A stretch of DNA of 64,000 nucleotides from Pelagibius sp. CAU 1746 (GTDB lineage: Bacteria; Pseudomonadota; Alphaproteobacteria; Kiloniellales; Kiloniellaceae), in contig NZ_JBDOQT010000001.1 of the NCBI RefSeq assembly GCF_039839785.1, positions 2,356,001-2,420,000 on the forward strand, read 5' to 3'. Below, one piece after another: positions 1 to 64,000 of the stretch; the stretch's first letter is position 1, and the number at the start of each line of letters is the position of its first letter. The translations under genes were made by a program, and so were the position numbers. The notes beneath the pieces are model-generated. The model saw only the letters and a program-made list of their open reading frames with translations. It searched no databases and had not been told where the DNA came from.

Positions 1-958
1 CGGCGCGGGCCGCGGCTTCGGTCGAGAGGTTTTGCAGAGCGGAGGCAACGGAGTGGCCGGAATTGGCGACCGGGGTCTGTGGCGCCAGGCGCAGGCCCGC
101 CGTGGTATTGCCTGTGGCAGGGGTGCCGGGGGTGGCGGCGCCGGCGGCCGAAGCGCTTGGGGCCGAAGCGCTTGACGGCGTGGCGCTGCCGGGCGCCAGG
201 CTCTGCGGCGCGCCTGTGGCCGGGGTGACGGCTTGACCGACGGTCGGCCCCGTCGCCGGCGTGCCCGGGGGAGCCGCCGGGGCTGCGGAGGTGCCCGCTT
301 GCCCGCCGGACTGGCCCGGGATCTGGCCGGCTGCTTGACCGGCGGCAGGAGCTGTCGCAGGTATGGCGGCCGGGTGCGGGAGGGGACCGGATGGCGGTGC
401 TCCGGGTGCGGTGGCGGCGGTTTGCGACTGGACGCCCAGCGCCAGGATGCGCACCAGCAGTTCGGCGCCCGGTTGCGCGGTCGGCAGGCCGGCCAGCAGC
501 GGCACCGGCGGGGCGGCGTGCAGGACGCCGCGCAGCACCTGGGCCGGCTGCACAAGGTCGTGGGGAGTGGCCGGCAGGGTGCTGGGCGTCTGCGCCGCCG
601 CGGCGCCCGGCGGCAGCGTCTGAACCGCTCCGCCGCCGGCGTTCGGCACAGCCGCGCCAGCGCTGTCCAACAGGAGGAGGTTTATCATCACCTGTGGCCC
701 GACGCTGCGCACCTGCAGCACGACTTCGCTGCCGACGGGCAGCGCACGGGTCGCCGCAAGCTGCAGAACGCCGACGCGCGTGCGCACCAGGAGGTGCCCG
801 TGCTCATCCTTGCCGACGACGGTGCCACGCAGGCTTTCACCCGTTGCCAGGCGCGAGAGGTCGGGGGAGGGATCGACGACGCGGACGGCGCTTTCACCGC
901 CCGTCGCGGACGCCGGGCGCGTCGTTCCTGCGGCAAGGGTCGCGAAGATATCGCTCAT
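1..958 (-). CDS. FliK-like hook-length control family protein, 3' part off the window
   Basis: The reading frame begins at the ATG at 958, 13 bp after flhG, and runs open to the left edge (319 codons, no stop). Residues about 45-95 form a compact beta-rich domain (GTVVGKDEHGHLLVRTRVG, then LPVGSEVVLQVRSVG) like the N-terminal part of many FliK-type proteins. The rest seen here is a low-complexity Ala/Pro/Gly/Gln/Thr linker, usual for a secreted molecular ruler. The FliK C-terminal domain would lie outside the window, so the family call is inference. It is the last gene seen of the fliF operon. A second FliK with a clear C-terminal domain lies at 14077-15783, so this may be a paralogue with another export-related role. 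Confidence 0.5.
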   Translation of the reverse strand, partial: MSDIFATLAAGTTRPASATGGESAVRVVDPSPDLSRLATGESLRGTVVGKDEHGHLLVRTRVGVLQLAATRALPVGSEVVLQVRSVGPQVMINLLLLDSAGAAVPNAGGGAVQTLPPGAAAAQTPSTLPATPHDLVQPAQVLRGVLHAAPPVPLLAGLPTAQPGAELLVRILALGVQSQTAATAPGAPPSGPLPHPAAIPATAPAAGQAAGQIPGQSGGQAGTSAAPAAPPGTPATGPTVGQAVTPATGAPQSLAPGSATPSSASAPSASAAGAATPGTPATGNTTAGLRLAPQTPVANSGHSVASALQNLSTEAAARA

Positions 959-971
959 GCCGCAGGGCCCT

Positions 972-1760
972 TCAGGTCTTGCCGTTAAGCCGCCGTGTCA
1001 GGGCTTCGATGTCGCTGGCCGCCTGCGAGTTCGGGTGGCGGACGAGCAACGGTACCTGGTGGCGGATGGCGTCCTTCACCTTGCTGTCGCGGCGGATCAC
1101 GCCGGCCAGCGGCGGGGATATCTTCAGGAAAGACTCGCAGGCTTTCAGCAGGGTGGCATAGGTGCGTTCACCCTCTGCCGGAGAAGTCGCCATGTTGATG
1201 ACGATGCGCAGATCGGCTTTGGGGTTCTGCATCTGGGCCAGCTTGATGAAGGCGTAGGCGTCGGTCAGCGAAGTCGGCTCGTCGGTCGCCACCACCAAGG
1301 TGGTGCGGGCGGCGGCGGCCAGATCCCGCACGGTGCGCTCCAGGCCGGCACCCAGGTCCAGGATCACCCGGTCGTAGGAAGACGCCAGGGCGGCCAGGTC
1401 GTCCATCAGCTGCCGGAGGCGCCCGGCGGGAATGTTGGCCAGGCTGCCGCTGCCCGAGCGCCCGGCGATGACGTCGAAGCCGCCGGCGTCGTGATGGGTC
1501 GCCGCCTCCTTCAGTTCGTAGCTGCCGTCCAGCACGCCGCCCAGATCGTTGGAGGGGTGCAGGCCGAGCTGGATGTCGACGTTGGCCAGGCCCAGGTCGC
1601 CGTCGAACAGCAGCACGCGTCCGCCGCCGCGGGCAAGGGCCTGCGCCAGAGTGACGGAGAGCCAGGTCTTGCCGACGCCGCCCTTGCCGGAAGCGACCGC
1701 CAGCATGTTCGCGCAGCTCGTCCGCTGCTCTTCACGTTCCATCATGGGGGCTTCGATCAT
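972..1760 (-). CDS. flhG: FlhG (YlxH) MinD/ParA-type ATPase
   Basis: 262-residue P-loop ATPase. The deviant Walker A motif GKGGVGKT lies about residue 25, followed by the MinD-type FDGDLGLANVDIQLGL and a switch-II-like LDLGAG. FlhG pairs with FlhF to set flagellar number and position, acting at the cytoplasmic face of the pole. A longer frame extends upstream, but the ATG at 1760 sits 4 bp after the flhF stop and starts MIEAPMM; the longer version would overlap flhF by more than 100 bp. The short N-terminal tail before the P-loop is where FlhG proteins carry the peptide that stimulates FlhF. The order flhA-flhF-flhG is classical. Confidence 0.9.
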   Translation of the reverse strand: MIEAPMMEREEQRTSCANMLAVASGKGGVGKTWLSVTLAQALARGGGRVLLFDGDLGLANVDIQLGLHPSNDLGGVLDGSYELKEAATHHDAGGFDVIAGRSGSGSLANIPAGRLRQLMDDLAALASSYDRVILDLGAGLERTVRDLAAAARTTLVVATDEPTSLTDAYAFIKLAQMQNPKADLRIVINMATSPAEGERTYATLLKACESFLKISPPLAGVIRRDSKVKDAIRHQVPLLVRHPNSQAASDIEALTRRLNGKT

Positions 1761-1764
1761 TCTG

Positions 1765-2742
1765 TTAGTCCGCCGCGAGAAGGGTGGAGGCTTGGAAAGG
1801 CGCCCGGCTGCTGAGCAGGCGCGCCAGGGAAACCGGGTTGACGGCGACCAGGCCGCCGCCAATATGGCGGGAGACACCCGCCGCGAGAAAACTCATGCCG
1901 CCGACGTGGGCGGCGCTGATCAGACCGCCGAAGCGGCGCGCGGAATCCAGGCGGGTGGGGATCAGGCACCGCACCCCTTCTTCTGCGAAGGCCAGCGCCA
2001 TGTCGGCGGTCTCGGCCGGGTCTCCACCGGCCGGAAGCACCAGTGCCATGGCGGCGCCGGCGGCGTTGGCCGCTTCGCGCAGGGCACCGCGCTCGGCGGC
2101 GTCGAAGGGATTGCAGCCGACGGTATCGATGATGGCGATCTCGTCGTTGGCGCGCGCCGCGGCCGCGGCGCCCACCGCCGCGGCATCTTCGGCGCAGACC
2201 AGCCGGGCGTCGAGCGCCTTGGTGAAGGTCTCGGCCTGGGCGCGGCCGCCGGCCTTGCCGCCGTCCATGGTGATCAGCAGGCTACGCCCCTCGGCCAGCC
2301 TTGCGCAGGCGCAGAGCTTGGCGGCGGTGACGCTCTTGCCTGCGCCGGAGGGGCCGACCAGCATGACCGGGCGTTCCGGCCCGATGTCGCCCAGCGGCAG
2401 GAAGCTCAATTCATGATCCAGCGCCGCGGCGAAGGCCATCATCCAGTCGTCGGTGGACGTGTTGGCTGCCGCATTGAGCAGCCGGTCCGCCAAGCCGCGC
2501 GGAACCCGGTGATGATCCAGCACCTCCGCGATGCGGTCGGCGGCTTCCAGCTCCTCCCAGGACTCACGGCGGTCCGGCGCGGCTTCCGGGACAGCGCCGT
2601 TCGCCGGTTCCAGTGCCGCTGTGACCTTGATGCCGGTGTCGTCGTCCTGGGTCGAGAGGATGATCGCTTCGTCGCCCAGCACCTCGCGGACCTGCTGCAT
2701 CGCCTCGGTGGCGGTTCTCGCTGTGAAGGTGCGCAGCAGCAT
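1765..2742 (-). CDS. flhF: FlhF SRP-type GTPase
   Basis: 325 residues. The N-terminal MLLRTFTARTATEAMQQV is the FlhF signature, followed by a short variable linker, a helical N domain (about 65-120) and a GTPase domain with P-loop GPSGAGKS at 130-137. FlhF recruits the first flagellar components to the assembly site. The G3 motif reads DTVG rather than DTAG and G4 reads TRLD rather than TKLD, so GTP handling may be altered. The ATG overlaps the flhA stop by one base (TGATG), which suggests translational coupling. It is somewhat short for the family because the basic linker is small. Confidence 0.92.
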   Translation of the reverse strand: MLLRTFTARTATEAMQQVREVLGDEAIILSTQDDDTGIKVTAALEPANGAVPEAAPDRRESWEELEAADRIAEVLDHHRVPRGLADRLLNAAANTSTDDWMMAFAAALDHELSFLPLGDIGPERPVMLVGPSGAGKSVTAAKLCACARLAEGRSLLITMDGGKAGGRAQAETFTKALDARLVCAEDAAAVGAAAAARANDEIAIIDTVGCNPFDAAERGALREAANAAGAAMALVLPAGGDPAETADMALAFAEEGVRCLIPTRLDSARRFGGLISAAHVGGMSFLAAGVSRHIGGGLVAVNPVSLARLLSSRAPFQASTLLAAD

Positions 2743-4844
2743 CAGATCTGACCCAGCGTCTTGATCTTCGCCTTGGCGTGGATCTCATTCTGAGAAAGCA
2801 CCACGGTGGAGGGGCGGAAGCGCTCGACGATAGAGCGCACGAAGGGCCGCACCGGGGGCGAGGTCAGCAGAATCGGGCTCTCGCCCATCATGGCGTGGCG
2901 CTCGAAGGTCTGGCGCACGGCGCCGATGAACTCCTGCAGGCGCGTGGGGGCCATGGAAAGCTGGCGGTCCTCGCCCTCTCCGACGATCGCTTCGGCGAAA
3001 GCCTGCTCCCACTGCGCCGACAAGGTGATCATCGGTATGAAACCCTCGTGATTCACCGAGTCGTTGGAGATCTGGCGGGCCAGGCGCGCGCGCACGTGCT
3101 CGGTGATCGCGGTGACGTTGCGGGTATAGCCGCAGGCCTCCGAGACGCCTTCCAGGATGGTCGGCAGGTCGCGCACGGAGACGCGCTCGGCCAACAGATT
3201 CTGCAAGACGCGCTGGAGGCCCCCGACGGTGATCTGGGTGGGAACGAGGTCGGCGATCAGCTTCTGCTGCTCGCTGTCCTGCTCGTCGAGCAGCTTCTGC
3301 GTCTCGGCGTAGGACAGCAGCTCGGCCATATTGTCCTTTATCAACTCGGTCAGGTGCGTGGTCACCACCGTCGGCGGGTCGACCACGGTGTAGCCGCGGA
3401 ACAGGGCTTCCTCGCGGCTGCCTTCGTCGCACCACATGGCCGGCAGGCCGAAGGTCGGCTCGACCGTTTCCTCGCCGGGCAGGGGGATCTTCTCGCCGCG
3501 CGGGTCCATGACCAGCAGCATGTTGGGGCGCAGCTCGCCGCGTCCCGCCTCGATCTCCTTGACCCGGATGACATAGGTGTTCGCCGGGAGCTGCAGGTTG
3601 TCCTGGATGCGTACCGAGGGCATGACGAAGCCGATTTCCTGCGCCAACTGGCGGCGCAGCGACTTGATCTGGTCGGTTAGGCGCTGGCCGCCCTGGCCAT
3701 TGATCATGGGCAGCAGGCCGTAGCCCAGTTCCAGGCGCACCTGGTCGATCTGCAGGGCGTTGGCGATGGGCTCTTCCGTCACCGGCGCGGTCTGCTGTGC
3801 GGCGACGGCCTTCGCCTCGGCCGCGGCGGTCGCCTTGTTGCGCTTGCTGGCGAAATAGGCGCCGGTGCCGGCCAGCCCGGCGAGCGCGAGGAAGGGCACC
3901 GCCGGAATACCGGGCAGCAGGGCCAGCGACAGCATCAGGAAGGACGACAGGCCGAGGGCGCGCGGATAGCCGCCCAACTGGCCGATCAGCGCCTTGTCCA
4001 TGGAGCCGGTGGCGGTCGACTTGGAGACCAGCAGGCCGGCGCCGGTGGAGACGATCAGGGCGGGGATCTGACTGACCAAGCCATCGCCCACGGTAAGGAT
4101 CGTATAGGTTTCAGCCGCCTCGCCGAAGGTCAGGCCCTGCTGGGCGACGCCGATGATGATGCCGCCGATGACGTTGATGAAGGTGATCATCAGGCCGGCG
4201 ATGGCGTCGCCGCGCACGAACTTGGCCGCGCCGTCCATGGAGCCGAAGAAATTGCTCTCGTCCTCCAGCTCCTTGCGGCGTTTGCGCGCCTCGGACTCGT
4301 CGATCAGACCGGCGGAGAGATCGGCGTCGATGGCCATCTGCTTGCCGGGCATGGCGTCCAGGCTGAAGCGGGCGGAAACCTCGGCGATACGTCCGGAACC
4401 CTTGGTGATGACGATGAAGTTCACGATCACCAGGATGCCGAAGATGATGATACCGATAACGAAGTTACCGCTCATCACGAAGCTGCCGAAGGCCTGGATG
4501 ACCTGCCCGGCGGCGTCTGTCCCCTCGTGGCCGTTGGCCAGAATCAGCCGCGTCGAGGCGAGGTTCAGCGCCAGGCGAAGCATGGTGGCGATCAGCAGAA
4601 CCGTCGGGAAGGAGTTGAATTCCAGCGGCTTGGTGATGAACAGAACCGTCATCAGGATGAGGACGGAGAAGGTCATCGACATCGCCAGCGAAAGGTCCAG
4701 GGTCCAGGCCGGCATCGGCAGGATGAGGACCACGAGAATGGCGACGACGCCCAGCGCGAGCGCGATGTCGCCACGCTTCAGCGCGTTGAAGGCAGCGGCC
4801 AACTGACCGCCGCCCGCGCCCGCCTCTGTGTTGGTCTCAGCCAT
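2742..4844 (-). CDS. flhA: FlhA flagellar export gate protein
   Basis: 700 residues, normal for the family. The N-terminal half (about 25-330) has eight hydrophobic segments and the highly conserved block RIAEVSARFSLDAMPGKQMAID, here around residues 152-173 and continuing with AGLIDESEAR. The C-terminal half is the cytosolic domain that docks chaperone-substrate complexes and contributes to the FlhA nonamer ring. FlhA is the proton-coupled core of the type III flagellar export apparatus. It lies 47 bp after flbD in the fliF operon and is followed directly by flhF and flhG. Confidence 0.97.
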   Translation of the reverse strand: MAETNTEAGAGGGQLAAAFNALKRGDIALALGVVAILVVLILPMPAWTLDLSLAMSMTFSVLILMTVLFITKPLEFNSFPTVLLIATMLRLALNLASTRLILANGHEGTDAAGQVIQAFGSFVMSGNFVIGIIIFGILVIVNFIVITKGSGRIAEVSARFSLDAMPGKQMAIDADLSAGLIDESEARKRRKELEDESNFFGSMDGAAKFVRGDAIAGLMITFINVIGGIIIGVAQQGLTFGEAAETYTILTVGDGLVSQIPALIVSTGAGLLVSKSTATGSMDKALIGQLGGYPRALGLSSFLMLSLALLPGIPAVPFLALAGLAGTGAYFASKRNKATAAAEAKAVAAQQTAPVTEEPIANALQIDQVRLELGYGLLPMINGQGGQRLTDQIKSLRRQLAQEIGFVMPSVRIQDNLQLPANTYVIRVKEIEAGRGELRPNMLLVMDPRGEKIPLPGEETVEPTFGLPAMWCDEGSREEALFRGYTVVDPPTVVTTHLTELIKDNMAELLSYAETQKLLDEQDSEQQKLIADLVPTQITVGGLQRVLQNLLAERVSVRDLPTILEGVSEACGYTRNVTAITEHVRARLARQISNDSVNHEGFIPMITLSAQWEQAFAEAIVGEGEDRQLSMAPTRLQEFIGAVRQTFERHAMMGESPILLTSPPVRPFVRSIVERFRPSTVVLSQNEIHAKAKIKTLGQI

Positions 4845-4891
4845 GTCGGGGTGCCTTCAGGACCTTGCGCAATCGCTTCGAGCCGCCTGCA

Positions 4892-6256
4892 TCAAGCCGT
4901 GGTGCGCTCGCCTTCGCCGGGCAGGGGCACCGGCACGCCATCCTGGCTGTACTGCTTCAGCTTGTTGCGCAGGGTGCGGATGGAGATGCCCAGGATATTG
5001 GCGGCATGGGTGCGGTTGCCCAGGCAGTGCTCCAGGGTGTCGAGGATCAGATCCTTCTCCACGTCGGCCACGGTGCGCCCCACAAGCTGCTTGGCTTCGC
5101 CGCCGTTCTCGCCGGCGTCCGCTCCGGCTTCGGCGACCTGCTGGTGCCGGTTCAGGCTCTGACCGGTCAGCATGATCGCCTCGGGGCCGATCCTGCCGTC
5201 CTGGGCCAGCAGCACCGCCCGGTGCATGGTGTTTTCCAGCTCGCGCACGTTGCCGCGCCAGTGGTGGGCCTTCAACACCTCCATCGCCTGGGGCGTTACG
5301 GCCATCGTGGGCACGCCGTTGGCCTCGGAGTACTTGGCGGCGAAGTGCTGGGTCAGGATGGGGATGTCCTGGGGCCGCTCGCGCAGGGCCGGAAGCTGGA
5401 TGTTCACCACATTGAGGCGAAAGTAGAGATCCTCGCGGAAGTTGCCGTTCCTGACTTCTTCCTCCAGGTCGCGGTTCGACGTTGCGATCAGGCGGATGTT
5501 GACCTTGATCGGCTGGCTGCCGCCGACCCGGTCGATTTCGCGTTCCTGGATGGCGCGCAGCAGCTTGGCCTGCAGGCGCGGATGCATCTCGGAGATTTCG
5601 TCGAGCAGCAGGGTTCCGCCGCTGGCTTCCTCGAACTTGCCGATGCGGCGGGTCACGGCGCCGGTGAAGGACCCTTTCTCGTGGCCGAAGAGCTCGGATT
5701 CCAGAAGATTCTCGGGAATGGCGGCGCAGTTGACGGAGATGAAGCTCTGATTGGCGCGCTTGGACTTGGAGTGCAGGAAGCGGGCCATGACCTCCTTACC
5801 GGTGCCGGACTCACCGGTGATGAGGACGCTGGCGTCGGAAGGGGCGACCTGCTCGGCCAGGCGCAGGACGGCGCTGGTCGCCGGATCGCGGAACACCAGG
5901 GTGCTGGTCTCCTCGGAAACCGCGGAGAGCACGGCGGCGATCAGCTCGGCGTCGGGCGGCAGGGGGACGTATTCCTGCGCGCCGGCGCGGATTGCGTCGG
6001 CGGCGGCGGCCGGCTCCGGCCCGATGCCGCAGGCAACCACCGGTATCGAGATCCTCTCCGACTTCAGGCTCCTGCAGAAGGCGCCGATGTCCAGGTTGAC
6101 CTCGACCATCACCATGTCAGCGCCCTGGCCGGAACGCAGGGCGGTCAGCGCCGCGTCAATGTTGTCGACGTGGGCGACTTTGGCGCCGCTTTCCAGGGCC
6201 AGCTTGCCGGCCGTGGCGATGTGTCCGTCCAGTGTTCCCACAATGAGAAGCCGCAT
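4892..6256 (-). CDS. flbD: FlbD, sigma-54-dependent flagellar transcription activator
   Basis: 454 residues: an N-terminal receiver-like domain (1-120), an AAA+ domain (about 125-365; Walker A GESGTGKE, sigma-54 contact loop GSFTGA, then [14 protein letters not shown]) and a Fis-type helix-turn-helix near the C terminus ([20 protein letters not shown]). It activates sigma-54 promoters of late flagellar genes. The receiver is degenerate: the acidic pair after LIV is replaced (LIVGTLDG) and the phospho-acceptor position is Glu52 (VMVEVNLD), so phosphorylation is unlikely. In Caulobacter FlbD is controlled by FliX, which is encoded at 33864. Its position in the fliF operon downstream of fliN matches Caulobacter, apart from the inserted motA. 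Confidence 0.93.
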
Positions 6257-6302
6257 GCCTTCTCTCCAAGTCCCAAGTAAGTTAAATCCGGTTCAACTCT
6301 GA

Positions 6303-7145
6303 CTAATCGAAGTAGGCCACCCGCTCGGCAGGTGGCAGAATGGTGTTCAGCATCATCTCGAGGCGCCGCGGGTTCTCCTGGCGGCTGATCGAGGCCGCGC
6401 CGATCGTGTAGATCTGGCACACCATCGACTCGATCTGCGCGTTACGTTCCAGTTTGCTGGCCAAGGGGTTGAAAACCATGTTGGCCAGGACGGCGCCGTA
6501 GAAGGTGGTGAGCAGCGCGACCGCCATGGCAGGGCCAATGGTGGAAGGATCGTCCAGGCTGCCCAGCATCTGGACCAGGCCGATCAGGGTACCGATCAGG
6601 CCCATGGCCGGCGCCACTTCGCCGGCCCGGCGCAGCACCCCTGCGGCGCGCTGGTGGCGTTCGAAGGTCGCTTCCGTTTCACGATTCATGACGCGTTCGA
6701 CCTCGTCGGCGGGGATGCCGTCCACCACCATGCAGATGGCGCGGTAGAGGAAGGGCGCGTAGTGCAGGCTGTCGGTGACGGTCTGCAGGGCCAAGCGACC
6801 GCGCTTACGCGCCAGATCGGCCAGGTAGAGCGACTGCATGACCGCGTCCTCGGGCGAGTCCGCGTGATAGATCGCCGCACGGAACATCAGGCCCTGGGCC
6901 TGGCCGATCTCGGTCAGGCTGAAGGAGACCGTGGTGACCAGAAAGGTGCCGCCGATGACGATCAGGATCGAGGGAACGTCCAGGAAAGCCGCCGCCTGGC
7001 CGCTGAGCACCATGGCGCCGGCGATCATGGCGAAGGCACCGCTGACGCCGAGCAGCGTGGCAAAGTCCACGGACGGGCCGATCCGCGGACTCTTCATTTC
7101 CGCGGTCGCCTGCCCTTGGGCGCTGGTGGTCTGGGTATCGGCCAT
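6303..7145 (-). CDS. motA: MotA stator subunit
   Basis: 280 residues from the ATG at 7145, which follows a reasonable AGGA; a TTG 15 bases upstream is less likely. Four membrane segments are visible: two near the N terminus (about 30-75) and two around 180-235, flanking a cytoplasmic domain with basic RKRGR for rotor contact. The segment EVAPAMGLIGTLIGLVQML carries the conserved MotA proline. It should form the proton channel with MotB (43406-44206), which is encoded 36 kb away in another operon. Placement between fliN and flbD is unusual, because Caulobacter keeps motA outside the fliF operon. Confidence 0.9.
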   Translation of the reverse strand: MADTQTTSAQGQATAEMKSPRIGPSVDFATLLGVSGAFAMIAGAMVLSGQAAAFLDVPSILIVIGGTFLVTTVSFSLTEIGQAQGLMFRAAIYHADSPEDAVMQSLYLADLARKRGRLALQTVTDSLHYAPFLYRAICMVVDGIPADEVERVMNRETEATFERHQRAAGVLRRAGEVAPAMGLIGTLIGLVQMLGSLDDPSTIGPAMAVALLTTFYGAVLANMVFNPLASKLERNAQIESMVCQIYTIGAASISRQENPRRLEMMLNTILPPAERVAYFD

Positions 7146-7170
7146 GATCCTGGGTTCCAAAATCCGCGCG

Positions 7171-7533
7171 TCAGCTGCTGCGGTCGACCTTGATGATTTC
7201 CGTCATGGTCACGCCGAGGTGCTCCTCCACCACGACGACTTCGCCGCGGGCGACCAGACGGTTGTTCACATAGATGTCGATGGCTTCGCCGACCTTGCGG
7301 TCCAGTTCGACGATGGCGCCGCGGCCCAGCTTGAGCAGTTGACTGACCTGCATGTTGGCCTTGCCGAGCACTGCCGAGACCTGCACCGGAATATCGTAGA
7401 CGGCCTCCAACTCCTTGGCGTTGGTCGGGGGGCGATTGGCCTCCGGCAGGCTGCCATCGTCTTCTTCCTGCACCTCCATCTCCGGGGCGCTTTCGTCCAG
7501 GTCGGCGAGATCCAAGGTTTCGTCTTCGGTCAT
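7171..7533 (-). CDS. fliN: FliN flagellar switch protein
   Basis: 120 residues. An acidic N-terminal tail (1-35) is followed by a SpoA/CheC-type domain: VYDIPVQVSAVLGKANMQVS, LGRGAIVELDRKVGEAIDIYVN and VARGEVVVVEEHLGVTMTEI match FliN well. FliN forms the lower C-ring with FliM and binds the export ATPase complex via FliH. A strong Shine-Dalgarno (TTAGGAGGT) precedes the ATG at 7533. It is followed 25 bp later by motA. Confidence 0.95.
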   Translation of the reverse strand: MTEDETLDLADLDESAPEMEVQEEDDGSLPEANRPPTNAKELEAVYDIPVQVSAVLGKANMQVSQLLKLGRGAIVELDRKVGEAIDIYVNNRLVARGEVVVVEEHLGVTMTEIIKVDRSS

Positions 7534-7559
7534 GGAGACCTCCTAATCTACTGTCGCCG

Positions 7560-8357
7560 CTAGGCGCTCTGTGCCCGCCGGAGCGGCTCGACCCCGGCCG
7601 CGGCCGGCGGCTGGGAAGGGGATGGGGCGTCCTTGGACGCCTGAATTTCGTCGCGCGGGGACCGCCCCCGGCCTTGCGTCTGCTCCTCAGCGTGCTCTCC
7701 CGCGCGCGCCGCCGCCGGGGCGAGGGCGCGGGCGATGATGGCGTCGATCTCCTTCCACAGGCCGGCCTGGTCGCGCTCCGCACCGCCGTCGGCCCACTCG
7801 ACCCTGACGTCGCCCGGCGCGATGGCCTCGTCGGCCAGGAATACCAACTTGCCTTCGAAGCTGCCGCGGCAGGTGCTGCTCTCGATACGCTCGCGCAGCG
7901 CGTCGAGATCGCCGTCGGTGCAGCGGATCACCAGGCGCGGTTCGTCCCGCAGGCGCTCCAGGCAGGCCTCGACCACGGCCTGTATCTCCTCCAGGCCCCC
8001 CTCGCGCGCCAGGCGGGGAAACAGCTTGCGGACCACCGTGACGGCGGTATCCAGCGCACCGTGCCGGCGTTCGGCCTCCAGGCGCTCCAGTTCCAGGCCC
8101 ATCCGCTCGAAATGGGGCGGCAGTTCGGCAATGCCGTCGGCCAACCGCTTGGCATGGGATTGCTCCGCTTCGGCCAAGCCCGCGGCCTTGCCTTCGGCGA
8201 AGGCGGCTTGGCGCTCGGCCTGCAGTTCCTCCTCGCTGAAGGTCGGGGCCGGGGGTTCTTCGACGGCTTCGGCCACGGCGGCGGCGCGCGCTCTCGCCTC
8301 GCGCTCGCGCTCGGTCTCGAAGGAGATGTCGAAGAGGAATTTCTCGAAGTTGCTCAT
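7560..8357 (-). CDS. fliH: FliH-type export ATPase regulator (FlbE)
   Basis: 265 residues. Glu/Arg/Ala-rich helices dominate the first 120 residues (EREREARARAAAVAEAVEE; AFAEGKAAGLAEAEQSHAKR), then an E-subunit-like domain with DTAVTVVRKLFPRLAREGG and the C-terminal DVRVEWADGGAERD. The extra 50-residue Gln/Pro tail is not typical. Its position between fliG and fliN matches Caulobacter flbE/fliH. It should bind the export ATPase FliI and tether it to FliN. No fliI or fliJ is present in the window, so those genes must be elsewhere. Confidence 0.85.
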   Translation of the reverse strand: MSNFEKFLFDISFETEREREARARAAAVAEAVEEPPAPTFSEEELQAERQAAFAEGKAAGLAEAEQSHAKRLADGIAELPPHFERMGLELERLEAERRHGALDTAVTVVRKLFPRLAREGGLEEIQAVVEACLERLRDEPRLVIRCTDGDLDALRERIESSTCRGSFEGKLVFLADEAIAPGDVRVEWADGGAERDQAGLWKEIDAIIARALAPAAARAGEHAEEQTQGRGRSPRDEIQASKDAPSPSQPPAAAGVEPLRRAQSA

Positions 8358-8378
8358 GATCGCGACGCTCCCGCCCTG

Positions 8379-9395
8379 TTAGTAGACGAGCTCGTCCTCT
8401 CCCTTGTTCTCGCTGATGATGATCTCGCCCTTCTCGGCCAGCTCCTTGGCGGTGGCGACCATGTACATCTGCGCTTCGTCGACGTCCTTCAGGCGCACCG
8501 GACCCATGGCCTGCATATCTTCCTTCATGATCTTGGCGGCGCGCTCGGACATGTTGGAGAAGAAGAAATCGCGCAGCGTTTCGGAGCTTCCCTTCAGGGC
8601 CGTGGCCAGCTTGGACTTGTCGGAAGCGCTGAGCAGCGTCTGCACGCCGCCCGGATCCAGGTTGCCGAGGTCCTCGAAAGTGAACATCAGGGCCTTGATG
8701 CGCTCGGCGGAGTCGCGGTTGCGTTCCTCCAGAGCGGTGAGGAAACGGGTTTCCAGCGTGCGGTCCAGATAATTGAAGATATCCGCCATCAGCTCGTGGG
8801 AGTCGCGGCGGTTGGTCTTCGCCAGATTGGACATGAACTCGTTGCGGAGGGTGCGCTCGACATCGTCCAGGACTTCCTTCTGAACCGCTTCCATGCGCAG
8901 CATGCGCATCACCACTTCCATGGCAAAGGGTTCGGGCAGGACACCCAGGACCTTGGCGGCGTGCTCCGGTTTGATCTTGGACAGCACGACGGCGACCGTC
9001 TGCGGGTACTCGTTCTTCAGATAGTTGGCCAGCACCATCTCGTTGACGTTGGCCAGCTTGTCCCACATCGTGCGGCCGGCCGGGCCACGGATCTCCTCCA
9101 TGATGCCGTCGACCTTGTCCTTGTCGAGGACGCGCATCAGCAGGCGCTCGGTGCTGTCGTAGTTGCCGGTCACCGAGCCGGTGGTCGAAATCTGGTCGGC
9201 GAATTCGACCAGCATCTGCTCGATCAGTTCAGAGGTGACGGTGCCGAGATTGGCCATGGCCTGCGACAGTTCGCGGATCTCTTCGTCGTCCATCATGCTG
9301 AACAGGCGCGCGGCGTTTTCTTCGCCGACCGCGAGCATAAGGAGGGCGGCTTTCTCCGGGCCGCTCATGCTTTGGATGTCTTCGCGTACACGCAT
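8379..9395 (-). CDS. fliG: FliG flagellar motor switch protein
   Basis: 338 residues with the three-domain FliG layout: an N-terminal FliF-binding domain beginning [19 protein letters not shown], a middle domain with the EHPQ-like segment ([21 protein letters not shown], about 150-170) and a C-terminal torque helix region ([19 protein letters not shown]). FliG links the MS-ring to FliM and contacts MotA. The gene lies 15 bp after fliF and 21 bp before fliH in the operon. Confidence 0.97.
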
Positions 9396-9410
9396 CGAAT
9401 CGGATCCGCT

Positions 9411-11114
9411 TTACATTTCTGCGTGGAGCCAGCCGCGGATGATGCTCACGGCTTCTTCCGGGTGCTTTTCGATGATCTCGCCGATCTTCTTGACCGAGGA
9501 AGCCCGTACGCGGCCTTCCACCTGGTTCAGGTCGATCATCTGGTCTATCTCGTTGGCGATGTTCTTCCCGCCGCCCCGCTCTTCGCCGACGCGTGTGGCC
9601 ACCACGGTGCCCGGGTCCCCGGCCAGGCGCGGGACATCTTGGCCGTCCGGTCCTACCAGGGCGGGCTGCGGGCTGCCGTCGGGCAAGAGGGCGGGGCCGC
9701 CGCCCTCGGCAAGGCTTTCTTCGTCGACCTCCAGAAGGCGGCCGAGCAGCGGGCGCACCACCAGCAGCAGCACCAGCACCGCGACCACGCCGAGGACCAG
9801 AAGTTCGGCGATCCGCATGAGGTCGGCCTTGGTCAAGCCGAAGTAGCCTTCCTCCAGGGTCCCGTCAGCGCCGGCAACCTGTATGAAGGGCATCTCGACG
9901 ACCTCTATGGTGTCGCCGCGCTCCTCGTCGTAGCCCACGGCGGAGCGGACGAGAGCGGTGATCTTCTCCAACTCTTCCGCGGTGCGCGGCTCGTAGGTGG
10001 GATTGCCCTCGGCGTCGGAGACTGTCTTGCCGTTGACCATGACGGCCACCGAGAGCCGGCGCACCATGCCGGCCTCGCGGATGTGGGTCTTGACGGTCTT
10101 GGTGATCTCGTAGTTGACGGTTTCCTCGGTGCGCGATGTCTGGCTCTGGCTGCCGCTGCCGCTGTCGAGCTCCGGCAGGGCGTCGGGCAGGTTGTTGCCC
10201 ACCGTGACGCCGGCGGGCGCGCCGTCCTGGTTGCTGGCCTGCTCCTCCACCACCTGGGTGGAGCGCACAACCTGGCCGTCGGGATCGAAAATCTCGGCGT
10301 TCTCGGTGATGCGGTCGAAATCCATCTCGGCGGAGACCTGGGCGCGCACGTTGCCGGGACCGAGGGAGCGGGCCAGCATCTCTTCGATCGTGCGCACCAG
10401 GCGCGACTCGTAACCGACGCGCATTTCCTCGGCGCGGCCGGCGGTCTGCGATACGTTGCCTTCCTCGGTGCCGCGGGCCAGAAGATTGCCCTGGTCGTCG
10501 ATGATGGAGACCATGGTGGGCTTCAGTCCGGGCACCGCCGCGGCCACCAGATGCTGGATCGAGCTCACCTGCTGCCGGTCCAGGCCGCGGCTGCCGCCCA
10601 GCATGAGGACGATGGAAGCGCTGGGGTCCTGCCGGTCGCGGCTGAAGAGCTCCCGCCGCGGCAACACCAGATGGACGCGCGCCTGCTTGACCGAGGAGAC
10701 GGAGCGGATGGTTCGCGCCAGCTCACCCTCCAGGGCGCGCACGTGGTTGATGTTCTGGACGAAGTTGGTGGTCCCCAGGCCCTCGGAGCGGTCGAAGATC
10801 TCGTAGCCGATGGAGCCGCCGCTGGGCAGGCCGTCCTCGGCCATGACAACGCGGGTGCGCCCGACCTGGTCCTGCGGGACGAAGATCTTTCCACCTTCCT
10901 CGCCGATGCGGTAGGGGACGTTCATCTGCTCCAGGCGGGCGATGATCTGTCCGCTGTCCTGCGCGTCGAGCTCTGCATAAAGCAGCGACATCTCCGGCGA
11001 GGCGAGGCGGCTGGTCAGATAGATGAAGAATGCAATGATGCCTGCTGCCACCGCCGCCATCATGCCGAGGCGGGCCGGGCCCAGACTCTTCAGTGTCTCA
11101 AAGAGAGAGTTCAA
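9411..11114 (-). CDS. fliF: FliF MS-ring protein, TTG start
   Basis: 567 residues. Membrane segments lie near residues 18-38 and 445-465 and flank the periplasmic ring-building domains (VALEGELARTIRSVSSVKQARVHLVLP-type block around 110-150). The cytosolic C-terminal tail binds FliG. FliF nucleates basal body assembly. The start is a TTG at 11114 giving MNSLFETLKSLGPARLG, which matches other FliF N termini; there is no in-frame ATG upstream and an AGGACGG Shine-Dalgarno is well placed. A short out-of-frame ATG frame of seven codons ends with a TGA overlapping this TTG. It is the first gene of a minus-strand operon running off the window's left edge. Confidence 0.95.
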   Translation of the reverse strand: MNSLFETLKSLGPARLGMMAAVAAGIIAFFIYLTSRLASPEMSLLYAELDAQDSGQIIARLEQMNVPYRIGEEGGKIFVPQDQVGRTRVVMAEDGLPSGGSIGYEIFDRSEGLGTTNFVQNINHVRALEGELARTIRSVSSVKQARVHLVLPRRELFSRDRQDPSASIVLMLGGSRGLDRQQVSSIQHLVAAAVPGLKPTMVSIIDDQGNLLARGTEEGNVSQTAGRAEEMRVGYESRLVRTIEEMLARSLGPGNVRAQVSAEMDFDRITENAEIFDPDGQVVRSTQVVEEQASNQDGAPAGVTVGNNLPDALPELDSGSGSQSQTSRTEETVNYEITKTVKTHIREAGMVRRLSVAVMVNGKTVSDAEGNPTYEPRTAEELEKITALVRSAVGYDEERGDTIEVVEMPFIQVAGADGTLEEGYFGLTKADLMRIAELLVLGVVAVLVLLLVVRPLLGRLLEVDEESLAEGGGPALLPDGSPQPALVGPDGQDVPRLAGDPGTVVATRVGEERGGGKNIANEIDQMIDLNQVEGRVRASSVKKIGEIIEKHPEEAVSIIRGWLHAEM

Positions 11115-11239
11115 AGTTGACCGTCCTGATGCATCATCGACCCAAACGTCGGAAGCCGCCGACCAGAGGCTTCCGCAAGCCTGCCGAGAACCGGTTCATC
11201 GCATTGGCTGGCTTGTATTTTTAGGCTAATTGCTTCCGG

Positions 11240-11255
11240 TAAAGGTCACGTTAAC
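11240..11255 (-). promoter_or_regulatory. CtrA-like box upstream of fliF
   Basis: TAAAGGTCACGTTAAC on the plus strand (TTAA-N7-TTTA on the fliF strand) has one mismatch to TTAA-N7-TTAA. It is 126 bp upstream of the fliF start and five bases from a perfect GGCA-N5-TGCC dyad. In Caulobacter fliF is activated by CtrA and repressed by FlbD. The one-mismatch match makes this moderate evidence on its own; it gains weight because every other early flagellar operon in the window has a similar box. Confidence 0.5.
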
Positions 11256-11259
11256 AGCG

Positions 11260-11272
11260 GGCAATTATTGCC
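11260..11272. promoter_or_regulatory. GGCA-N5-TGCC dyad upstream of fliF (putative FlbD site)
   Basis: GGCAATTATTGCC is a perfect 6-1-6 inverted repeat. The same GGCA-N5-TGCC core is found upstream of the sigma-54 promoters of fla3 and flgF. There is no recognisable sigma-54 promoter here, so I infer a repressor use: FlbD acting on the operon that encodes it. The rest of 11115-11437 holds only the CtrA-like box and the sciP terminator. Confidence 0.55.
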
Positions 11273-11362
11273 TAGCTGATGGGAAGAATTTTCCCCCCGC
11301 GGAGTCCATCGTGGCGGCAGGCCTCGGCGAAGATGATTAACGGCGTCCTAAGCACAGAAAGC

Positions 11363-11393
11363 AAAACCCCGCCGGAAGGACCGGCGGGGTTTT
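11363..11393 (-). terminator. Terminator after sciP
   Basis: A 13-bp perfect stem (AAAACCCCGCCGG pairing with CCGGCGGGGTTTT) with a 5-base loop, 45 bp past the sciP stop. On the minus strand it ends in a short T run; the A/T flanks also allow function in the other orientation. Confidence 0.88.
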
Positions 11394-11437
11394 CGAGAGA
11401 ACCGAATGTCAATGCTGCCGCTTGGCGGCGGTGGAGG

Positions 11438-11761
11438 TCACGAGGTCGAGCGGGTATCGCTCATCTTCTCGGGGTGGCCGACCAGATGGCGACGGTACTG
11501 CTGCAGCCGCGTGGTACGCAGCCCACGCATTCCATGCTTGTCGATCAGGCTTTGCCAGGACAGGAATTCTTCGACGGAGAGGTTGTAGCGTTCACAAGCC
11601 TCTTCCAGGGTGAGCAGGCCGGCGCGCACCGCGGTGACGACCTCGGCCTTGCGGCGGATCACCCAGCGCTTGGTGGACGGCGGCGGAAGGTCGTCCAAGC
11701 TGAGCGGCTTGCCTGCCGGCCCGATCACGCTGGTTGGCCTACCTGAGCTGTCGGAGTACAT
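11438..11761 (-). CDS. sciP: SciP, small CtrA inhibitory protein (DUF1153)
   Basis: 107 residues from the ATG at 11761 (AGGA eight bases upstream). The core VIGPAGKPLSLDDLPPP-x-TKRWVIRRKAEVVTAV and the helix-turn-helix-like LTLEEACERYNLSVEEFLSW are the highly conserved signature of SciP. In Caulobacter SciP binds DNA/CtrA and shuts off CtrA-dependent flagellar promoters in G1. It sits alone between fliF and flgE with its own terminator and a near-perfect CtrA box upstream, so the inhibitor is probably activated by its own target. The CtrA gene itself is not in the window. Confidence 0.95.
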   Translation of the reverse strand: MYSDSSGRPTSVIGPAGKPLSLDDLPPPSTKRWVIRRKAEVVTAVRAGLLTLEEACERYNLSVEEFLSWQSLIDKHGMRGLRTTRLQQYRRHLVGHPEKMSDTRSTS

Positions 11762-11842
11762 CGAACAGATCCTGTCTCTCAAATTAATTCTGTGGTCCCG
11801 CTAAGATAGGCCGGCGCTGTTTAAAATTCGCTAAATCAGGCG

Positions 11843-11858
11843 GTTAAGCTAAGATTGA
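11843..11858 (-). promoter_or_regulatory. CtrA box upstream of sciP
   Basis: On the sciP strand this reads TCAATCTTAGCTTAAC, i.e. TTAA-N7-TTAAC with one mismatch, 82 bp before the ATG. Caulobacter sciP is a known CtrA target. The surrounding 11783-11940 stretch is A/T-rich relative to the window, as expected for a promoter. Confidence 0.65.
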
Positions 11859-11943
11859 GATAACTTGAAGCCTTCCTTAATCTTAACGTCCGCAGCAGCG
11901 CAAACCCAAGGGTTGAGGGGGTGTCCGGGCGCCGTGGGAGCCC

Positions 11944-11978
11944 TTCCCGGGATGTGTCTTTAATCATCATCCCGGGAA
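11944..11978. terminator. Hairpin downstream of flgE, no T tract
   Basis: TTCCCGGGATG and CATCCCGGGAA form an 11-bp perfect stem with a 13-base loop, 24 bp past the flgE stop. It lacks a uridine run in either direction, so it may protect the flgE 3' end or act as a weak terminator. Confidence 0.5.
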
Positions 11979-12001
11979 AATGCACCCCTCAGACCTCAGC
12001 T

Positions 12002-13255
12002 TTAGCGTTTAACGCGGATCAGTTCTTCCAGCATGTCGTCGGCGGTTGTGATGACCTTGGTGTTCGCCGAGTAGGCACGCTGGGTGATGATCATCTTGGT
12101 GAATTCCTCGGCCAGGTCGACCGTCGAGGATTCCAGCGCGGCCGGCGCGATGTCGCCGGCGCCGCCGTTGCCGGCCAGGTTCAGCTGGAAGTTACCCGAG
12201 CGGTCGGTCTCCAGATAGACGTTGCCGCTGCGGGACTCTAGGCCGTTGGGGTTCCTGAACATGCCCAGCGGCAATTGGTATATGTCCAGCCTCTGGCCGT
12301 TGTCGAAGAGGGCCGTGACGATGCCCTGCTCGCTGATGGTGATGCCCGTGTAGTTGCCGAAGCGGACACCGTCCTGGTCGATATTGGAAATGGTGAAGTC
12401 ACCGGCGAACTGGGTCAGGCCGTCGGTGCCCGCAACGGTGCCCAGATCCAAGGCGACGGTCGAGTTGCCGGCACCGGTCGTGAAACCCGTCAAAGTGACG
12501 CTGGGGGCGACCGGCGTGAAGGCGAGGGGCGTACCGTCGGTATCGAAGGTGATGGTGCCCGAACCGGCCGCGGTGGCGGTGCCGACGCCGGCCATGGTCG
12601 GGTTCTGGGCCGACCAGGACCAGGAATTGATGGCGGTCTTGGTGAAGGTGATGTTCATGTCATGGGCGTTGCCCAGGGAGTCGAAGACCTGAGCCGTCAC
12701 CGAGAAGCTATCGGTGACCGCCGCCGTGGAGGGCAGGTTGACGCCCAGCGCGATATTGGTCGTCGCCGCGGCGCTGCCCGAGAGGTTCGAGATGTTCACG
12801 GTCTCCAGACCGGTGAAGGTGCTGGAGCTGGGCGGCGGCGTGGTGGTGCGCAGATTGTAGCCCTGCAGGTAGTACCCCGCAGCGTTCACCAGGTTGCCGT
12901 TCTGGTCGGGATTGAAGGACCCGGCGCGGGTGAAATAGAAGTCGTCGCTGAAGCCCGGATTCGCCGATTCGTTGACCACGAAGAAGCCTTGGCCGGCGAC
13001 CGCGAGATCCGTGCCGGAGGCGGAGCCCTGGAGCAGGCCCTGGCGGTCGATGTAGGAATAGGGCGAGGACGTGACGCCGCCGGGGGTGTGCGTGGTCTGG
13101 GTCGCGGCCTGGGTCACCAGCGTGGAAAAGCGCGCGCTGGTCCCCTTGTAGCCGACGGTATTCACGTTCGCGATGTTGTCCGAGATCATGCCCAGGGCAT
13201 TGCTCTGTGCGGCCAGACCGGACACGCCGGCAAACATGGCGCCGTAGATACTCAT
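12002..13255 (-). CDS. flgE: FlgE hook protein
   Basis: 417 residues. The N terminus (MSIYGAMFAGVSGLAAQSNA, then MISDNIANVNTVGYKG) is the rod/hook-family signature and the C terminus (EEFTKMIITQRAYSANTKVI) matches. Between them are the FlgE-specific D1/D2 beta domains. It polymerises to form the hook, with length set by FliK (14077) and capped by FlgD (13383). It is the last gene of the fliS-like-fliK-flgD-flgE operon. The 127-bp gap to flgD shows no sigma-54 promoter of its own. Confidence 0.96.
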   Translation of the reverse strand: MSIYGAMFAGVSGLAAQSNALGMISDNIANVNTVGYKGTSARFSTLVTQAATQTTHTPGGVTSSPYSYIDRQGLLQGSASGTDLAVAGQGFFVVNESANPGFSDDFYFTRAGSFNPDQNGNLVNAAGYYLQGYNLRTTTPPPSSSTFTGLETVNISNLSGSAAATTNIALGVNLPSTAAVTDSFSVTAQVFDSLGNAHDMNITFTKTAINSWSWSAQNPTMAGVGTATAAGSGTITFDTDGTPLAFTPVAPSVTLTGFTTGAGNSTVALDLGTVAGTDGLTQFAGDFTISNIDQDGVRFGNYTGITISEQGIVTALFDNGQRLDIYQLPLGMFRNPNGLESRSGNVYLETDRSGNFQLNLAGNGGAGDIAPAALESSTVDLAEEFTKMIITQRAYSANTKVITTADDMLEELIRVKR

Positions 13256-13382
13256 GACTTCGTCTCCTTGGTTAGGGCCGGATAGCGGTCTTCTGGAAGC
13301 GGCTTCCGGGCCTGAAATCAGCTCTCTCGTTGCTCGAAAACTCTAAAACTTCTGCATCGTTCCGTGTTGGGGCCGTGCCGGC

Positions 13383-14057
13383 CTACTGTGCGATGGTCAG
13401 GATATCGTTGAGCGCGACCTCGAGCTCATCGATCTCCAGAACCACCTCGTCGTTGACCAGTTTCACGCCGGTCACCCGGCCCTTGGTGCCCTGCACCAAG
13501 GGCACCGGTTTGTCGCTGCTGTCGATCGCCGTCACCAGGAAGCCGTAGAGGCCGTCCTCGAGAGGATCGCCGTCGTCGTCGAGGCCGTCCCAGACGACTT
13601 CATGGTGACCGACCTCGGTATCCGCCTGGAGGGTACGGACCGTGTTGCCCAACTCGTCGATCACCAGGATATTCGCCTCGGCCGCATTGGCGCCCAGGTC
13701 GTAGGTGATGGTCGACTGGCCGTCCTGAAGCATCAGGATGATGCCGTCGGCACCGACCGTCTTGCCGATGTAACTCACCGCGTCGTTGAGCTGCATCTCG
13801 CTTTGCAGGGCAATCAGGCTGTCCAGCTTCTTGTTGGTCGAGATGGCCTGTTCGACGCCGGTGAACTCGACGAGCTGCGAGGTGAACTCGTTGGTGTCCA
13901 TCGGATCCAGCGGGTCCTGGTACTGTAGCTGCGTGGTCAGCAGCGTCAGGAAGGTGTCGAAGGTTTCGGCCAACGACGACCCGTTGGTGAGCGAACTGGC
14001 GTCGCTGCTCTTGAACTCAACGCCGTTGACGGGTTGACGTACGCTTTCGACCGGCAT
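13383..14057 (-). CDS. flgD: FlgD hook cap / scaffold protein
   Basis: 224 residues. The N-terminal conserved block FLTLLTTQLQYQDPLDPMD, then TNEFTSQLVEFTGVEQAI (about 35-75), is diagnostic of FlgD. The C-terminal half is a FlgD Ig-like/Tudor-like region (GHHEVVWDGLDDDGDPLEDG, the FLGD-Ig signature). FlgD caps the growing hook and is required for FlgE polymerisation. It lies between fliK (19 bp gap) and flgE. Confidence 0.95.
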   Translation of the reverse strand: MPVESVRQPVNGVEFKSSDASSLTNGSSLAETFDTFLTLLTTQLQYQDPLDPMDTNEFTSQLVEFTGVEQAISTNKKLDSLIALQSEMQLNDAVSYIGKTVGADGIILMLQDGQSTITYDLGANAAEANILVIDELGNTVRTLQADTEVGHHEVVWDGLDDDGDPLEDGLYGFLVTAIDSSDKPVPLVQGTKGRVTGVKLVNDEVVLEIDELEVALNDILTIAQ

Positions 14058-14076
14058 GACTCAGTCTCCTTCCGCC

Positions 14077-15783
14077 TTAGACCCGGATGTCCAGGGCGCC
14101 GTCGTGGTAGGACGTCGGCTGCGGGGGAACGGCTTGGGCCGACTCGCCGGCCCCGGTATTCCGGGCGTTGGAGTCAGGGGAGCCGCGTTCCGCGGCGTTG
14201 CCGCCGCCGGCCTTCTGGTCCTGGCCCTGGTTCTGGCCCCGGAGGTTGAAGTTGAGGCTGCCGGAGTCGGTCTTCACGCCGGCCTCCTGCAACGCACGCT
14301 CCAGCCCCCGCGCGTCGCGCTGAAGCAGGTCCAGGGTCTCGGACCGCTCGGCGGAGATGACGGCGCGCAGGGTGCCGTCGTGATTGCTCTCAAGCTTCAC
14401 TTCGATGCGCCCCAGTTCGGCGGGGTGGAGCTTGATGTTGATCTGATCCTGACCGGCGACTTGGGCGCGGCGGACCTGAAGGGCGATCTGCTCGGAGGGA
14501 TCCGCGGCGGCGCCCTGGCGGGCATTGGTTAGAGTCTCGGCGAAGCTGGTGGTCTGCACGCTGCCGCCGGACGGAGCCGCGCCGCCGCTTACGGGCGTGG
14601 CGGAGGGCGCTTGCTGCATGCTGCTGCCGGCGCCGTCAGATCCGCCGGCGGTGGCGGCCGGAGTGAGAGCCTGGGCTGCCTTGTCGCTGGCGGCAGCGGC
14701 GATTTCCTGCCCCTTGGCGGCCTGGTTGGCTGGGGGAGCGGGTTTGTTGGCGGCAGCCGCCTGCTGGGGCAACTCGCCGGCAGCCCCGTCAGCCTTGGCC
14801 TGGCCGCCTGACTTGGCCGGGGGCTCGCCGTTCTGAGCCAGGGCCGCGGTCGCCGCACCACCGCCCAAGGCGGCAGAGGGGCGCGAGCTCAAACCTTCGG
14901 TACCCTCAGTGGTAACCGTCTGGCCATTGGAGGAGGAGGTCGTGGCGGCGGCGGCCGGGCGGCCGCTTGCTTCGGCCAGATTGGCCGGCGGCGTGTCCGG
15001 CGACTGGCGGCTGGCCGCCGCGGTCGGGTTGGCCGCCTTCGAGGTTGCGGTCTCGGAGGCCTTGCCAGCGGCCTTGACCGCCGGCGCCGCGGCGCTGGCG
15101 GGCAGGGCGGCTGCCTCTTCAGCGGTGACCGCCGGAGCCGGTGCGTTCTGGGCGGCGGCGGAAGCGGCATTCGCGGGGGTGGCTTTGGCGGCGTCCGCCG
15201 TGCCGGGCACGTCACCCTTCACGCCCGCAGGCGTGGTGCCGCGCACCTCCTGGCCCGGGACCACGAAGGCGGCGGCATTCGCATGCTGCGCGCCGGGGGC
15301 GTCGTTCTTGGCCGGGCCAGCCGCCGGGGCGGCATCCCCCGCGGTCGCGGTCTCATCCTCAGCCGGCGTCTCGGCCGTGGCAGCCGCAGCGTTCTCGCCG
15401 CTGCCTGAGTCGTCCGCGGTTGGCGCCTCCGCGGTGTCTTCAGCCGATGCGGCCGGGGTGTCCGCGTGGGTTTCGCTCTGGTTGTCGTCCTCCGCCGCAT
15501 CGCTTGCGTCGGACAGGTCATGGTCGTCCGCAGGCCGCTCTTCCCGCGCGTCCTCGAGGGGCTCCTCGCGAGGGACATCCTCGCGCCCGTAGTCGTCATA
15601 GGACTCCTCCCGGACGGGGCCGGGCACAGGGCTCGGCTCCCGTGCCGAGCGGGTGTCTCTTTCGTAGCGGGCTTCCTCTTCGCGGAGGAGGCTGTCAAAC
15701 AGCCCGTCGCCGGCGCGATCCTCTTTCTGGGTCGAGGACCGGCCGTCGAAGGGCGTATAGAAATCCGGAGCGATTGCTTGCAT
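14077..15783 (-). CDS. fliK: FliK hook-length control protein
   Basis: 568 residues. The N-terminal 400 residues are Ala/Glu/Pro-rich, disordered linker, acidic at first (DYGREDVPREEPLEDAREER) then Ala-rich. The C-terminal domain (about 430-520) carries the FliK core: QVAGQDQINIKLHPAELGRI, then EVKLE...LRAVISAERSETLDLL. FliK is a secreted ruler which switches FlhB specificity when the hook is full length. It lies directly upstream of flgD. The strong compositional bias makes long open frames on the other strand here, which are not genes. Confidence 0.93.
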   Translation of the reverse strand: MQAIAPDFYTPFDGRSSTQKEDRAGDGLFDSLLREEEARYERDTRSAREPSPVPGPVREESYDDYGREDVPREEPLEDAREERPADDHDLSDASDAAEDDNQSETHADTPAASAEDTAEAPTADDSGSGENAAAATAETPAEDETATAGDAAPAAGPAKNDAPGAQHANAAAFVVPGQEVRGTTPAGVKGDVPGTADAAKATPANAASAAAQNAPAPAVTAEEAAALPASAAAPAVKAAGKASETATSKAANPTAAASRQSPDTPPANLAEASGRPAAAATTSSSNGQTVTTEGTEGLSSRPSAALGGGAATAALAQNGEPPAKSGGQAKADGAAGELPQQAAAANKPAPPANQAAKGQEIAAAASDKAAQALTPAATAGGSDGAGSSMQQAPSATPVSGGAAPSGGSVQTTSFAETLTNARQGAAADPSEQIALQVRRAQVAGQDQINIKLHPAELGRIEVKLESNHDGTLRAVISAERSETLDLLQRDARGLERALQEAGVKTDSGSLNFNLRGQNQGQDQKAGGGNAAERGSPDSNARNTGAGESAQAVPPQPTSYHDGALDIRV

Positions 15784-15819
15784 CGAAGGGTCCGCGTGTC
15801 TTTCTTGTTCTGAACCGCT

Positions 15820-16275
15820 TTAGGCGGCGTGGACGTCCAGGCGGAAACCGGCGGCTTCCAGTCGGCGCAAGATGGTGGCTTCCATCGAGGCCTCATCGGC
15901 ACCTTCGGACATCCGCTGGTCGACTTCCTGCCAGGCATCACGCAGGGGCTTCAGAAGATCGATGATCTTCGCGGTGCCCTCGGCGTCGCTGTGGATGTTG
16001 ACGCGGATGAGCTGCGCCAGGGCAAAGCGGTAGATGCGGCCGAGCTGTTCGGCGATCTCTCCGCCCTTTTCCATGTCCAGGCTCATGTGCAGGGTGCCGA
16101 CGATCTCGGTGACCACGTTGATCCGGTTGCAGCGTTCCTCGATATCGTTCTGCTGCATGGCCTTGATCGCAGCAGTCAGCGAGAGAATGGCCTCGTTATA
16201 GAGCATCACGACGACTTCGGTCGGACGGGCCCTCTTCACCTCGCTGCGAAAGGCTTCGGTAGCGGTAAGCGGCAT
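15820..16275 (-). CDS. FliS-family flagellin-chaperone-like protein (first copy)
   Basis: 151 residues from the ATG at 16275, preceded by a GGAG. The block RPTEVVVMLYNEAILSLTAAIKAMQQND, here at about 17-44, and the following helices (TEIVGTLHMSLDMEKGGEIAEQL) follow the FliS four-helix pattern (LYdgai...; L..sLd...GG.ia..L). FliS proteins keep flagellin soluble before export. A second copy sits after fliD at 25358, so this one, first in the fliK-flgD-flgE operon, may serve a different substrate or the other flagellin subfamily. An upstream in-frame extension without a Shine-Dalgarno was rejected. Confidence 0.75.
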   Translation of the reverse strand: MPLTATEAFRSEVKRARPTEVVVMLYNEAILSLTAAIKAMQQNDIEERCNRINVVTEIVGTLHMSLDMEKGGEIAEQLGRIYRFALAQLIRVNIHSDAEGTAKIIDLLKPLRDAWQEVDQRMSEGADEASMEATILRRLEAAGFRLDVHAA

Positions 16276-16392
16276 TGTTCTATCTCCGTGTTGCTTCCCG
16301 GGGCAGGGCCGCGCCAGACGGCATTGCTGCTTTCGGGGGCTGAGGAGCGGTGAACGCGGAACGTCCGGCCACTCCAAGTCACGGCAGGGAGA

Positions 16393-16410
16393 ACGCAAGT
16401 TGCGGGCCAA
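16393..16410 (-). promoter_or_regulatory. Sigma-54 promoter of fliS-like-fliK-flgD-flgE
   Basis: On the minus strand the sequence is TTGGCCCGCAACTTGCGT-like: GG and GC separated by exactly 10 bases, with TTGC at -12. The -24 element is TTGGCC rather than TGGCAC. It lies about 120 bp before the fliS-like ATG, with a one-mismatch dyad (GGCAGTTCTTGCA, 16498-16510) 88 bp further upstream. Confidence 0.6.
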
Positions 16411-16497
16411 CTCTTCGGTCTGCCGGAAACCGGCTGAAATCGGCGGCTTTCGATGCGGCATCTTCGTTCGCGGGCTGGCGCCGGATCATTCCTGCCT

Positions 16498-16510
16498 GGC
16501 AGTTCTTGCA
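16498..16510. promoter_or_regulatory. Putative FlbD dyad for the hook operon
   Basis: GGCAGTTCTTGCA matches GGCA-N5-TGCC at seven of eight fixed positions. Its spacing, about 90-115 bp upstream of the minus-strand sigma-54 element, is what an enhancer needs. Confidence 0.45.
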
Positions 16511-16692
16511 GGGTGGCAGGACAAGCTTTGCCCGGTCGGCCGTCCGCTGGGGAGAGGATAGGGCGCTCGGGCGAGCGCGCCGGTCTTATAAGGTGATGAT
16601 GCTTATAAGGAGATGCTGCGGCACGCGCAGCGGCTCGCGACGTCCCGCGGTCCGGAGCAGGCGAGTGCGCCGCCGCCGGGCGCGATGGAGCA

Positions 16693-16748
16693 GGAAGTCT
16701 TTGCCCGCTGGGCAATGCAGAAAATTCCAGCCGGCGCAAGACTTTGCC
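16693..16748. promoter_or_regulatory. Two putative FlbD dyads upstream of fla1
   Basis: GGAAGTCTTTGCC (16693-16705) differs from GGCA-N5-TGCC at one fixed position; GCAAGACTTTGCC (16736-16748) differs at two. They are 110 and 67 bp upstream of the fla1 sigma-54 element. Confidence 0.42.
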
Positions 16749-16814
16749 GCGGTCCTCCGCGCGACATGACGGCATAACTATATGATGAATAATGAAAAAA
16801 TACGCTCCCTGAAA

Positions 16815-16832
16815 TTGGCATGATCTGTGCTG
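16815..16832 (+). promoter_or_regulatory. Sigma-54 promoter of fla1
   Basis: TTGGCATGATCTGTGCTG has the GG-N10-GC geometry, with TGGCA at -24 and GTGC at -12. It lies about 103 bp before the fla1 ATG, giving a leader of roughly 90 nt. Confidence 0.75.
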
Positions 16833-16900
16833 AAGACAGGGCGCCCGCCTGTTTCCGGGTCCATCCGGGAACAGGAGACGCCGGCAAGCAGCCAGCTCTC

Positions 16901-16934
16901 GGGCTCTGCCCACTCAGGTTATTGGAGTAGACCC
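16901..16934 (+). promoter_or_regulatory. fla1 leader element: GGGC-TCT-GCCC hairpin plus conserved SD region
   Basis: A hairpin (GGGC, loop TCT, GCCC at 16901-16911) precedes the shared string CAGGTTATTGGAGTAGACCC and the ATG. The fla2 leader has the same arrangement with a stem one pair longer (GGGGC-TCT-GCCCC), so the pairing rather than the exact bases is kept. Confidence 0.5.
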
Positions 16935-17777
16935 ATGCCTACAGTGACGACGAACACGGCGGCCAACTCGGCGCTGCGGTTTCTGAACTACAACTCGATG
17001 ATGTCCGGCGCCTCGGTGTCGAAGCTTGCCTCCGGCTCGCGCATCGTGAAGGCGTCCGACGACGCCGCCGGTCTGGCCATCGGCACGCGCCTCCTGGCCG
17101 ACACCACGGTGTTGCGCCAGTCGGCGGTCAACGCTTCCCAGGGCGCTTCGGTGCTGCAGGTGGCCGACGGCGGCCTGGCGCGCATCGCCGACGTGCTGCA
17201 GCGTATGAAGGCGCTGGCAGCGCAGTCGCTCTCGGGCGTTCCCTCGAACACGGAGCGTGGTTTCATCGACGCCGAGTTCCAGCAGCTCAGCGCGGAAATC
17301 ACGGCCATGGCGACGACCACGCGCTTCAACGGCAACTCGCTGCTCGACGGTTCCTCGGCGGCGGCCACGCCGGTCGACTACTTTGTCGGCAGTGAGGTGG
17401 GTGACGTCATCACCGTCAACTTCGGCACCCTGGCTGCCGTGGCCGGCTTTACCGCCACCGACCTCAGTCTCGATACGCAGAGCGCCTCGACCGTGTCGGC
17501 CGCGGGCAACGCCATGTCGGCGGTGGATGCCGCCATCGACCTGGTGTCGGAGGCGCGCGCGACCCTGGGCGGCCTGATCTCCCGCTTCGAGTTCAGGGGG
17601 CAGCAGATCGCCACTTCTCTTGAAAACATCAATGCCGCGAAGTCATCCATCATGGACGTCGACCTGGCTGAGGAACAAAGCAAGCTGGTCTCGTCGCAGG
17701 TGCTTGTCCAGGCATCGGTCTCGGCGCTGTCGCAGGCCAACGAACTGCCGCAGGCCCTCCTCAGACTGCTGCAGTAA
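16935..17777 (+). CDS. Flagellin, subfamily A, copy 1
   Basis: 280 residues, a short flagellin made essentially of D0/D1. The N-terminal domain runs to about residue 140 (SKLASGSRIVKASDDAAGLA; later LAAQSLSGVPSNTERGFIDA). A variable stretch spans about 145-200, and the C-terminal domain is RFEFRGQQIATSLENINAAKSS through QANELPQALLRLLQ. The start is the ATG at 16935 after GGAG. It is about 95% like fla2 at DNA level in the conserved parts and clearly different from fla3-6 (LLADTTVLRQ versus LKADVTALTQ). It has its own sigma-54 promoter and terminator. Filament structural subunit exported by the type III apparatus. Confidence 0.96.
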   Translation: MPTVTTNTAANSALRFLNYNSMMSGASVSKLASGSRIVKASDDAAGLAIGTRLLADTTVLRQSAVNASQGASVLQVADGGLARIADVLQRMKALAAQSLSGVPSNTERGFIDAEFQQLSAEITAMATTTRFNGNSLLDGSSAAATPVDYFVGSEVGDVITVNFGTLAAVAGFTATDLSLDTQSASTVSAAGNAMSAVDAAIDLVSEARATLGGLISRFEFRGQQIATSLENINAAKSSIMDVDLAEEQSKLVSSQVLVQASVSALSQANELPQALLRLLQ

Positions 17778-17802
17778 CCACACCTCTTTGGGCAGAGGTG
17801 AA

Positions 17803-17844
17803 CGGGGCGGGGGGCCAAGAAGGCGCTCCGCCCCGAGCTTTTTT
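17803..17844 (+). terminator. Terminator after fla1
   Basis: CGGGGCGG (17803-17810) pairs with CCGCCCCG (17828-17835), followed by AGC and six T. A smaller hairpin (ACCTCT/AGAGGT) lies just before it. fla1 is therefore probably monocistronic. Confidence 0.8.
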
Positions 17845-17902
17845 GGCCCGGCTTTTACGGGAAGGGCTTTTATCCGCCGTCTGCCGTGAAGCCGCCGCAC
17901 CC

Positions 17903-17915
17903 GGCAGACTTTTCC
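17903..17915. promoter_or_regulatory. Putative FlbD dyad upstream of fla2
   Basis: GGCAGACTTTTCC, one mismatch to GGCA-N5-TGCC, 109 bp upstream of the fla2 sigma-54 element. It lies in the 366-bp fla1-fla2 intergenic region, which otherwise holds the fla1 terminator and the fla2 promoter and leader. Confidence 0.45.
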
Positions 17916-18023
17916 ATGTTTGTTGAGAAATCCCTTCCCATCGGCAGCCGCGGCGCGGCGGGCCTGGTGCCTGGGTGACAGCTCATCATATTGATATTGC
18001 TGAAGTAAATAGAATTTCTTGGG

Positions 18024-18041
18024 TTGGCACGATCTCTGCAT
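18024..18041 (+). promoter_or_regulatory. Sigma-54 promoter of fla2
   Basis: TTGGCACGATCTCTGCAT is an excellent match: TTGGCACG at -24, GC at -12, 10 bases apart. The predicted transcript start is about 90 nt before the fla2 ATG. Confidence 0.85.
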
Positions 18042-18108
18042 AGATAGGGGCAGGCCGCGCTTAAGTCGTTTGTTTGGCGCAGTTTTTACCGGCAGGACGT
18101 CGGTTCTC

Positions 18109-18143
18109 GGGGCTCTGCCCCAACAGGTTATTGGAGTAGACCC
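18109..18143 (+). promoter_or_regulatory. fla2 leader element: GGGGC-TCT-GCCCC hairpin plus conserved SD region
   Basis: Same layout as the fla1 leader, with a 5-bp stem at 18109-18121 and the shared CAGGTTATTGGAGTAGACCC just before the ATG. Confidence 0.5.
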
Positions 18144-18986
18144 ATGCCCACAGTCACGACGAACACGGCGGCCAACTCGGCGCTGCGGTTTCTGAACTAC
18201 AACTCGATGATGTCCGGCGCCTCGGTGTCGAAGCTTGCCTCCGGCTCGCGCATCGTGAAGGCGTCCGACGACGCCGCCGGTCTGGCCATCGGTACGCGCC
18301 TCCTGGCCGACACCACGGTGTTGCGCCAGTCGGCGGTCAACGCTTCCCAGGGCGCCTCGGTGCTGCAGGTGGCCGACGGCGGCCTGGCGCGCATCGCCGA
18401 CGTGCTGCAGCGCATGAAGGCGCTGGCGGCGCAGTCGCTCTCGGGCGTTCCCTCGAACACGGAGCGTGGTTTCATCGACGCCGAGTTCCAGCAGCTCAGC
18501 GAAGAAATCACGGCCATGGCGACGACCACGCGCTTCAACGGCAACTCGCTGCTCGACGGCTCCCCGACGGCCGCGACGCCGATCGAGTACTTCGTCGGCA
18601 GTGAGGTGGGTGACGTCATCACCGTCAACTTCGGCACCCTGGCGGCCACGGCCGGCTATACATCGACGTCGCTTGGCCTGGCCGCCGAGAGCGCCGGGAC
18701 GGTATCCGCGGCCGGCGCCGCAATGGCGGCGGTGGATGCCGCCATCGACCTGGTGTCGGAGGCGCGCGCGACCCTGGGCGGCCTGATCTCCCGCTTCGAG
18801 TTCAGGGGGCAGCAGATCGCCACTTCTCTTGAAAACATCAATGCCGCGAAGTCATCCATCATGGACGTCGACCTGGCTGAGGAACAAAGCAAGCTGGTCT
18901 CGTCGCAGGTGCTTGTCCAGGCATCGGTCTCGGCGCTGTCGCAGGCCAACGAACTGCCACAGGCCCTCCTCAGGCTGCTGCAGTAG
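18144..18986 (+). CDS. Flagellin, subfamily A, copy 2
   Basis: 280 residues, near-identical to fla1 outside residues about 140-200. In that segment fla1 has VDYFVG...AVAGFTATDLSLDTQS and fla2 has IEYFVG...ATAGYTSTSLGLAAES. The 3' 260 bp are almost base-for-base identical to fla1, more than expected from protein constraint alone, which points to gene conversion. It has its own sigma-54 promoter. No T-run terminator follows; a GC-rich imperfect hairpin is at about 19022-19050. Confidence 0.96.
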   Translation: MPTVTTNTAANSALRFLNYNSMMSGASVSKLASGSRIVKASDDAAGLAIGTRLLADTTVLRQSAVNASQGASVLQVADGGLARIADVLQRMKALAAQSLSGVPSNTERGFIDAEFQQLSEEITAMATTTRFNGNSLLDGSPTAATPIEYFVGSEVGDVITVNFGTLAATAGYTSTSLGLAAESAGTVSAAGAAMAAVDAAIDLVSEARATLGGLISRFEFRGQQIATSLENINAAKSSIMDVDLAEEQSKLVSSQVLVQASVSALSQANELPQALLRLLQ

Positions 18987-19094
18987 CGGCCCTGGGCCGG
19001 ACATCTTCGGGCGTGGGGTAGGGGCGGTCGCGCAGGGAGCGCGCCGCCCGGCCTCCTTGCCCCCGAAAAGTAAGGATCTGTTTACTTTCCCCTC

Positions 19095-19160
19095 GGCAAC
19101 TCTTGCCTTGCCAGAGAGCCCGGCGGCAGATTTTGCCTAGCCAGGCCGGCAGATCTTGCC
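19095..19160. promoter_or_regulatory. Three perfect GGCA-N5-TGCC dyads upstream of fla3 (putative FlbD enhancer)
   Basis: GGCAACTCTTGCC (19095-19107), GGCAGATTTTGCC (19125-19137) and GGCAGATCTTGCC (19148-19160) start 30 and 23 bp apart, 90-143 bp upstream of the fla3 sigma-54 promoter. That spacing is standard for a bacterial enhancer. This 405-bp region (18987-19391) contains no gene. Confidence 0.72.
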
Positions 19161-19249
19161 GCTTTTTGGCCCGAGCGGCCTTACATCGGGTCTGAGGTTC
19201 CTTCTCTAAGCTTCTGGTACATAAGTAAATCTGGAGCGATTACACCTTT

Positions 19250-19267
19250 TTGGCATCCCCCTTGCGT
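19250..19267 (+). promoter_or_regulatory. Sigma-54 promoter of fla3
   Basis: TTGGCATCCCCCTTGCGT has GG-N10-GC geometry with a full TTGC at -12. It is the only such promoter found among fla3-fla6, so it probably drives the whole four-gene run. The leader would be about 110 nt and include both AAGTA-loop hairpins. Confidence 0.83.
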
Positions 19268-19315
19268 AGGGGGAGACGGATTTGTGTGCTCGGATTCCGT
19301 CCAGCGCATGCTCCG

Positions 19316-19391
19316 GCGGCCAAGTAGGTCGCTATCGGACCTCTCCGCAGGAGGTGGAGGGGGCGACGCTTCAAGTAGAAGGAATGAACTG
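19316..19391 (+). promoter_or_regulatory. fla3 leader with paired AAGTA-loop hairpins
   Basis: A distal hairpin GCGGCC-AAGTA-GGTCGC (19316-19332) and a proximal hairpin CTTC-AAGTA-GAAG (from 19369) share the same five-base loop. The proximal stem takes in GAAG of the Shine-Dalgarno AGAAGGA. The 23 bases before the ATG are identical in fla3, fla4, fla5 and fla6. Candidate binding site for CsrA or an FlbT-like factor; the binding partner is inference. Confidence 0.6.
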
Positions 19392-20228
19392 ATGCCTGTT
19401 GTTGCTACGAATACGGCGGCGAACTCCGCCCTTCGTTTTCTGAACTACAACTCGTCCATGGCGTCGAGCTCGGTCAGCAAGCTGGCCTCTGGCTCGCGCA
19501 TCGTGAAGGCTTCCGACGACGCCGCCGGCCTTGCCATCGGCACCCGTCTGAAGGCCGACGTGACGGCGCTGACCCAGTCCGGCATCAACGCCGCCCAGGG
19601 TGCCTCCGTGGTGCAGGTGGCCGATGGCGGCCTCGGCCGTATCGGCGACGTTCTGCAGCGTATGAAGGCCCTGGCGGCCCAGTCGCTGTCGGGTGTTCCG
19701 ACCAACACGGAGCGTGGCTTCATCAACGCCGAGTACCAGGAGCTGCTGAGCGAAATCGACGGTATTGCCGCGACCACCCGCTTCAACGGCGACTCGGTTC
19801 TGGACGGCACGGTGACGGCGACCGACTACTTCGTCGGCACCGACGTCAGCGACACCATCACCGTCGACTTCACCAACCTGGCCGCCGCGGCGTCTTCCTT
19901 CACTGCGGCCGGTATCAGCGTGAACGGCACCTGGGTTGGCACGGTCGCCGCTGCGACGGCGGCGATGGCTGCGGTCGACACGGCGATCGACCGCGTTTCC
20001 GAGGCGCGTGCGACGGCTGGTGCCCTGATCTCCCGTTTCGAGTTCCGCGGCCAGCAGATCGCGACCTCGCTGGAGAACATCGACGCGGCCAAGTCGTCCA
20101 TCATGGACGTCGACCTGGCCGCCGAGCAGAGCAAGCTGGTCTCCAACCAGGTGCTGGTCCAGGCGGCCGTGTCGGCCGTCTCCCAGGCCAACCAGATCCC
20201 GCAGTCCCTGCTGCGGGTCCTGCAGTAG
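19392..20228 (+). CDS. Flagellin, subfamily B, copy 1 (fla3)
   Basis: 278 residues. It begins MPVVATNTAANSALRF and has the flagellin N domain (SKLASGSRIVKASDDAAGLA) and C domain (SLENIDAAKSSIMDVDLAAE, ending QIPQSLLRVLQ). The variable segment is about 165-195 (AAAASSFTAAGISVNGTWVG). It differs from fla1/2 throughout yet is nearly identical to fla4-6 outside the variable part. A longer upstream in-frame start lacks a Shine-Dalgarno; the ATG at 19392 is eight bases after AGAAGGA. It has the strongest upstream regulatory set of the array, so is likely the main filament gene of subfamily B. Confidence 0.96.
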   Translation: MPVVATNTAANSALRFLNYNSSMASSSVSKLASGSRIVKASDDAAGLAIGTRLKADVTALTQSGINAAQGASVVQVADGGLGRIGDVLQRMKALAAQSLSGVPTNTERGFINAEYQELLSEIDGIAATTRFNGDSVLDGTVTATDYFVGTDVSDTITVDFTNLAAAASSFTAAGISVNGTWVGTVAAATAAMAAVDTAIDRVSEARATAGALISRFEFRGQQIATSLENIDAAKSSIMDVDLAAEQSKLVSNQVLVQAAVSAVSQANQIPQSLLRVLQ

Positions 20229-20315
20229 GTACATAGGCTGGCCAAGTAGGCCGGCAGGATATGTCCCCCGCGCGACGCGGGGGGCGCCACCTCTTCAAGT
20301 AGAAGGAATGAACTG
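20229..20315 (+). repeat. 87-bp fla3-fla4 spacer, duplicated as the fla5-fla6 spacer
   Basis: Identical in length to 22121-22207 and different at only three positions. It holds a GCTGGCC-AAGTA-GGCCGGC hairpin (20237-20255), a CCCCCGCG-CGA-CGCGGGGG hairpin without T tract, and the proximal CTTC-AAGTA-GAAG/SD hairpin (20293-20305). The fla4-fla5 spacer is unrelated in its upstream part. Confidence 0.85.
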
Positions 20316-21152
20316 ATGCCTGTTGTTGCTACGAATACGGCGGCGAACTCCGCCCTTCGTTTCCTGAACTATAACTCGTCCCAGGCGTCGAGCTCGGTCA
20401 GCAAGCTGGCCTCCGGCTCGCGCATCGTGAAGGCTTCCGACGACGCCGCCGGCCTTGCCATCGGCACCCGTCTGAAGGCCGACGTGACGGCGCTGACCCA
20501 GTCCGGCATCAACGCCGCCCAGGGTGCCTCCGTGGTGCAGGTGGCCGATGGCGGCCTCGGCCGTATCGGCGACGTTCTGCAGCGCATGAAGGCGCTGGCG
20601 GCCCAGTCGCTGTCGGGTGTTCCGACCGATACGGAGCGCGGCTTCATCGACGCCGAGTTCCAGGAGCTGGTGAGCGAAATCGACGGCATTGCCGCGACCA
20701 CCCGCTTCAACGGCGACTCGGTCCTGGATGGCACGGTCGCCACCACGGACTACTTCGTCGGCACCGACGTCAGCGACACCATCACCGTCGACTTCACCAG
20801 CTTGGCGGCCAGTGCTGCGGCTTTCACCGCCGCTACCCTCGGTGTTGGCTCCAGCGATGTGGCGACGGCCGGCGCGGCCGCTGCGGCGATGTCGGCGATC
20901 GACACGGCGATCGACCGCGTTTCCGAGGCGCGTGCGACGGCTGGTGCCCTGATCTCCCGTTTCGAGTTCCGCGGTCAGCAGATCGCGACCTCGCTGGAGA
21001 ACATCGACGCGGCCAAGTCGTCCATCATGGACGTCGACCTGGCCGCCGAGCAGAGCAAGCTGGTCTCCAACCAGGTGCTGGTCCAGGCGGCGGTTTCGGC
21101 CGTCTCCCAGGCCAACCAGATCCCGCAGTCCCTGCTGCGGGTGCTGCAGTAA
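20316..21152 (+). CDS. Flagellin, subfamily B, copy 2 (fla4)
   Basis: 278 residues, same architecture as fla3. Distinguishing residues are Gln21 (NYNSSQASSS, where the other B copies have Met) and a variable segment ASAAAFTAATLGVGSSDVAT. No sigma-54 promoter was seen in the 87-bp spacer upstream, so it is probably read through from fla3. It is followed by a strong hairpin. Confidence 0.95.
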   Translation: MPVVATNTAANSALRFLNYNSSQASSSVSKLASGSRIVKASDDAAGLAIGTRLKADVTALTQSGINAAQGASVVQVADGGLGRIGDVLQRMKALAAQSLSGVPTDTERGFIDAEFQELVSEIDGIAATTRFNGDSVLDGTVATTDYFVGTDVSDTITVDFTSLAASAAAFTAATLGVGSSDVATAGAAAAAMSAIDTAIDRVSEARATAGALISRFEFRGQQIATSLENIDAAKSSIMDVDLAAEQSKLVSNQVLVQAAVSAVSQANQIPQSLLRVLQ

Positions 21153-21163
21153 TTTAGCGTTTC

Positions 21164-21193
21164 TCCCCGGGAGGCTTGGCGCCTCCCGGGGAG
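21164..21193 (+). terminator. Strong hairpin after fla4, no T tract
   Basis: CTCCCCGGGAGGC and the following GCCTCCCGGGGAG form a 13-bp-class stem with a tiny loop. Without a T run it may act as an mRNA stabiliser or partial attenuator between fla4 and fla5 rather than a full terminator. A second inverted repeat (CTTCCGC/GCGGAAG) lies at about 21227-21253. Confidence 0.5.
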
Positions 21194-21201
21194 GAGTTCC
21201 T

Positions 21202-21283
21202 GGCCGGCTAGGTAAGCTGGTCTGTTTCTTCCGCTGCAGGACGTGGCGGAAGAGAAGGCTCTTCAAGTAGAAGGAATGAACTG
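21202..21283 (+). promoter_or_regulatory. fla5 leader
   Basis: A 7-bp stem GGCCGGC/GCTGGTC with loop TAGGTAA (21202-21222) occupies the place of the AAGTA distal hairpin seen before fla3, fla4 and fla6. The proximal CTTC-AAGTA-GAAG/SD hairpin (from 21261) is identical to the others. Confidence 0.45.
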
Positions 21284-22120
21284 ATGCCTGTTGTTGCTAC
21301 GAATACGGCGGCGAACTCCGCCCTTCGTTTCCTGAACTACAACTCGTCCATGGCGTCGAGCTCGGTCAGCAAGCTGGCCTCTGGCTCGCGCATCGTGAAG
21401 GCTTCCGACGACGCCGCCGGCCTTGCCATCGGCACCCGTCTGAAGGCCGACGTGACGGCGCTGACCCAGGCCGGCATCAATGCCGCCCAGGGTGCCTCCG
21501 TGGTGCAGGTGGCCGATGGCGGCCTCGGCCGTATCGGCGATGTTCTGCAGCGTATGAAGGCCCTGGCGGCCCAGTCGCTGTCGGGTGTTCCGACCGATAC
21601 GGAGCGTGGCTTCATCGACGCCGAGTACAGCGAGCTGGTGAGTGAAATCAGCGGTATCGCCGCGACCACCCGCTTCAACGGCGACTCGGTCCTGGACGGC
21701 ACGGTGACGGCGACCGACTACTTCGTCGGCACCGACGTCAGCGACACCATCACCGTCGACTTCACTGCCTTGGCGGCAGGCGCCGCCAACTTTACCGCGA
21801 CCACGCTGGGCGTGGCCGCCAACGGAGTCAGCACGGTTGCCAGTGCTCAGGCGGCTATGGCCGCCGTTGACTCGGCGATCGACGACGTCTCCGAGGCGCG
21901 TGCGACGGCTGGTGCCCTGATCTCCCGTTTCGAGTTCCGCGGCCAGCAGATCGCGACCTCGCTGGAGAACATCGACGCGGCCAAGTCGTCCATCATGGAC
22001 GTCGACCTGGCCGCCGAGCAGAGCAAGCTGGTCTCCAACCAGGTGCTGGTCCAGGCGGCGGTTTCGGCCGTCTCTCAGGCCAACCAGATCCCGCAGTCCC
22101 TGCTGCGGGTGCTGCAGTAG
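21284..22120 (+). CDS. Flagellin, subfamily B, copy 3 (fla5)
   Basis: 278 residues, same architecture. The variable segment reads AAGAANFTATTLGVAANGVS, then TVASAQAAMAAVDSAIDDVSEAR. The 5' 350 bp and 3' 220 bp are nearly identical in DNA to fla3, fla4 and fla6, including silent positions. Confidence 0.95.
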   Translation: MPVVATNTAANSALRFLNYNSSMASSSVSKLASGSRIVKASDDAAGLAIGTRLKADVTALTQAGINAAQGASVVQVADGGLGRIGDVLQRMKALAAQSLSGVPTDTERGFIDAEYSELVSEISGIAATTRFNGDSVLDGTVTATDYFVGTDVSDTITVDFTALAAGAANFTATTLGVAANGVSTVASAQAAMAAVDSAIDDVSEARATAGALISRFEFRGQQIATSLENIDAAKSSIMDVDLAAEQSKLVSNQVLVQAAVSAVSQANQIPQSLLRVLQ

Positions 22121-22207
22121 GTACATAGGCTGGCCAAGTAGGCCGGCAGGATATGTCCCCCGCGCGATGCGGGGGACACCACCTCTTCAAGTAGAAGGAA
22201 TGAACTG
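22121..22207 (+). repeat. 87-bp fla5-fla6 spacer, copy of the fla3-fla4 spacer
   Basis: Matches 20229-20315 at 84 of 87 positions. One difference changes the loop of the CCCCCGCG hairpin and two lie just after it; the AAGTA hairpins (22129-22147 and 22185-22197) are unchanged. Confidence 0.85.
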
Positions 22208-23050
22208 ATGCCTGTTGTTGCTACGAATACGGCGGCGAACTCCGCCCTCCGTTTCCTGAACTACAACTCGTCCATGGCGTCGAGCTCGGTCAGCAAGCTG
22301 GCCTCCGGCTCGCGCATCGTGAAGGCTTCCGACGACGCCGCCGGCCTTGCCATCGGCACCCGTCTGAAGGCTGACGTGACGGCGCTGACCCAGGCCGGCA
22401 TCAATGCCGCCCAGGGTGCCTCCGTGGTGCAGGTGGCCGATGGTGGTCTCGCCCGTATCGGCGACGTCCTGCAGCGCATGAAAGCCCTGGCGGCCCAGTC
22501 GCTGTCGGGTGTTCCGACCAACACGGAGCGTGGCTTCATCAACGCCGAGTTCCAGGAGCTGCTGAGCGAAATCAACGGTATTGCCGCGACCACCCGCTTC
22601 AACGGCGACTCGGTTCTGGACGGCACGGTGACGGCGACCGACTACTTCGTCGGCACCGACGTCAGCGACACCATCACCGTCGACTTCACCAACCTCGCTC
22701 CGGGCGCGGCTGTGACCGCCTTCACCACCACCGGTCTTGGCGTGAACGGCAGCAGCGTGAGCACCCCCGGCAACGCTTCTGCGGCGATGGCGGCGGTCGA
22801 CACGGCGATCGACTCGATCTCCGAGGCGCGTGCGACGGCTGGTGCTCTGATCTCCCGTTTCGAGTTCCGCGGTCAGCAGATCGCGACCTCGCTGGAGAAT
22901 ATCGACGCGGCCAAGTCGTCCATCATGGACGTCGACCTGGCCGCCGAGCAGAGCAAGCTGGTCTCCAACCAGGTGCTGGTCCAGGCGGCCGTGTCGGCCG
23001 TCTCCCAGGCCAACCAGATCCCGCAGTCCCTGCTGCGGGTTCTGCAGTAA
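22208..23050 (+). CDS. Flagellin, subfamily B, copy 4 (fla6)
   Basis: 280 residues, two longer than the other B copies because of the variable segment (APGAAVTAFTTTGLGVNGSS). N- and C-terminal domains are as in fla3-5, except GGLARIG in place of GGLGRIG near residue 85. It is followed by a GGGTGTGGCC/GGCCACACCC hairpin and flaG 82 bp downstream. Confidence 0.95.
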   Translation: MPVVATNTAANSALRFLNYNSSMASSSVSKLASGSRIVKASDDAAGLAIGTRLKADVTALTQAGINAAQGASVVQVADGGLARIGDVLQRMKALAAQSLSGVPTNTERGFINAEFQELLSEINGIAATTRFNGDSVLDGTVTATDYFVGTDVSDTITVDFTNLAPGAAVTAFTTTGLGVNGSSVSTPGNASAAMAAVDTAIDSISEARATAGALISRFEFRGQQIATSLENIDAAKSSIMDVDLAAEQSKLVSNQVLVQAAVSAVSQANQIPQSLLRVLQ

Positions 23051-23067
23051 GCCCGGATTGTCTGGTT

Positions 23068-23093
23068 GGGTGTGGCCTTTAGGGGCCACACCC
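23068..23093 (+). terminator. Hairpin after fla6, no T tract
   Basis: GGGTGTGGCC and GGCCACACCC form a perfect 10-bp stem with a six-base loop, 18 bp after the fla6 stop. It may be a partial terminator controlling flaG-fliD readthrough. Confidence 0.5.
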
Positions 23094-23132
23094 GGCCGGT
23101 CCGGCAGGCCCGCCTAAGGAGGGCTTTAGCAC

Positions 23133-23483
23133 ATGGACACGACGATCAAGAGCACCGCCTCGTCGACGGCGGTTCCGAATACCACCTCGACCCCGGCCAA
23201 AGCGCCGCCGGTCGACACCAGGACGATGACGCCCGAGAAGGTGGAGAGCCCGCAGGCCGTGCAGGCCAGCGGGAGATCCAGCAAGCCGGTGCTTCAGCAA
23301 GCCGCTCCGAACTCCGCCCTGACCACCTACAAGGATCAGGACAGCGGGCGGCTGATCGTCCGGGTCTACGATCGCCAGAACGGCGACATCTTGGTGGAAT
23401 TCCCTCCGGAAAAGGCATTCCGGAGCGTGGAGGAGGTCCTCCAGGGTGTGGGTAAGAAGCCAAACAAGACCATTTCCGTATAG
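23133..23483 (+). CDS. flaG: FlaG family protein
   Basis: 116 residues. A Thr/Ser/Pro-rich N-terminal tail (1-60) is followed by the FlaG core: TTYKDQDSGRLIVRVYDRQN, then GDILVEFPPEKAF and the final helix. FlaG proteins affect filament length or FliD/flagellin interplay and are typically encoded between flagellin and fliD, as here. The ATG at 23133 follows AAGGAGGG by ten bases. Confidence 0.85.
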   Translation: MDTTIKSTASSTAVPNTTSTPAKAPPVDTRTMTPEKVESPQAVQASGRSSKPVLQQAAPNSALTTYKDQDSGRLIVRVYDRQNGDILVEFPPEKAFRSVEEVLQGVGKKPNKTISV

Positions 23484-23575
23484 CTTAATGCCTTGATAAC
23501 CAAGATATTTTAACGGCTTTTAAGCAAATACAGCAGTAGTCTGGGGTGTAGAATTGGGGGCGTAGGAGAAGTGTT

Positions 23576-25297
23576 ATGGCTCTCGCAGGAACACAGGGCA
23601 CGGTTTCCTTCCTGGGAAACTCCCCGCTGCTGACCGGCTCGTTTTCCGGCTTGGACACGGCTGCCATCATTGAAGCCTCGCTCGCCGTCAAGCGGATCCC
23701 GATCGACCGGCTTGAGAACAAGATCTCGCAGAACGATACCCGCATCGCGGCGTTCAATGAGTTCAAGACACTTCTCAACAACCTTCAGTCCGCGGTCAAC
23801 GGGCTGCGCAACCCGCCGGGCTCCACCGGCATTCTGAGCAACGTCTTCGAGCAGAAGGCCGCCTTCGTCTCCTCCAACACCGCGACGGCGGCGACCGAGA
23901 TTCTGGGCGCCACGGCCACCAACAATGCCGCTGCGGGCGTTTATGAGATCGTCGTACAGCAGATTGCCGAAGCTCACAAAGTCTCGGGCAGCACGCTGGC
24001 CGATGTCTCGACGGCGCTGGGCGTCACGGAAACCATCACCGTCGGCCTGGCCGGCGGGACCACCGCCGACATCGCCGTCACCCCGGACATGACCGCCACG
24101 GACGTGGTCTATGCCATCAACGCCGTTTCCAGCACGACCGGCGTTCGCGCCTCAGCTCTCAAGATCGCCGCCGGCGACTATCGGGTCGTCCTGACGGCGG
24201 AGGACACCAACAAGGCGATCCAGGTCACCGGCGACAACGCCGGCGCCACTCTGGCGGCCTTGGGGCTCTCCGCGGACAACGGCGCAACCTATACCGAAGT
24301 TCTACAGGTGCCGCAGCCGGCGCAGCTCACGCTGGACGGCATCGCCACCGTTATCGAGCGCGATTCCAACGAGATCGATGATCTTATCGACAACGTGACC
24401 ATCGATCTCTTCAAGGCCGACGTGGGCACCACGGTGACCCTGGAGATCGAGAACGACCTCTCGGCGGCGAGGGCGCAGATCGACGAGTTCGTCACCGCCT
24501 ACAACGATGTAAAGTCCTTCCTGCTGTCGCAGCAGGAGGTGAACGAGGACGGCGAGCTCGGCTCCGCGGCAATTCTCTTCGGCGACAACCTGTTGCGTTC
24601 TCTGGGCCGCGACCTGGGCGGCGACCTGGCCGACCTCGTCGACGGTGTCGGGGCCAGCGACCTGGCGACCCTGCGCAGCGTCGGTATCGAGATCGGCGAA
24701 GACGGCCTGCTGACCATCGACAACGGGACCCTGGATGCCAACCTGGTCGACAAGCTGGACCAGGTGCGCGCCGTCTTCGAATTCGGTTTCCAGTCGAGTT
24801 CTGCCGAGGTACGGCTGGTGAAGCGGGGCCAGCTTCTGGAGGTCGGCACCTTCGTGATCACCGATCCGGGCGGAGCCATCGACGGCACCAACCTGCAGGT
24901 CGGCGGGGTCGATGCCTTCCAGGTGGACGGCAGCGTGCTGCGCGGTCTGGAGGGGACGATTTACGAAGGTATGTCGCTGGCCTATGGCCGTGACACTTCG
25001 GATGCGGGCGCGGTGGCCCAGAACATCACGATCACGACGACGACCGGCATCGCCGAGCGCCTCTACCAGCACCTCGAGAACTACGTGAATGCTTCCGACG
25101 GGTTGATCACGGAAGAGGTGAACCGCCTGACGGCCCAGAGCGAGGACTACAGCGACAAGATCCTGGCCTTGGAAGACCGTCTTCTGATCTACCAGAACAC
25201 CCTGGTCGAGAAGTATGCTGCCATGGAGCGGGCCGTTGCCCAGGCCCAGGCAATGGCCGATCAGCTCTCGGCCTTCCTCAAGGGCGGCGACGACTGA
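23576..25297 (+). CDS. fliD: FliD filament cap protein
   Basis: 573 residues. The N-terminal domain has SGLDTAAIIEASLAVKRIPI and a heptad-rich DRLENKISQNDTRIAAFNEF (about 22-70), the hallmark of FliD. The C-terminal helical domain (about 490-570) has TAQSEDYSDKILALEDRLLI and a final coiled coil. FliD caps the growing filament and folds exported flagellin. It lies between flaG and fliS; the 92-bp gap upstream is A/T-rich and may hold a weak promoter, but no sigma-54 element is visible. Confidence 0.95.
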   Translation: MALAGTQGTVSFLGNSPLLTGSFSGLDTAAIIEASLAVKRIPIDRLENKISQNDTRIAAFNEFKTLLNNLQSAVNGLRNPPGSTGILSNVFEQKAAFVSSNTATAATEILGATATNNAAAGVYEIVVQQIAEAHKVSGSTLADVSTALGVTETITVGLAGGTTADIAVTPDMTATDVVYAINAVSSTTGVRASALKIAAGDYRVVLTAEDTNKAIQVTGDNAGATLAALGLSADNGATYTEVLQVPQPAQLTLDGIATVIERDSNEIDDLIDNVTIDLFKADVGTTVTLEIENDLSAARAQIDEFVTAYNDVKSFLLSQQEVNEDGELGSAAILFGDNLLRSLGRDLGGDLADLVDGVGASDLATLRSVGIEIGEDGLLTIDNGTLDANLVDKLDQVRAVFEFGFQSSSAEVRLVKRGQLLEVGTFVITDPGGAIDGTNLQVGGVDAFQVDGSVLRGLEGTIYEGMSLAYGRDTSDAGAVAQNITITTTTGIAERLYQHLENYVNASDGLITEEVNRLTAQSEDYSDKILALEDRLLIYQNTLVEKYAAMERAVAQAQAMADQLSAFLKGGDD

Positions 25298-25357
25298 TCC
25301 AGCTTCCCGCCGGGAACGGCCGGCGGGCGAGACCGTGAAGCATCGAGGTTCGGGAAC

Positions 25358-25825
25358 GTGACACAATCCTACAACGCTCTGTCCGCTTACCAGGCCGCCT
25401 CCAACATGACGACCTCGCTGGGCGCGGTGGTCATGCTCTATGACGGCATGATCAAGGAAGTGGGCAAGGCGAAGGCGGCCATCCAGGAGGGCCGGATCGA
25501 GGATCGTTTCAACGCCACCCAGAAGGCCTGCAAGATTCTCTTGGGCCTGCAGTCGCACCTCGATTTCGAGAGGGGCGGGGACATCTCCCTGATGCTCGAT
25601 CAGTTCTACCATACGATCTTCCGCGATCTGCAGAAGGTCAACATGAGCAATTCCGCGTCGGCCTGCGACGAGATCATCAACGCCCTCGGTGAAGTTAGGG
25701 CGAGTTGGGCGGAGTTGGCGAAGAATGGCCAGGGCAGCGCCCCTCCGCAAGCGGGGGGGAAGCCGGCCGCCGAGGGCACGGAGCCGGAAACGCCGGCGCC
25801 GTCTTCCGTCGCCCTTTCCATCTGA
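25358..25825 (+). CDS. fliS: FliS flagellin chaperone (second copy), GTG start
   Basis: 155 residues from a GTG at 25358. The signature is YNALSAYQAASNMTTSLGAV followed by VMLYDGMIKEVGKAKAAI, then LLGLQSHLDFERGGDISLML. FliS binds the C-terminal helix of flagellin in the cytoplasm and delivers it to FlhA. A Gly/Pro/Glu-rich 35-residue tail is unusual. Its place after fliD is the classical fliS position, so this is the better candidate for the bona fide flagellin chaperone. Confidence 0.92.
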   Translation: MTQSYNALSAYQAASNMTTSLGAVVMLYDGMIKEVGKAKAAIQEGRIEDRFNATQKACKILLGLQSHLDFERGGDISLMLDQFYHTIFRDLQKVNMSNSASACDEIINALGEVRASWAELAKNGQGSAPPQAGGKPAAEGTEPETPAPSSVALSI

Positions 25826-25901
25826 AGACGCAAAGCAGCCGCCGGCGGCTGGAATCCAGCCGGCCCGGTGCCTTCGGGGACGACTTTAAAGGTTCTCTTA
25901 G

Positions 25902-25916
25902 TAAATGACTGCTTAA
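25902..25916 (+). promoter_or_regulatory. Weak CtrA-like box upstream of the TPR gene
   Basis: TAAATGACTGCTTAA, one mismatch to TTAA-N7-TTAA, 75 bp before the ATG at 25991. Given the low information content of this motif I rate it as only suggestive. Confidence 0.3.
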
Positions 25917-25990
25917 TGTGGTGACGGCGTCCGGCCCGGCCCATCGGGTGGCGCCTGTGCAGCAATTTCAGCACCCGTGAGCAGGATCGA

Positions 25991-28141
25991 ATGAGCCAGC
26001 AGCAGCCAGCATCCCCCAATGCCGAGAAGTCGATGAAGTCGCCGCGCGGCGCCAAGGCGGCCCGCCAGGGCCCCAAGGAAGGCCGGAAAGGGCGCGACTT
26101 GGGCAAGATGCTGGCGGCGGCGGAGGAAAAGTACGAGACCGGGCGCTTAAGGGGCGCCGTCGACATGCTCAAAAGAGTTCTGAGCGCCGACCGCGGAAAT
26201 CCCGTCGCCACGGCACTGCTGGGGCTCTGCTATATGCGCCAGCGCCGCTTTCCGGAGGGCGAGAAGCTGATGAAGCGGGCGCTGGAATCGGCGCCGGCCA
26301 ACCCCGCGGTGCAGGTTCTCTACGCCAAGCTACTGCATGGCTTGGGGCAGATGGATCAGGCGGTCAACGTCTACACCCGCGCTCTCGAGCTGGAGCCGGA
26401 CAACGGCGGAACCTACCGGGAGCTTGGCATCCTGCTGCTGGACGCCGGCGTTCTGGACCAGGCGATCGAGGCCTTGATCATGGCGATCCGGCTCAACAAC
26501 AGTGACGCCAAGGCCTTTTACCACCTGGGTCTGATCAAGAAACGCCAAGGCTTGATCAAGGAAGCGGTCGACGCCTATAGCATGGCCGTGGGGCTGAAAC
26601 CGGATTATGCGGAGGCGCACGTCAATCTCGGGAAGATCGCGATCGACAACGAGAAGTACGAGCTGGGCGAAAAATCCTGCTTCAAGGCGATCGAGGCCAA
26701 TCCGAAGATGGCCCAGCCCTATATCAACCTCTGCATGATCAAGCGTGCCCAGGGGAATTTCGAAGAGTCAATCCGCTATGGGAAGAAGGGCGTCGAACTC
26801 GATCCCATCAACGGCGCTGCCCATTCCAATCTGGGCAATACCTACATGGACCAGCATCGCTACCGCGAGGCGCTGGTCTGCTTTCGCAAGGCGATGGAAT
26901 TCGAACCCAGCTTTGCCTCCAGCTATTTCAATACCGGCAATGCGCTGCGCCTGCTGCACGAGCTGGATAAGGCGAACGTCCATTACGACAAGGCGATCGA
27001 TCTGGAGCCGGAGCGCGGCGAGTATATCCACAACCGCGGACTGGTCTGCCAGGAACAGGGCGACAACCCCAAAGCCCTGGAGTACTTCCGCAAGGCCGTC
27101 AAGTTCCAGCCGAACGAGCCGGGTCTGCAGTTCTCGCTGGCGCGGTCGCTATGGCGCAACGAGCTGTTCGAAGAATCCTGGGACTACTTCGATTCCGGCT
27201 TGACGGCCAATCTGCGCAAGCCGGTCCGCTGCTTCAGGCAGCCCCGCTGGCGTGGCGAGGACATCGCCGACAAACGCATTCTCGTGTGGCGTGAGCAGGG
27301 CCTGGGTGACGAGATCGACTTCAGCCGCCGCTATCCGCATATCATCGATGCGGCCGGGCAGGTGGTCATCGAGGCGGACAAGCGCATGCTGCCGATCTTC
27401 GAGCGCAGCTTTCCGCAGGCGAGTTTCCTGCCGGAGAAGCTGGACGTGAAGACCGACCTGGAGCGCAAGGACTGCGATCTTCACCTCCCGGCCGGCAACC
27501 TGCTTCAGTATTTCCCTCTCACCGAGGCGGAAATCGCCATGAAGCGCTATCCGGAAGATGACCTGGAAGCCGCCTTTGCCTGCGGTGAGCGCTCCCGGAA
27601 CGCCAAGGGCTATCTGGCACCGGACCCGAAGCTGGTGGAGCAGATGGCGGAACGCGTGTCGGGCCTGCCGGAAGGTTTCAAGTTAGGCATCTGCTGGCGC
27701 AGCCAGTACTCCCACCGCGACCGTGACATCCACTACACCCGGCTGGAGATGTGGGAGCCGATCTTCCGCATCCCCGGGCTTGTTTTCGTCAATCTCTTCT
27801 ACGAGAAGTGCGAAGAGGAGATTGCCGAGGCCGAGGCGCGCTTCGGCATCAAAATCCACCGTTGGGACGACATCGACCTGAAGGACGATATGGAGTCGGC
27901 TTTTGCGCTGACCACCCAGATGGACATGGTGCTGTCGACGTCGACTTCGCCCAGCCGTATCGCGGAAGCGGTGGGCAAGGAGATCTGGCTGATGTCCGCG
28001 GGCGGCAGCCGCGTGAACGAGTCGCCCAAGGGCGAGTACGGGGTCCCCCACCATCTTCACTGGCAGCGCCATTGGACCGAGCCCTGGTCGGTGCTGATGG
28101 AGCGTATCGCGGCGGCCCTGGAGGCACGCCTTCGCGGCTGA
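25991..28141 (+). CDS. TPR protein with C-terminal glycosyltransferase-like domain
   Basis: 716 residues. A basic N-terminal 35 residues precede about ten TPR repeats (35-410; e.g. AEAHVNLGKIAIDNEKYELG and AAHSNLGNTYMDQHRYREAL). The C-terminal 300 residues begin KRILVWREQGLGDEIDFSRRYP and end near DMVLSTSTSPSRIAEAVGKE. This resembles the TPR-plus-GT9/GT41-like proteins often found next to flagellin genes, where the Gly-Asp-Glu and late Ser-rich loops would face a nucleotide-sugar. I infer a flagellin glycosyltransferase, but the substrate is not shown. It ends at a shared bidirectional terminator. Confidence 0.72.
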   Translation: MSQQQPASPNAEKSMKSPRGAKAARQGPKEGRKGRDLGKMLAAAEEKYETGRLRGAVDMLKRVLSADRGNPVATALLGLCYMRQRRFPEGEKLMKRALESAPANPAVQVLYAKLLHGLGQMDQAVNVYTRALELEPDNGGTYRELGILLLDAGVLDQAIEALIMAIRLNNSDAKAFYHLGLIKKRQGLIKEAVDAYSMAVGLKPDYAEAHVNLGKIAIDNEKYELGEKSCFKAIEANPKMAQPYINLCMIKRAQGNFEESIRYGKKGVELDPINGAAHSNLGNTYMDQHRYREALVCFRKAMEFEPSFASSYFNTGNALRLLHELDKANVHYDKAIDLEPERGEYIHNRGLVCQEQGDNPKALEYFRKAVKFQPNEPGLQFSLARSLWRNELFEESWDYFDSGLTANLRKPVRCFRQPRWRGEDIADKRILVWREQGLGDEIDFSRRYPHIIDAAGQVVIEADKRMLPIFERSFPQASFLPEKLDVKTDLERKDCDLHLPAGNLLQYFPLTEAEIAMKRYPEDDLEAAFACGERSRNAKGYLAPDPKLVEQMAERVSGLPEGFKLGICWRSQYSHRDRDIHYTRLEMWEPIFRIPGLVFVNLFYEKCEEEIAEAEARFGIKIHRWDDIDLKDDMESAFALTTQMDMVLSTSTSPSRIAEAVGKEIWLMSAGGSRVNESPKGEYGVPHHLHWQRHWTEPWSVLMERIAAALEARLRG

Positions 28142-28169
28142 GGGCTTCTCTCCCGCGACCCGCAAAAAG

Positions 28170-28198
28170 AAAGGGCCGTCCCGGAGGACGGCCCTTTT
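28170..28198. terminator. Bidirectional terminator between the TPR gene and fliW
   Basis: AAAGGGCCGTCC pairs with GGACGGCCCTTT (12 bp, CGGA tetraloop) with A and T runs on either side. It sits 29 bp after the TPR gene stop and 20 bp after the fliW stop on the other strand. Confidence 0.92.
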
Positions 28199-28217
28199 CC
28201 GCGTCTGCTTTGGCGCC

Positions 28218-28730
28218 TTACAGGGTATGGCGCACTTCGTAGCGGTCATTGGGCATGATGTACTGCCAGGCCTGACGGCTCTTCGTATCGATGAAGATCG
28301 GCGCGCGCATGTTGACCGAGGTCTCGAAGCTGTTGCCCATGCGCCGGAAGGTCGCGATCAGCATGATGGCGCAGTTCTGAACGGTGATGTTCAGGTGCTG
28401 CAGCGCGGCGTCGATGTCCTTCGGCTCGATCAGGCCGGCGGCGGGCTCGTAGGGCAGGACGATGAACGAGAGGTCGTCCGGGTCCAGGGCCTGCAGCAGC
28501 ATGAAGCTGGACTGCGATTCGCTGGGGATCATCGCCAGGCCGAAGGAATTGTAGCCGACAAAGCCGGGAATTCCCTTCGGGAAGGTTAAGGCCTGGTTAA
28601 GGTCGAATTCGATGACGCCGAACCGCGTCTTCACGGTCGTCGTCTGTTCCGCACCGGAGGGAGGCGCCGAGGCGTACCCGCCGTGGCTGGCTGGAGCGGC
28701 CATCCTGGCTGCCTGAATCTCGCGGGGCAT
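28218..28730 (-). CDS. fliW: FliW flagellar assembly factor / CsrA antagonist
   Basis: 170 residues. Residues about 35-165 are a FliW domain: TRFGVIEFDLNQALTFPKGI, then PGFVGYNSFGLAMI and NCAIMLIATFRRMGNSFETSVN-like strands. FliW binds flagellin and CsrA alternately, so that flagellin accumulation frees CsrA to repress flagellin mRNA. csrA lies at 53659. An Ala/Gly/Ser-rich N-terminal extension of about 30 residues is not usual; an alternative ATG nine codons in would shorten it. The ATG at 28730 follows GGAGTTAACT. It is the last gene of the flgI-flgL set. Confidence 0.9.
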   Translation of the reverse strand: MPREIQAARMAAPASHGGYASAPPSGAEQTTTVKTRFGVIEFDLNQALTFPKGIPGFVGYNSFGLAMIPSESQSSFMLLQALDPDDLSFIVLPYEPAAGLIEPKDIDAALQHLNITVQNCAIMLIATFRRMGNSFETSVNMRAPIFIDTKSRQAWQYIMPNDRYEVRHTL

Positions 28731-28799
28731 AGTTAACTCCTTACTCTTGAGGGCCCCATTATCGGCCCCATCTGGTTACGAAATCGCTATTCAGGGCAT

Positions 28800-29720
28800 T
28801 TATCTCAAATAATTGAGGAGGCTCAGATCGCTGATCCGGGACAGCGACAGGTAGGAGCCCTGGAGCTGGACCTCGTCCTGCGCCAGCCGGGTCGTGGCTT
28901 CGGCCACGTCGACGTCTTCCAGGGTCGAGACCAGGTTCGCGGTGTAGGTCAGGTAGTCCTCATGGCCGTCCTTCGCGGCTTCCAGCACCTTGGTGCTGGC
29001 GCCGATCCGGCCGCGGATGTCGCTGAGACCGTCGACGGCGGATTTCATCAGGGAGTAGGCCTCCTCCAGCACCGCGTCGTCCAGGTTGGCGCCGGCGTAG
29101 TCCATATAGGCAAGGGCGCGCAGCATTTCCTCGAACGCCGGCTCGTCGGCGGTGATGCCGTAGGCGGTTTCGTAGGTCTCGTCGCTGCGCACCGCGAGCT
29201 GCAGGTTGTCGCCCTGGTAGAAGTCATAGTCGGCGGTGAAGACGCCCGGCAGTCCCGCCTGCGGCGTATAGGTGGGGTCGCTCAGGTCGACAGCGGGATT
29301 GTTGGTCTGCGCCCCGGCGAAGAGGAAGCGGTCTTCGTGCTGGGTGTTGAGCAGAGATTCCGCCTCGGCCAGGAAGGTGGCCGCGAACTCCTCCAGCGGC
29401 ACGTCGGCGATATTCTGGCCGGACATCGCAGAGCTTATGATGGCCAGCACCTCGGTCGCTCGGTCCACCAGAATGCCGACGGAGGATTCCATGATGCTGA
29501 GGCGTGTGAGGGCCTGATCGATGTTGCGATTGAACTGCTCTGTGCGGGCTACGGCGCGCTCCACGTTCACAAGCTGGCTGGCGTCCGCCGAGATGGTGGA
29601 ATACTGCTGCGCCACCTTGCCGCTGGCGATCTGGATCTGCCGGTCGGCGACGTTGCCTTGCGTGCGCATCGTGTAGGACAGGGTCAGCTGGTGCTGAGCG
29701 AAGTTGGCTACCCGGAACAT
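28800..29720 (-). CDS. flgL: FlgL hook-filament junction protein
   Basis: 306 residues. The N-terminal helix (MFRVANFAQHQLTLSYTMRT; QQYSTISADASQLVNVERAV) and C-terminal DVAEATTRLAQDEVQLQGSY match the flagellin-like D0/D1 ends of FlgL. FlgL joins FlgK to the filament. It starts 16 bp after flgK. Confidence 0.93.
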   Translation of the reverse strand: MFRVANFAQHQLTLSYTMRTQGNVADRQIQIASGKVAQQYSTISADASQLVNVERAVARTEQFNRNIDQALTRLSIMESSVGILVDRATEVLAIISSAMSGQNIADVPLEEFAATFLAEAESLLNTQHEDRFLFAGAQTNNPAVDLSDPTYTPQAGLPGVFTADYDFYQGDNLQLAVRSDETYETAYGITADEPAFEEMLRALAYMDYAGANLDDAVLEEAYSLMKSAVDGLSDIRGRIGASTKVLEAAKDGHEDYLTYTANLVSTLEDVDVAEATTRLAQDEVQLQGSYLSLSRISDLSLLNYLR

Positions 29721-29736
29721 TGGATGTCTCCTAACC

Positions 29737-31605
29737 TCAGGCCAGGCTCAAGAGGGTGTCGAACATTTCGTCGACCGTCTGTACCAAGCGCGCCGAGGCG
29801 TTGTAGGCGTTCTGAAAGATCGTCATGTTGGCCAGTTCCTCGTCCAGGTTGACACCTGCCTCCGAGTTGAAGCGGGCCTGGAGGTCCTCGAAGAAGAATG
29901 TCTCGAACTTCAGGGCTTCGTCTGCCGAGGCGGTCTGCGACGCGTTGAAAGACAGGATCTCGCCGGCGTAACCCGAGAAGGTGGTGCTGACCGCCGAGGG
30001 GCCGTTGGCGATGCTGGCGTAGTCGAAGTTCTGCCCGAAGGCGTTGGCCAGTTGCTGGGCGATCTCGTTGTCGCCCACGCCAAGGGTCAGGTTCGGCACC
30101 GTGCCGCGCAGCATGCCGCGGGACAGGTAGGAGGGGTCGTCGATGATCGACTGGCGCACCTGCATGGTGCTGGAGATGCCCAGATCGCTGCCCTGGTTCT
30201 CCATAGCCAGAACGCCGCCGGTGAGCGCCGGCGTCTCGAAGAGGTCGTTGAGGCCGAAGAAGTTGGAGAATCCGAGGTAGTTCTCGCTCACCGTGTCGCC
30301 GTCGGCGTCGAAGGTGATGGTGGCGTCGCCCATGTCGGCGGCGGGGCCGTTGTCCAGGATCGCCAGGCGGTAGCCGGGCTCCAGCTTGATCTCCATGCGG
30401 TTGGCGTTCCAGGCGGCGGTGCCGTAGCCGGGCGCCGCCGTCAGGTAGCCGTCGATGGAGGCCAGAATGGCATTGGGCGTGGTCGCGCCGGCGGCGATGG
30501 TCATCGGTGCGGTGACCGAATTGCCGTCGGCGTCCAGGATGGCGAAGGTTACGCCGGAGCCCAGGGTCAGCGGATCGGTGGGGGTGGCGATCTCGCGCGA
30601 GCCGTACATGGCGGCGGGGTCGCCGGCCGCGGTGCCCAGGCCGAAGGGGGTGTTGGCGCCGCGGTTGTGAACCCGGTTCACTTCGTTGCGCATCTGGGCG
30701 GCGAGTTGGTCCAGTTCGTTCGTCATCGCCGGCAGCGCCTGGTCGCGCATCTCGATGAGGGCGCCCAGCTTGCCGCTGGTGATCTCGGCGCTGATATCGT
30801 TGGTCGGCCCGTTGAGATAGATGCCGCTGATGGTCGCCGGGTAGGATTCGTTGGCGGTCATGAAGGGCGTGGTCGTGTAGGAAAGGCTGCTGACCGTCAC
30901 GCCCGAGACCAAAGAGCGGCCGGCGGCGGTGAACAGCCGGACCTGGCCGGTGGCGTCGGTGAACTCCTGCAGGTCCATGTATTCGGAGATGGTCTTCACC
31001 GCCACGTCGCGGCGGTCCTGGAGGTCGCCGACCGGCTGGCCCTTGACCAGGTTGTTGGCGATTTGCGAGTTCAGGTCGGCGATAATCTGCAGCTCGGTGT
31101 TGATGGTGTCGACCGCGGCCCCGATCTCGGCATCGGCCTGCGTGCGAAGCTGCTGGATCTGGTCGCCCATACTGTTGAAGTACTGGGCCATCTCGGCCGC
31201 TTCGTTGACCGCGTCGAAACGGTGTGCGGCGACTTCGGGGCTGTTGGCCACGTTTTCGATGGCGACCGCCAGGTCGGTGATCGAGTTGCCGAGGGCATTG
31301 TTGTTGCCCAGCGATCCGAAGAGCGTTTGCATCCGGTTGAGATAATCGGCGCGCACCTCGGCGTTGCCGAGCACCGTGGTCTCTTCCATCAGGTCGCGGC
31401 GCAGGAACTGGTCGATGCGGCGCACGATCTGCGCGGTCTCGACGCCGGCGCCGATGCCACCCAGCACGCGGTTCTGCTGATCGTGGATCTTACGCGCGTA
31501 GTCCGGCGTGTTGACGTTCGCCACGTTGCTCGACGTGACCTGCAGGGCCGTCTGGTTGACCTGCAGGCCGCTGAGCGCGTTGAAGAGGGCGATGCTGAGC
31601 GTCAT
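29737..31605 (-). CDS. flgK: FlgK hook-associated protein 1
   Basis: 622 residues. The N-terminal signature is IALFNALSGLQVNQTALQVT, then SSNVANVNTPDYARK; the C-terminal part ends LDEELANMTIFQNAYNASAR with the conserved helix. It is long because of an inserted variable region between D1 halves. It forms the first hook-filament junction layer. It follows a flgN-like chaperone gene across a 57-bp gap containing a 16-bp perfect palindrome. Confidence 0.95.
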   Translation of the reverse strand: MTLSIALFNALSGLQVNQTALQVTSSNVANVNTPDYARKIHDQQNRVLGGIGAGVETAQIVRRIDQFLRRDLMEETTVLGNAEVRADYLNRMQTLFGSLGNNNALGNSITDLAVAIENVANSPEVAAHRFDAVNEAAEMAQYFNSMGDQIQQLRTQADAEIGAAVDTINTELQIIADLNSQIANNLVKGQPVGDLQDRRDVAVKTISEYMDLQEFTDATGQVRLFTAAGRSLVSGVTVSSLSYTTTPFMTANESYPATISGIYLNGPTNDISAEITSGKLGALIEMRDQALPAMTNELDQLAAQMRNEVNRVHNRGANTPFGLGTAAGDPAAMYGSREIATPTDPLTLGSGVTFAILDADGNSVTAPMTIAAGATTPNAILASIDGYLTAAPGYGTAAWNANRMEIKLEPGYRLAILDNGPAADMGDATITFDADGDTVSENYLGFSNFFGLNDLFETPALTGGVLAMENQGSDLGISSTMQVRQSIIDDPSYLSRGMLRGTVPNLTLGVGDNEIAQQLANAFGQNFDYASIANGPSAVSTTFSGYAGEILSFNASQTASADEALKFETFFFEDLQARFNSEAGVNLDEELANMTIFQNAYNASARLVQTVDEMFDTLLSLA

Positions 31606-31624
31606 GTTCGGTATCTCGCTGAAA

Positions 31625-31640
31625 ATCCAGTCGACTGGAT
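31625..31640. promoter_or_regulatory. 16-bp perfect palindrome before flgK
   Basis: ATCCAGTCGACTGGAT, fully self-complementary, 20 bp upstream of the flgK ATG. No T run follows. It could be an operator or mRNA cruciform; I see no other copy nearby. Confidence 0.4.
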
Positions 31641-31662
31641 CCGCTGCCTCGGGTTCCGGGGG

Positions 31663-32124
31663 TTAGAGATGCTGGTCGATCTGCACGGAGACCGGCGGCT
31701 TGCCGGCCGCCTTGCCCGAGCCGCCGCGGTTGGAATAGCCGGCGCTTTCGCTCTGCTGCTCCTCCACCGCCTTGACGATGGCGGTGGCGACCCGCTGGTT
31801 CGCGGTGCGCGCCGCGTTGATGGCCATTTCGTTCTCGCTCATCACTGCGTGCATGCGCTCCATCACGTCGGTCAGTTCCTCACGCAGCAACGGGTCGATG
31901 GCCTCGACGAAGGCCGGGTTGCTGCGCAGGTTCTCGGTATGCTTCTCGTAGGATTGCACCAGACCCAGCTTGTGGTCCTGCAGCTCGCCGAAGTCGCGCA
32001 CCCGCATGGCGCGCAGCAGCTCGACCTCGCGGCTCATCACCGCCGTCAGGTCCTCGATAATGTGGATCACCTGACGCAGTTCCTCCTGGGTCGGCGGGGC
32101 CGCGTCGGCCTGGATCTCGGTCAT
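31663..32124 (-). CDS. FlgN-like export chaperone
   Basis: 153 residues, almost all helical with heptads (IIEDLTAVMSREVELLRAMR, then KLGLVQSYEKHTENLRSNPA). It is the expected partner of FlgK and FlgL by size, helix content and position just upstream of them. The start overlaps the flgJ stop (ATGA), indicating coupling. The C-terminal 25 residues are Gly/Ser/Lys-rich. Sequence similarity to FlgN is by pattern only. Confidence 0.7.
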   Translation of the reverse strand: MTEIQADAAPPTQEELRQVIHIIEDLTAVMSREVELLRAMRVRDFGELQDHKLGLVQSYEKHTENLRSNPAFVEAIDPLLREELTDVMERMHAVMSENEMAINAARTANQRVATAIVKAVEEQQSESAGYSNRGGSGKAAGKPPVSVQIDQHL

Positions 32125-32426
32125 TGCTGATTCTCCTGCATTCTGAGGATTTCGCGTTGCACCGTGTCTGCGATGCCGATGCCACCGGCCTTGGCGATGG
32201 CCTTGCCGTACTCCTGAACCATCAGGGAGCGGTAAATCTTCTCGCCCTGGCCGCCGCCGAAGAGGCCGCCGGTGTCGAGGCTCTCGAACACCGGGCTCAG
32301 CATCTCGGCGATGAACAGCGACTCGAATTCCTCGGCAGCCTGCTTGGCCTGCTTCAGAGCGACCGCGTTCTCGGCCGGCGAGGGCTGGACGCGGCCGAGG
32401 GAGGCGGCGAGGGCGGTCCGGTCCAT
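32121..32426 (-). CDS. flgJ: FlgJ-type rod-binding protein, no muramidase domain
   Basis: 101 residues from the ATG at 32426, two bases after the flgI stop; a GTG at 32432 overlapping that stop is an alternative. The core KQAAEEFESLFIAEMLSPVF and LFGGGQGEKIYRSLMVQEYG matches the FlgJ N-terminal rod-scaffold domain. As in other alphaproteobacteria, the C-terminal peptidoglycan hydrolase domain is missing, so another enzyme must open the wall. Confidence 0.88.
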   Translation of the reverse strand: MDRTALAASLGRVQPSPAENAVALKQAKQAAEEFESLFIAEMLSPVFESLDTGGLFGGGQGEKIYRSLMVQEYGKAIAKAGGIGIADTVQREILRMQENQQ

Positions 32427-32428
32427 GA

Positions 32429-33610
32429 TCACAGCACCTCGATCTCGGCCTGCAGGGCGCCGGCGGCCTTGATCGCCTGAAGGATGGAGATCATGTCGCG
32501 CGGGCCGATGCCCAGGGCGTTCAGGCCGTTGACCAGCTCCTGCAGGCTGATGCCCGAGGGCACCACGGCCAGGCGCTTGTCGCCGTCCTCGTCGACTTGG
32601 ATGTCGGTGCGGTCCACCACTTCGGTGTTGCCGGTGTTGGAGAAGGCGTTGGGCTGGCTGACCTGCGGCGTCTCGGTGATGCGGATGGTAAGATTGCCCT
32701 GGGCGATGGCGACCGTGCTGATGCGGACGTTCTCGCCCATGACGATGATGCCGGAGGCCTCGTCGATGACCACGCGGGCCGGCTGGTCGGTGCGCACCCG
32801 AAGCTGCTCGATATCGGTCATCAGGGCAACCGCGTTGCCGTTGTAGCGCGCCGGCAGGCTGATCCGCACGGTGGTCGGGTCGACGGAGCGGGCCGCGGCC
32901 TCGCCGGTGAAATCGTTGATGGCGTCGGCGATGCGGCGCGCGGTGGTGAGGTCGGGGTTGCGCAGGGACAGCTTCACCGAGCTCAGCTGCTCCAGCTCGA
33001 AGCCCAGTTCGCGCTCGATGATGGCGCCGTTGGCGATGCGCCCGGAGGTCGGCACGCCCTTGACGATGGTCTCGGCGTTGCCCGCGGCGCTGAAACCGGC
33101 CACGGCCACCTGGCCCTGGGCCACGGCGTAGACCTCGCCGTCGGCGCCCAGCAGCGGGGTCACCAGCAGGGTGCCGCCCAAGAGGCTCTCGGCATCGCCC
33201 AGGGCGGAGACCTGCACGTCGATGCGGGTGCCCTGGCGGGAGAAGGGGGGCAGGTCGGCGGTGATCATCACCGCGGCGACGTTGTCGGTGTCCAGGTCGT
33301 CGTCCCGCGCATTGACGCCCAGGCGCTGCAGCATGCCGATCAGGCTCTCGCGGGTGAAGACGGCGCTGTCCAGATTGTCGCCGGTCCCGTTGAGCCCGAC
33401 CACCAGGCCGTAGCCGACCAGGAGGTTGTCGCGCACGCCTTCGAAGTCGGCGACGTCCTTGATCCGCGACACCGTCTGGGCGCGGGCCGCAGTCGTCTCC
33501 AGAGCCAGGCCGAGCGCGAGAACCAGGCTGAAAGCCAGTGTCAGCGCCCGGCGCAGCCGGAGGCTGGAAGCGGGCCGGAAAGCGGCGTTATGAAAGCGTG
33601 CAGTGGGCAT
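32429..33610 (-). CDS. flgI: FlgI P-ring protein
   Basis: 393 residues from the ATG at 33610; a signal peptide is visible (basic LRLRRALTLAFSLVLALGLA, cleavage near TTAARAQ). The mature part begins SRIKDVADFEGVRDNLLVGY and contains GLVVGLNGTGD, the FlgI signature. It forms the periplasmic P-ring bushing. Longer in-frame starts upstream would read through the sigma-54 promoter at 33648-33665 and were rejected. In Caulobacter flgI is also divergent from fliX. Confidence 0.95.
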   Translation of the reverse strand: MPTARFHNAAFRPASSLRLRRALTLAFSLVLALGLALETTAARAQTVSRIKDVADFEGVRDNLLVGYGLVVGLNGTGDNLDSAVFTRESLIGMLQRLGVNARDDDLDTDNVAAVMITADLPPFSRQGTRIDVQVSALGDAESLLGGTLLVTPLLGADGEVYAVAQGQVAVAGFSAAGNAETIVKGVPTSGRIANGAIIERELGFELEQLSSVKLSLRNPDLTTARRIADAINDFTGEAAARSVDPTTVRISLPARYNGNAVALMTDIEQLRVRTDQPARVVIDEASGIIVMGENVRISTVAIAQGNLTIRITETPQVSQPNAFSNTGNTEVVDRTDIQVDEDGDKRLAVVPSGISLQELVNGLNALGIGPRDMISILQAIKAAGALQAEIEVL

Positions 33611-33647
33611 CAAGAACATTCCCGGGGCTTTGGACTCGCCAGTCTCA

Positions 33648-33665
33648 ATGCGAATCCCGTGCCAA
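33648..33665 (-). promoter_or_regulatory. Sigma-54 promoter of flgI-flgJ-flgN-flgK-flgL
   Basis: On the minus strand: TTGGCACGGGATTCGCAT. The -24 element TTGGCACG is perfect and GC follows at 10 bases, although -12 reads TCGC. It is about 40 bp from the flgI ATG. It contains a GATTC (GANTC) methylation site. Confidence 0.7.
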
Positions 33666-33772
33666 CTTGCGGAATGCCGGAATCTGGCGGAAATGGCGGG
33701 TTCCCGGCCTTGCGGGCGGGCCTCGGCGGCGCGTGCCGGGGCTGGCACGGCAAAAACCGGCGCCGCTGGGTA

Positions 33773-33785
33773 GGAAATTCCTGCC
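33773..33785. promoter_or_regulatory. Putative FlbD dyad for flgI
   Basis: GGAAATTCCTGCC, one mismatch to GGCA-N5-TGCC (the same C-to-A change as at 16693), 108 bp upstream of the flgI sigma-54 element. A separate CGTGCC/GGCACG inverted repeat lies at 33732-33749. Confidence 0.42.
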
Positions 33786-33799
33786 GGTTTTTCAGACGT

Positions 33800-33815
33800 T
33801 TAACGCGTTATTAAC
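33800..33815 (+). promoter_or_regulatory. Perfect CtrA box upstream of fliX
   Basis: TTAACGCGTTATTAAC is an exact TTAA-N7-TTAAC, 48 bp before the fliX ATG. Read on the other strand it is also TTAA-N7-TTAA, facing flgI. Caulobacter fliX is CtrA-controlled. Confidence 0.8.
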
Positions 33816-33863
33816 CGCGTGGGCGCAGTGTCTCCCGAGGAACCCGTTCCTCTAAGGTTGTGA

Positions 33864-34274
33864 ATGAAGATCGACCGCTTTTCCGGCCCCAAGACCACGT
33901 CGACGTCCCGCAGCGGCCGCGCGGCCCCCAGCGGCGGCGGTTTCGCGCGCGCCCTGGCCGAGGGCCCTGCGCAGAGCGCGGCGCCGACCGGGGCTTCCCC
34001 GGTCTCGGCCCTGACCGCCCTTTTGGCGGTTCAGGAGGTCGGCGACGCCACGGAGGGCCGCGCGCGCGCGCGCCGGCGCGCCGAATCGCTGCTGGATAAG
34101 CTGGAAGAACTGCGTATCGCCATCATGCTGGGCGAGGTGCCGCTGGCCCACCTGGAAAACCTGGCGGGGCTCCTGAGGCAGCGCCAGGACAAGGTCGATG
34201 ATCCACAACTAGCTGAAATCATTAATGAGATTGAGGTTCGGGCGGCTGTGGAATTGGCCAAGCGGGGGCGCTGA
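33864..34274 (+). CDS. fliX: FliX, regulator of FlbD
   Basis: 136 residues. A disordered Ser/Gly/Ala N-terminal 45 residues precede helices with LLDKLEELRIAIMLGEVPLA and the C-terminal DPQLAEIINEIEVRAAVELA, which is the FliX family pattern. FliX is a membrane-associated protein that couples basal body assembly to FlbD activity: it inhibits FlbD before, and activates it after, early structures are complete. It is divergent from flgI as in Caulobacter. Confidence 0.92.
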   Translation: MKIDRFSGPKTTSTSRSGRAAPSGGGFARALAEGPAQSAAPTGASPVSALTALLAVQEVGDATEGRARARRRAESLLDKLEELRIAIMLGEVPLAHLENLAGLLRQRQDKVDDPQLAEIINEIEVRAAVELAKRGR

Positions 34275-34338
34275 CGGCGTCCGGGGACCCGGATCCCGAG
34301 GCGGAAACCGCCCAAGAAAATTTGAAGATTCCATGGAC

Positions 34339-34366
34339 TTGCCGGGCTAGGCAAATTCCATATACT
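34339..34366 (+). promoter_or_regulatory. Sigma-70-type promoter of dksA
   Basis: TTGCCG, a 16-base spacer and TATACT, about 36 bp before the dksA ATG. It is one of the few housekeeping-type promoters recognisable in the window, consistent with dksA not being a flagellar gene. Confidence 0.55.
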
Positions 34367-34401
34367 CCCGGCGCGTTTGGTACTCATTTACGGGACCAGG
34401 G

Positions 34402-34818
34402 ATGACAGTGAAGCTGCCGAAGAACTACCGTCCCAAAGAGGGCGAAGAGTTCATGAACCCGAAGATGCGTGAGTATTTCCGCCAGAAACTGTTGCAGTGG
34501 AAGGCGGACCTGCAGCGCGAATCGGGCGAGACCTTGCAGCACCTGCAGGAGGTCTCTCTACAAGAACCGGACATTGCCGACCGGGCGTCTCTCGAAACCG
34601 ACCGATCCTTGGAGCTGCGCACTCGCGACCGCGAGCGCAAGCTGATCTCCAAGATCGACGCCGCCCTCCGGCGGATCGAGGACGAATCCTACGGCTATTG
34701 CGAGGAGACGGGGGAGCCGATTTCCCTGCGCCGCCTCGAGGCCCGGCCGATTGCCACCCTGTCGATCGAATCGCAGGAACGGCATGAACGCATGGAACGG
34801 ACCCACCGGGACGACTGA
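34402..34818 (+). CDS. dksA: DksA, RNA polymerase-binding stringent response factor
   Basis: 138 residues: a long N-terminal helix, coiled-coil with the DxxDxA tip (EPDIADRAS, Asp57, Asp60, Ala62) and the C-terminal globular part (YGYCEETGEPISLRRLEARP, then ATLSIESQERHE). DksA inserts its coiled coil into the secondary channel of RNA polymerase and works with ppGpp. Only Cys100 remains of the four zinc-binding cysteines, a pattern known from alphaproteobacterial DksA, so it probably folds without zinc. It ends at a strong terminator. Confidence 0.95.
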   Translation: MTVKLPKNYRPKEGEEFMNPKMREYFRQKLLQWKADLQRESGETLQHLQEVSLQEPDIADRASLETDRSLELRTRDRERKLISKIDAALRRIEDESYGYCEETGEPISLRRLEARPIATLSIESQERHERMERTHRDD

Positions 34819-34868
34819 GAGCCTTCACGTAGGGCTGCTTTCCCCGAAAAGCAGTAGCCCAGAACAAG

Positions 34869-34900
34869 AAAGGGCCGCGTCAAAGACGCGGCCCTTTTTT
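34869..34900. terminator. Terminator after dksA, shared with flgH
   Basis: AAAGGGCCGCGTC pairs with GACGCGGCCCTTT (13 bp, AAA loop), followed by further T. It is placed 51 bp after dksA and 29 bp past the flgH stop on the other strand. Confidence 0.93.
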
Positions 34901-34928
34901 GCCTGCGATGGAGGATGCGAAGCAGGGC

Positions 34929-35711
34929 TTAGAAGGGCCAGAGGATATCGAAGACCTGCTGCCCGTAGCGGGGCTGCTGGACGTCGGAGATCTGGCCCTG
35001 GCCGCCGTAGGCGATGCGGGCCTCGGCGATCTGGTCGTAGTCGATGGTGTTGGTCGAGGTGATGTCCTCCGGGCGGATAATGCCGGCGACCTGCAGCTCG
35101 CGCTTCTCGTAGTTCACCCGCACTTCCTGGCGGCCGGCGAGCACCAGGTTGCCGTTCGGCAGCACCTGGGTGACCAGCGCGGCGACACGCAGATTGATCG
35201 ACTCGTTGCGGTTGACGCCACCGGTGCCGGAACTGGAGGAATCGCTGTCCAGGTCCACCAGGTTGGTCGGGTCGACCGCTTCCGGCAGGATGGCGCCCAG
35301 GCTGGCCTCGTAGCCCAGGAAGGCGCTGGCCGAGGAGTTCTCCGAGTTCACGCGCCCGCGCGTCGTGGTGTTGCTGATCGCCGCATTGTCGGCGATCTCG
35401 ATAATCACCGTCAGGATGTCGCCGACGTTGCTGGCCCGCTGATCCTTCAGGAAGGCGCGGGAGCCGGGCCGCCACAAGGAGTTCGGCTGCCGCTCGACCG
35501 CCAGGGGCGCCGGCATCGGCAGGGAGACCGCCTGGGGCGCGGCCAGAGGGGCCGGGCTGTCGATGGCGGAGAGCTTCGGCTCTTCGCCGACGGCGGCCAG
35601 GCGGTTCATCAGGTTGCAGGCGCTCAAGGAGAGACCGGCGGCAACGATCAGGCCGGCATTGACGGCCAGCTTCAGGGCTTTCTTCATCTTGGGCTCGCGG
35701 GTTCGGGACAT
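34929..35711 (-). CDS. flgH: FlgH L-ring lipoprotein
   Basis: 260 residues. A lipoprotein signal peptide ends in lipobox LSAC (Cys32). The mature protein has the FlgH signature SRAFLKDQRASNVGDILTVI and ends QQVFDILWPF. It forms the outer-membrane L-ring. The ATG at 35711 follows GGGAGCCAGG; a second ATG at 35687 would give a shorter signal peptide. It is last in flgF-flgG-flgA-flgH. Confidence 0.95.
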   Translation of the reverse strand: MSRTREPKMKKALKLAVNAGLIVAAGLSLSACNLMNRLAAVGEEPKLSAIDSPAPLAAPQAVSLPMPAPLAVERQPNSLWRPGSRAFLKDQRASNVGDILTVIIEIADNAAISNTTTRGRVNSENSSASAFLGYEASLGAILPEAVDPTNLVDLDSDSSSSGTGGVNRNESINLRVAALVTQVLPNGNLVLAGRQEVRVNYEKRELQVAGIIRPEDITSTNTIDYDQIAEARIAYGGQGQISDVQQPRYGQQVFDILWPF

Positions 35712-35724
35712 CTACCTGGCTCCC

Positions 35725-36720
35725 TTAGCGTTGGGCGGTGACGGTGGCGGGCGCCACGATCACGCTGCCGGCGTCGACGACGACGCCGTTCACGATGGTA
35801 TTCGACTTGGTGTTCATAATGCGCACGACATCGCCCTCGGCGCCGTCTTCCAGCGCCCGGCCCTGGGCCGTGAGTTGCATGCGCTCGGTCTGCAGGCGGA
35901 TGGTTACCAGAGTATTCTTGGTCACCATGACCGGAGTCTGCAGATCCGTGCTGCGCACCAGGTCCTGGGCGCGCACCGGGCGGCGTGGGCTCATGCCGAT
36001 CATGCTGGCGGCATCGACCACGGTGGTGCGGGTCAGGCGGTTGGCCTGGACGCTCATCCATTCGATGTCGCGGGCACGGATGACCTCGCCCGGATTGACG
36101 CGCCGGTTCAAGACCGGCACCTCGGTCATCTCCAGGGCGCGGCCAGTGACCGAGAGGGATGCCTTGGGCTCACCGCTGGCCGGGGCCACCACGTGGGCCA
36201 GGAAACGCCCGGAAGAGGGATCGAGGGTCAAACGCGCCACCCGCAGGCTGCGCTCGGCCCGGCTCGGCAGGCGCAGGCGCAGGCCCGGCTGGTCGAAGGA
36301 AAGGCGCAGGTCGCCGTCCAGGCCCTGGTCGGCCAGGGCCGTGCGCAGGGCAGCTTCGATCTCCTCGCCCGGAATGTCGTGGCTGTCGCGGCGCAGGTTG
36401 ACCCGCTCGTAGCGCGAGCGCGGCTGCCAGGGCAGGCCGTGCGCCTTGGCCACGGCCGCCAGCCAGCGCGCGCCGACATCGATCGAGGCGCCGGGCTGCG
36501 GCGCCTTGGCCACCGGCGTCTCGGCTACCGCCGGGTCGGCGATGCCGTCGAAGAGGTCGCGCAGGCGCACCACGTCGTCCTCGACCACGCTGCTGGCGCG
36601 CAGGGTCAGGAGGTCCTGTCCCGCCGGGGCCTGGGCGGCGGCTTCGGCCCGGGCCTGCGGCAGCAGCAGCACCGCCGCCAGCAGGGCCAGGAGAGCCAGG
36701 GAAGTTGTCGTCTTACGCAT
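35725..36720 (-). CDS. flgA: FlgA P-ring assembly chaperone
   Basis: 331 residues, longer than the enterobacterial protein. A signal peptide (LALLALLAAVLLLPQARA) is followed by a FlgA N domain and a C-terminal SAF domain (VPVLNRRVNPGEVIRARDIE; NTLVTIRLQTERMQLTAQGR). FlgA is periplasmic and helps FlgI assemble. It lies between flgG and flgH. Confidence 0.93.
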   Translation of the reverse strand: MRKTTTSLALLALLAAVLLLPQARAEAAAQAPAGQDLLTLRASSVVEDDVVRLRDLFDGIADPAVAETPVAKAPQPGASIDVGARWLAAVAKAHGLPWQPRSRYERVNLRRDSHDIPGEEIEAALRTALADQGLDGDLRLSFDQPGLRLRLPSRAERSLRVARLTLDPSSGRFLAHVVAPASGEPKASLSVTGRALEMTEVPVLNRRVNPGEVIRARDIEWMSVQANRLTRTTVVDAASMIGMSPRRPVRAQDLVRSTDLQTPVMVTKNTLVTIRLQTERMQLTAQGRALEDGAEGDVVRIMNTKSNTIVNGVVVDAGSVIVAPATVTAQR

Positions 36721-36734
36721 CTTCAGCCTCCCGC

Positions 36735-37520
36735 CTAGCGCAGCTGCGTCACGGTGCGCATCATCTCGTCGGAGGACTCGATGACTTTGGAGTTCATCTC
36801 GTAGGCGCGCTGGGCCGTGATCAGGTTGGTGATCTCGGAGACCACGTTGACGTTGGAGGTCTCCAGGGCGCCCTGGACGATGCGGCCGAAGCCGGCCGAG
36901 CCCGGGGTCGCCACGGTGGCCTGGCCGGAGGCGGCGGTTTCCATCAGCAGGTTCTGGCCGATGGCGTCGAGGCCGGCCTCATTGGCGAAGTTGGCGAGCT
37001 CCAATTGCCCGACGCGCACCGGGGCGACCTGGCCGTCCAGGTCCACGTAGACCTCACCGCTCTCGTTGACGGTGATGGAGACGGCGTCATCGGGCACCGT
37101 GATGCCGGGCTGCACGACATAGCCGTCGGCGGTGACGATGTCGCCGTCGGGGCTGAGCTGCAGGCTGCCGGCGCGGGTATAGGCGGTCTCGCCGCTCGGC
37201 AGTTCGACCATCATGAAGCCGCGGCCGTTGATCGCCAGGTCCAGGGGGTTTTCCGTCTGCTGGATATTGCCCTGGCCGGAAATGCGGTAGATCGCCGCCG
37301 ACTTCACGCCCAAGCCGAGCTGGACGCCGGTCGGCACGATGGTTCCGGCATCGGAGGAAGCGGAGCCGACGCGGCGCAGGTTCTGGTACAGAAGATCCTG
37401 GAACTCCGCCCGGTGCCGCTTGAAGCCGGTGGTGTTCATGTTGGCGATATTGTTCGAGATGACCTCGACGTTGAGCTGCTGAGCCAGCATCCCCGTCGCG
37501 CCGATGTTCAGTGATCTCAT
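36735..37520 (-). CDS. flgG: FlgG distal rod protein
   Basis: 261 residues, standard length. N terminus MRSLNIGATGMLAQQLNVEV, then ISNNIANMNTTGFKRHRAEF; C terminus NVNVVSEITNLITAQRAYEM with the final helix. It contains the FlgG-specific stretch LLYQNLRRVGSASSD. It forms the distal rod through the P- and L-rings. Confidence 0.96.
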   Translation of the reverse strand: MRSLNIGATGMLAQQLNVEVISNNIANMNTTGFKRHRAEFQDLLYQNLRRVGSASSDAGTIVPTGVQLGLGVKSAAIYRISGQGNIQQTENPLDLAINGRGFMMVELPSGETAYTRAGSLQLSPDGDIVTADGYVVQPGITVPDDAVSITVNESGEVYVDLDGQVAPVRVGQLELANFANEAGLDAIGQNLLMETAASGQATVATPGSAGFGRIVQGALETSNVNVVSEITNLITAQRAYEMNSKVIESSDEMMRTVTQLR

Positions 37521-37534
37521 CTCTCTAGCCTCGC

Positions 37535-38263
37535 TTAAGCTTGAACCGTGCCGCCGAGCGCTTGGATTGCGCGGCGCTGCCGTTCGTGTTCGTCGTTGAC
37601 CATGCGCCCGGTGGAGGAGTAGTGCCGGACGGTCTCGATCATTCGCGTCAGTTCGGTGATGCCCTGGACGTTGGAGCCTTCGATGGTGCCTTGCAGCACC
37701 TCGGCGCCCTCGGCCGGCAGGGAATCCTGGCCGTCGGCGTCATAGAGGCCGTTGGCCAGCTTCACCAGGGCCTGCTCGTTCTCGAAGCGGACCAGGCGCA
37801 GGCGGCCGGCCGGGCCTTGGTCGGTCGAAATGGTGCCGTCGCGGGTGATCGTCACGTCGCTGCTGTTCGGCGGCAGGGTGATGGGGGTGCCGCCCTCGCC
37901 CAGGACCCGCTGGCCGCTGCTGGTGACCAGCTCGCCGTCGGCATTGAGCTGGAAGACGCCGTTGCGGGTGTAGCGGGGACCGATGGGCGTATCGATCTCG
38001 AAGTAGCCCTCGCCGGCGATGGCGAGATCCAGGGGATTTTCGGTCGTCGTCATCTGGCCTTCGGTCAGGTTGCGCACCAAGGCGACGTCCTGCACGAAGC
38101 TCATCTTCTCGCCGGAATCCGAAGTCTCCAGATACTCGACGAAAAGCATGGATTGGCCCTTGTAGGCGGGAGTGTTGATGTTCGCCATGTTGTTGGCGAT
38201 GACGTCCATCTCCCGCCGCAAGACCATTTGGCGCGATAGCGCGATGTAACCGGCGTTCTCCAT
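37535..38263 (-). CDS. flgF: FlgF proximal rod protein
   Basis: 242 residues from the ATG at 38263 (MENAGYIALSRQMVLRREMD), with the rod signature VIANNMANINTPAYKGQSM and a C-terminal TELTRMIETVRHYSSTGRM. A longer frame upstream lacks a Shine-Dalgarno. It is the first gene of flgF-flgG-flgA-flgH, with an excellent sigma-54 promoter 56 bp upstream. Confidence 0.94.
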   Translation of the reverse strand: MENAGYIALSRQMVLRREMDVIANNMANINTPAYKGQSMLFVEYLETSDSGEKMSFVQDVALVRNLTEGQMTTTENPLDLAIAGEGYFEIDTPIGPRYTRNGVFQLNADGELVTSSGQRVLGEGGTPITLPPNSSDVTITRDGTISTDQGPAGRLRLVRFENEQALVKLANGLYDADGQDSLPAEGAEVLQGTIEGSNVQGITELTRMIETVRHYSSTGRMVNDEHERQRRAIQALGGTVQA

Positions 38264-38318
38264 TGTCCTGACTTCCTCTTTTGGGCAGTGCTGGGCCTCC
38301 TGCCCGGCGCTCCCTTTC

Positions 38319-38336
38319 ACGCAAGAGGCGTGCCAG
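38319..38336 (-). promoter_or_regulatory. Sigma-54 promoter of flgF-flgG-flgA-flgH
   Basis: On the minus strand: CTGGCACGCCTCTTGCGT, a near-consensus TGGCACG...TTGC with the 10-base GG-GC spacing. It is one of the two best sigma-54 matches in the window. Confidence 0.88.
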
Positions 38337-38408
38337 GACCGGCTTCGAGGAATTCCGCGGCTTTGGAAGGCGGGCCGGGCGGCGAAGAGCGGGGCGGGCC
38401 GCCGCCAA

Positions 38409-38435
38409 GGCAGAGCTTGCCGGGCAGATCTTGCC
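38409..38435. promoter_or_regulatory. Two perfect GGCA-N5-TGCC dyads (putative FlbD enhancer for flgF)
   Basis: GGCAGAGCTTGCC (38409-38421) and GGCAGATCTTGCC (38423-38435) are 14 bp apart start to start. They are 73-116 bp upstream of the flgF sigma-54 element. The second is identical to the third fla3 dyad. They lie 60 bp from the fliL CtrA box, so could also act on fliL. This intergenic stretch (38264-38569) has no gene. Confidence 0.72.
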
Positions 38436-38494
38436 TCCGCCTGATCGCCGGCGCGGCCGCCTTGCCATGCCGGGGGCCGGAGAAATCAACGCTT

Positions 38495-38510
38495 TCAACC
38501 AAGTCTTAAC
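38495..38510 (+). promoter_or_regulatory. CtrA box upstream of fliL
   Basis: TCAACCAAGTCTTAAC, one mismatch to TTAA-N7-TTAAC, 60 bp before the fliL ATG. The Caulobacter fliLM promoter is a well-known CtrA target. Confidence 0.7.
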
Positions 38511-38569
38511 CAACGTTCCGTAGGCTCTGACTGGGCGAAAACTCAAGATAACTGAATAGGTTGACTGGT

Positions 38570-39091
38570 ATGGCCGATCAGGCGGTTACACAAGACCTCG
38601 GCGATATGGAGATCGAGGCGACCCCCAAGGGTGGCCTCAATGGCAAGAAGCTGGTCTTGTTCATTATTTTGCCGATCCTGCTGCTGATCGGCGGCGCCGC
38701 GGGGGCCTACTTCGCAGGCCTGCTGGACCCTCTGCTGGGCGCCAAGGAAGAGCATGTCGAGGAACAGGTGGCTCCGGTGGATACCCGCGCCGTTTTCTTC
38801 GACCTGCCGCAGATGCTGGTCAACCTGAACACCGGCGGCAAGAAGAACAACTACCTGAAGATATCCATCAGCCTGGAGCTGACCCGCGAGGAGGACCGCG
38901 CCGAGCTGACCAACCTGCTGCCGCGCGTGGTCGACAACTTCCAGGTCTATCTGCGCGAACTTCGGGTCGAGGATCTGCGCGGGTCGGCCGGTGTGCAGCG
39001 CCTGCGTGAAGAGCTGCTGATGCGCGTCAACACCGCAGTCCATCCGATCGAGGTGCGTGATGTGCTGTTCAAGGAAATGCTGGTCCAGTAA
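38570..39091 (+). CDS. fliL: FliL basal-body associated membrane protein
   Basis: 173 residues from the ATG at 38570. A short cytoplasmic tail, one membrane helix (LVLFIILPILLLIGGAAGAY, about 31-50) and a periplasmic stomatin-like domain ending RDVLFKEMLVQ, the FliL signature. FliL rings surround the stator and support torque. It heads the fliL-fliM-DUF6468-motE-like group. Confidence 0.93.
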   Translation: MADQAVTQDLGDMEIEATPKGGLNGKKLVLFIILPILLLIGGAAGAYFAGLLDPLLGAKEEHVEEQVAPVDTRAVFFDLPQMLVNLNTGGKKNNYLKISISLELTREEDRAELTNLLPRVVDNFQVYLRELRVEDLRGSAGVQRLREELLMRVNTAVHPIEVRDVLFKEMLVQ

Positions 39092-39143
39092 AGAGCTGGT
39101 TTAGAAAAAATTTCCCAGTTCTATCAAGAGGTTAAGGTCTGAT

Positions 39144-40226
39144 ATGGCCGACGAAGAAGCGATGATGGCAGAGTGGGAGGCCATGGCCGAGGAGGGCGAG
39201 GCGGAAGACGACGCCGGCGCCTCCGGCGATGGCGGCGGCGCCGCTGCCGGCGGTGGCTCGACCCGTGTTCTCGATCAGAGCGAGATCGACAGCTTGCTGG
39301 GCGTCGCCGGGGCCGGCGACGACGACGGCGAAGAGTCCGGCATCCAGGCGATCCTCAACTCCGCCCTGGTCTCCTACGAGCGCCTGCCGATGCTGGAGGT
39401 GGTCTTCGACCGGCTGGTGCGCATGATGTCCACCTCGCTGCGAAACTTCACCTCCGACAACGTCGAGGTCAGCCTCGACAACATCACCTCGGCGCGTTTC
39501 GGCGACCACATGAACTCCATTCCGCTGCCGGCCATGCTCTCGGTCTTCAAGGCCGAGGAGTGGGACAACTACGGCCTGATGACGGTGGACAGCGCCCTGA
39601 TCTATTCCATCGTCGACGTTCTGCTGGGCGGCCGGCGCGGGACCGCAGCCATGCGTATCGAGGGCCGGCCTTACACCACCATCGAACGCAACCTCGTGGA
39701 GCGCATGGTCCATGTGGTGCTGGCCGACCTCTCGGCCGCCTTCGACCCCCTCTCGCCGGTCACTTTCCGCTTCGACCGCCTGGAGACCAATCCGCGTTTC
39801 GCCACCATCGCCCGGCCGGCCAACGCGGTCATCGTGGTGACGCTGCGGGTCGACATGGAAGACCGCGGCGGTCTCATCGAACTGCTGATTCCCTATGCGA
39901 CGCTGGAGCCGGTGCGCGAGCTGCTGCTGCAGATGTTCATGGGTGAGAAGTTTGGCCGCGATTCCATCTGGGAAGGCCACCTGACCGCCGAGCTGTGGCA
40001 GACCGACGTCACCATCGATGCGGTGCTGGACCAGGTCGAGCTGCCGCTGGGCCAGGTTCTGGAGTGGCTGGAGGGCAGTCAGCTCGAACTCAACTGCACG
40101 CCCAATTCCAAGGTCGAGCTGCGCTGCGGCGATGTGCCGATGTTCCGCGGCCGCATGGGCCGGCGCGGCGGCCATATCGCCGTCCAGGTGAACGATAAGA
40201 TCGTGAGAGAGGGAGGAGAGTCTTGA
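39144..40226 (+). CDS. fliM: FliM flagellar motor switch protein
   Basis: 360 residues. An acidic N-terminal extension ends in a CheY-P docking peptide (VLDQSEIDSLLG, 42-53). A CheC-like middle domain follows (about 75-270; YERLPMLEVVFDRLVRMMST) and then a C-terminal SpoA domain (QLELNCTPNSKVELRCGDVP). FliM forms the C-ring wall and receives the chemotaxis signal. The usual docking peptide sits at the extreme N terminus; here it is preceded by 40 acidic/Gly residues, which is unusual. Its stop overlaps the next ATG (TGATG). Confidence 0.96.
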   Translation: MADEEAMMAEWEAMAEEGEAEDDAGASGDGGGAAAGGGSTRVLDQSEIDSLLGVAGAGDDDGEESGIQAILNSALVSYERLPMLEVVFDRLVRMMSTSLRNFTSDNVEVSLDNITSARFGDHMNSIPLPAMLSVFKAEEWDNYGLMTVDSALIYSIVDVLLGGRRGTAAMRIEGRPYTTIERNLVERMVHVVLADLSAAFDPLSPVTFRFDRLETNPRFATIARPANAVIVVTLRVDMEDRGGLIELLIPYATLEPVRELLLQMFMGEKFGRDSIWEGHLTAELWQTDVTIDAVLDQVELPLGQVLEWLEGSQLELNCTPNSKVELRCGDVPMFRGRMGRRGGHIAVQVNDKIVREGGES

Positions 40227-40804
40227 TGGCTTTGCTGCAGGACTACGGTCTTGTTTTCGACGCAGTCATCTGTCTGTTGCTGGTCGTCACCATCGGCTAT
40301 GCCGTGGCCCTGAACCGCAAGCTCACGCTGCTGCGCGACGCCAAGCGGGATATGGAAAAGCTCTTCGCCGAGTTCGCCTCCGCCACCAGCGAGGCGCAAG
40401 GCGGGCTGATGGCCCTGAAGGAGGGCAGCGGCACCGCCGGCCAGGCCCTGGCCAAGAACGTCGGCGACGCCTGCCGCCTGGCCGACGAGATGGCTTTCCT
40501 GGTGAAGAAGGGCAACGAGATCGCCGACCGTCTGGAGGTGCAGATCGCTGCGTCGCGCAAGGCCGCCCAGGCAGCGCCGCCGCCGCTGCATCAGGAAAGG
40601 CCGCAGGCGCCGCAGCCCGCGGCGCCCCCCCGCACGCAGGCGCCTCAGCCCCGCGAGCCCGAGACTCTGGGCAAGGCCGCCCTGCAGAGCGGCGCCCTGG
40701 ACGCGGTGAAGAACGGCGCCCCGCGCGGCATCGCCAAACTGGCCAAGCGCAAGCTGTCGGAAGCCGACAGCGAGTTGCTGCGGACGCTGCAGGCGATCCG
40801 CTGA
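40226..40804 (+). CDS. DUF6468/PflI-like membrane protein
   Basis: 192 residues from the ATG overlapping the fliM stop. One N-terminal membrane helix (about 6-26), a coiled-coil region to about 110 (MEKLFAEFASATSEAQGGLM), a Pro/Gln-rich linker (120-150) and a basic C-terminal helix (LAKRKLSEADSELLRTLQAI). Layout and position after fliM resemble the Caulobacter flagellar-positioning protein PflI, but I rely on architecture rather than alignment. Confidence 0.65.
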   Translation: MALLQDYGLVFDAVICLLLVVTIGYAVALNRKLTLLRDAKRDMEKLFAEFASATSEAQGGLMALKEGSGTAGQALAKNVGDACRLADEMAFLVKKGNEIADRLEVQIAASRKAAQAAPPPLHQERPQAPQPAAPPRTQAPQPREPETLGKAALQSGALDAVKNGAPRGIAKLAKRKLSEADSELLRTLQAIR

Positions 40805-40829
40805 GCTCGTGCCGCTGCGAGGTTAGGAT

Positions 40830-41507
40830 ATGCGTTTTCGCTTCTTGCCGGTCTTGATTCTGGTCGCCGCCCTTGGCGCAGGGGTGAAGCTCGCCGGCCT
40901 GTGGCAGACCATCAGCGCTTCGGCCCCGGCCTTTGCCGCCGGCGACCCGCCGGCGCCGTATGAAACCGCGGCCGGCGATGCGGGAATGTCAGAGGACGCC
41001 GGGCAGATGACGGAGGCTCCCGAAGGGAGCGCCTCCGGCGGACCGATCCCGGAAGGCCAGATTTCCAACATCTCGACGGACATCTTCCAGATGACCGACG
41101 AGGAGCTGGTGCTGCTGCAGTCGCTCTCCCAGCGCCGCGAGGAGCTGGAGCAGCGCGCCCGAGAGATCGACGAGCGCGAGGTGCTGCTGAAAGCGGCGGA
41201 GCAGCGCATCGATCAGCGTATTGGCGAGCTGGAGCGCCTGCAGGCGTCCATCGAGGCGCTGCTGGTCGAGCACGATGAGCAGACCGAGGCCCAGATGCAG
41301 AGCCTCGTTAAGATTTATGAAAGCATGAAGCCCAAGGATGCCGCGCGCATCTTCGAAGAGCTCGACATGGAAGTGCTTCTGGAGGTCGTCGAGCGCATGA
41401 AGGAGCGGAAATCGGCGCCGATCCTGGCCAAGATGAACCCGGAAAGAGCGAAAACGGTTACCTTGGAGTTGGCCCAGCGCCGCGAGTTGCCGCTTCCCCG
41501 CGAATAG
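40830..41507 (+). CDS. MotE-like periplasmic protein with MgtE-N-like domain
   Basis: 225 residues. A signal-anchor (FLPVLILVAALGAGVKLAGL), a coiled coil (about 95-150, SQRREELEQRAREIDEREVL) and a C-terminal MgtE-N-like domain (KIYESMKPKDAARIFEELDM; KERKSAPILAKMNPERAKTV). This fits the MotE family, which in rhizobia chaperones the stator partner MotC. Here it follows fliL-fliM and precedes cheY. Confidence 0.78.
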   Translation: MRFRFLPVLILVAALGAGVKLAGLWQTISASAPAFAAGDPPAPYETAAGDAGMSEDAGQMTEAPEGSASGGPIPEGQISNISTDIFQMTDEELVLLQSLSQRREELEQRAREIDEREVLLKAAEQRIDQRIGELERLQASIEALLVEHDEQTEAQMQSLVKIYESMKPKDAARIFEELDMEVLLEVVERMKERKSAPILAKMNPERAKTVTLELAQRRELPLPRE

Positions 41508-41534
41508 GCCTAAAGATCGGACTTTCTTGACGTT

Positions 41535-41550
41535 TTTACCGACTATTAAC
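41535..41550 (+). promoter_or_regulatory. CtrA-like box upstream of cheY
   Basis: TTTACCGACTATTAAC, one mismatch to TTAA-N7-TTAAC, 72 bp before the cheY ATG. It suggests the cheY-cheZ-motB group is transcribed separately from fliL-fliM. Confidence 0.6.
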
Positions 41551-41621
41551 GCCGATTGGCTAGCTTTTCGGCAGGTTCACAAGTGCCTTTGGCGGGCTTG
41601 ATCAATTACGGGAGTAGAGAG

Positions 41622-42011
41622 ATGTCGTCTGTAGACATGGGTATGCCGATCCTTATCGTGGATGATTACAAGACCATGCTGCGGATCATTCGGAATTTGC
41701 TGAAGCAGTTGGGTTTCAACAACGTCGATGAAGCCACCGACGGCAGCGCCGCGCTGCAGAAGCTGCGCGACAAGGAATACCATCTGGTCATTTCCGACTG
41801 GAACATGGAACCGATGAGCGGCATGCAGCTGCTGACGGAAGTGCGCGCCGACACCAAGCTGAAGGATCTGCCCTTCATCATGATCACGGCCGAGAGCAAG
41901 ACCGAGAACGTGATCGCGGCGAAGGAAGCCGGCGTGAGCAACTACATCGTCAAGCCGTTCAACGCAGCGACCTTGAAGACCAAGCTCGCCGCGGTCCTTG
42001 GAAACTTCTAA
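41622..42011 (+). CDS. cheY: CheY single-domain response regulator
   Basis: 129 residues from the ATG at 41622 (GGAG seven bases upstream). All receiver residues are present: Asp14/Asp15, phospho-acceptor Asp59 (SDWNMEPMSG), Thr89 and Lys111. The pattern DWNMEPMSGMQLL is typical of motor-binding CheY. Phospho-CheY binds FliM to change rotation. It is followed by its phosphatase cheZ; no cheA, cheW or receptor gene is in the window. Confidence 0.93.
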   Translation: MSSVDMGMPILIVDDYKTMLRIIRNLLKQLGFNNVDEATDGSAALQKLRDKEYHLVISDWNMEPMSGMQLLTEVRADTKLKDLPFIMITAESKTENVIAAKEAGVSNYIVKPFNAATLKTKLAAVLGNF

Positions 42012-42056
42012 GCCCTTATTCAACAAAGCTCCCGTATTTGGGCTAGGAGGCAAATC

Positions 42057-42713
42057 ATGGCTGTCTCGGCCGTAAAAGAAAAAATCATGGCGCAGCTCCA
42101 GGAACTGCATAAGACAGATGGGGCGATCGACCCCGCCGAAGTCGTCGCCATCGTCGAATCGGTTATCGACAGCATCGAGGGAGACCTCACGGCCGTCGGC
42201 TTGAAGGTCTATGCCGACATCGAGGCCCTGGCGCGCTACATCAACACCGCCCGCGCCGAGATTGCCGAGCTGCGGCCCGACGACATCAACTCCGAACATC
42301 TGCCCGCCGCCACGGACGAACTGACGGCCATCGTCGGCGCGACCGAACAGGCGACGCATCAGATCTTCGAAGCCGTCGAAGGCATCGAAGCCTTGACCGA
42401 GAAGATGAAGCCGGAGGTCGCCGAGCAGGTCTCGGCGGCGGTCACGTCGATCTTCGAGGCTTGCGGATTCCAGGACATCACGGGTCAGCGCATCACCAAG
42501 GTGGTCACCGCCCTGCAACAGGTCGAGTCCAAGGTTGATGCGCTGCTGCATGCTTTCGGCGACGACATCAAGTGCGATGCGCCGCGCAAGGCGGCAGAGA
42601 AGAAGACCACGCCGAGCGGTGCCCCCGCGCGTCCCGACGAGGATCTTCTGAACGGCCCGCAGCTGCCTGAGAACGCGATCAGCCAGGACGATATCGACGC
42701 GCTGTTCGGGTGA
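42057..42713 (+). CDS. cheZ: CheZ phospho-CheY phosphatase
   Basis: 218 residues, long helices with the catalytic signature GFQDITGQRI (Asp140, Gln144 in the positions of the E. coli Asp143/Gln147 pair). The C terminus ISQDDIDALFG is the CheY-P binding tail and resembles the FliM docking peptide (LDQSEIDSLLG). CheZ dephosphorylates CheY. The gene starts 45 bp after cheY and ends 7 bp before the MotB-like gene. Confidence 0.92.
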   Translation: MAVSAVKEKIMAQLQELHKTDGAIDPAEVVAIVESVIDSIEGDLTAVGLKVYADIEALARYINTARAEIAELRPDDINSEHLPAATDELTAIVGATEQATHQIFEAVEGIEALTEKMKPEVAEQVSAAVTSIFEACGFQDITGQRITKVVTALQQVESKVDALLHAFGDDIKCDAPRKAAEKKTTPSGAPARPDEDLLNGPQLPENAISQDDIDALFG

Positions 42714-42720
42714 GGGGCCG

Positions 42721-43404
42721 ATGGCTGGTGCCTCATCTCAAAAGGGCTACCAGAAGAGCAGCAGCCATATTGTCGCCCTGCTGAGCCTGAAGATTCTGCT
42801 TCTGGCGTTCTTCATTCTTCTGAACGCACTGTCCAGCTTCGAGGAAGAAAAGCGCTCGGCCGTCGTCGACAGCGTGCGCGAGGCTTTCCAGGGCGTGTTG
42901 CCGGCTTCGGTCAACCTGCGGCGGAATCCGGCGGCCCTCGACGTCTTCAAGGGCGCCGAGGAGGTCATCGACGAGCTGCATCAGATCTTCGGGGCCGGCC
43001 TGCCCATCGTCGAGCGCGAAGACAGCCCCGGCAGTTGGACGCTGCAGGTGGACGTTCCGGAAAGCGAGCTCTTTTCCGAGGACGGAAGGGAATTGCTGCC
43101 CGTCGGTGCCGAGATTCTGCGTCTGATCGCCGGTGTGCTGGGCGACCCGGAGGCCGCAAGGGCGGTCTACCGCCTGGATCTCTTGTACGGCGTGCGGGGC
43201 AGCAACAGTGGTCTGGATGGCCACCGCGAGGCCCTGGCGCGTGCCGGCGTGCTGGTGCGCGAGCTGGAACGCCAGGGCTTGACGTCGTCGCGCCTGTCCA
43301 CCGGGCTGCTGCCGTCCTTTGCGGGGCAGGTGCGCCTCTACTTTACCGTCCAGCTCGATGCGCCGCGGCCGGCTGGGGCGGCGGCGGGCGGCGGGGAGAA
43401 CTGA
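42721..43404 (+). CDS. MotB-like membrane protein lacking the proton-carrying Asp
   Basis: 227 residues. One N-terminal membrane segment (IVALLSLKILLLAFFILLNA, 17-36) followed by SSFEEEK, matching the MotB pattern FFVLLFSMSTIKEE of the next gene. The MotB aspartate eight residues before FF is Ser22 here and a Lys sits at 24. The periplasmic part (about 40-215) looks OmpA-like but weakly conserved. I infer a non-conducting MotB paralogue that pairs with or scaffolds MotB, as the two genes are one base apart. An unrelated single-pass OmpA-like protein is possible. Confidence 0.6.
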   Translation: MAGASSQKGYQKSSSHIVALLSLKILLLAFFILLNALSSFEEEKRSAVVDSVREAFQGVLPASVNLRRNPAALDVFKGAEEVIDELHQIFGAGLPIVEREDSPGSWTLQVDVPESELFSEDGRELLPVGAEILRLIAGVLGDPEAARAVYRLDLLYGVRGSNSGLDGHREALARAGVLVRELERQGLTSSRLSTGLLPSFAGQVRLYFTVQLDAPRPAGAAAGGGEN

Positions 43405-43405
43405 C

Positions 43406-44206
43406 ATGGCCGACCAGCGCGGTTCCGCAGCGCCCAAGACGCGCGACAAGCCCGGCCGGCGCCCGCCCGAGCCGGCGGAGGGCTGGCACAGGGTCTCCGG
43501 CGGGATCCTCGTCTATCGCGGCGGCCAGGACACCTCTCAAGCCTGGCTGCTCACCTTCACCGACCTTGCGGCGCTGATGCTGACGTTCTTCGTGCTGCTG
43601 TTCTCGATGTCGACGATCAAGGAGGAGTCCTGGCAGAACCTGGTGGATGCCCTGGCGCCGCGTCTGCCCAGCCTGCAAGAGGTCACCGTCGCCCTGCCGA
43701 CCGCCGACAAGACGGCCGACGAGGTGGAGCGGGTGCCGGGCACCGACCTGGACTATCTGGCCGCAGTGCTGAAGGAGCAGATGGAGGCCAACGATGCTCT
43801 CGTCGGGGCGCGGGTGAGCCGCGAGGCGGAGAGCCTCGTCATTTCCATGCCCGGCGACCTGTTGTTTCCGCCAGGGGCGATCGAACTGGGCGACGGCGGC
43901 GAGAAGGCCGTCTTCGCGCTCAGCGGGGTGCTGCGCAACCTGCGCAACGTCGTCGAGGTGGCGGGTCACGCCGACCCCAGCCAGCCGCAGAGCCTCTATC
44001 CTTCCAATTGGGAACTTTCGCTGGCCCGCGCGGCGGCGGTCTCCGGCCGCCTGACCGAGCTGGGCTATCAGGGCAGCATCGTCGTGCGCGGCTACGGCGC
44101 GGCCCGCTACGCAGAGGTCGACGCCGATCTGCCTGCCGAAGAGCGCAGGGCCCGGGCGCGCCGTGTCGACATCGTGGTCCACGCCTATGCCGGGGAGGTG
44201 CGCTGA
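43406..44206 (+). CDS. motB: MotB-type stator protein with OmpA-like domain
   Basis: 266 residues from the ATG at 43406, one base after the previous stop. A basic N-terminal tail, then AWLLTFTDLAALMLTFFVLL with the proton-binding Asp53, a plug-like segment and an OmpA-like peptidoglycan-binding domain (VVEVAGHADPSQPQSLYPSN; ELSLARAAAVSGRLTELGY). It should pair with MotA (6303-7145). Its stop overlaps the next start (TGATG). Confidence 0.9.
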   Translation: MADQRGSAAPKTRDKPGRRPPEPAEGWHRVSGGILVYRGGQDTSQAWLLTFTDLAALMLTFFVLLFSMSTIKEESWQNLVDALAPRLPSLQEVTVALPTADKTADEVERVPGTDLDYLAAVLKEQMEANDALVGARVSREAESLVISMPGDLLFPPGAIELGDGGEKAVFALSGVLRNLRNVVEVAGHADPSQPQSLYPSNWELSLARAAAVSGRLTELGYQGSIVVRGYGAARYAEVDADLPAEERRARARRVDIVVHAYAGEVR

Positions 44207-47200
44207 TGCGGACGCTGCTGCTCCGCCTCTGCCTGATCCTCGCCGCCGCCGCGCCCTTCGCCGCTGCCGAGGCGGTGTCCGCGCCGGCCTCCGTTTCCAT
44301 AAGGGGCGGCCTGCACGAGGATTATGGCCGCCTCGTCTTCGACTGGCCCAGCCGGGTCGGCTACCGCGCGCGCATCGAAGGCGACCGGCTGGTCATCAGC
44401 TTCGATGAGGCGGCGGAATTCCGCGGCGCGGTGATGCGCGGCGGCCTGGCGGGCTACGCCGCGGCGCCGCAGGTCTCCGACGACGGCCGGACCCTGACCC
44501 TGCCGCTGGCCACCGCTCACGCGCTGAAACATTTTCGCCTCGACAACAAGGTGGTGATCGATCTGCAGAAAGCGGCAGTCGAGACGCAAGAGGCCGCCGC
44601 GGCGGCACCGGTGGAACAGCCGCCGAAGGAAGCGGCGGCGTCGCCGCAAGCCGAGCTGCCCCGGGTGCGGGTACGCGGCGGCCAGCACAGCGATTTCAGC
44701 CGCCTGGTCTTCGATTGGGCCGAGCCCGTGGGCAACGTGCTTGAGGAAGCGCCGGGGCGCGCGCGCATCGTGTTCGACCGGCCGGCCGATTTCGACACCT
44801 CCGGCCTGCGTCCCGGCCGCCTGGCGCAGATTGCCGGCGTTTCCGCCACGCGGGACGGCGTCACGGTGGAGGTGCCCGAGGGAAGCCGTCTGAAGGTCAC
44901 CCGCAGCGGCGCGAAGGTGGTGCTCGACATCTTCGCCGCGGCCGAGCCGGAACGGCAGGAACCCGCACCGCCGCCCGCGGTGGAGAAGGTCCCGGCCGCC
45001 GCCGGGCCGAAGGTGGCGGATCTCACGCCACGCGAGGCGCCGCAGTCGGCGGAGAAGCCCGCCGCAACGCTGGCCGGGGAAGCTGCGGAGACGCCTTCCG
45101 GGGCGCCCGAGGAGAAGGTGGCGGCCGTGGCGGAGAGCCCGGCGCCGACCCCGCTGGTGCCCAAGACGATGGGCGGCGAGGTGGAGGCGACGCCGCGTTC
45201 CGTGCAGCCGCCGCGCCATGCCGCCGCCACGCCGCCGGCAGCGGCGAAGGCGCCGCTAGAGGAAACCCCCGGGCCCACCAGGCTCGCCGATGCCCAGCCC
45301 GCCGATGCCCAGCCCGCCGACGCCCAGCCGGCCGATGACAAATCCGCAGGCAAGCCGGCGCCGGCCAAGACCGCCCAGGTCGAGCCCATCGAAGCCAAGG
45401 GCGATCCCGGGAAGGCCGCGCCGGCCAAGGCGGCGGCGATTCCCGACAGCGCGCGCGGCGGTCTGGAGATCAAGACCGAGCCGATGCCGAGCTTCATGAA
45501 CTCGAGCGCCCAAGGGCCGAAAGCGGAAGGCTTCGTGCCGGTGGTGATGACTTTCTCCTGGCAGCGCCCGACAGCGGCGGCGGCCTTCCGCCGCGGTGAG
45601 AAGCTCTGGCTGGTCTTCGACCGGCCGGCGCCCAAGGACGTCGTCGAGCGTATTGCCGCCGGCGCCCCGCACCTGGGCGAGGTCCGTCTGATGGAAGACG
45701 GGGGCTCGACGATCCTGATCATCGGCGCCGCGCCGACGGTGGTCCCTCGGCTGAGCCGCGAAGGCAGCCGCTGGACCGTCGACCTGCGCCCGCGCAGCCC
45801 GCTGCCCGAACGCGGCCTGGCGGCCCCGGTGATTGAATCTGCAAGCGAGAAAGACGGGCCGGGGAGCCGCATCCGCTTCCCGGTGATCGGTGCCGGGCGC
45901 ATGACCTGGGTCAGCGATCCGGACGCCGGCGACCGCCTGGTCGTGATCCCGACGCGCGGCGCCGGCATGGGCCTGACCCTGCCCTACAGCTTTCCGCAGT
46001 TTCGGAGCCTGCAGACCCAACAGGGCATCGCCCTGCAGCCGCTGAGCCCGGGGATCGAGGTGGCGACTATCCGCAGCGGCGTGCTGGTGCGCGACCGGGA
46101 CGGCCTGCTGGTCTCCCAGGCCAAGGAGCGCCGCGGCGCCGAGCGCGCCGCCGACACGCTGAGCAACAGCCCGGGCCTCTTCGACCTGGAGGCTTGGCGG
46201 CGTGGCGGGATCGAGGACTATCAGGACAATCGCCAGGCGCTGCAGCAGGCCATGCGCGGCCTGGAAGGCGAGCGCCTCGGCATCGCCCGGCTCGACCTGG
46301 CGCGCTTCTACTTCGCCCATGGCCTGGACAGCGAGACGCTCGGATCGGTCGAGGTGATCGAAGCGGAGAACCCGCGCCTGGCGCTGGACCCCGAAGTCCG
46401 CCTGCTCAAGGGCGCCAGCCAGGTCATGCTGCAGGACTTCCGTGGGGCTTCCGTCAGCCTCGCCCATCCGGCCCTGGTCGGCGAGCGCGAGGCGATGCTC
46501 TGGCAGGCCGCCTTGGCCGCGCAGGCGGAGGACTGGCCGGCGGCGGCTACCGGCTTCGCAGAGGCTCTGGACCTGATCGCCGCCTACCCACGCAATCTGC
46601 GGCTCGATCTCGGCTTGGCGGCGGCGGAGTCCTTCCTGCGCGCCGGCAACCTGGAGGCTGCGACGATCCAGATCGGCAACCTGCTGCGGGGCCAGTTGGA
46701 CGACCGTGAGATGGCCCGTGTGAAGCTCGTCCAGGGTGCCTTGCAGCACGCCAACGGCGATCCCGAGCAGGCGCGCAAGCTGTGGATGGAAGCCCGCGAC
46801 GGGCCGCACCGCCCGACCCAGGCGCGCGCCCGCTTGGCGTTGATCGACCTGGGGATGGAAGAGGGCACTCTCTCGCCCTCCGCCGCCATTGCGGAGCTGG
46901 AGCGCCTGCGTTTCGCCTGGCGCGGCGACCTCTTCGAGTTCACGCTGCTGCGCAAACTGGCGGACCTCTATGTGCGCGAGGACCGCCACCGCGACGCGCT
47001 CTATGCCTTGCGTGAGGCGGTCAGCAACTTCCCCGACGGACCGGCGGCGCGCAATGCGGCTCAGCGTATGCGTGAGGTCTTCGCCGAGATCTACCGCGGC
47101 GCCGGCGATCCGGAGGTGCCGCCGCTGCGCGCCCTGGCGCTGTACCAGGAGTTCATGGAGCTGACCCCCGTGGGCCCCGAGGGCGATCGCATGATCGCCG

Positions 47201-47874
47201 GTCTGGCCGACCGCCTGGTCGAGGTCGATCTGCTGGACCGCGCCGCCGAACTGCTGGAGGGGCAGGTCCGCTACCGGTTGGAAGGTGCGGAGAAGGCCCG
47301 CATCGGGGCCCGCCTGGCGCTGGTGCGTTTGCTCGACCGGAACCCCGAAGCGGCGCTGGAAGCGCTGCAGGTCAGCGAGGTGGAAGGTCTCGGCGATAAA
47401 CTGCAGAAACAGCGGCGCCAGTTGCGCGCCCGTGGCCTGTCGGACCTGGGGCGGACCGACGAGGCGCTGGACATGCTGGAAGGCGACGGCAGCCTGGATG
47501 CCGAACGGCTGCGCGCCGACATTCACTGGCGCCAGCGCCAATGGCCCTCGGCCGTCGCGTCCCTTACGAAGCTGATCCCCCTGCTGCCGCCGCGCCGGCC
47601 GATGGAGGAGGAGGAAAGCCAGCTCGTGGTGAACCTCGCCGTCGCTCTCATGCTGTCGGATCAGACCGTGGATCTGGAAGACCTGGACCGCCGCTACGGC
47701 GCGGCCATGGCCAGGGGTCCTCATGCCGATACCTTCAAGCTGTTGGTCGGCGACGGAGAGAAGGTCGCCGTCGGCTCCATCGCCGACGAACTCGGCAAGG
47801 TGAGCGAAGCGCAGGATTTCATGGCCAATTACCGTGAACGCCTGCGCGGCGGGAACCTCAGCCAGCTGAACTAG
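44206..47874 (+). CDS. 1222-residue periplasmic protein with AMIN-like repeats and a helical-repeat C-terminal half
   Basis: A signal peptide (LLLRLCLILAAAAPFAAAEA) is followed by at least two similar beta domains at about 25-125 and 150-250: SIRGGLHEDYGRLVFDWPSR versus RVRGGQHSDFSRLVFDWAEP. A third related one lies near 450 (FSWQRPTAAAAFRRGEKLWL). Between them is an Ala/Pro/Glu linker with three 5-residue repeats (ADAQP). From about 650 to the end it is an all-helical TPR-like solenoid. I do not recognise a named family. Repeated AMIN-like domains and the signal peptide suggest an envelope scaffold. Start overlap with motB (TGATG) suggests a role in the stator or its localisation. Confidence 0.75.
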   Translation: MRTLLLRLCLILAAAAPFAAAEAVSAPASVSIRGGLHEDYGRLVFDWPSRVGYRARIEGDRLVISFDEAAEFRGAVMRGGLAGYAAAPQVSDDGRTLTLPLATAHALKHFRLDNKVVIDLQKAAVETQEAAAAAPVEQPPKEAAASPQAELPRVRVRGGQHSDFSRLVFDWAEPVGNVLEEAPGRARIVFDRPADFDTSGLRPGRLAQIAGVSATRDGVTVEVPEGSRLKVTRSGAKVVLDIFAAAEPERQEPAPPPAVEKVPAAAGPKVADLTPREAPQSAEKPAATLAGEAAETPSGAPEEKVAAVAESPAPTPLVPKTMGGEVEATPRSVQPPRHAAATPPAAAKAPLEETPGPTRLADAQPADAQPADAQPADDKSAGKPAPAKTAQVEPIEAKGDPGKAAPAKAAAIPDSARGGLEIKTEPMPSFMNSSAQGPKAEGFVPVVMTFSWQRPTAAAAFRRGEKLWLVFDRPAPKDVVERIAAGAPHLGEVRLMEDGGSTILIIGAAPTVVPRLSREGSRWTVDLRPRSPLPERGLAAPVIESASEKDGPGSRIRFPVIGAGRMTWVSDPDAGDRLVVIPTRGAGMGLTLPYSFPQFRSLQTQQGIALQPLSPGIEVATIRSGVLVRDRDGLLVSQAKERRGAERAADTLSNSPGLFDLEAWRRGGIEDYQDNRQALQQAMRGLEGERLGIARLDLARFYFAHGLDSETLGSVEVIEAENPRLALDPEVRLLKGASQVMLQDFRGASVSLAHPALVGEREAMLWQAALAAQAEDWPAAATGFAEALDLIAAYPRNLRLDLGLAAAESFLRAGNLEAATIQIGNLLRGQLDDREMARVKLVQGALQHANGDPEQARKLWMEARDGPHRPTQARARLALIDLGMEEGTLSPSAAIAELERLRFAWRGDLFEFTLLRKLADLYVREDRHRDALYALREAVSNFPDGPAARNAAQRMREVFAEIYRGAGDPEVPPLRALALYQEFMELTPVGPEGDRMIAGLADRLVEVDLLDRAAELLEGQVRYRLEGAEKARIGARLALVRLLDRNPEAALEALQVSEVEGLGDKLQKQRRQLRARGLSDLGRTDEALDMLEGDGSLDAERLRADIHWRQRQWPSAVASLTKLIPLLPPRRPMEEEESQLVVNLAVALMLSDQTVDLEDLDRRYGAAMARGPHADTFKLLVGDGEKVAVGSIADELGKVSEAQDFMANYRERLRGGNLSQLN
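45286..45330 (+). repeat. 3 x 15-bp tandem repeat
   Basis: GCCGATGCCCAGCCC twice, then GCCGACGCCCAGCCG, encoding ADAQP three times in the linker of the 1222-residue protein. Confidence 0.9.
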
Positions 47875-47902
47875 AGTCCCCCCTCGCCGAACGCGCGGCA
47901 GG

Positions 47903-48538
47903 TTACGGGGGCCGCGCCCAGGCCAGTTCCACCCCAAGGGCAATGAGCAGGCACCCGCAGAGCCGACGGAGCAGCCTCAACGAGGTTGCGGAGGAGCGAA
48001 GTCGGGCCGCGGCCGCTTGCGATGCTTCGATCAGGACGGCATCCGTCAGGCTGAACATCGCATTCACCGTCACACCCAGGACGACGATCTGTCCCCAGAC
48101 CGGCCATGCCGCCTCCGGGTCCGTGAACTGCGGCAGGAAGGCGAGGAAGAAAAGAGCTGTCTTGGGGTTCGTGGCTTCCACGATGGCGCTGTCGCGGAGT
48201 GCGCTTCGCGCCGTCGGCGCCTTTGACTTGCCAGCCCGCCGTACTGGCGCGGGAGTGCCCCTCAAGTAGGTGAAGCCAAGCCAGAGAAGGTAGGATGCGC
48301 CGATCAGCTTCATTGCGGTGAATACTGCGGGCATCACGGAAAGCAGGGCCGAGACTCCAAAGGCCGCCGCCGCGACATGCCCAAGGCCGGCGAGATGGAA
48401 ACCCAGCGCGGACCACCAGCCGGCCCTGCGGCCTGACGCCAGCGTTCGCGCCGCCACGTAAACCATCGACGTTCCAGGCAGGCAGGCGAAGGCCGCCGAA
48501 GCCAGAAAGAAGGAGATCAGCAAGTCTGCAGGCGGCAT
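47903..48538 (-). CDS. LysE/RhtB-family amino-acid exporter
   Basis: 211 residues with about six hydrophobic segments and the family pattern LPGTSMVYVAARTLASGRRA near the N terminus, then LWLGFTYLRG and EATNPKTALFFLAFLPQF. It exports amino acids or similar small metabolites; the substrate cannot be told. It is the last of four minus-strand non-flagellar genes and converges with the 1222-residue gene (28 bp apart), with no terminator visible between. Confidence 0.85.
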   Translation of the reverse strand: MPPADLLISFFLASAAFACLPGTSMVYVAARTLASGRRAGWWSALGFHLAGLGHVAAAAFGVSALLSVMPAVFTAMKLIGASYLLWLGFTYLRGTPAPVRRAGKSKAPTARSALRDSAIVEATNPKTALFFLAFLPQFTDPEAAWPVWGQIVVLGVTVNAMFSLTDAVLIEASQAAAARLRSSATSLRLLRRLCGCLLIALGVELAWARPP

Positions 48539-48617
48539 GGGCCAGTTCCCTCGCGTGATCCTCCAGACTTACACGCGGCCCGCAGATTCCAAGGGCGTCA
48601 AATGGTCGCCCGCAGGA

Positions 48618-50006
48618 CTATGTTCCGCTTGGCCTGGCCGAAGCCCCGGCGCCCCCGGTTGCTGCGATCTGCGGCGCCGCTACAGGGGCGAGCAGTCGGT
48701 CGGTGAGGGCGCGGCTGCCGGGATGGCGATCGATAGCCCAGCACGCCGCACTCAGCGCCGCGGATCTCTCTCCGCCCAGCAGCGGCCCAGCCAGCTCGTC
48801 GAACTTCGCGGCCACTTCGGCGTCGCTGAAGGGCGCCTCGGGGTCGCCGCGGGCCGGGCAGGGCTCCGAGACAATGCGGCGCCCGTCCGCCAGTTCGACG
48901 GTCGCGTGGGCCCAGCGTTCCGCCGGGAAGCGGGCGCAGTAGTCGGGCTCCTCCACCAGCACCATGGCCTCGCTGAGCGCCAGGACCGGCGCGTCCGCGA
49001 GGCCGGGCCCGTCGATCTCGGCCATCCCCAGGCGGCCGCGCAGCAGCGCGGCTGCGACCGGGAAGGGAAGGGAGTACTGGGCTTCGTCGGTGCTCTGAGG
49101 CCGCCGCGTGACCAGGCGGACGGCCTCGGTGAAGCTGTGGACCGTCACGCGCGCGACCGAGGCTGGGTCGAAATCGTGTGACCGCCTGATCGACAGAACC
49201 GCCTCCACCGCCGGCTGGGCCCAGCGGCAGACCGGATAGGCCTTGATGTACTGTTCTTCGATGACCCACCGCCGGCCGAGGTCCGCCCAGATTGGCGCCA
49301 GAACGCAGTCCGTCACGATTTCCGCAGGGGCGCCGGTGAAGCCGTCGGCGGCCAGCAGGGCGGCGCTGACTCCGGCCAGGGCCCCCATGGCTGAGCCGTC
49401 CTTCAGCATCGTGGGATGCTCGATGACCCGCATCATCCGGCTGCGCGGCCCATAGTACTCGGCGATCCCCAGGGCGTGGGCCGTCTGTGCCGCCGAGAGG
49501 CCCAGCGCGCGGGCGCCGAGCGCCGCGGCGGCCAGTGAATTCCAGGCGCCGGAGGTGTGGTAGTCCGCCGCGCTGGCGTGCAGCGCGATCCCGGCGCGGG
49601 TCGCGATTTCGTAGCCCAGCACCAGGCGGGTCAGGAACTCCGCGCCGCTGCAGGGTGCCAGCTCGTCGCAGAAGGCGAGCAGCGCCGGGAGCACGGCGAC
49701 CCCGGCGTGGCCCTTGGTCAGGCGATGCCCGTCGTGGGCGTCGAGGGAATCGATGGTGCCGGCTCCGGCCAGGGCCGCCCCTTGCGGAGCCACCCGGCGG
49801 CCGTCGAAGAGCAGGCGGGCGCCGGCCGTGCCGCCGCCGTAGAAGCGCGCGGCGTGGTCGCGCAGGATGCGGCTGGCCCGCGTGGCGCTGCCGGCGGCTG
49901 CGACGCCCAGGGTGTCGAGCAGCAGCCGGCGCCCCGCGTGGCGCGCGCTTTCCGGAATGGCGGCGTGGCTCAGTCCATGAATGAAGTCGATGCAGTCACC
50001 GGGCAT
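48618..50006 (-). CDS. MmgE/PrpD family protein
   Basis: 462 residues. The pattern RRLLLDTLGVAAAGSATRAS, SLDAHDGHRLTKGHAGVAVL and GAWNSLAAAALGARALGLSA is typical of MmgE/PrpD, a family including 2-methylcitrate dehydratase and itaconate-pathway enzymes. No prpB or prpC homologue is near, so the substrate is open. The ATG at 50006 follows GGGGAGG. It is 79 bp from the LysE-type gene and 121 bp after the PAS-like gene. Confidence 0.85.
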   Translation of the reverse strand: MPGDCIDFIHGLSHAAIPESARHAGRRLLLDTLGVAAAGSATRASRILRDHAARFYGGGTAGARLLFDGRRVAPQGAALAGAGTIDSLDAHDGHRLTKGHAGVAVLPALLAFCDELAPCSGAEFLTRLVLGYEIATRAGIALHASAADYHTSGAWNSLAAAALGARALGLSAAQTAHALGIAEYYGPRSRMMRVIEHPTMLKDGSAMGALAGVSAALLAADGFTGAPAEIVTDCVLAPIWADLGRRWVIEEQYIKAYPVCRWAQPAVEAVLSIRRSHDFDPASVARVTVHSFTEAVRLVTRRPQSTDEAQYSLPFPVAAALLRGRLGMAEIDGPGLADAPVLALSEAMVLVEEPDYCARFPAERWAHATVELADGRRIVSEPCPARGDPEAPFSDAEVAAKFDELAGPLLGGERSAALSAACWAIDRHPGSRALTDRLLAPVAAPQIAATGGAGASARPSGT

Positions 50007-50126
50007 GGCGACGCCTCCCCGCGGTGGTCGTTCGACCCAGCCTGCCGCTTCTCCGGCACCGCGGGTTTCCGCTATGCGCCCTTCTCTGGTTCAGTCTCGA
50101 CCTTGCGCCGCCTCCCGCAGCGGAGA

Positions 50127-50633
50127 TCAGCAATTCGAACAGCGGGTGCGCAGCACCTTGATAGGACGGTCGTCGATTTCGATGTCGCCTTGGCGAATCA
50201 CCTCCCAGCAGTTCTGCCAGCCGCGTCCCGCCCAGAGGCGGTGGCAGGACTCGCACTCGACAATCGTCCGCGCCTCTTCCGCTGGGCCGCCCACGGGAAG
50301 CGGGCGGCGGTCGAAGGCGTACTGCAGGGCAGTGACGAATACGATCTCCCCCAGGCTGCCGGGAGCGACGGTCATGGTCATGTGGCGCTCCACGGTGGGG
50401 GAATCGCAGCGGAAGGGAATGGTGATCGACTCCGCCTTATGCCGCACTTCATGGATGATGCAGCGGTAGAGGCTGCGGTTGCCCTCGTCGACGATGAAGT
50501 CCCAGAGGCTGCGGCCGAGGACCGCCGCCGGGTCGGGAACGCCGCCGTTTTCCTCGGCGAAACGCGGCCAGGCATCGCTCACCTCGGAGATGAGGTCTTG
50601 CCTGTCGATGCAATAGATCACAGAACCCGACAT
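50127..50633 (-). CDS. PAS-like protein with C-terminal zinc-ribbon-like cysteines
   Basis: 168 residues, no signal peptide or membrane segment. Residues about 5-125 look like a PAS sensor fold (ISEVSDAWPRFAEENGGVPD, then VLGRSLWDFIVDEGNRSLY). The C terminus has two CxxC pairs, CESC (about 128) and the final CSNC, separated by some 38 residues, the spacing of a zinc ribbon or a metal-binding hook. CESCHR could be mistaken for a heme c motif, but the protein is cytoplasmic. Function unknown; a small redox, metal or ligand sensor is an inference. Confidence 0.6.
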   Translation of the reverse strand: MSGSVIYCIDRQDLISEVSDAWPRFAEENGGVPDPAAVLGRSLWDFIVDEGNRSLYRCIIHEVRHKAESITIPFRCDSPTVERHMTMTVAPGSLGEIVFVTALQYAFDRRPLPVGGPAEEARTIVECESCHRLWAGRGWQNCWEVIRQGDIEIDDRPIKVLRTRCSNC

Positions 50634-50719
50634 CGGCCCTCGGCTGCCAAGCTATCGGCTCCCGGCCAGAGTAGCATAGAGTGCGGCACAGGTCGTCAGG
50701 CGCGGTCGGGCGGCAATTC

Positions 50720-51463
50720 CTAAAGGAACGGTGCCGGCTCCGGCGCCGGCTCCGCGACGATGGCCAGCGCCTCGGCCAGCGTGAAGGCACCGCCGAAGAG
50801 CGCACGGCTGGTGATCGCGCCGGAGATGTTGGGGAGGTGCTGCAGCACCGAAATTTCCTCCAGCGACTTCACCACGCCGCTGGCGATCACCGGCGTCTCG
50901 ATGGCCGCGGCCAACTCCGTTACGTGGGACAGGCTGCTGTCCGGCTGTTCGTCGTCGCGGTCGATGTCGGTGTAGATGATCGCCGCCAGTGCCACGTCCT
51001 CGAACTGGCGTGCGAACTCGATCGGCGTGAAGATGGTCGCCTCGCGCCAGCCTTCCACCACCACGTGGCCGCCGCGCGCGTCCACCGAGACGACCACCCG
51101 GCCCGGATAGCAGGTCGCGGCTTCCTTGACCAGATGCGGGGTCTTCACGGCGGCGGTGGCGAGGACCACCCGCCGGGCGCCGGCGTCGATCCAGTGACGC
51201 ACCCGCTCCATGGAGCGGATCGCGCCGCCGACCTGTACCGGGCAGCCGGCCTCTTCGATGATCCGCTGAACGACATCCGCGTTGTCGCCTTGGTTGAACA
51301 CGGCGTCCAGATCGACCACGTGGATCCACTCCGCGCCTTGCGCGGTGAAATTGCGGGCCGCCTCAATAGGATCGATGTCGTAGACGATGGGCTCTTCGGC
51401 GCGCCCCCGCCGCAGGTTCACGCAGCGCCCCTTCTGCACCTCGATGTCCGGATAGATGATCAT
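50720..51463 (-). CDS. HisA-like (beta/alpha)8 protein with altered active site
   Basis: 247 residues from the ATG at 51463 (GGGAGG five bases upstream). It follows HisA across its length: NLRRGRAEEPIVYDIDPIEA, HVVDLDAVFNQGDNADVV, VQVGGAIRSMERV and YTDIDRDDEQPD. The first catalytic Asp (PAID/PALD in HisA) is Glu here (YPDIEVQKG); the second (VSVDAR) is kept. The phosphate loops have also changed (SGG to SGV; VGRAL to TSRAL). With no his genes nearby, I infer a diverged paralogue acting on a different substrate. Confidence 0.75.
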   Translation of the reverse strand: MIIYPDIEVQKGRCVNLRRGRAEEPIVYDIDPIEAARNFTAQGAEWIHVVDLDAVFNQGDNADVVQRIIEEAGCPVQVGGAIRSMERVRHWIDAGARRVVLATAAVKTPHLVKEAATCYPGRVVVSVDARGGHVVVEGWREATIFTPIEFARQFEDVALAAIIYTDIDRDDEQPDSSLSHVTELAAAIETPVIASGVVKSLEEISVLQHLPNISGAITSRALFGGAFTLAEALAIVAEPAPEPAPFL

Positions 51464-51566
51464 GGTTGCCTCCCGGTTCATTCTCCGAGACCGATCATCA
51501 GGACATTGTGAAGCGGCCCGGCGCGGGAGGGAAGGAGATTCGGGAGGGGCCGCCCCGAACCGGCGC

Positions 51567-52316
51567 TTAGCCGTAGCTCTGCACCAGGCTGCCGGCGACC
51601 ATGTACCAGCCGTCGACCAGCACGAAGAAGATCAGCTTGAAGGGCAGGGAGATCATGACCGGCGGCAGCATCATCATGCCCATGGACATGAGGATCGAGG
51701 CCACGACCATATCGATGATGAGGAAAGGCAGGAACAACAGGAAGCCGATTTCGAAGGCGCGGCGCAACTCGCTGATCATAAAGGCGGGGATCAGGGCGCG
51801 CATCGGCGTCGCCTCGGGCGCCTCGACCTCGGCGGTGTCGGTCAGATCGAGGAAGAGGCGCAGGTCGTTCTCGCGCACATGGCGCAGCATGAACTGGCGC
51901 ACCGGTTGCTGGGCACGGTCCAGGGCCTCGAACTCGGTGATGTCCTCGGCGATCAGCGGCTCCAACGCCTCGTCGTAGACCGCTTCTAGGGTCGGCATCA
52001 TGACGAAGGCGGTGAGGAAAAGCGCCAAGCTCACCACGACGGAGTTGGGCGGTGTCTGCTGCAGGCCAATGGCCGTGCGCAGGAAGGAGAGCACCACGAC
52101 GATGCGGGTGAAGGAGGTCATCATCACCAGGATCGACGGCGCCAGGCTGAGGATCGTGATGAGGACAATGAGCTGGATGATGCGTCCGGTGGTGGTTCCC
52201 GCCGTCTCGGCGCCCAGGTCGAAGGTCAGCGCCTGGGCCAGGGCCTCGCCGGGCAGGAGCAGCAGCAGCGCCGCCGGCAGGAGGGCGAGGACGGCAAGGG
52301 AGTGGAAGCGCTTCAC
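51567..52316 (-). CDS. fliP: FliP export gate protein, GTG start
   Basis: 249 residues. A cleavable signal peptide (LALLPAALLLLLPGEALAQA) is followed by conserved IVLITILSLAPSILVMMTSF, TRIVVVLSFLRTAIGLQQTP and SPSELRRAF-type ISELRRAFEIGFLLFLPFLI. FliP forms the core of the FliPQR gate. The GTG at 52316 overlaps the fliO stop by four bases. fliQ and fliR are in the divergent cluster at 55474-56524. Confidence 0.96.
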   Translation of the reverse strand: MKRFHSLAVLALLPAALLLLLPGEALAQALTFDLGAETAGTTTGRIIQLIVLITILSLAPSILVMMTSFTRIVVVLSFLRTAIGLQQTPPNSVVVSLALFLTAFVMMPTLEAVYDEALEPLIAEDITEFEALDRAQQPVRQFMLRHVRENDLRLFLDLTDTAEVEAPEATPMRALIPAFMISELRRAFEIGFLLFLPFLIIDMVVASILMSMGMMMLPPVMISLPFKLIFFVLVDGWYMVAGSLVQSYG

Positions 52317-52702
52317 GGCGTTTGCCTCCGCAGCTTGCCGGCAAGGCGGGTTACCAGGTTCTGCGTCCCCACGGTATCGGCGCTGCCGCCGGGCTGGACC
52401 GGCGATGCGGCCGCGGCGGGCCGAACCGGCGGCGCCGGAATGTCGCTTTCGATCAGCAGGTCGCTGGTCGCACCCAGCAGGACCAGGTGCTCGCGGTCGT
52501 CGCGGCGCACCAGGATGAGCTTGTGCTTGGCGTCCAGCGGGCGCACCTCGACCAGGCTGAGGCGGCGCGGGCCGGCGCTGCTCGGCGTCGCGGCCAGGCG
52601 CTCGCCGAAGCCCGAGCGGCGCAGCAGGGCCGCCAAGCCGGCGATCAGCACGAGCACGAAGGCCAGCGCGAGAAAGAAGCGGAAGTACTCACCGAGATCC
52701 AT
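52313..52702 (-). CDS. fliO: FliO export-apparatus assembly protein
   Basis: 129 residues from the ATG at 52702 (MDLGEYFRFF). One membrane helix (LALAFVLVLIAGLAALL) is followed by the FliO-type basic/beta segment RRLSLVEVRPLDAKHKLILV and RRDDREHLVLLG. FliO helps FliP oligomerise. Translationally coupled to fliP. Confidence 0.9.
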   Translation of the reverse strand: MDLGEYFRFFLALAFVLVLIAGLAALLRRSGFGERLAATPSSAGPRRLSLVEVRPLDAKHKLILVRRDDREHLVLLGATSDLLIESDIPAPPVRPAAAASPVQPGGSADTVGTQNLVTRLAGKLRRQTP

Positions 52703-52749
52703 TTGGTGTCCCCAATCGCTCCCCAACAGGCGGTTCGGTTGATCGGCTG

Positions 52750-53076
52750 CTAGGGTTTGTCGGTCTTGGGTGCCGCATAGGCGGTTAGCGCCTTGCGGCG
52801 ATCGCTGGCGGCGTTCAGCAACTGGGCCAGCTCGCCCAGGCCGGCGCGCAAGTTCTCGCCCAGTTGGTTGACCTCTTCCACCAGGCCGAAGAGGCGCGGG
52901 CGGAGTTGGCGGCTGTCGTCGGCCGGCAGGGTCTCGATCGCCCGGCAGAGCCCCTTAACGTCCTCCTCGATCGGCGTCAGGTCGACGATCGTGCCCGTCG
53001 AAAGGCCCTGCCGGGCCTTGCGCAGGCGCGCCGTAAGGGAATGCATTTCGGACTCGATGGCGGCTGTATGACTCAC
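52750..53076 (-). CDS. Small coiled-coil protein in the fliO-fliP operon, GTG start
   Basis: 108 residues, helical throughout with a central VDLTPIEEDVKGLCRAIETL and GLVEEVNQLGENLRAGLGEL. It looks like a FlgN- or FliT-size chaperone, but I cannot assign a family. The GTG overlaps the stop of the fhlB-like gene by four bases and has GAGGAG upstream, so it is translated with it. Confidence 0.6.
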   Translation of the reverse strand: MSHTAAIESEMHSLTARLRKARQGLSTGTIVDLTPIEEDVKGLCRAIETLPADDSRQLRPRLFGLVEEVNQLGENLRAGLGELAQLLNAASDRRKALTAYAAPKTDKP

Positions 53077-53459
53077 GCTTGCTTCTCCTCATCTGATTCT
53101 TGCCCGCCGTGCCGGCCGTCAGTCTGCCCGGTGCCGGTCTGCCCGGTGTCGGTCTGCCCGGTGTCGGTCTGGTAGAGGTAGCGGAGGATCTCCGCGACCC
53201 CGGCCAGCGCAGCCAGGGGGATCTCGCTCTCCACCTCGACCGCCGCCAGGATTTCGGCCAGATCGCTGTCGGTGCGCACCTTCACGCCGCGCTCGAAGGC
53301 GATCTGCAGGATCTGCTCGGCGACGGCACCGCGGCCGCTGGCCGTGACCCTGGGGGCGGCGCCGGCGGCGTGGCCTGCCAGCCCCTCGACGGCCTCCGGC
53401 GTCACGTTCTCCAGCGCGATGGCGAGGCTGCGCTCGGGGCGGGGTTTCTGCGTCACCAT
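53073..53459 (-). CDS. FhlB-like protein (FlhB C-terminal domain only)
   Basis: 128 residues. The segment VAEQILQIAFERGVKVRTDS, DLAEILAAVEVESEIPLAAL and AGVAEILRYLYQTD matches the end of FlhB after the NPTH site. The NPTH motif and the membrane domain are missing. Such FhlB/YlqH-type proteins may substitute for the cleaved FlhB C-terminal domain in export switching. The tail has TDTGQ/TGTGQ repeats. It heads the fhlB-coiled coil-fliO-fliP group and has a CtrA-like box upstream. Full-length FlhB is at 56537. Confidence 0.82.
   Translation of the reverse strand: MVTQKPRPERSLAIALENVTPEAVEGLAGHAAGAAPRVTASGRGAVAEQILQIAFERGVKVRTDSDLAEILAAVEVESEIPLAALAGVAEILRYLYQTDTGQTDTGQTGTGQTDGRHGGQESDEEKQA
53122..53171 (-). 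repeat. 3.3 x 15-bp tandem repeat
   Basis: Units GTCTGCCCGGTG(C/T)CG on the plus strand at 53122-53136, 53137-53151 and 53152-53166, encoding TDTGQ/TGTGQ on the minus strand in the FhlB-like tail. Confidence 0.9.
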
Positions 53460-53556
53460 CGACTCACGATTCGGTAATCCACGGCTTTGCCGCCGGCCCG
53501 GGTCGGCCGCTGGGCGGCCCGCAACTCCGACGGTTCACCGATGGTGACCGATCATG

Positions 53557-53572
53557 CTTAACGAATGGTTAG
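53557..53572 (-). promoter_or_regulatory. CtrA-like box upstream of the fhlB-fliO-fliP operon
   Basis: On the minus strand: CTAACCATTCGTTAAG, i.e. TTAA-N7-TTAA with one mismatch and the CCAT often seen after the first half-site. It is 98 bp before the fhlB-like ATG. Caulobacter fliOP-type operons are CtrA targets. Confidence 0.62.
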
Positions 53573-53658
53573 AGGAGAGCGCCCTGCGGCCCTCAAACGG
53601 CGAAAAAACGCCAAGCGCCAGAGACCCTTAGACGGCCCTCGGCGCAAAGGAGACGGGG

Positions 53659-53919
53659 TTAAGAGCCGCCGCTGTCGCTTTTGGGCGACGCCGGCACGGC
53701 GGTGCCCTTGATCGCTTCGGCCAGGGCCTCGTCGTCGCCTACGGCAGCAGCCCTGTTTTCCTCTTGGATACGCTCGAAGATTTCGCGCCGCAGCACCGTC
53801 GCATCGCTTGGGAAGGTAAATCCCAGCTTGATCGACTTGCCGCGGATATCCACCACCGTGACCTCGATATTGTCGTTTATGATGACGGACTCGCCGATTT
53901 TGCGTGTCAGATAAAGCAT
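53659..53919 (-). CDS. csrA: CsrA RNA-binding translational regulator
   Basis: 86 residues. MLYLTRKIGESVIINDNIEV, then TVVDIRGKSIKLGFTFPSDA and the RNA-contact VLRREIFERIQEEN are typical CsrA. A 25-residue disordered tail is extra. CsrA dimers bind GGA-type hairpins, often over Shine-Dalgarno sites. With fliW at 28218 it should form the flagellin-CsrA-FliW partner switch. It stands between the fhlB operon and flgB. Confidence 0.95.
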   Translation of the reverse strand: MLYLTRKIGESVIINDNIEVTVVDIRGKSIKLGFTFPSDATVLRREIFERIQEENRAAAVGDDEALAEAIKGTAVPASPKSDSGGS

Positions 53920-53999
53920 CGCCCTCTTGGCTCCCCCGCGCCACGACCCGCAGCCTCCCCCGGCCCGCGGATATAGTTAATATACACAATTTAGCTCGT

Positions 54000-54015
54000 T
54001 TTACTGATTCTTAAC
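54000..54015 (+). promoter_or_regulatory. CtrA-like box upstream of flgB
   Basis: TTTACTGATTCTTAAC, one mismatch to TTAA-N7-TTAAC, 117 bp before the flgB ATG. It includes a GATTC (GANTC) site, so CcrM methylation could affect it. A/T-rich DNA with TATAGTTAATATACA lies just upstream and may serve csrA. Confidence 0.62.
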
Positions 54016-54131
54016 AAGGCAGGCTTGATCATGGAGCCCATAGGCCCCGGAAAAGCTGGGGGAGTCCCGGGACTGCGACCCCCGGGGCGCCGGGGGCGAA
54101 AACGGCGCTCGATGCAACTGCCAGGAACGTC

Positions 54132-54539
54132 ATGGACGGGAAACCCGGAATCTTCGGCCTGCTCGGCAAGCGTATGGAATGGCTCGGCCAGCGCCAGAAG
54201 GTGCTGGCCCAGAACATTGCCAACGCCGACACGCCGGACTATGTGCCGCACGACCTGAAGCCGCAGGATTTCCGCCGCATGGTCGAGCGCAACTACCAGC
54301 CGACAATGAAGCCGGACGCGACACAGGCCGGACACATCCAGACCTCCAGCCTGAAAGCCGACGGCCGTGGCGTCGAACAGAAGCAGCGCTACGAGACCGC
54401 GCCTTCCGGCAACGCCGTGATCCTGGAAGAACAGCTTATCAACGTCGCCCAGACGCAGGCCGACTACAACGCGATCACCAATCTCTACAAGAAGCAGGTG
54501 TCGATGTTGAAGATGGCGCTGCGCGGGCGGATGGGTTGA
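54132..54539 (+). CDS. flgB: FlgB proximal rod protein
   Basis: 135 residues. FGLLGKRMEWLGQRQKVLAQ, then NIANADTPDYVPHDLKPQDF is the FlgB signature; the C terminus has LEEQLINVAQTQADYNAITN. It forms the proximal rod with FlgC, FliE and FlgF. First gene of flgB-flgC-fliE-fliQ-fliR-flhB. Confidence 0.95.
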   Translation: MDGKPGIFGLLGKRMEWLGQRQKVLAQNIANADTPDYVPHDLKPQDFRRMVERNYQPTMKPDATQAGHIQTSSLKADGRGVEQKQRYETAPSGNAVILEEQLINVAQTQADYNAITNLYKKQVSMLKMALRGRMG

Positions 54540-54587
54540 TGCCCGGTAGCGGGCAAGGCGACGCGAAGCGGTTAGGACGCAGAAGCC

Positions 54588-54995
54588 ATGGATCTTGAGA
54601 AATCACTGAATATCTCCGCCGCCGGTATGCGGGCGCAGGGCACGCGCCTGCGGGTCATTGCGGAGAACATCGCCAACGCCAACTCCACGGCGCAGACGCC
54701 GGGTGGCGAGCCCTACCGGCGCAAGCTGGTGACCTTCGACAACGAGCTGGACCGCTCCCTGGGGCTGGAGACGGTGCGGGTCGATTCCATCGTCGCCGAC
54801 CGCGGCGCCTTCCAGCGCCGTTACGAGCCGGGCCATCCGGCGGCGGACGAGGACGGCTACGTGCTGTTGCCCAACGTGAATTCGCTGATGGAGATGGCCG
54901 ACCTGCGCGAGGCGCAACGCAGCTACGAGGCCAATCTGAAGGCCATCGAATCGTCGCGCTCCATGCTGCAGAAGACGATCGATATCCTGCGCTGA
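54588..54995 (+). CDS. flgC: FlgC proximal rod protein
   Basis: 135 residues. MDLEKSLNISAAGMRAQGTR, then VIAENIANANSTAQTPGGEP and the FlgC-specific GYVLLPNVNSLMEMADLREA followed by QRSYEANLKAIESSR. 48 bp after flgB. Confidence 0.96.
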   Translation: MDLEKSLNISAAGMRAQGTRLRVIAENIANANSTAQTPGGEPYRRKLVTFDNELDRSLGLETVRVDSIVADRGAFQRRYEPGHPAADEDGYVLLPNVNSLMEMADLREAQRSYEANLKAIESSRSMLQKTIDILR

Positions 54996-55116
54996 GGCGC
55001 AGGCGATATCCCGCGCTAGGCAGCGCGACCGTTACGCGGCGCCAGGACGGCGCCGCCGACCCGCCAGGACGGCCCCGATCGACACCCGGATTCCGGGCGT
55101 CTGAGGAGCGAGCCAA

Positions 55117-55425
55117 ATGATGAATATCAACGGGGCCATCCAGGCTTACGACAAGATGCTGCGCCAGGGCGGGGCCGCGCCCGGCCTGGAGGCGCGCGAC
55201 AGCGGCGGCGCCGATTTCTCTTCCCTGCTGCAGCGCGCCGCCGAGCGGGCCGCCGACACGATGCTGGAAGGCGAGCGGCAGACCGTCCAGGCGGCGGCCG
55301 GCACGGCCGATCTGACCGAGGTGGTCATGGCGGTGTCGAAGGCGGAGATGACGTTGGAAACCGTGGTCACCCTGCGCGACAAGGTGGTCCAGGCTTATCA
55401 GGAAATCCTGCGGATGCCGGTCTGA
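55117..55425 (+). CDS. fliE: FliE MS-ring/rod adaptor
   Basis: 102 residues. The second half has the FliE helix pattern MLEGERQTVQAAAGTADLTE, VVMAVSKAEMTLETVVTLRD and KVVQAYQEILRMPV. The N-terminal half (about 40 residues) is more variable. It links FliF to the rod and gates export of rod proteins. ATG at 55117 after GAGGAG; a second ATG follows directly. Confidence 0.94.
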   Translation: MMNINGAIQAYDKMLRQGGAAPGLEARDSGGADFSSLLQRAAERAADTMLEGERQTVQAAAGTADLTEVVMAVSKAEMTLETVVTLRDKVVQAYQEILRMPV

Positions 55426-55473
55426 GGGCTCTGGGCTGCAAGACGGCGGCGTAGCGAAAGGGAAGGGGGGCCG

Positions 55474-55740
55474 GTGAACGGCACGGAAGCCATAGAGATC
55501 GGCCGCGAGACGATCTACGTGATGCTCAAGATCGGCGCGCCGGTCATGCTGATGGCGCTGGCCGTGGGCTTGGTGATCGCGCTGTTTCAGGCGTTGACGT
55601 CGATCCAGGAAATGACCCTGACCTTCGTGCCGAAGATCATTATCATCTTCGTCGGCGTGATGCTGATGCTGCCGTTCATGTTGAGCAGCCTGACGACCTT
55701 CTCCCAGGGCCTCTTCGACCGCATGATCTCTCTCGGCTAG
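55474..55740 (+). CDS. fliQ: FliQ export gate protein, GTG start
   Basis: 88 residues, two membrane helices (MLKIGAPVMLMALAVGLVIA and FVPKIIIIFVGVMLMLPFML), with the family block LFQALTSIQEMTLTF between. GTG start with GGAAGGGGGG upstream. Four FliQ subunits join FliP and FliR in the export gate. Confidence 0.95.
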   Translation: MNGTEAIEIGRETIYVMLKIGAPVMLMALAVGLVIALFQALTSIQEMTLTFVPKIIIIFVGVMLMLPFMLSSLTTFSQGLFDRMISLG

Positions 55741-55756
55741 GGCAGGAGCGCCGCCC

Positions 55757-56524
55757 ATGCTGGCCGAATTGCTTCCCAATCAAGCTTTCGCTCTATTGCT
55801 GGTCTTCGTGCGCTTGGGCAGCGCCCTGATGCTGATGCCCGGCTTCGGCGAGAGCTATATCTCGCCGCGCATCCGCCTGATCCTGGCGCTGACCGTGACG
55901 GTGGTGGTCCAGCCGGTCCTGCCGCAGGGCGTTATCCCGGCGCTGCCCGACAGCGCCATGGCGATGTTCCTGCTGATCCTGGGCGAGGCCTTCATCGGCC
56001 TTTTCCTGGGTTCCTTGGCGCGCGTCCTCATGGCCGCGCTGTCCACCGGAGGCATGATGATCGCCACGGTGACGGGACTGGCCAATGCCTTGACCAACGA
56101 CCCAACGGCAGCCCAGCAGGGGTCCATCGCCGGATCGTTTCTCTCGACCCTGGCCCTGCTGATCATCATCATTCTGGACCTGCATCACCTGCTGCTGCGC
56201 GGCGTCATCGAGAGCTACGAGCTGTTTGTGCCCGGCCAGTCGATCCTGGTCGGAGATATCTCGCAGATGATCACCCGCGGTGTGGCGCGGGCCTTCCTGC
56301 TGGGATTCCAGATCGCCTCGCCCTTCATCGCCGTGGGCTTGATCTTCAATCTGGGTCTTGGCCTGCTGTCCCGCCTCATGCCGCAGATGCAGGTCTTCTT
56401 CATCGCCATCCCGCTGCAGATCCTGATCGGCATGGGCATCCTGATGATCGCCCTGCCGACGCTTATCGGCTGGTTTATCTCCGGTTTCCAGGACGTCATG
56501 CTGCCCTTCGCGGGCCTTAACTGA
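55757..56524 (+). CDS. fliR: FliR export gate protein
   Basis: 255 residues, about six membrane segments. Signature FVRLGSALMLMPGFGESYIS near residue 20 and FIGLFLGSLARVLMAALSTGG later. One FliR per gate, forming the helical pore with FliP and FliQ. It is 16 bp after fliQ and 12 bp before flhB. Confidence 0.95.
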   Translation: MLAELLPNQAFALLLVFVRLGSALMLMPGFGESYISPRIRLILALTVTVVVQPVLPQGVIPALPDSAMAMFLLILGEAFIGLFLGSLARVLMAALSTGGMMIATVTGLANALTNDPTAAQQGSIAGSFLSTLALLIIIILDLHHLLLRGVIESYELFVPGQSILVGDISQMITRGVARAFLLGFQIASPFIAVGLIFNLGLGLLSRLMPQMQVFFIAIPLQILIGMGILMIALPTLIGWFISGFQDVMLPFAGLN

Positions 56525-56536
56525 GGATGCGTCAGC

Positions 56537-57622
56537 ATGGCCGGTGAAGACGACGATTCACAAAAAACAGAGGAACCGACAAGCAAACGCCTGTCCGATG
56601 CGCGCGAGAAGGGACAGGTCCCCCGTTCGCAGGAGGTCTCGCACTGGTTCATGATGCTGGCCCTGGCGCTGGTGGTCGGCATCTTCTCGCCGTTGCTGAT
56701 GTCGGACATTGGGGCGCTGCTGCGGCCCTTCCTGGAACAGCCGCACATGATCGTGCTGGACAACGGCGGCATGCGCGACGTTCTGACGGACACGGCGCTG
56801 GGCATTCTCAAGGTTGCCGCCATCCCGCTGGCCATTATCCTGGTGGCGGGCCTGGCGGCCGGCACGATCCAGAACGGCATCATCGTCACCACCGAACAGA
56901 TCCAGCCGAAGCTCTCCAACATCGGCTTCAAGCGCGGCTTCAAGAAGATGTTCTCCAGCCGCTCGCTGGCCGACTTCCTGAAGGGCATCCTGAAGCTTCT
57001 GATCGTGGGATCTGTGGTGTGGCTGATCGTCTGGCCGGACCGCAACGATGTGCTGGTCATCCCGACGATGGAAGTGCAGGACGTGCTGGAGCTGGTGCGC
57101 ACCGAGGCGGCCAAGGTGATCGTCGGCGTTTTGGCGGTGATGACTGTCATCGCGCTGGCCGACGTGATCTATCAGCGCTTCATGCACCACAAAGAGCTGC
57201 GCATGACCAAGCAGCAGATCAAGGACGAGCACAAGCAGTCCGAGGGCGATCCGCTGATCAAGAGCCGGCTGCGCCAGATCCGCGTCGAGCGCGCGCGCAA
57301 GCGCATGATGGCGGCGGTGCCGGAAGCCGATGTGGTGATCACCAACCCGACCCACTACGCCGTGGCCCTGAAGTACGACCAGCGGACCATGGAGGCGCCC
57401 CGGGTGGTGGCCAAGGGCGTCGACAACGTCGCCTTGCGCATCCGCGCGGTGGCCGAGGAGAACGATGTGGCGGTGGTCGAGAACCCGCCGGTGGCCCGCG
57501 CGCTGCACGCCAGCGTCGAGATCGACCAGGAGATTCCGCCCGAGCACTACAAGGCGGTGGCCGAGATCATCGGCTATGTCATGCGCCTGAAGAAGGGCCT
57601 GCCCGGCCGCGCTCCGCGGTAA
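56537..57622 (+). CDS. flhB: FlhB export specificity switch protein
   Basis: 361 residues. The N terminus SQKTEEPTSKRLSDAREKGQ is diagnostic; four membrane segments follow (about 38-58, 92-112, 152-168, 190-212) and then the autocleavage site NPTH at 270-273. The C-terminal domain ends with EIIGYVMRLKKG. FlhB switches export from rod/hook to filament substrates in response to FliK. It ends the flgB-flhB group; no clear terminator follows. Confidence 0.97.
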   Translation: MAGEDDDSQKTEEPTSKRLSDAREKGQVPRSQEVSHWFMMLALALVVGIFSPLLMSDIGALLRPFLEQPHMIVLDNGGMRDVLTDTALGILKVAAIPLAIILVAGLAAGTIQNGIIVTTEQIQPKLSNIGFKRGFKKMFSSRSLADFLKGILKLLIVGSVVWLIVWPDRNDVLVIPTMEVQDVLELVRTEAAKVIVGVLAVMTVIALADVIYQRFMHHKELRMTKQQIKDEHKQSEGDPLIKSRLRQIRVERARKRMMAAVPEADVVITNPTHYAVALKYDQRTMEAPRVVAKGVDNVALRIRAVAEENDVAVVENPPVARALHASVEIDQEIPPEHYKAVAEIIGYVMRLKKGLPGRAPR

Positions 57623-57753
57623 AGCATGCGCCTGCCCCACGCCGAGGCGGGAAGCGGTGCCGCCGCGCCGCGCGGCGGTTCTCCGAATTCCGTGGAACCT
57701 GGGCGTTCAATCCGCAGCCTTGCTATTCGTCTTGCCCGCGACTCGGTGCCTAT

Positions 57754-57771
57754 GGTTAATCTTCATTAACC
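57754..57771. promoter_or_regulatory. Inverted TTAACC half-sites upstream of cckA
   Basis: GGTTAAT-CTTC-ATTAACC is a perfect 7-4-7 inverted repeat 61 bp before the cckA GTG. Both arms contain the CtrA half-site TTAACC, but the spacing (TTAA-N6-TTAA) differs by one from the usual box. CtrA feedback on its own kinase, or another dimeric regulator, are both possible. Confidence 0.5.
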
Positions 57772-57831
57772 AATAGCGGATATTTTTCCGAAGCTTATAC
57801 AAGGAACTTGAGGACGGGAGGGGGCCTGTAG

Positions 57832-60186
57832 GTGCTGAGCCTCGTGGAAATCATCATCGGCGGCCTCTTGGGTCTGGCGGGAGGGGCGGCCGGCATGTGG
57901 TACTGGCAGCGCCGCCGCGGCCTCTGCGCTTCCGTCTTCGCCGCCGTGCCGAAGCCGTGGCAGGTGGTCTCGCCCGCCGGGCGCACGATTCTCGCCAACG
58001 CCGCGCTCGACACCTTCTTCGGCGGCGACGAGCGGCCGATCCCCGAGATGCTGCTGGAGCAGGTCGCCGACGAACCGGAAGCGCGCCGTCAGATCGAAAC
58101 GATCGCCGAACAGGCCAAGCGCGGCCTGCTGGGGCAGGCCGAAGTGCGCGTGCCCGCCGCCAACGGCCATGGCAACGGCGGCTATGACTGGCGTTTCGTT
58201 GCCGCCTATCCGCTGCCGGACCATCCGGGCTACGTCTACTGGGTGGTGGACGACATCACGCCGCGCCGCCAGATGGAGCAGATCATGCGCGAGGAGCAGG
58301 AGCGCTTCGTCGATCTGCTGGAGAACGCGCCGGTCGGCTTCTACTCGGCCGATGCCGAGGGGCGCTTCCTCTTCGCCAACCATACGCTGTGCGAGTGGCT
58401 GGGCGTGGCCCACAACGACCTCGAACTGGGCCGCGTGCGTTTGCACGACGTTGTCGAGGGGCTGCCCGCGGGCGCGCGGCCCTATGACCCCTTCGGAGTA
58501 CCGGGGGCCTCCCAGGGCGAGGTGTTGTTGAAGGATGCCAAGGGCGAGACGTTCCGCGCGTCGATCCGCCAGGATCTGGTGACCGACGAGAACGGTGAGG
58601 TCCATCGCACCCGCTCGGTGGTGCGGGATCTCTCGCGTGAGATGGCCATGGCCGCGGCGCTGGAGGAATCGGAGTACCGCTTCGAGCAGCTCTTCGCCCG
58701 GGCGCCGGCGGGCATCGCCCTGATCGGCCCCGACGGCACGATCCAGGAGTGCAACGATGCCCTCAGCCGCCTGGTCGGCCGTGAGCCCCAGGCGCTGCGC
58801 TCGGTCTCGCTCTTCGACCTGGTGGCCAAGGGCGATGTCGAGGCGCTGAAGACCGCGCTGGCACCGGAAGCACCGCAGCCGGCGCGGCGCCAGGTGCCGC
58901 CGCTGGAGGTACACCTGGCCAGCGAGGAGGGGCCGGTCTGCACCCTCTTCGTCAATCGTACCGAGGGCGCCGACGGCAAGCTCGCGGGCTTCGTCGTGCA
59001 CTTCATCGATTCCACCGAGCAGAAGAACCTGGAGCGCCAGTTCGCGCAGTCGCAGAAGATGCAGGCGGTCGGCCAGCTCGCAGGCGGTATCGCCCACGAC
59101 TTCAACAACCTGCTGACGGCGATGATCGGCTTCTCCGACCTGCTGCTGCTGCGCCACCGCCCCGGCGACCAGTCCTTCGCCGACATCATGCAGATCAAGC
59201 AGAACGCCAACCGCGCCGCCAATCTGGTGCGCCAGCTTCTGGCCTTCTCGCGCCAGCAGACGCTTCAGCCGCGCCTCTTGAACCTGACCGACATCCTGGC
59301 CGAGCTGTCGCACCTGCTGCGCCGCCTGATCGGCGAGAACATCGAACTGAAGATGAGCCACGGCCGCGACCTGGGCATGATCAAGGCCGACCAGGGGCAG
59401 CTCGAGCAGGTCATCATCAACCTGGCGGTCAACGCCCGCGACGCCATGCCCGAAGGCGGCGTGCTGACCATCCGCACCGGCAACGAGAAGGTCGAGAAGC
59501 GGCGCAAGTCCAAGGACGAGTCCATGCCGCCGGGCAACTACACGGTCATCGAGGTGGTCGACAGCGGCATCGGCATTCCGCCGGAGAACCTGGACCGCAT
59601 CTTCGATCCCTTCTTCTCGACCAAGGAGGTCGGCGCCGGCACCGGTCTCGGCCTTTCCACGGTCTATGGCATCGTCAAGCAGACCGGTGGCTACGTCTTC
59701 GTCGACAGCGTGGTGGGCGGCGGCACCACCTTCGCCATCTTCCTGCCGCAGGTGGCCGAGCAGGTGGTCGCCGCCACGCTGCAGGACGCCGAGGCGCAGG
59801 AGCGCCGCGACCTGACCGGGGCCGGCACCCTGCTGCTGGTCGAGGACGAGGACGCGGTGCGCGCCTTCTCCGCCCGCGCCCTGCGCAACAAGGGCTACAA
59901 CGTGCTGGAGGCCAACTCCGGCGAGACGGCGCTGAAGATCCTGGAAGGCGAGGGCGACCCCATCGACCTGCTGGTCACCGACGTGGTCATGCCGCGCCTG
60001 GACGGGCCGAGCCTGGTCAAGGAGGTGCGCCAGACGCGCCCCGACCTGAAGGTCATCTTCATCTCCGGCTACGCCGAGGACAGCTTCAGGAAGCGCCTGG
60101 ACGAGGAGACCGGCATCCACTTCCTGCCCAAGCCCTTCAGCCTCAAGCAGCTCGCCGGCAAGGTGAAGGAAGTGCTGGGCGAGTAG
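57832..60186 (+). CDS. cckA: CckA hybrid histidine kinase/phosphatase, GTG start
   Basis: 784 residues. A single N-terminal membrane helix ([19 protein letters not shown]), three PAS-like domains (about 40-145, 155-270, 280-395), a DHp domain with His422 ([20 protein letters not shown]), a HATPase domain (about 475-650) and a C-terminal receiver with Asp717 ([13 protein letters not shown]). This order and the [20 protein letters not shown] motif are characteristic of CckA, which phosphorylates CtrA through ChpT. Caulobacter CckA has two membrane helices; only one is evident here. The gene precedes recA. Confidence 0.93.
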
Positions 60187-60282
60187 TTCCCGATTCCGTC
60201 TGGAAGAAGCCTCCACGGATCCCGCAGCGCAACAGGCCGCCGGTCTGAAAATTAGGGTAATTTGTCTCCAATTCTATCGAAT

Positions 60283-60334
60283 GTTCTCATTTTGATCCGC
60301 TTTTCTCTTGCATCCATGAGAACAAACTTGGTAC
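60283..60334 (+). promoter_or_regulatory. LexA-type SOS boxes upstream of recA
   Basis: GTTC-N7-GATC at 60283-60297 (GTTCTCATTTTGATC) is the form described for alphaproteobacterial LexA; GAAC-N7-GTAC at 60320-60334 is a second partial match. They lie 54-105 bp before the recA ATG, as expected for LexA control. Confidence 0.68.
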
Positions 60335-60387
60335 AAACTCACTTCATTGCAGACCTTCGACCCCTATGACATAAGGGAGTTTGGCCC

Positions 60388-61482
<1,095 letters not shown>

Positions 61483-61536
61483 AGATCCGGCCCGGTCCCG
61501 CTCGGGGCGCGGCCGGTCCCGGCTGAGTGAGAAACG

Positions 61537-61566
61537 AAACGGGCCCCTGAAAAGGGGCCCGTTTTT
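61537..61566 (+). terminator. Terminator after recA
   Basis: AACGGGCCCC and GGGGCCCGTT pair (10 bp) around TGAAAA, followed by further T. It is 54 bp past the recA stop and 36 bp past the 3' end of the convergent ialB-like gene. Confidence 0.93.
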
Positions 61567-61602
61567 CTATGCGCCGGGAGTTTTGCGGCGTCGGAAGCGG
61601 AG

Positions 61603-62322
61603 TTATTCCAGACTGCCGAAGCCTGCGGTGAAGCCCTTCAGAGAGATCGGCAGGTTGACCGGCTCTCCTCCGCTGGAACGCATCTGAACGGCGCCGCTGT
61701 TCCCCGCCTTGAAGGCGCTCACGATTTCCGCGGAGAGCGGCAGGAAGGCCCGGCAGCCCTGCTGGTGACAGAACTCGAAGGGCGTGCCGCCGACTTCCTT
61801 GCCATCGACGCCGACACGGATGCCATGGGCCAGCGGCACCCGCAGTTGGGTGTCGATGATGGCCAGGGATTGGTGCTCCGGCCCGAAGAAGCCGATAGTG
61901 ATGGACAAGACCGGCTTCTGCGCATTCTGGACCACGACCTGCTGTACCAGGAAACAGACCTCCTGCTTGCCGGCCGGCGGCGGCGAGGCTTCCGGCGGCG
62001 GATCCGCCGTGCAGCGGCGCACCCAGTCGCCGAAGCGCTGTGGCTGCGAGGCCGCGCTGGGGACCGCCGGGCCGCTGCCGGCGGGGGCCTGGAGGGCCGG
62101 AGCCTGACCCTGGGGCGCTTGCCCCTGAGGTGCTTGACCCTGAGGCGCTTGACCTTGGGGCGCCGGCTGGTCGGGGATCTGAAGCTGCACCTGGGCGGCG
62201 GCCGGGCCCGCCAAGCCCATGCTCAGCGCCGCCGCCGCGGCAAGGCCTGCGGCGCGGCGATGGATTGGACGAGCCGGCAGGGCTGCCCGGATCGGGCGAA
62301 TAAAAGCAGAGAGTAAAGGCAT
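61603..62322 (-). CDS. IalB family periplasmic protein
   Basis: 239 residues. Signal peptide (RRAAGLAAAAALSMGLAGPA, cleavage near AAAQVQ), a Gln/Pro/Ala-rich stretch with APQGQ repeats (about 52-75) and an IalB-like beta domain with paired cysteines (RRCTADP...VCFLVQQ and FCHQQGCRAF). IalB proteins were named for Bartonella invasion but are widespread envelope proteins of unclear role in alphaproteobacteria. It converges on recA. Confidence 0.82.
   Translation of the reverse strand: MPLLSAFIRPIRAALPARPIHRRAAGLAAAAALSMGLAGPAAAQVQLQIPDQPAPQGQAPQGQAPQGQAPQGQAPALQAPAGSGPAVPSAASQPQRFGDWVRRCTADPPPEASPPPAGKQEVCFLVQQVVVQNAQKPVLSITIGFFGPEHQSLAIIDTQLRVPLAHGIRVGVDGKEVGGTPFEFCHQQGCRAFLPLSAEIVSAFKAGNSGAVQMRSSGGEPVNLPISLKGFTAGFGSLE
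62109..62153 (-). repeat. 3 x 15-bp tandem repeat
   Basis: CCTGRGGYGCTTGMC-type units at 62109-62123, 62124-62138 and 62139-62153, with a fourth degenerate unit. They encode the APQGQ repeats of the IalB-like protein. Confidence 0.88.
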
Positions 62323-62610
62323 GAAGTGAAACTAACTCCTGAGGACGGGGCTTGGCCAGAGCATTGCTGTGTCCCTTGGTCTCGCGCCCCTGAAATAAGG
62401 GCCGGGGCCGGCGATTGCCAGGATAATCCTTGGGGCGGCGGGGCGGGCGCCGCGTGCGCCGGGGGGCCGCCGGCAGGCTGGCCTTTCGGTGGACAGCCCT
62501 CCTGGGGCGCGCTACAACGCTGCGCTTTCGCGCGCTTTGCCCGTCCGCTGCGATGAAAACTAGAAGGGTTCCAGCTTGCGATGCAAGCGCAGGGATAATA
62601 TCTATTTGCT
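62323..62610. other. Divergent 288-bp region between ialB-like and alaS
   Basis: GC-rich with no open reading frame or motif I can support. Promoters for both genes should lie here. The T/A-rich run just before alaS (ATAATATCTATTTGCT) may include a -10 element. Confidence 0.4.
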
Positions 62611-64000
62611 ATGACGACCGGTAACGAAATCCGCTCCGCCTTTCTGGACTACTTCGCGCGCAACGGGCACGAGATCGTGGCGTCTTCGCCGCTGGTCCCG
62701 CGCAACGATCCGACTTTGCTGTTCACCAACGCCGGCATGGTCCAGTTCAAGAATGTTTTCACCGGCAACGAGACGCGTCCCTACGACCGCGCCACCACCT
62801 CGCAGAAGTGCGTGCGCGCCGGGGGTAAGCACAACGACCTGGAAAACGTCGGCTACACCGCGCGCCATCACACCTTCTTCGAGATGCTGGGGAACTTCTC
62901 CTTCGGCGACTACTTCAAGGACCTGGCCATCGAGTTGGCCTGGAACCTGGTCACCAAGGAGTACGGCCTGCCCAAGGACAAGCTGCTGGTCACGGTCTAT
63001 TCCGAGGACGAGCAGGCAGCCAAGCTGTGGAAGCAGATCGCCGGCCTGCCTGACGACCGCATCATTCCCATTCCCACCTCCGACAACTTCTGGGCCATGG
63101 GGGACACCGGGCCCTGCGGACCCTGCTCGGAGATCTTCTTCGATCACGGCGAGCACATCCCCGGCGGGCCGCCGGGCAGTCCCGACGAGGACGGCGACCG
63201 CTTTATCGAGATCTGGAACCTGGTCTTCATGCAGTTCGAGCAGCAGGACAAGGACACCCGGGTCGAACTGCCGCGCCCCTCGATCGACACGGGCATGGGC
63301 CTGGAGCGTATCGCCGCGGTGCTGCAGGGCAAGCACGACAACTACGACACCGACCTGCTGCGCGCGATCATCGAGGCTTCCGCCGAGGCCGCCGGCCAGG
63401 CCGCCGACGGCGAGCACGCGGTCTCCCACCGGGTGATCGCCGACCATCTGCGCGCCAGCTCCTTCCTCATCGCCGACGGGGTGCTGCCCTCCAACGAAGG
63501 GCGCGGCTACGTGCTGCGCCGGATCATGCGCCGCGGCATGCGGCATGCCCACAAGCTGGGCTGCAAGGACCCGCTGCTGTGGCGTCTGGTGCCGACCCTG
63601 GTGGGCATGATGGGCTCTCACTTTCCGGAGCTGAACCGCGCCTCTGCCCTCATCACCGAGACCCTGAAGCTGGAGGAGAGCCGCTTCAAGGACACCCTCG
63701 ACCGCGGTCTGAAGCTGTTGGAGGAGGAGACCGGCAAGCTGGGCGGCGGCCAGGCGCTCAACGGCGAGGTCGCCTTCAAGCTCTACGACACCTACGGCTT
63801 CCCCCTGGACCTCACCCAGGACATCCTGCGCGGCCAGGGCCGCAGCGTCGATACCGACGGCTTCGACGCGGCCATGGAGCGCCAGCGCGCGGCGGCGCGC
63901 AAGGCCTGGTCCGGTTCCGGCGAGGCGGCCACCGAGTCCCTCTGGTTCGAGTTGCGCGAGCGCCTGGGCGCCTCCGAGTTCCTGGGCTACGACGCCGAGG
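62611..64000 (+). CDS. alaS: AlaS alanyl-tRNA synthetase, 3' end off the window
   Basis: 463 codons visible, running off the right edge. Class II motifs are intact: [39 protein letters not shown] and [16 protein letters not shown] near the N terminus, then [20 protein letters not shown] and [20 protein letters not shown]. It charges tRNA-Ala; editing and C-Ala domains lie beyond the window. The recA-alaS neighbourhood is common in alphaproteobacteria. Confidence 0.97.

Follow-up and report, generated by a model that had tools for sequence, protein, structure and literature searches.

Hairpins with an ANGUA loop in alphaproteobacterial flagellin leaders: candidate CsrA–FliW control elements with a non-GGA site at the Shine–Dalgarno sequence

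The flagellin leader hag of Bacillus subtilis is under CsrA–FliW control and contains more than one hairpin, one of which lies at the Shine–Dalgarno (SD) sequence. Among the Alphaproteobacteria, the flg-Rhizobiales RNA motif of Rfam is a flagellar leader RNA. RNA recognition by CsrA-type proteins is described in three papers, cited here from excerpts: AGGAX pentaloops bind RsmE, and in the solved complexes the backbone reads GGA, which is described as not replaceable (PMC4005645); residues equivalent to 36, 40, 42 and 44 read GG (PMC3791407; numbering mapped in this analysis); and GGA was present in all SELEX ligands of C. jejuni CsrA (PMC6692469).

The window, the whole 64-kb stretch of Pelagibius sp. 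CAU 1746 DNA analysed here, comes from a genome that encodes both CsrA and FliW and has a single csrA match. Folding gives the leaders of its four B-type flagellin genes (fla3–fla6) three hairpins each, distal, middle and proximal. The features, with the evidence for the hairpins in brackets, are as follows.

16883..16893, plus strand: fla1 leader hairpin GGC-AAGCA-GCC, ANGCA loop (fold)
18088..18104, plus strand: fla2 leader hairpin ACCGGC-AGGAC-GUCGGU, AGGAN loop (scan, fold)
19316..19332, plus strand: fla3 distal hairpin GCGGCC-AAGUA-GGUCGC (sequence, loop scan, fold)
19340..19362, plus strand: fla3 middle hairpin, AGGAG loop of CsrA type, C-G closing (scan, fold, group alignment)
19369..19383, plus strand: fla3 proximal hairpin CUUC-AAGUA-GAAG, 3' arm forming the start of the SD GAAGGA; ATG at 19392 (pattern search, fold)
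19392..20228, plus strand: fla3 flagellin gene
20237..20255, plus strand: fla4 distal hairpin GCUGGCC-AAGUA-GGCCGGC (pattern search, scan, fold)
20262..20286, plus strand: fla4 middle GC hairpin, 3-base loop, no AGGA loop (fold)
20293..20307, plus strand: fla4 proximal hairpin over the SD; ATG at 20316 (pattern search, fold)
20316..21152, plus strand: fla4 flagellin gene
21202..21222, plus strand: fla5 distal hairpin GGCCGGCU-AGGUA-AGCUGGUC, ANGUA-type loop, U-A closing pair (sequence, fold, alignment)
21225..21255, plus strand: fla5 middle hairpin, AGGAC loop, C-G closing (fold)
21260..21275, plus strand: fla5 proximal hairpin over the SD; ATG at 21284 (pattern search, fold)
21284..22120, plus strand: fla5 flagellin gene
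22129..22147, plus strand: fla6 distal hairpin GCUGGCC-AAGUA-GGCCGGC (pattern search, scan, fold)
22154..22178, plus strand: fla6 middle hairpin, GCGAU loop (fold)
22185..22199, plus strand: fla6 proximal hairpin over the SD; ATG at 22208 (pattern search, fold)
22208..23050, plus strand: fla6 flagellin gene
28218..28730, minus strand: fliW (Pfam PF02623), by family a protein antagonist of CsrA
53659..53919, minus strand: csrA (Pfam PF02599), the proposed loop reader

Scan and fold gave no ANGUA hairpin in the fla1 and fla2 leaders. AGGAN loops occur in the fla2, fla3 and fla5 leaders and are absent from those of fla1, fla4 and fla6; the loop of the SD-overlapping hairpin is AAGUA throughout fla3–fla6 and contains no GGA. 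Each of the fla3–fla6 leaders also has a strong middle hairpin, missing from the list in the first-pass annotation of this DNA. The leaders of fla4 and fla6 duplicate each other almost exactly.

The fla3–fla6 hairpins are confirmed as real, and their conservation reaches far beyond the window. The proximal sequence CTTCAAGTAGAAG occurs exactly at 19369, 20293, 21261 and 22185, all four sites being flagellins; with up to two mismatches allowed it has 7 matches, compared with a mean of 0.48 and a largest value of 3 in shuffled sequence. The distal sequence GGCCAAGTAGGYC is exact at 19318, 20240 and 22132 and has 15 matches at the same tolerance (shuffled mean 2.89, largest 8). A scan of the whole window for C-ANGUA-G hairpins with a stem of at least 4 pairs returned 7, every one in the fla3–fla6 leaders, whereas five control loops returned 5 (C-AUGNA-G, scattered), 1, 0, 1 and 0. 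The RNAfold minimum-energy structures contain the distal and proximal hairpins of all four leaders, with folding z-scores for fla3, fla4, fla5 and fla6 of -1.50, -3.62, -3.39 and -4.88; the fla3 leader is therefore not significant on energy alone. Exact matches and folds thus bear out the distal hairpins that the first-pass annotation had described for fla3, fla4 and fla6 and the proximal hairpin that it had placed over the SD of the four B flagellins, although it overlooked the distal hairpin of fla5. Its placement of csrA and fliW in the window agrees with the Pfam matches.

Twenty-eight Pelagibius-group leaders have the same three-hairpin layout, and compensatory changes are seen at 12 of its 20 pairs. 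Among 39 unique distal sites from diverse Alphaproteobacteria, chosen by loop and position with the stem no selection criterion, the stems covary around a constant C-ANGUA-G, with a covariation score of 0.650 against 0.213 for shuffled (0/500) and at most 0.193 for slid alignments. The covariation that had been proposed as a check is thus present in related genomes, and the claim that the stems vary with compensation stands; the loop is not a fixed AAGUA, since position 2 accepts all four bases and the consensus is ANGUA. The pattern A-N-G-W-A with C-G closing is found in 59 genomes and with other closing pairs in 2–4; A1 occurs in 59 genomes versus 1/1/1 for the alternative bases, and G3 in 59 versus 4/0/8. 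Compensating stems around a constant loop would be the signature of a protein-bound hairpin, and the alignments support this reading. Loop–loop pairing and pairing with an sRNA appear unlikely, given a loop that tolerates any base at position 2 and lacks self-complementarity.

Flagellin leaders were compared in two sets. The first comprised 111 flagellin rows, of which 97 were used: L031, L040 (2), L043 (3), L049, L063 and L067 (3) were omitted because their CsrA status was then unknown, and L017, L039 (one row) and L041 because the start lay outside the locus; L066 and L068 yielded no row. The second comprised 130 rows among the matches listed (30 loci, 100 fetched stretches), and 126 were used after G281 (a duplicate of G019) and three leaders shorter than 60 nt were dropped; rows left unread were mostly low-scoring, the few higher ones coming from genomes already represented (G088, G155, G170). 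A few of the script-assigned start codons are mistaken (e.g. L176, L189, L198, L201); such errors would be expected to depress the hairpin counts, not inflate them.

A de novo scan of the 223 leaders with loop lengths of 4–7 recovered C-AAGUA-G in 25 CsrA-positive genomes and C-AGGAA-G in 20. With a stem of at least 4 pairs, C-ANGUA-G is present in 45/87 CsrA-positive genomes, compared with a mean of 0.18 and a maximum of 1 over 100 shuffles. With a stem of at least 3 pairs, ANGUA is found in 59/87 CsrA-positive genomes, 2/23 CsrA-negative genomes and 0/19 FlbT-positive genomes whose leader was read. A Fisher test for association with CsrA gives p = 4e-7, a value that overstates independence because the association follows clades. 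The 24 CsrA-negative genomes of the class sample were hand-chosen among larger genomes, not drawn at random. In that sample ANGUA is present in 19/36 CsrA-bearing families with a read leader. It is absent from 28/87 CsrA-positive genomes, and 16/87 have neither loop class. C-AGGAN-G with a stem of at least 4 occurs in 32/87 CsrA-positive genomes and also in 3/23 CsrA-negative ones (shuffled mean 0.03, maximum 1), two of which carry FlbT (G016, G018); another FlbT genome, G085, has a C-AUGAA-G hairpin. FliW was found in 40/49 genomes. Within the loci examined ANGUA is nearly restricted to flagellin leaders, as 462 non-flagellin leaders contain a single ANGUA hairpin, ahead of fliS. Where CANGUAG occurs no more than 22 nt from the ATG, it lies 9–15 nt ahead of it in 80/84 cases.

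Searches with fixed stems were less informative. The pattern TTCANGTAGAAGG..ATG matched 18 of 289 class genomes and, by our own count, its backwards control matched 18 as well; it had 4 matches in its own genome (control 0) and picked up a few flagellin leaders elsewhere. Apart from these there is no enrichment over the control; a fixed stem is too narrow. In the Pelagibius genome the SD-type pattern TYCANGTAGRRGG had 8 matches and its backwards control 6; four of the 8 are flagellins and the remaining four fall within long open reading frames of other genes, so that the search revealed no additional member of the regulon.

The CsrA of the window has Phe36, Ala40, Leu43 and Arg44. Arg44 is the residue of the canonical GG-reading pocket, and the first three replace the canonical Ala36, Val40 and His43. 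CsrA was read for 83/87 CsrA-positive genomes. Residue 36 is F or Y in 57/57 ANGUA genomes with a read CsrA, all of which also have Arg44, and is Ala in 36/36 CsrAs read outside the class. F/Y36 is also found in 11/12 AGGAN-only genomes and 12/14 genomes with neither loop, and no CsrA residue distinguishes ANGUA genomes from AGGAN-only genomes.

The reading that we favour, with a probability of roughly 0.56, is that the leaders are translational control elements in a CsrA–FliW–flagellin feedback loop, with an SD-proximal candidate CsrA site whose loop lacks GGA. A CsrA dimer would bind C-G-closed pentaloops, one in an upstream hairpin (ANGUA or AGGAN) and one in the ANGUA hairpin that has the SD as its 3' arm, and by bridging the two would clamp the SD shut and block translation. 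Flagellin export would then free FliW, which would remove CsrA and relieve repression. The novel step is that an alphaproteobacterial CsrA with an aromatic residue 36, in the pocket that reads the GG of ANGGA, would accept ANGUA in place of GGA. Several observations speak against this reading: the GGA dependence in the published structures and SELEX, the presence of F/Y36 in genomes without ANGUA, the ANGUA genomes that show neither CsrA nor FliW, the CsrA-positive genomes that lack ANGUA or both loops, and the AGGAN hairpins of CsrA-negative genomes, for which our confidence was set slightly lower.

The first-pass annotation had argued that CsrA normally wants GGA in the loop and that AAGUA points to a different or additional RNA-binding factor. 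This no longer appears to be the best interpretation because the element follows CsrA and AGGA and ANGUA hairpins interchange, but a division of labour, with CsrA on AGGAN hairpins and another RNA-binding protein of the same lineages on ANGUA, is a live if unlikely rival. Published CsrA sites require GGA in the excerpted sources (PMC6692469, PMC4005645), and two ANGUA genomes (G021, G035) have no CsrA match and no FliW match. The loops are also distributed as if they had separate roles, ANGUA being mostly proximal (80 versus 35 distal) and AGGAN mostly distal (52 versus 10 proximal). Against this, both classes have the pentaloop form, C-G closing, A1 and G3, and they swap at the same leader position, with either loop topping the UCC..GGA stem over the SD depending on the family; no candidate for a second protein emerged incidentally. 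If another protein does read ANGUA, it would be a new flagellin regulator in many families.

Less probable is an intrinsic RNA switch, in which the proximal hairpin alone hides the SD, the loop serves folding or the stability of the mRNA, and CsrA acts through AGGAN or the AAGGA/AGGA of the SD only. The proximal SD does read AAGGA or AGGA, possibly a CsrA core itself, and the proximal hairpin folds alone in the fla3–fla6 predictions. However, 27/79 unique proximal stems have at most three pairs including the closing pair and look too weak to work unaided, the loop is constant in distal hairpins with neither SD nor GGA, and the freedom of position 2 among constrained neighbours fits base readout. 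FlbT-type control, as in Caulobacter, where FlbT is reported to bind a flagellin 5' UTR (Anderson and Gober 2000, cited in PMC4347634 and PMC3930126, both excerpted), corresponds to the FlbT-like factor that the first-pass annotation gave as an example. It is very improbable here, as the genome has no FlbT, so that only an analogue of dissimilar sequence could take this part, and the hairpin is missing from all 19 FlbT genomes whose leader was read. That the hairpins reflect chance, or nothing more than the common descent of duplicated leaders, for which the fla4–fla6 duplication might speak, is negligible in probability given the covariation, the shuffle results and the spread over families.

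Returning to the favoured CsrA–FliW reading, its most novel form, in which the RNA code of CsrA has been rewritten in Alphaproteobacteria, F/Y36 reading C-ANGUA-G as well as AGGAN and whole lineages using the non-GGA loop over the SD of flagellin genes with the SD itself providing the stem, falls just short of an even chance in our judgement. If correct, this would be, judged by the literature examined, the first CsrA site in nature to lack GGA, and a case of protein–RNA code drift across a bacterial class.

Several described systems are close to these leaders. They resemble the flg-Rhizobiales motif as alphaproteobacterial flagellar leader RNAs but have no Rfam match: positions 16000–30000 of the window, searched up to E=5, gave no flagellar family and 7 weak matches, all well short of the gathering score and in several cases resembling terminators, and 14 other loci gave none at gathering score. 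Among the open-licence papers listed by the literature searches, none described an ANGUA element in flagellin leaders. With FlbT control of Caulobacter fljK they would share post-transcriptional control at the flagellin 5' UTR, and differ in that FlbT is absent here and the hairpin was found in 0/19 FlbT genomes whose leader was read. Relative to the Rsm/Csr pentaloops in the excerpted account (RsmZ SL3/SL4, AGGAX; ANGGA; PMC4005645), the pentaloop on a short stem, A1 and G3 are alike, whereas position 4 is U rather than G or A and the hairpins lie in flagellin mRNA leaders rather than sponge RNAs; AGGAN, the other recurrent loop, is a known CsrA/Rsm loop. The closest likeness is to the CsrA–FliW leaders, hag of B. 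subtilis and flaA of C. jejuni (flaA from excerpts of PMC4894983 and PMC6692469), in that CsrA and FliW are encoded and there are several hairpins with one at the SD. In the AGGA-type loop the likeness is partial: several leaders have it, those of fla1, fla4 and fla6 do not, and it also occurs in CsrA-negative genomes. Here, however, ANGUA, a loop lacking GGA, occupies the SD-proximal hairpin and many of the distal ones, CsrA residue 36 is aromatic instead of Ala, and C-ANGGA-G pentaloops and C-ANGGAN-G hexaloops (stem of at least 4) are found in 0/87 CsrA-positive genomes. CsrA is regarded as a GGA reader; if the favoured reading holds, this code can evolve, GGA-based prediction of CsrA targets misses a main target in these lineages, and an ANGUA element present in many families of the class, tied to an altered pocket residue, would explain how Alphaproteobacteria without FlbT couple flagellin synthesis to assembly.

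RNAfold gives the leader of every B-type flagellin gene in the window (fla3–fla6) three hairpins, distal, middle and proximal from 5′ to 3′, the last covering the Shine-Dalgarno (SD) sequence; fold z-scores are −1.50, −3.62, −3.39 and −4.88 for fla3, fla4, fla5 and fla6. The hairpins described for these leaders in the first-pass annotation are present in the sequence and in pattern scans, and the distal ones listed there for fla3, fla4 and fla6 are joined by one it overlooked in fla5, whose AGGUA loop is closed by U-A. Scanning and folding found no ANGUA hairpin in the fla1 or fla2 leader; these carry the related pentaloop hairpins GGC-AAGCA-GCC and ACCGGC-AGGAC-GUCGGU, respectively.

Middle hairpins of the B-type leaders, and other features of the window
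fla3: middle loop AGGAG
fla5: middle loop AGGAC
fla4 and fla6: middle GC hairpin without AGGA
16816-16830: sigma-54-like promoter upstream of fla1
18025-18039: sigma-54-like promoter upstream of fla2
19251-19265: sigma-54-like promoter upstream of fla3
28162-28199, minus strand: strong terminator-like hairpin and U run directly after fliW

The promoter boxes were spotted by eye from TGGCA..TGC, which we take to be a sigma-54-like motif. The gaps preceding fla4–fla6 (87-131 nt) show no such box by eye, yet a separate copy of the three-hairpin element lies in every one of them.

A named-genome scan with the window's six flagellins returned 62 loci, the nearest from Pelagibius and other Kiloniellaceae. 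We aligned 28 B-type leaders, the window's four plus 24 taken from nine of these loci (L007-L012, L014-L016), and the RNAalifold consensus has three hairpins, all with a pentaloop. Counted by hand, ANGUA forms the distal loop of 24/28 leaders, having decayed in two leaders of L010 and two of L014, and the proximal loop of 28/28; the middle loop is AGGAN in 18/28. The proximal stem is invariant, as expected for a stem made by the SD, and therefore provides no covariation evidence in this set. Most A-type flagellin leaders of L010-L013 have a different conserved leader, not of the pentaloop kind: a CGCTnGGnGACGAGC hairpin, then AAGGAGATGCGG, then ATG.

Across diverse Alphaproteobacteria, we collected CANGTAG sites from 223 leaders without requiring a stem, obtaining 127 occurrences in 61 genomes. 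Flanking positions 1-3 are Watson-Crick paired in 93%, 87% and 67% of 118 unique cases, compared with 41%, 31% and 37% of 244 background occurrences. The covariation of leader stems around a kept loop that had been proposed from the window alone holds at both depths: in the 28 leaders, 12/20 pairs are changed on both sides in some sequences with pairing retained, and 39 unique distal sites score 0.650 versus 0.213 when shuffled (0/500) and no more than 0.193 when the partners are slid. These sites have 75 cells changed on both sides versus 29.7 in the control; the count of pairs with any two-sided change is uninformative (6 versus 5.9). Counting the closing pair, nine of the 39 reach no more than three pairs, which means that some distal matches are not hairpins. 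Within 22 nt of the ATG, 80/84 CANGTAG occurrences sit 9-15 nt upstream, and the stems at the 79 unique proximal sites are mainly of two kinds, CUUC..GAAG and UCC..GGA.

These loci also hold 462 leaders in front of long reading frames other than flagellins; one (fliS) has an ANGUA hairpin and two have AGGAN hairpins. The fliS of locus L048 (genome G035) has UAGC-C-AUGUA-G-GCUA at ~10085-10105, 14 nt upstream of the ATG. Genome-wide in the Pelagibius strain, the SD-type pattern has eight matches, four at flagellins and four inside other open frames; run backwards, it has six.

When hairpins of 87 CsrA-bearing genomes (stems of at least 4, loop lengths 4-7) were tallied de novo by loop and closing pair, the motifs common to many genomes had five-base loops, led by C-A-N-G-W-N-G.

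Pentaloops by number of genomes (87 with CsrA)
AAGUA 25
AGGAA 20
AGGUA 10
ACGUA 9
AUGUA 8
AGGAU 8
AGGAC 8
AGGAG 6
AAGAA 6

Motifs with loops of 4 and 6 reach at most 4 and 5 genomes, and the leading ones of 7 (at most 8) are mostly these pentaloop hairpins with an opened closing pair. Of the 87 genomes, 45 have C-ANGUA-G hairpins (stem at least 4); in 100 dinucleotide shuffles the count averaged 0.18 and never exceeded 1. A stands at position 1 in 59 genomes and each other base in 1; G stands at position 3 in 59, against 4 for A, 8 for U and 0 for C. When position 5 is A, the fourth base is U in 45 genomes, A in 26, C in 5 and never G. The closing pair is C-G in 59 (other pairs 2 to 4). A1, G3 and the C-G closure are thus constrained, and the loop is not fixed as AAGUA, as first annotated, since AGGUA, ACGUA and AUGUA also occur. 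Aligned with canonical ANGGAN, ANGUA keeps A1, N2, G3 and A5 and replaces G4 by U; C-G-closed textbook CsrA loops (pentaloop ANGGA, hexaloop ANGGAN) occur in 0/87 genomes.

The 49 genomes behind the first loci include 4 with FlbT, 42 with CsrA and 40 with FliW. In a sample of the class, CsrA is found in 57/289 genomes, one (G318) under the family cut-off; FlbT, surveyed in 80 (56 with a CsrA match, 24 without), is found in 18, together with CsrA only in G135 and G256. Where a leader was read, ANGUA hairpins (stem at least 3) occur in 59/87 genomes with CsrA, 2/23 without it and 0/19 with FlbT, associations that track large clades rather than many independent events. Of 36 CsrA-bearing families in the class sample, 19 have ANGUA, 8 only AGGAN or ANGAA and 9 neither. 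The two ANGUA genomes without CsrA, G021 (L029) and G035 (L048), are metagenome-assembled, with no CsrA or FliW match, and are either incomplete assemblies or a real counter-example to the CsrA association. The main rival explanation, that a second RNA-binding protein reads ANGUA, we consider less likely than CsrA. The different, FlbT-like factor first suggested is not supported, with no ANGUA hairpin in any of the 19 FlbT-bearing genomes whose leaders were read. C-AGGAN-G is less exclusive: it occurs in 3/23 CsrA-lacking genomes, two of which, G016 (L024) and G018 (L026), carry FlbT and have the hairpin at the distal site of their flagellin leaders.

The likeliest reading is a predicted CsrA site with a non-GGA loop (probability roughly 0.56). 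ANGUA and AGGAN hairpins share form, closing pair and leader sites: the SD hairpin is UCC-AAGUA-GGAG in many families and UCC-AGGAA-GGA or CUCC-AGGAC-GGAG elsewhere (G253, G128, G243). Of 182 leaders from CsrA-bearing genomes, 42 pair a proximal ANGUA hairpin with an AGGAN-type one at the distal site, 14 have ANGUA at both sites and no AGGAN-type hairpin, 24 have proximal ANGUA alone and 71 none of these. RsmE is known to target AGGAX pentaloops, in which the N of A(N)GGAX is missing, and good binding is reported for ANGGA pentaloops as well (PMC4005645).

The window's csrA, the only one matched in the genome, encodes Phe36, Ala40, Leu43 and Arg44. In RsmN, the backbone of Ala54, Val58, Ile60 and Arg62 (CsrA 36, 40, 42 and 44 by our own numbering map) reads two G bases (PMC3791407), and A36V is reported as one of the changes in C. 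jejuni CsrA that impair flaA control most (PMC6692469). Residue 36 is F/Y in 57/57 ANGUA genomes with CsrA read, 11/12 AGGAN-only genomes and 12/14 with neither, so it alone is no predictor of the loop used. It is Ala in 36/36 CsrAs read outside the class, namely six from five Bdellovibrio-like, deltaproteobacterial and Vibrio genomes, and 30 from a phylum sample that lean canonical because they are its best-scoring matches. The flagellin leaders read from those five genomes contain no CANGTAG. The residue-36 change is compatible with a shifted CsrA loop code. The alphaproteobacterial CsrAs of G194 (L303), G068 and G298 (L330, L334) have SAP or DYE/DYP, not xFP, in the GG-pocket region, and their leaders have AAGAA or AGGAA loops without ANGUA; they are useful natural controls.

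The hairpin observation is thus confirmed and extended, and we found no published description of an ANGUA flagellin element in the open-licence literature searched. Because the SD belongs to the stem, the loop would be free to bear a CsrA signal without GGA. By analogy with the known hag and flaA systems, the source of every binding and regulatory step in this CsrA-FliW model (PMC6529632, PMC6070490 and PMC4894983), a CsrA dimer would shut the SD by bridging its hairpin and a pentaloop hairpin upstream, and FliW would take CsrA off once flagellin exits the cell.
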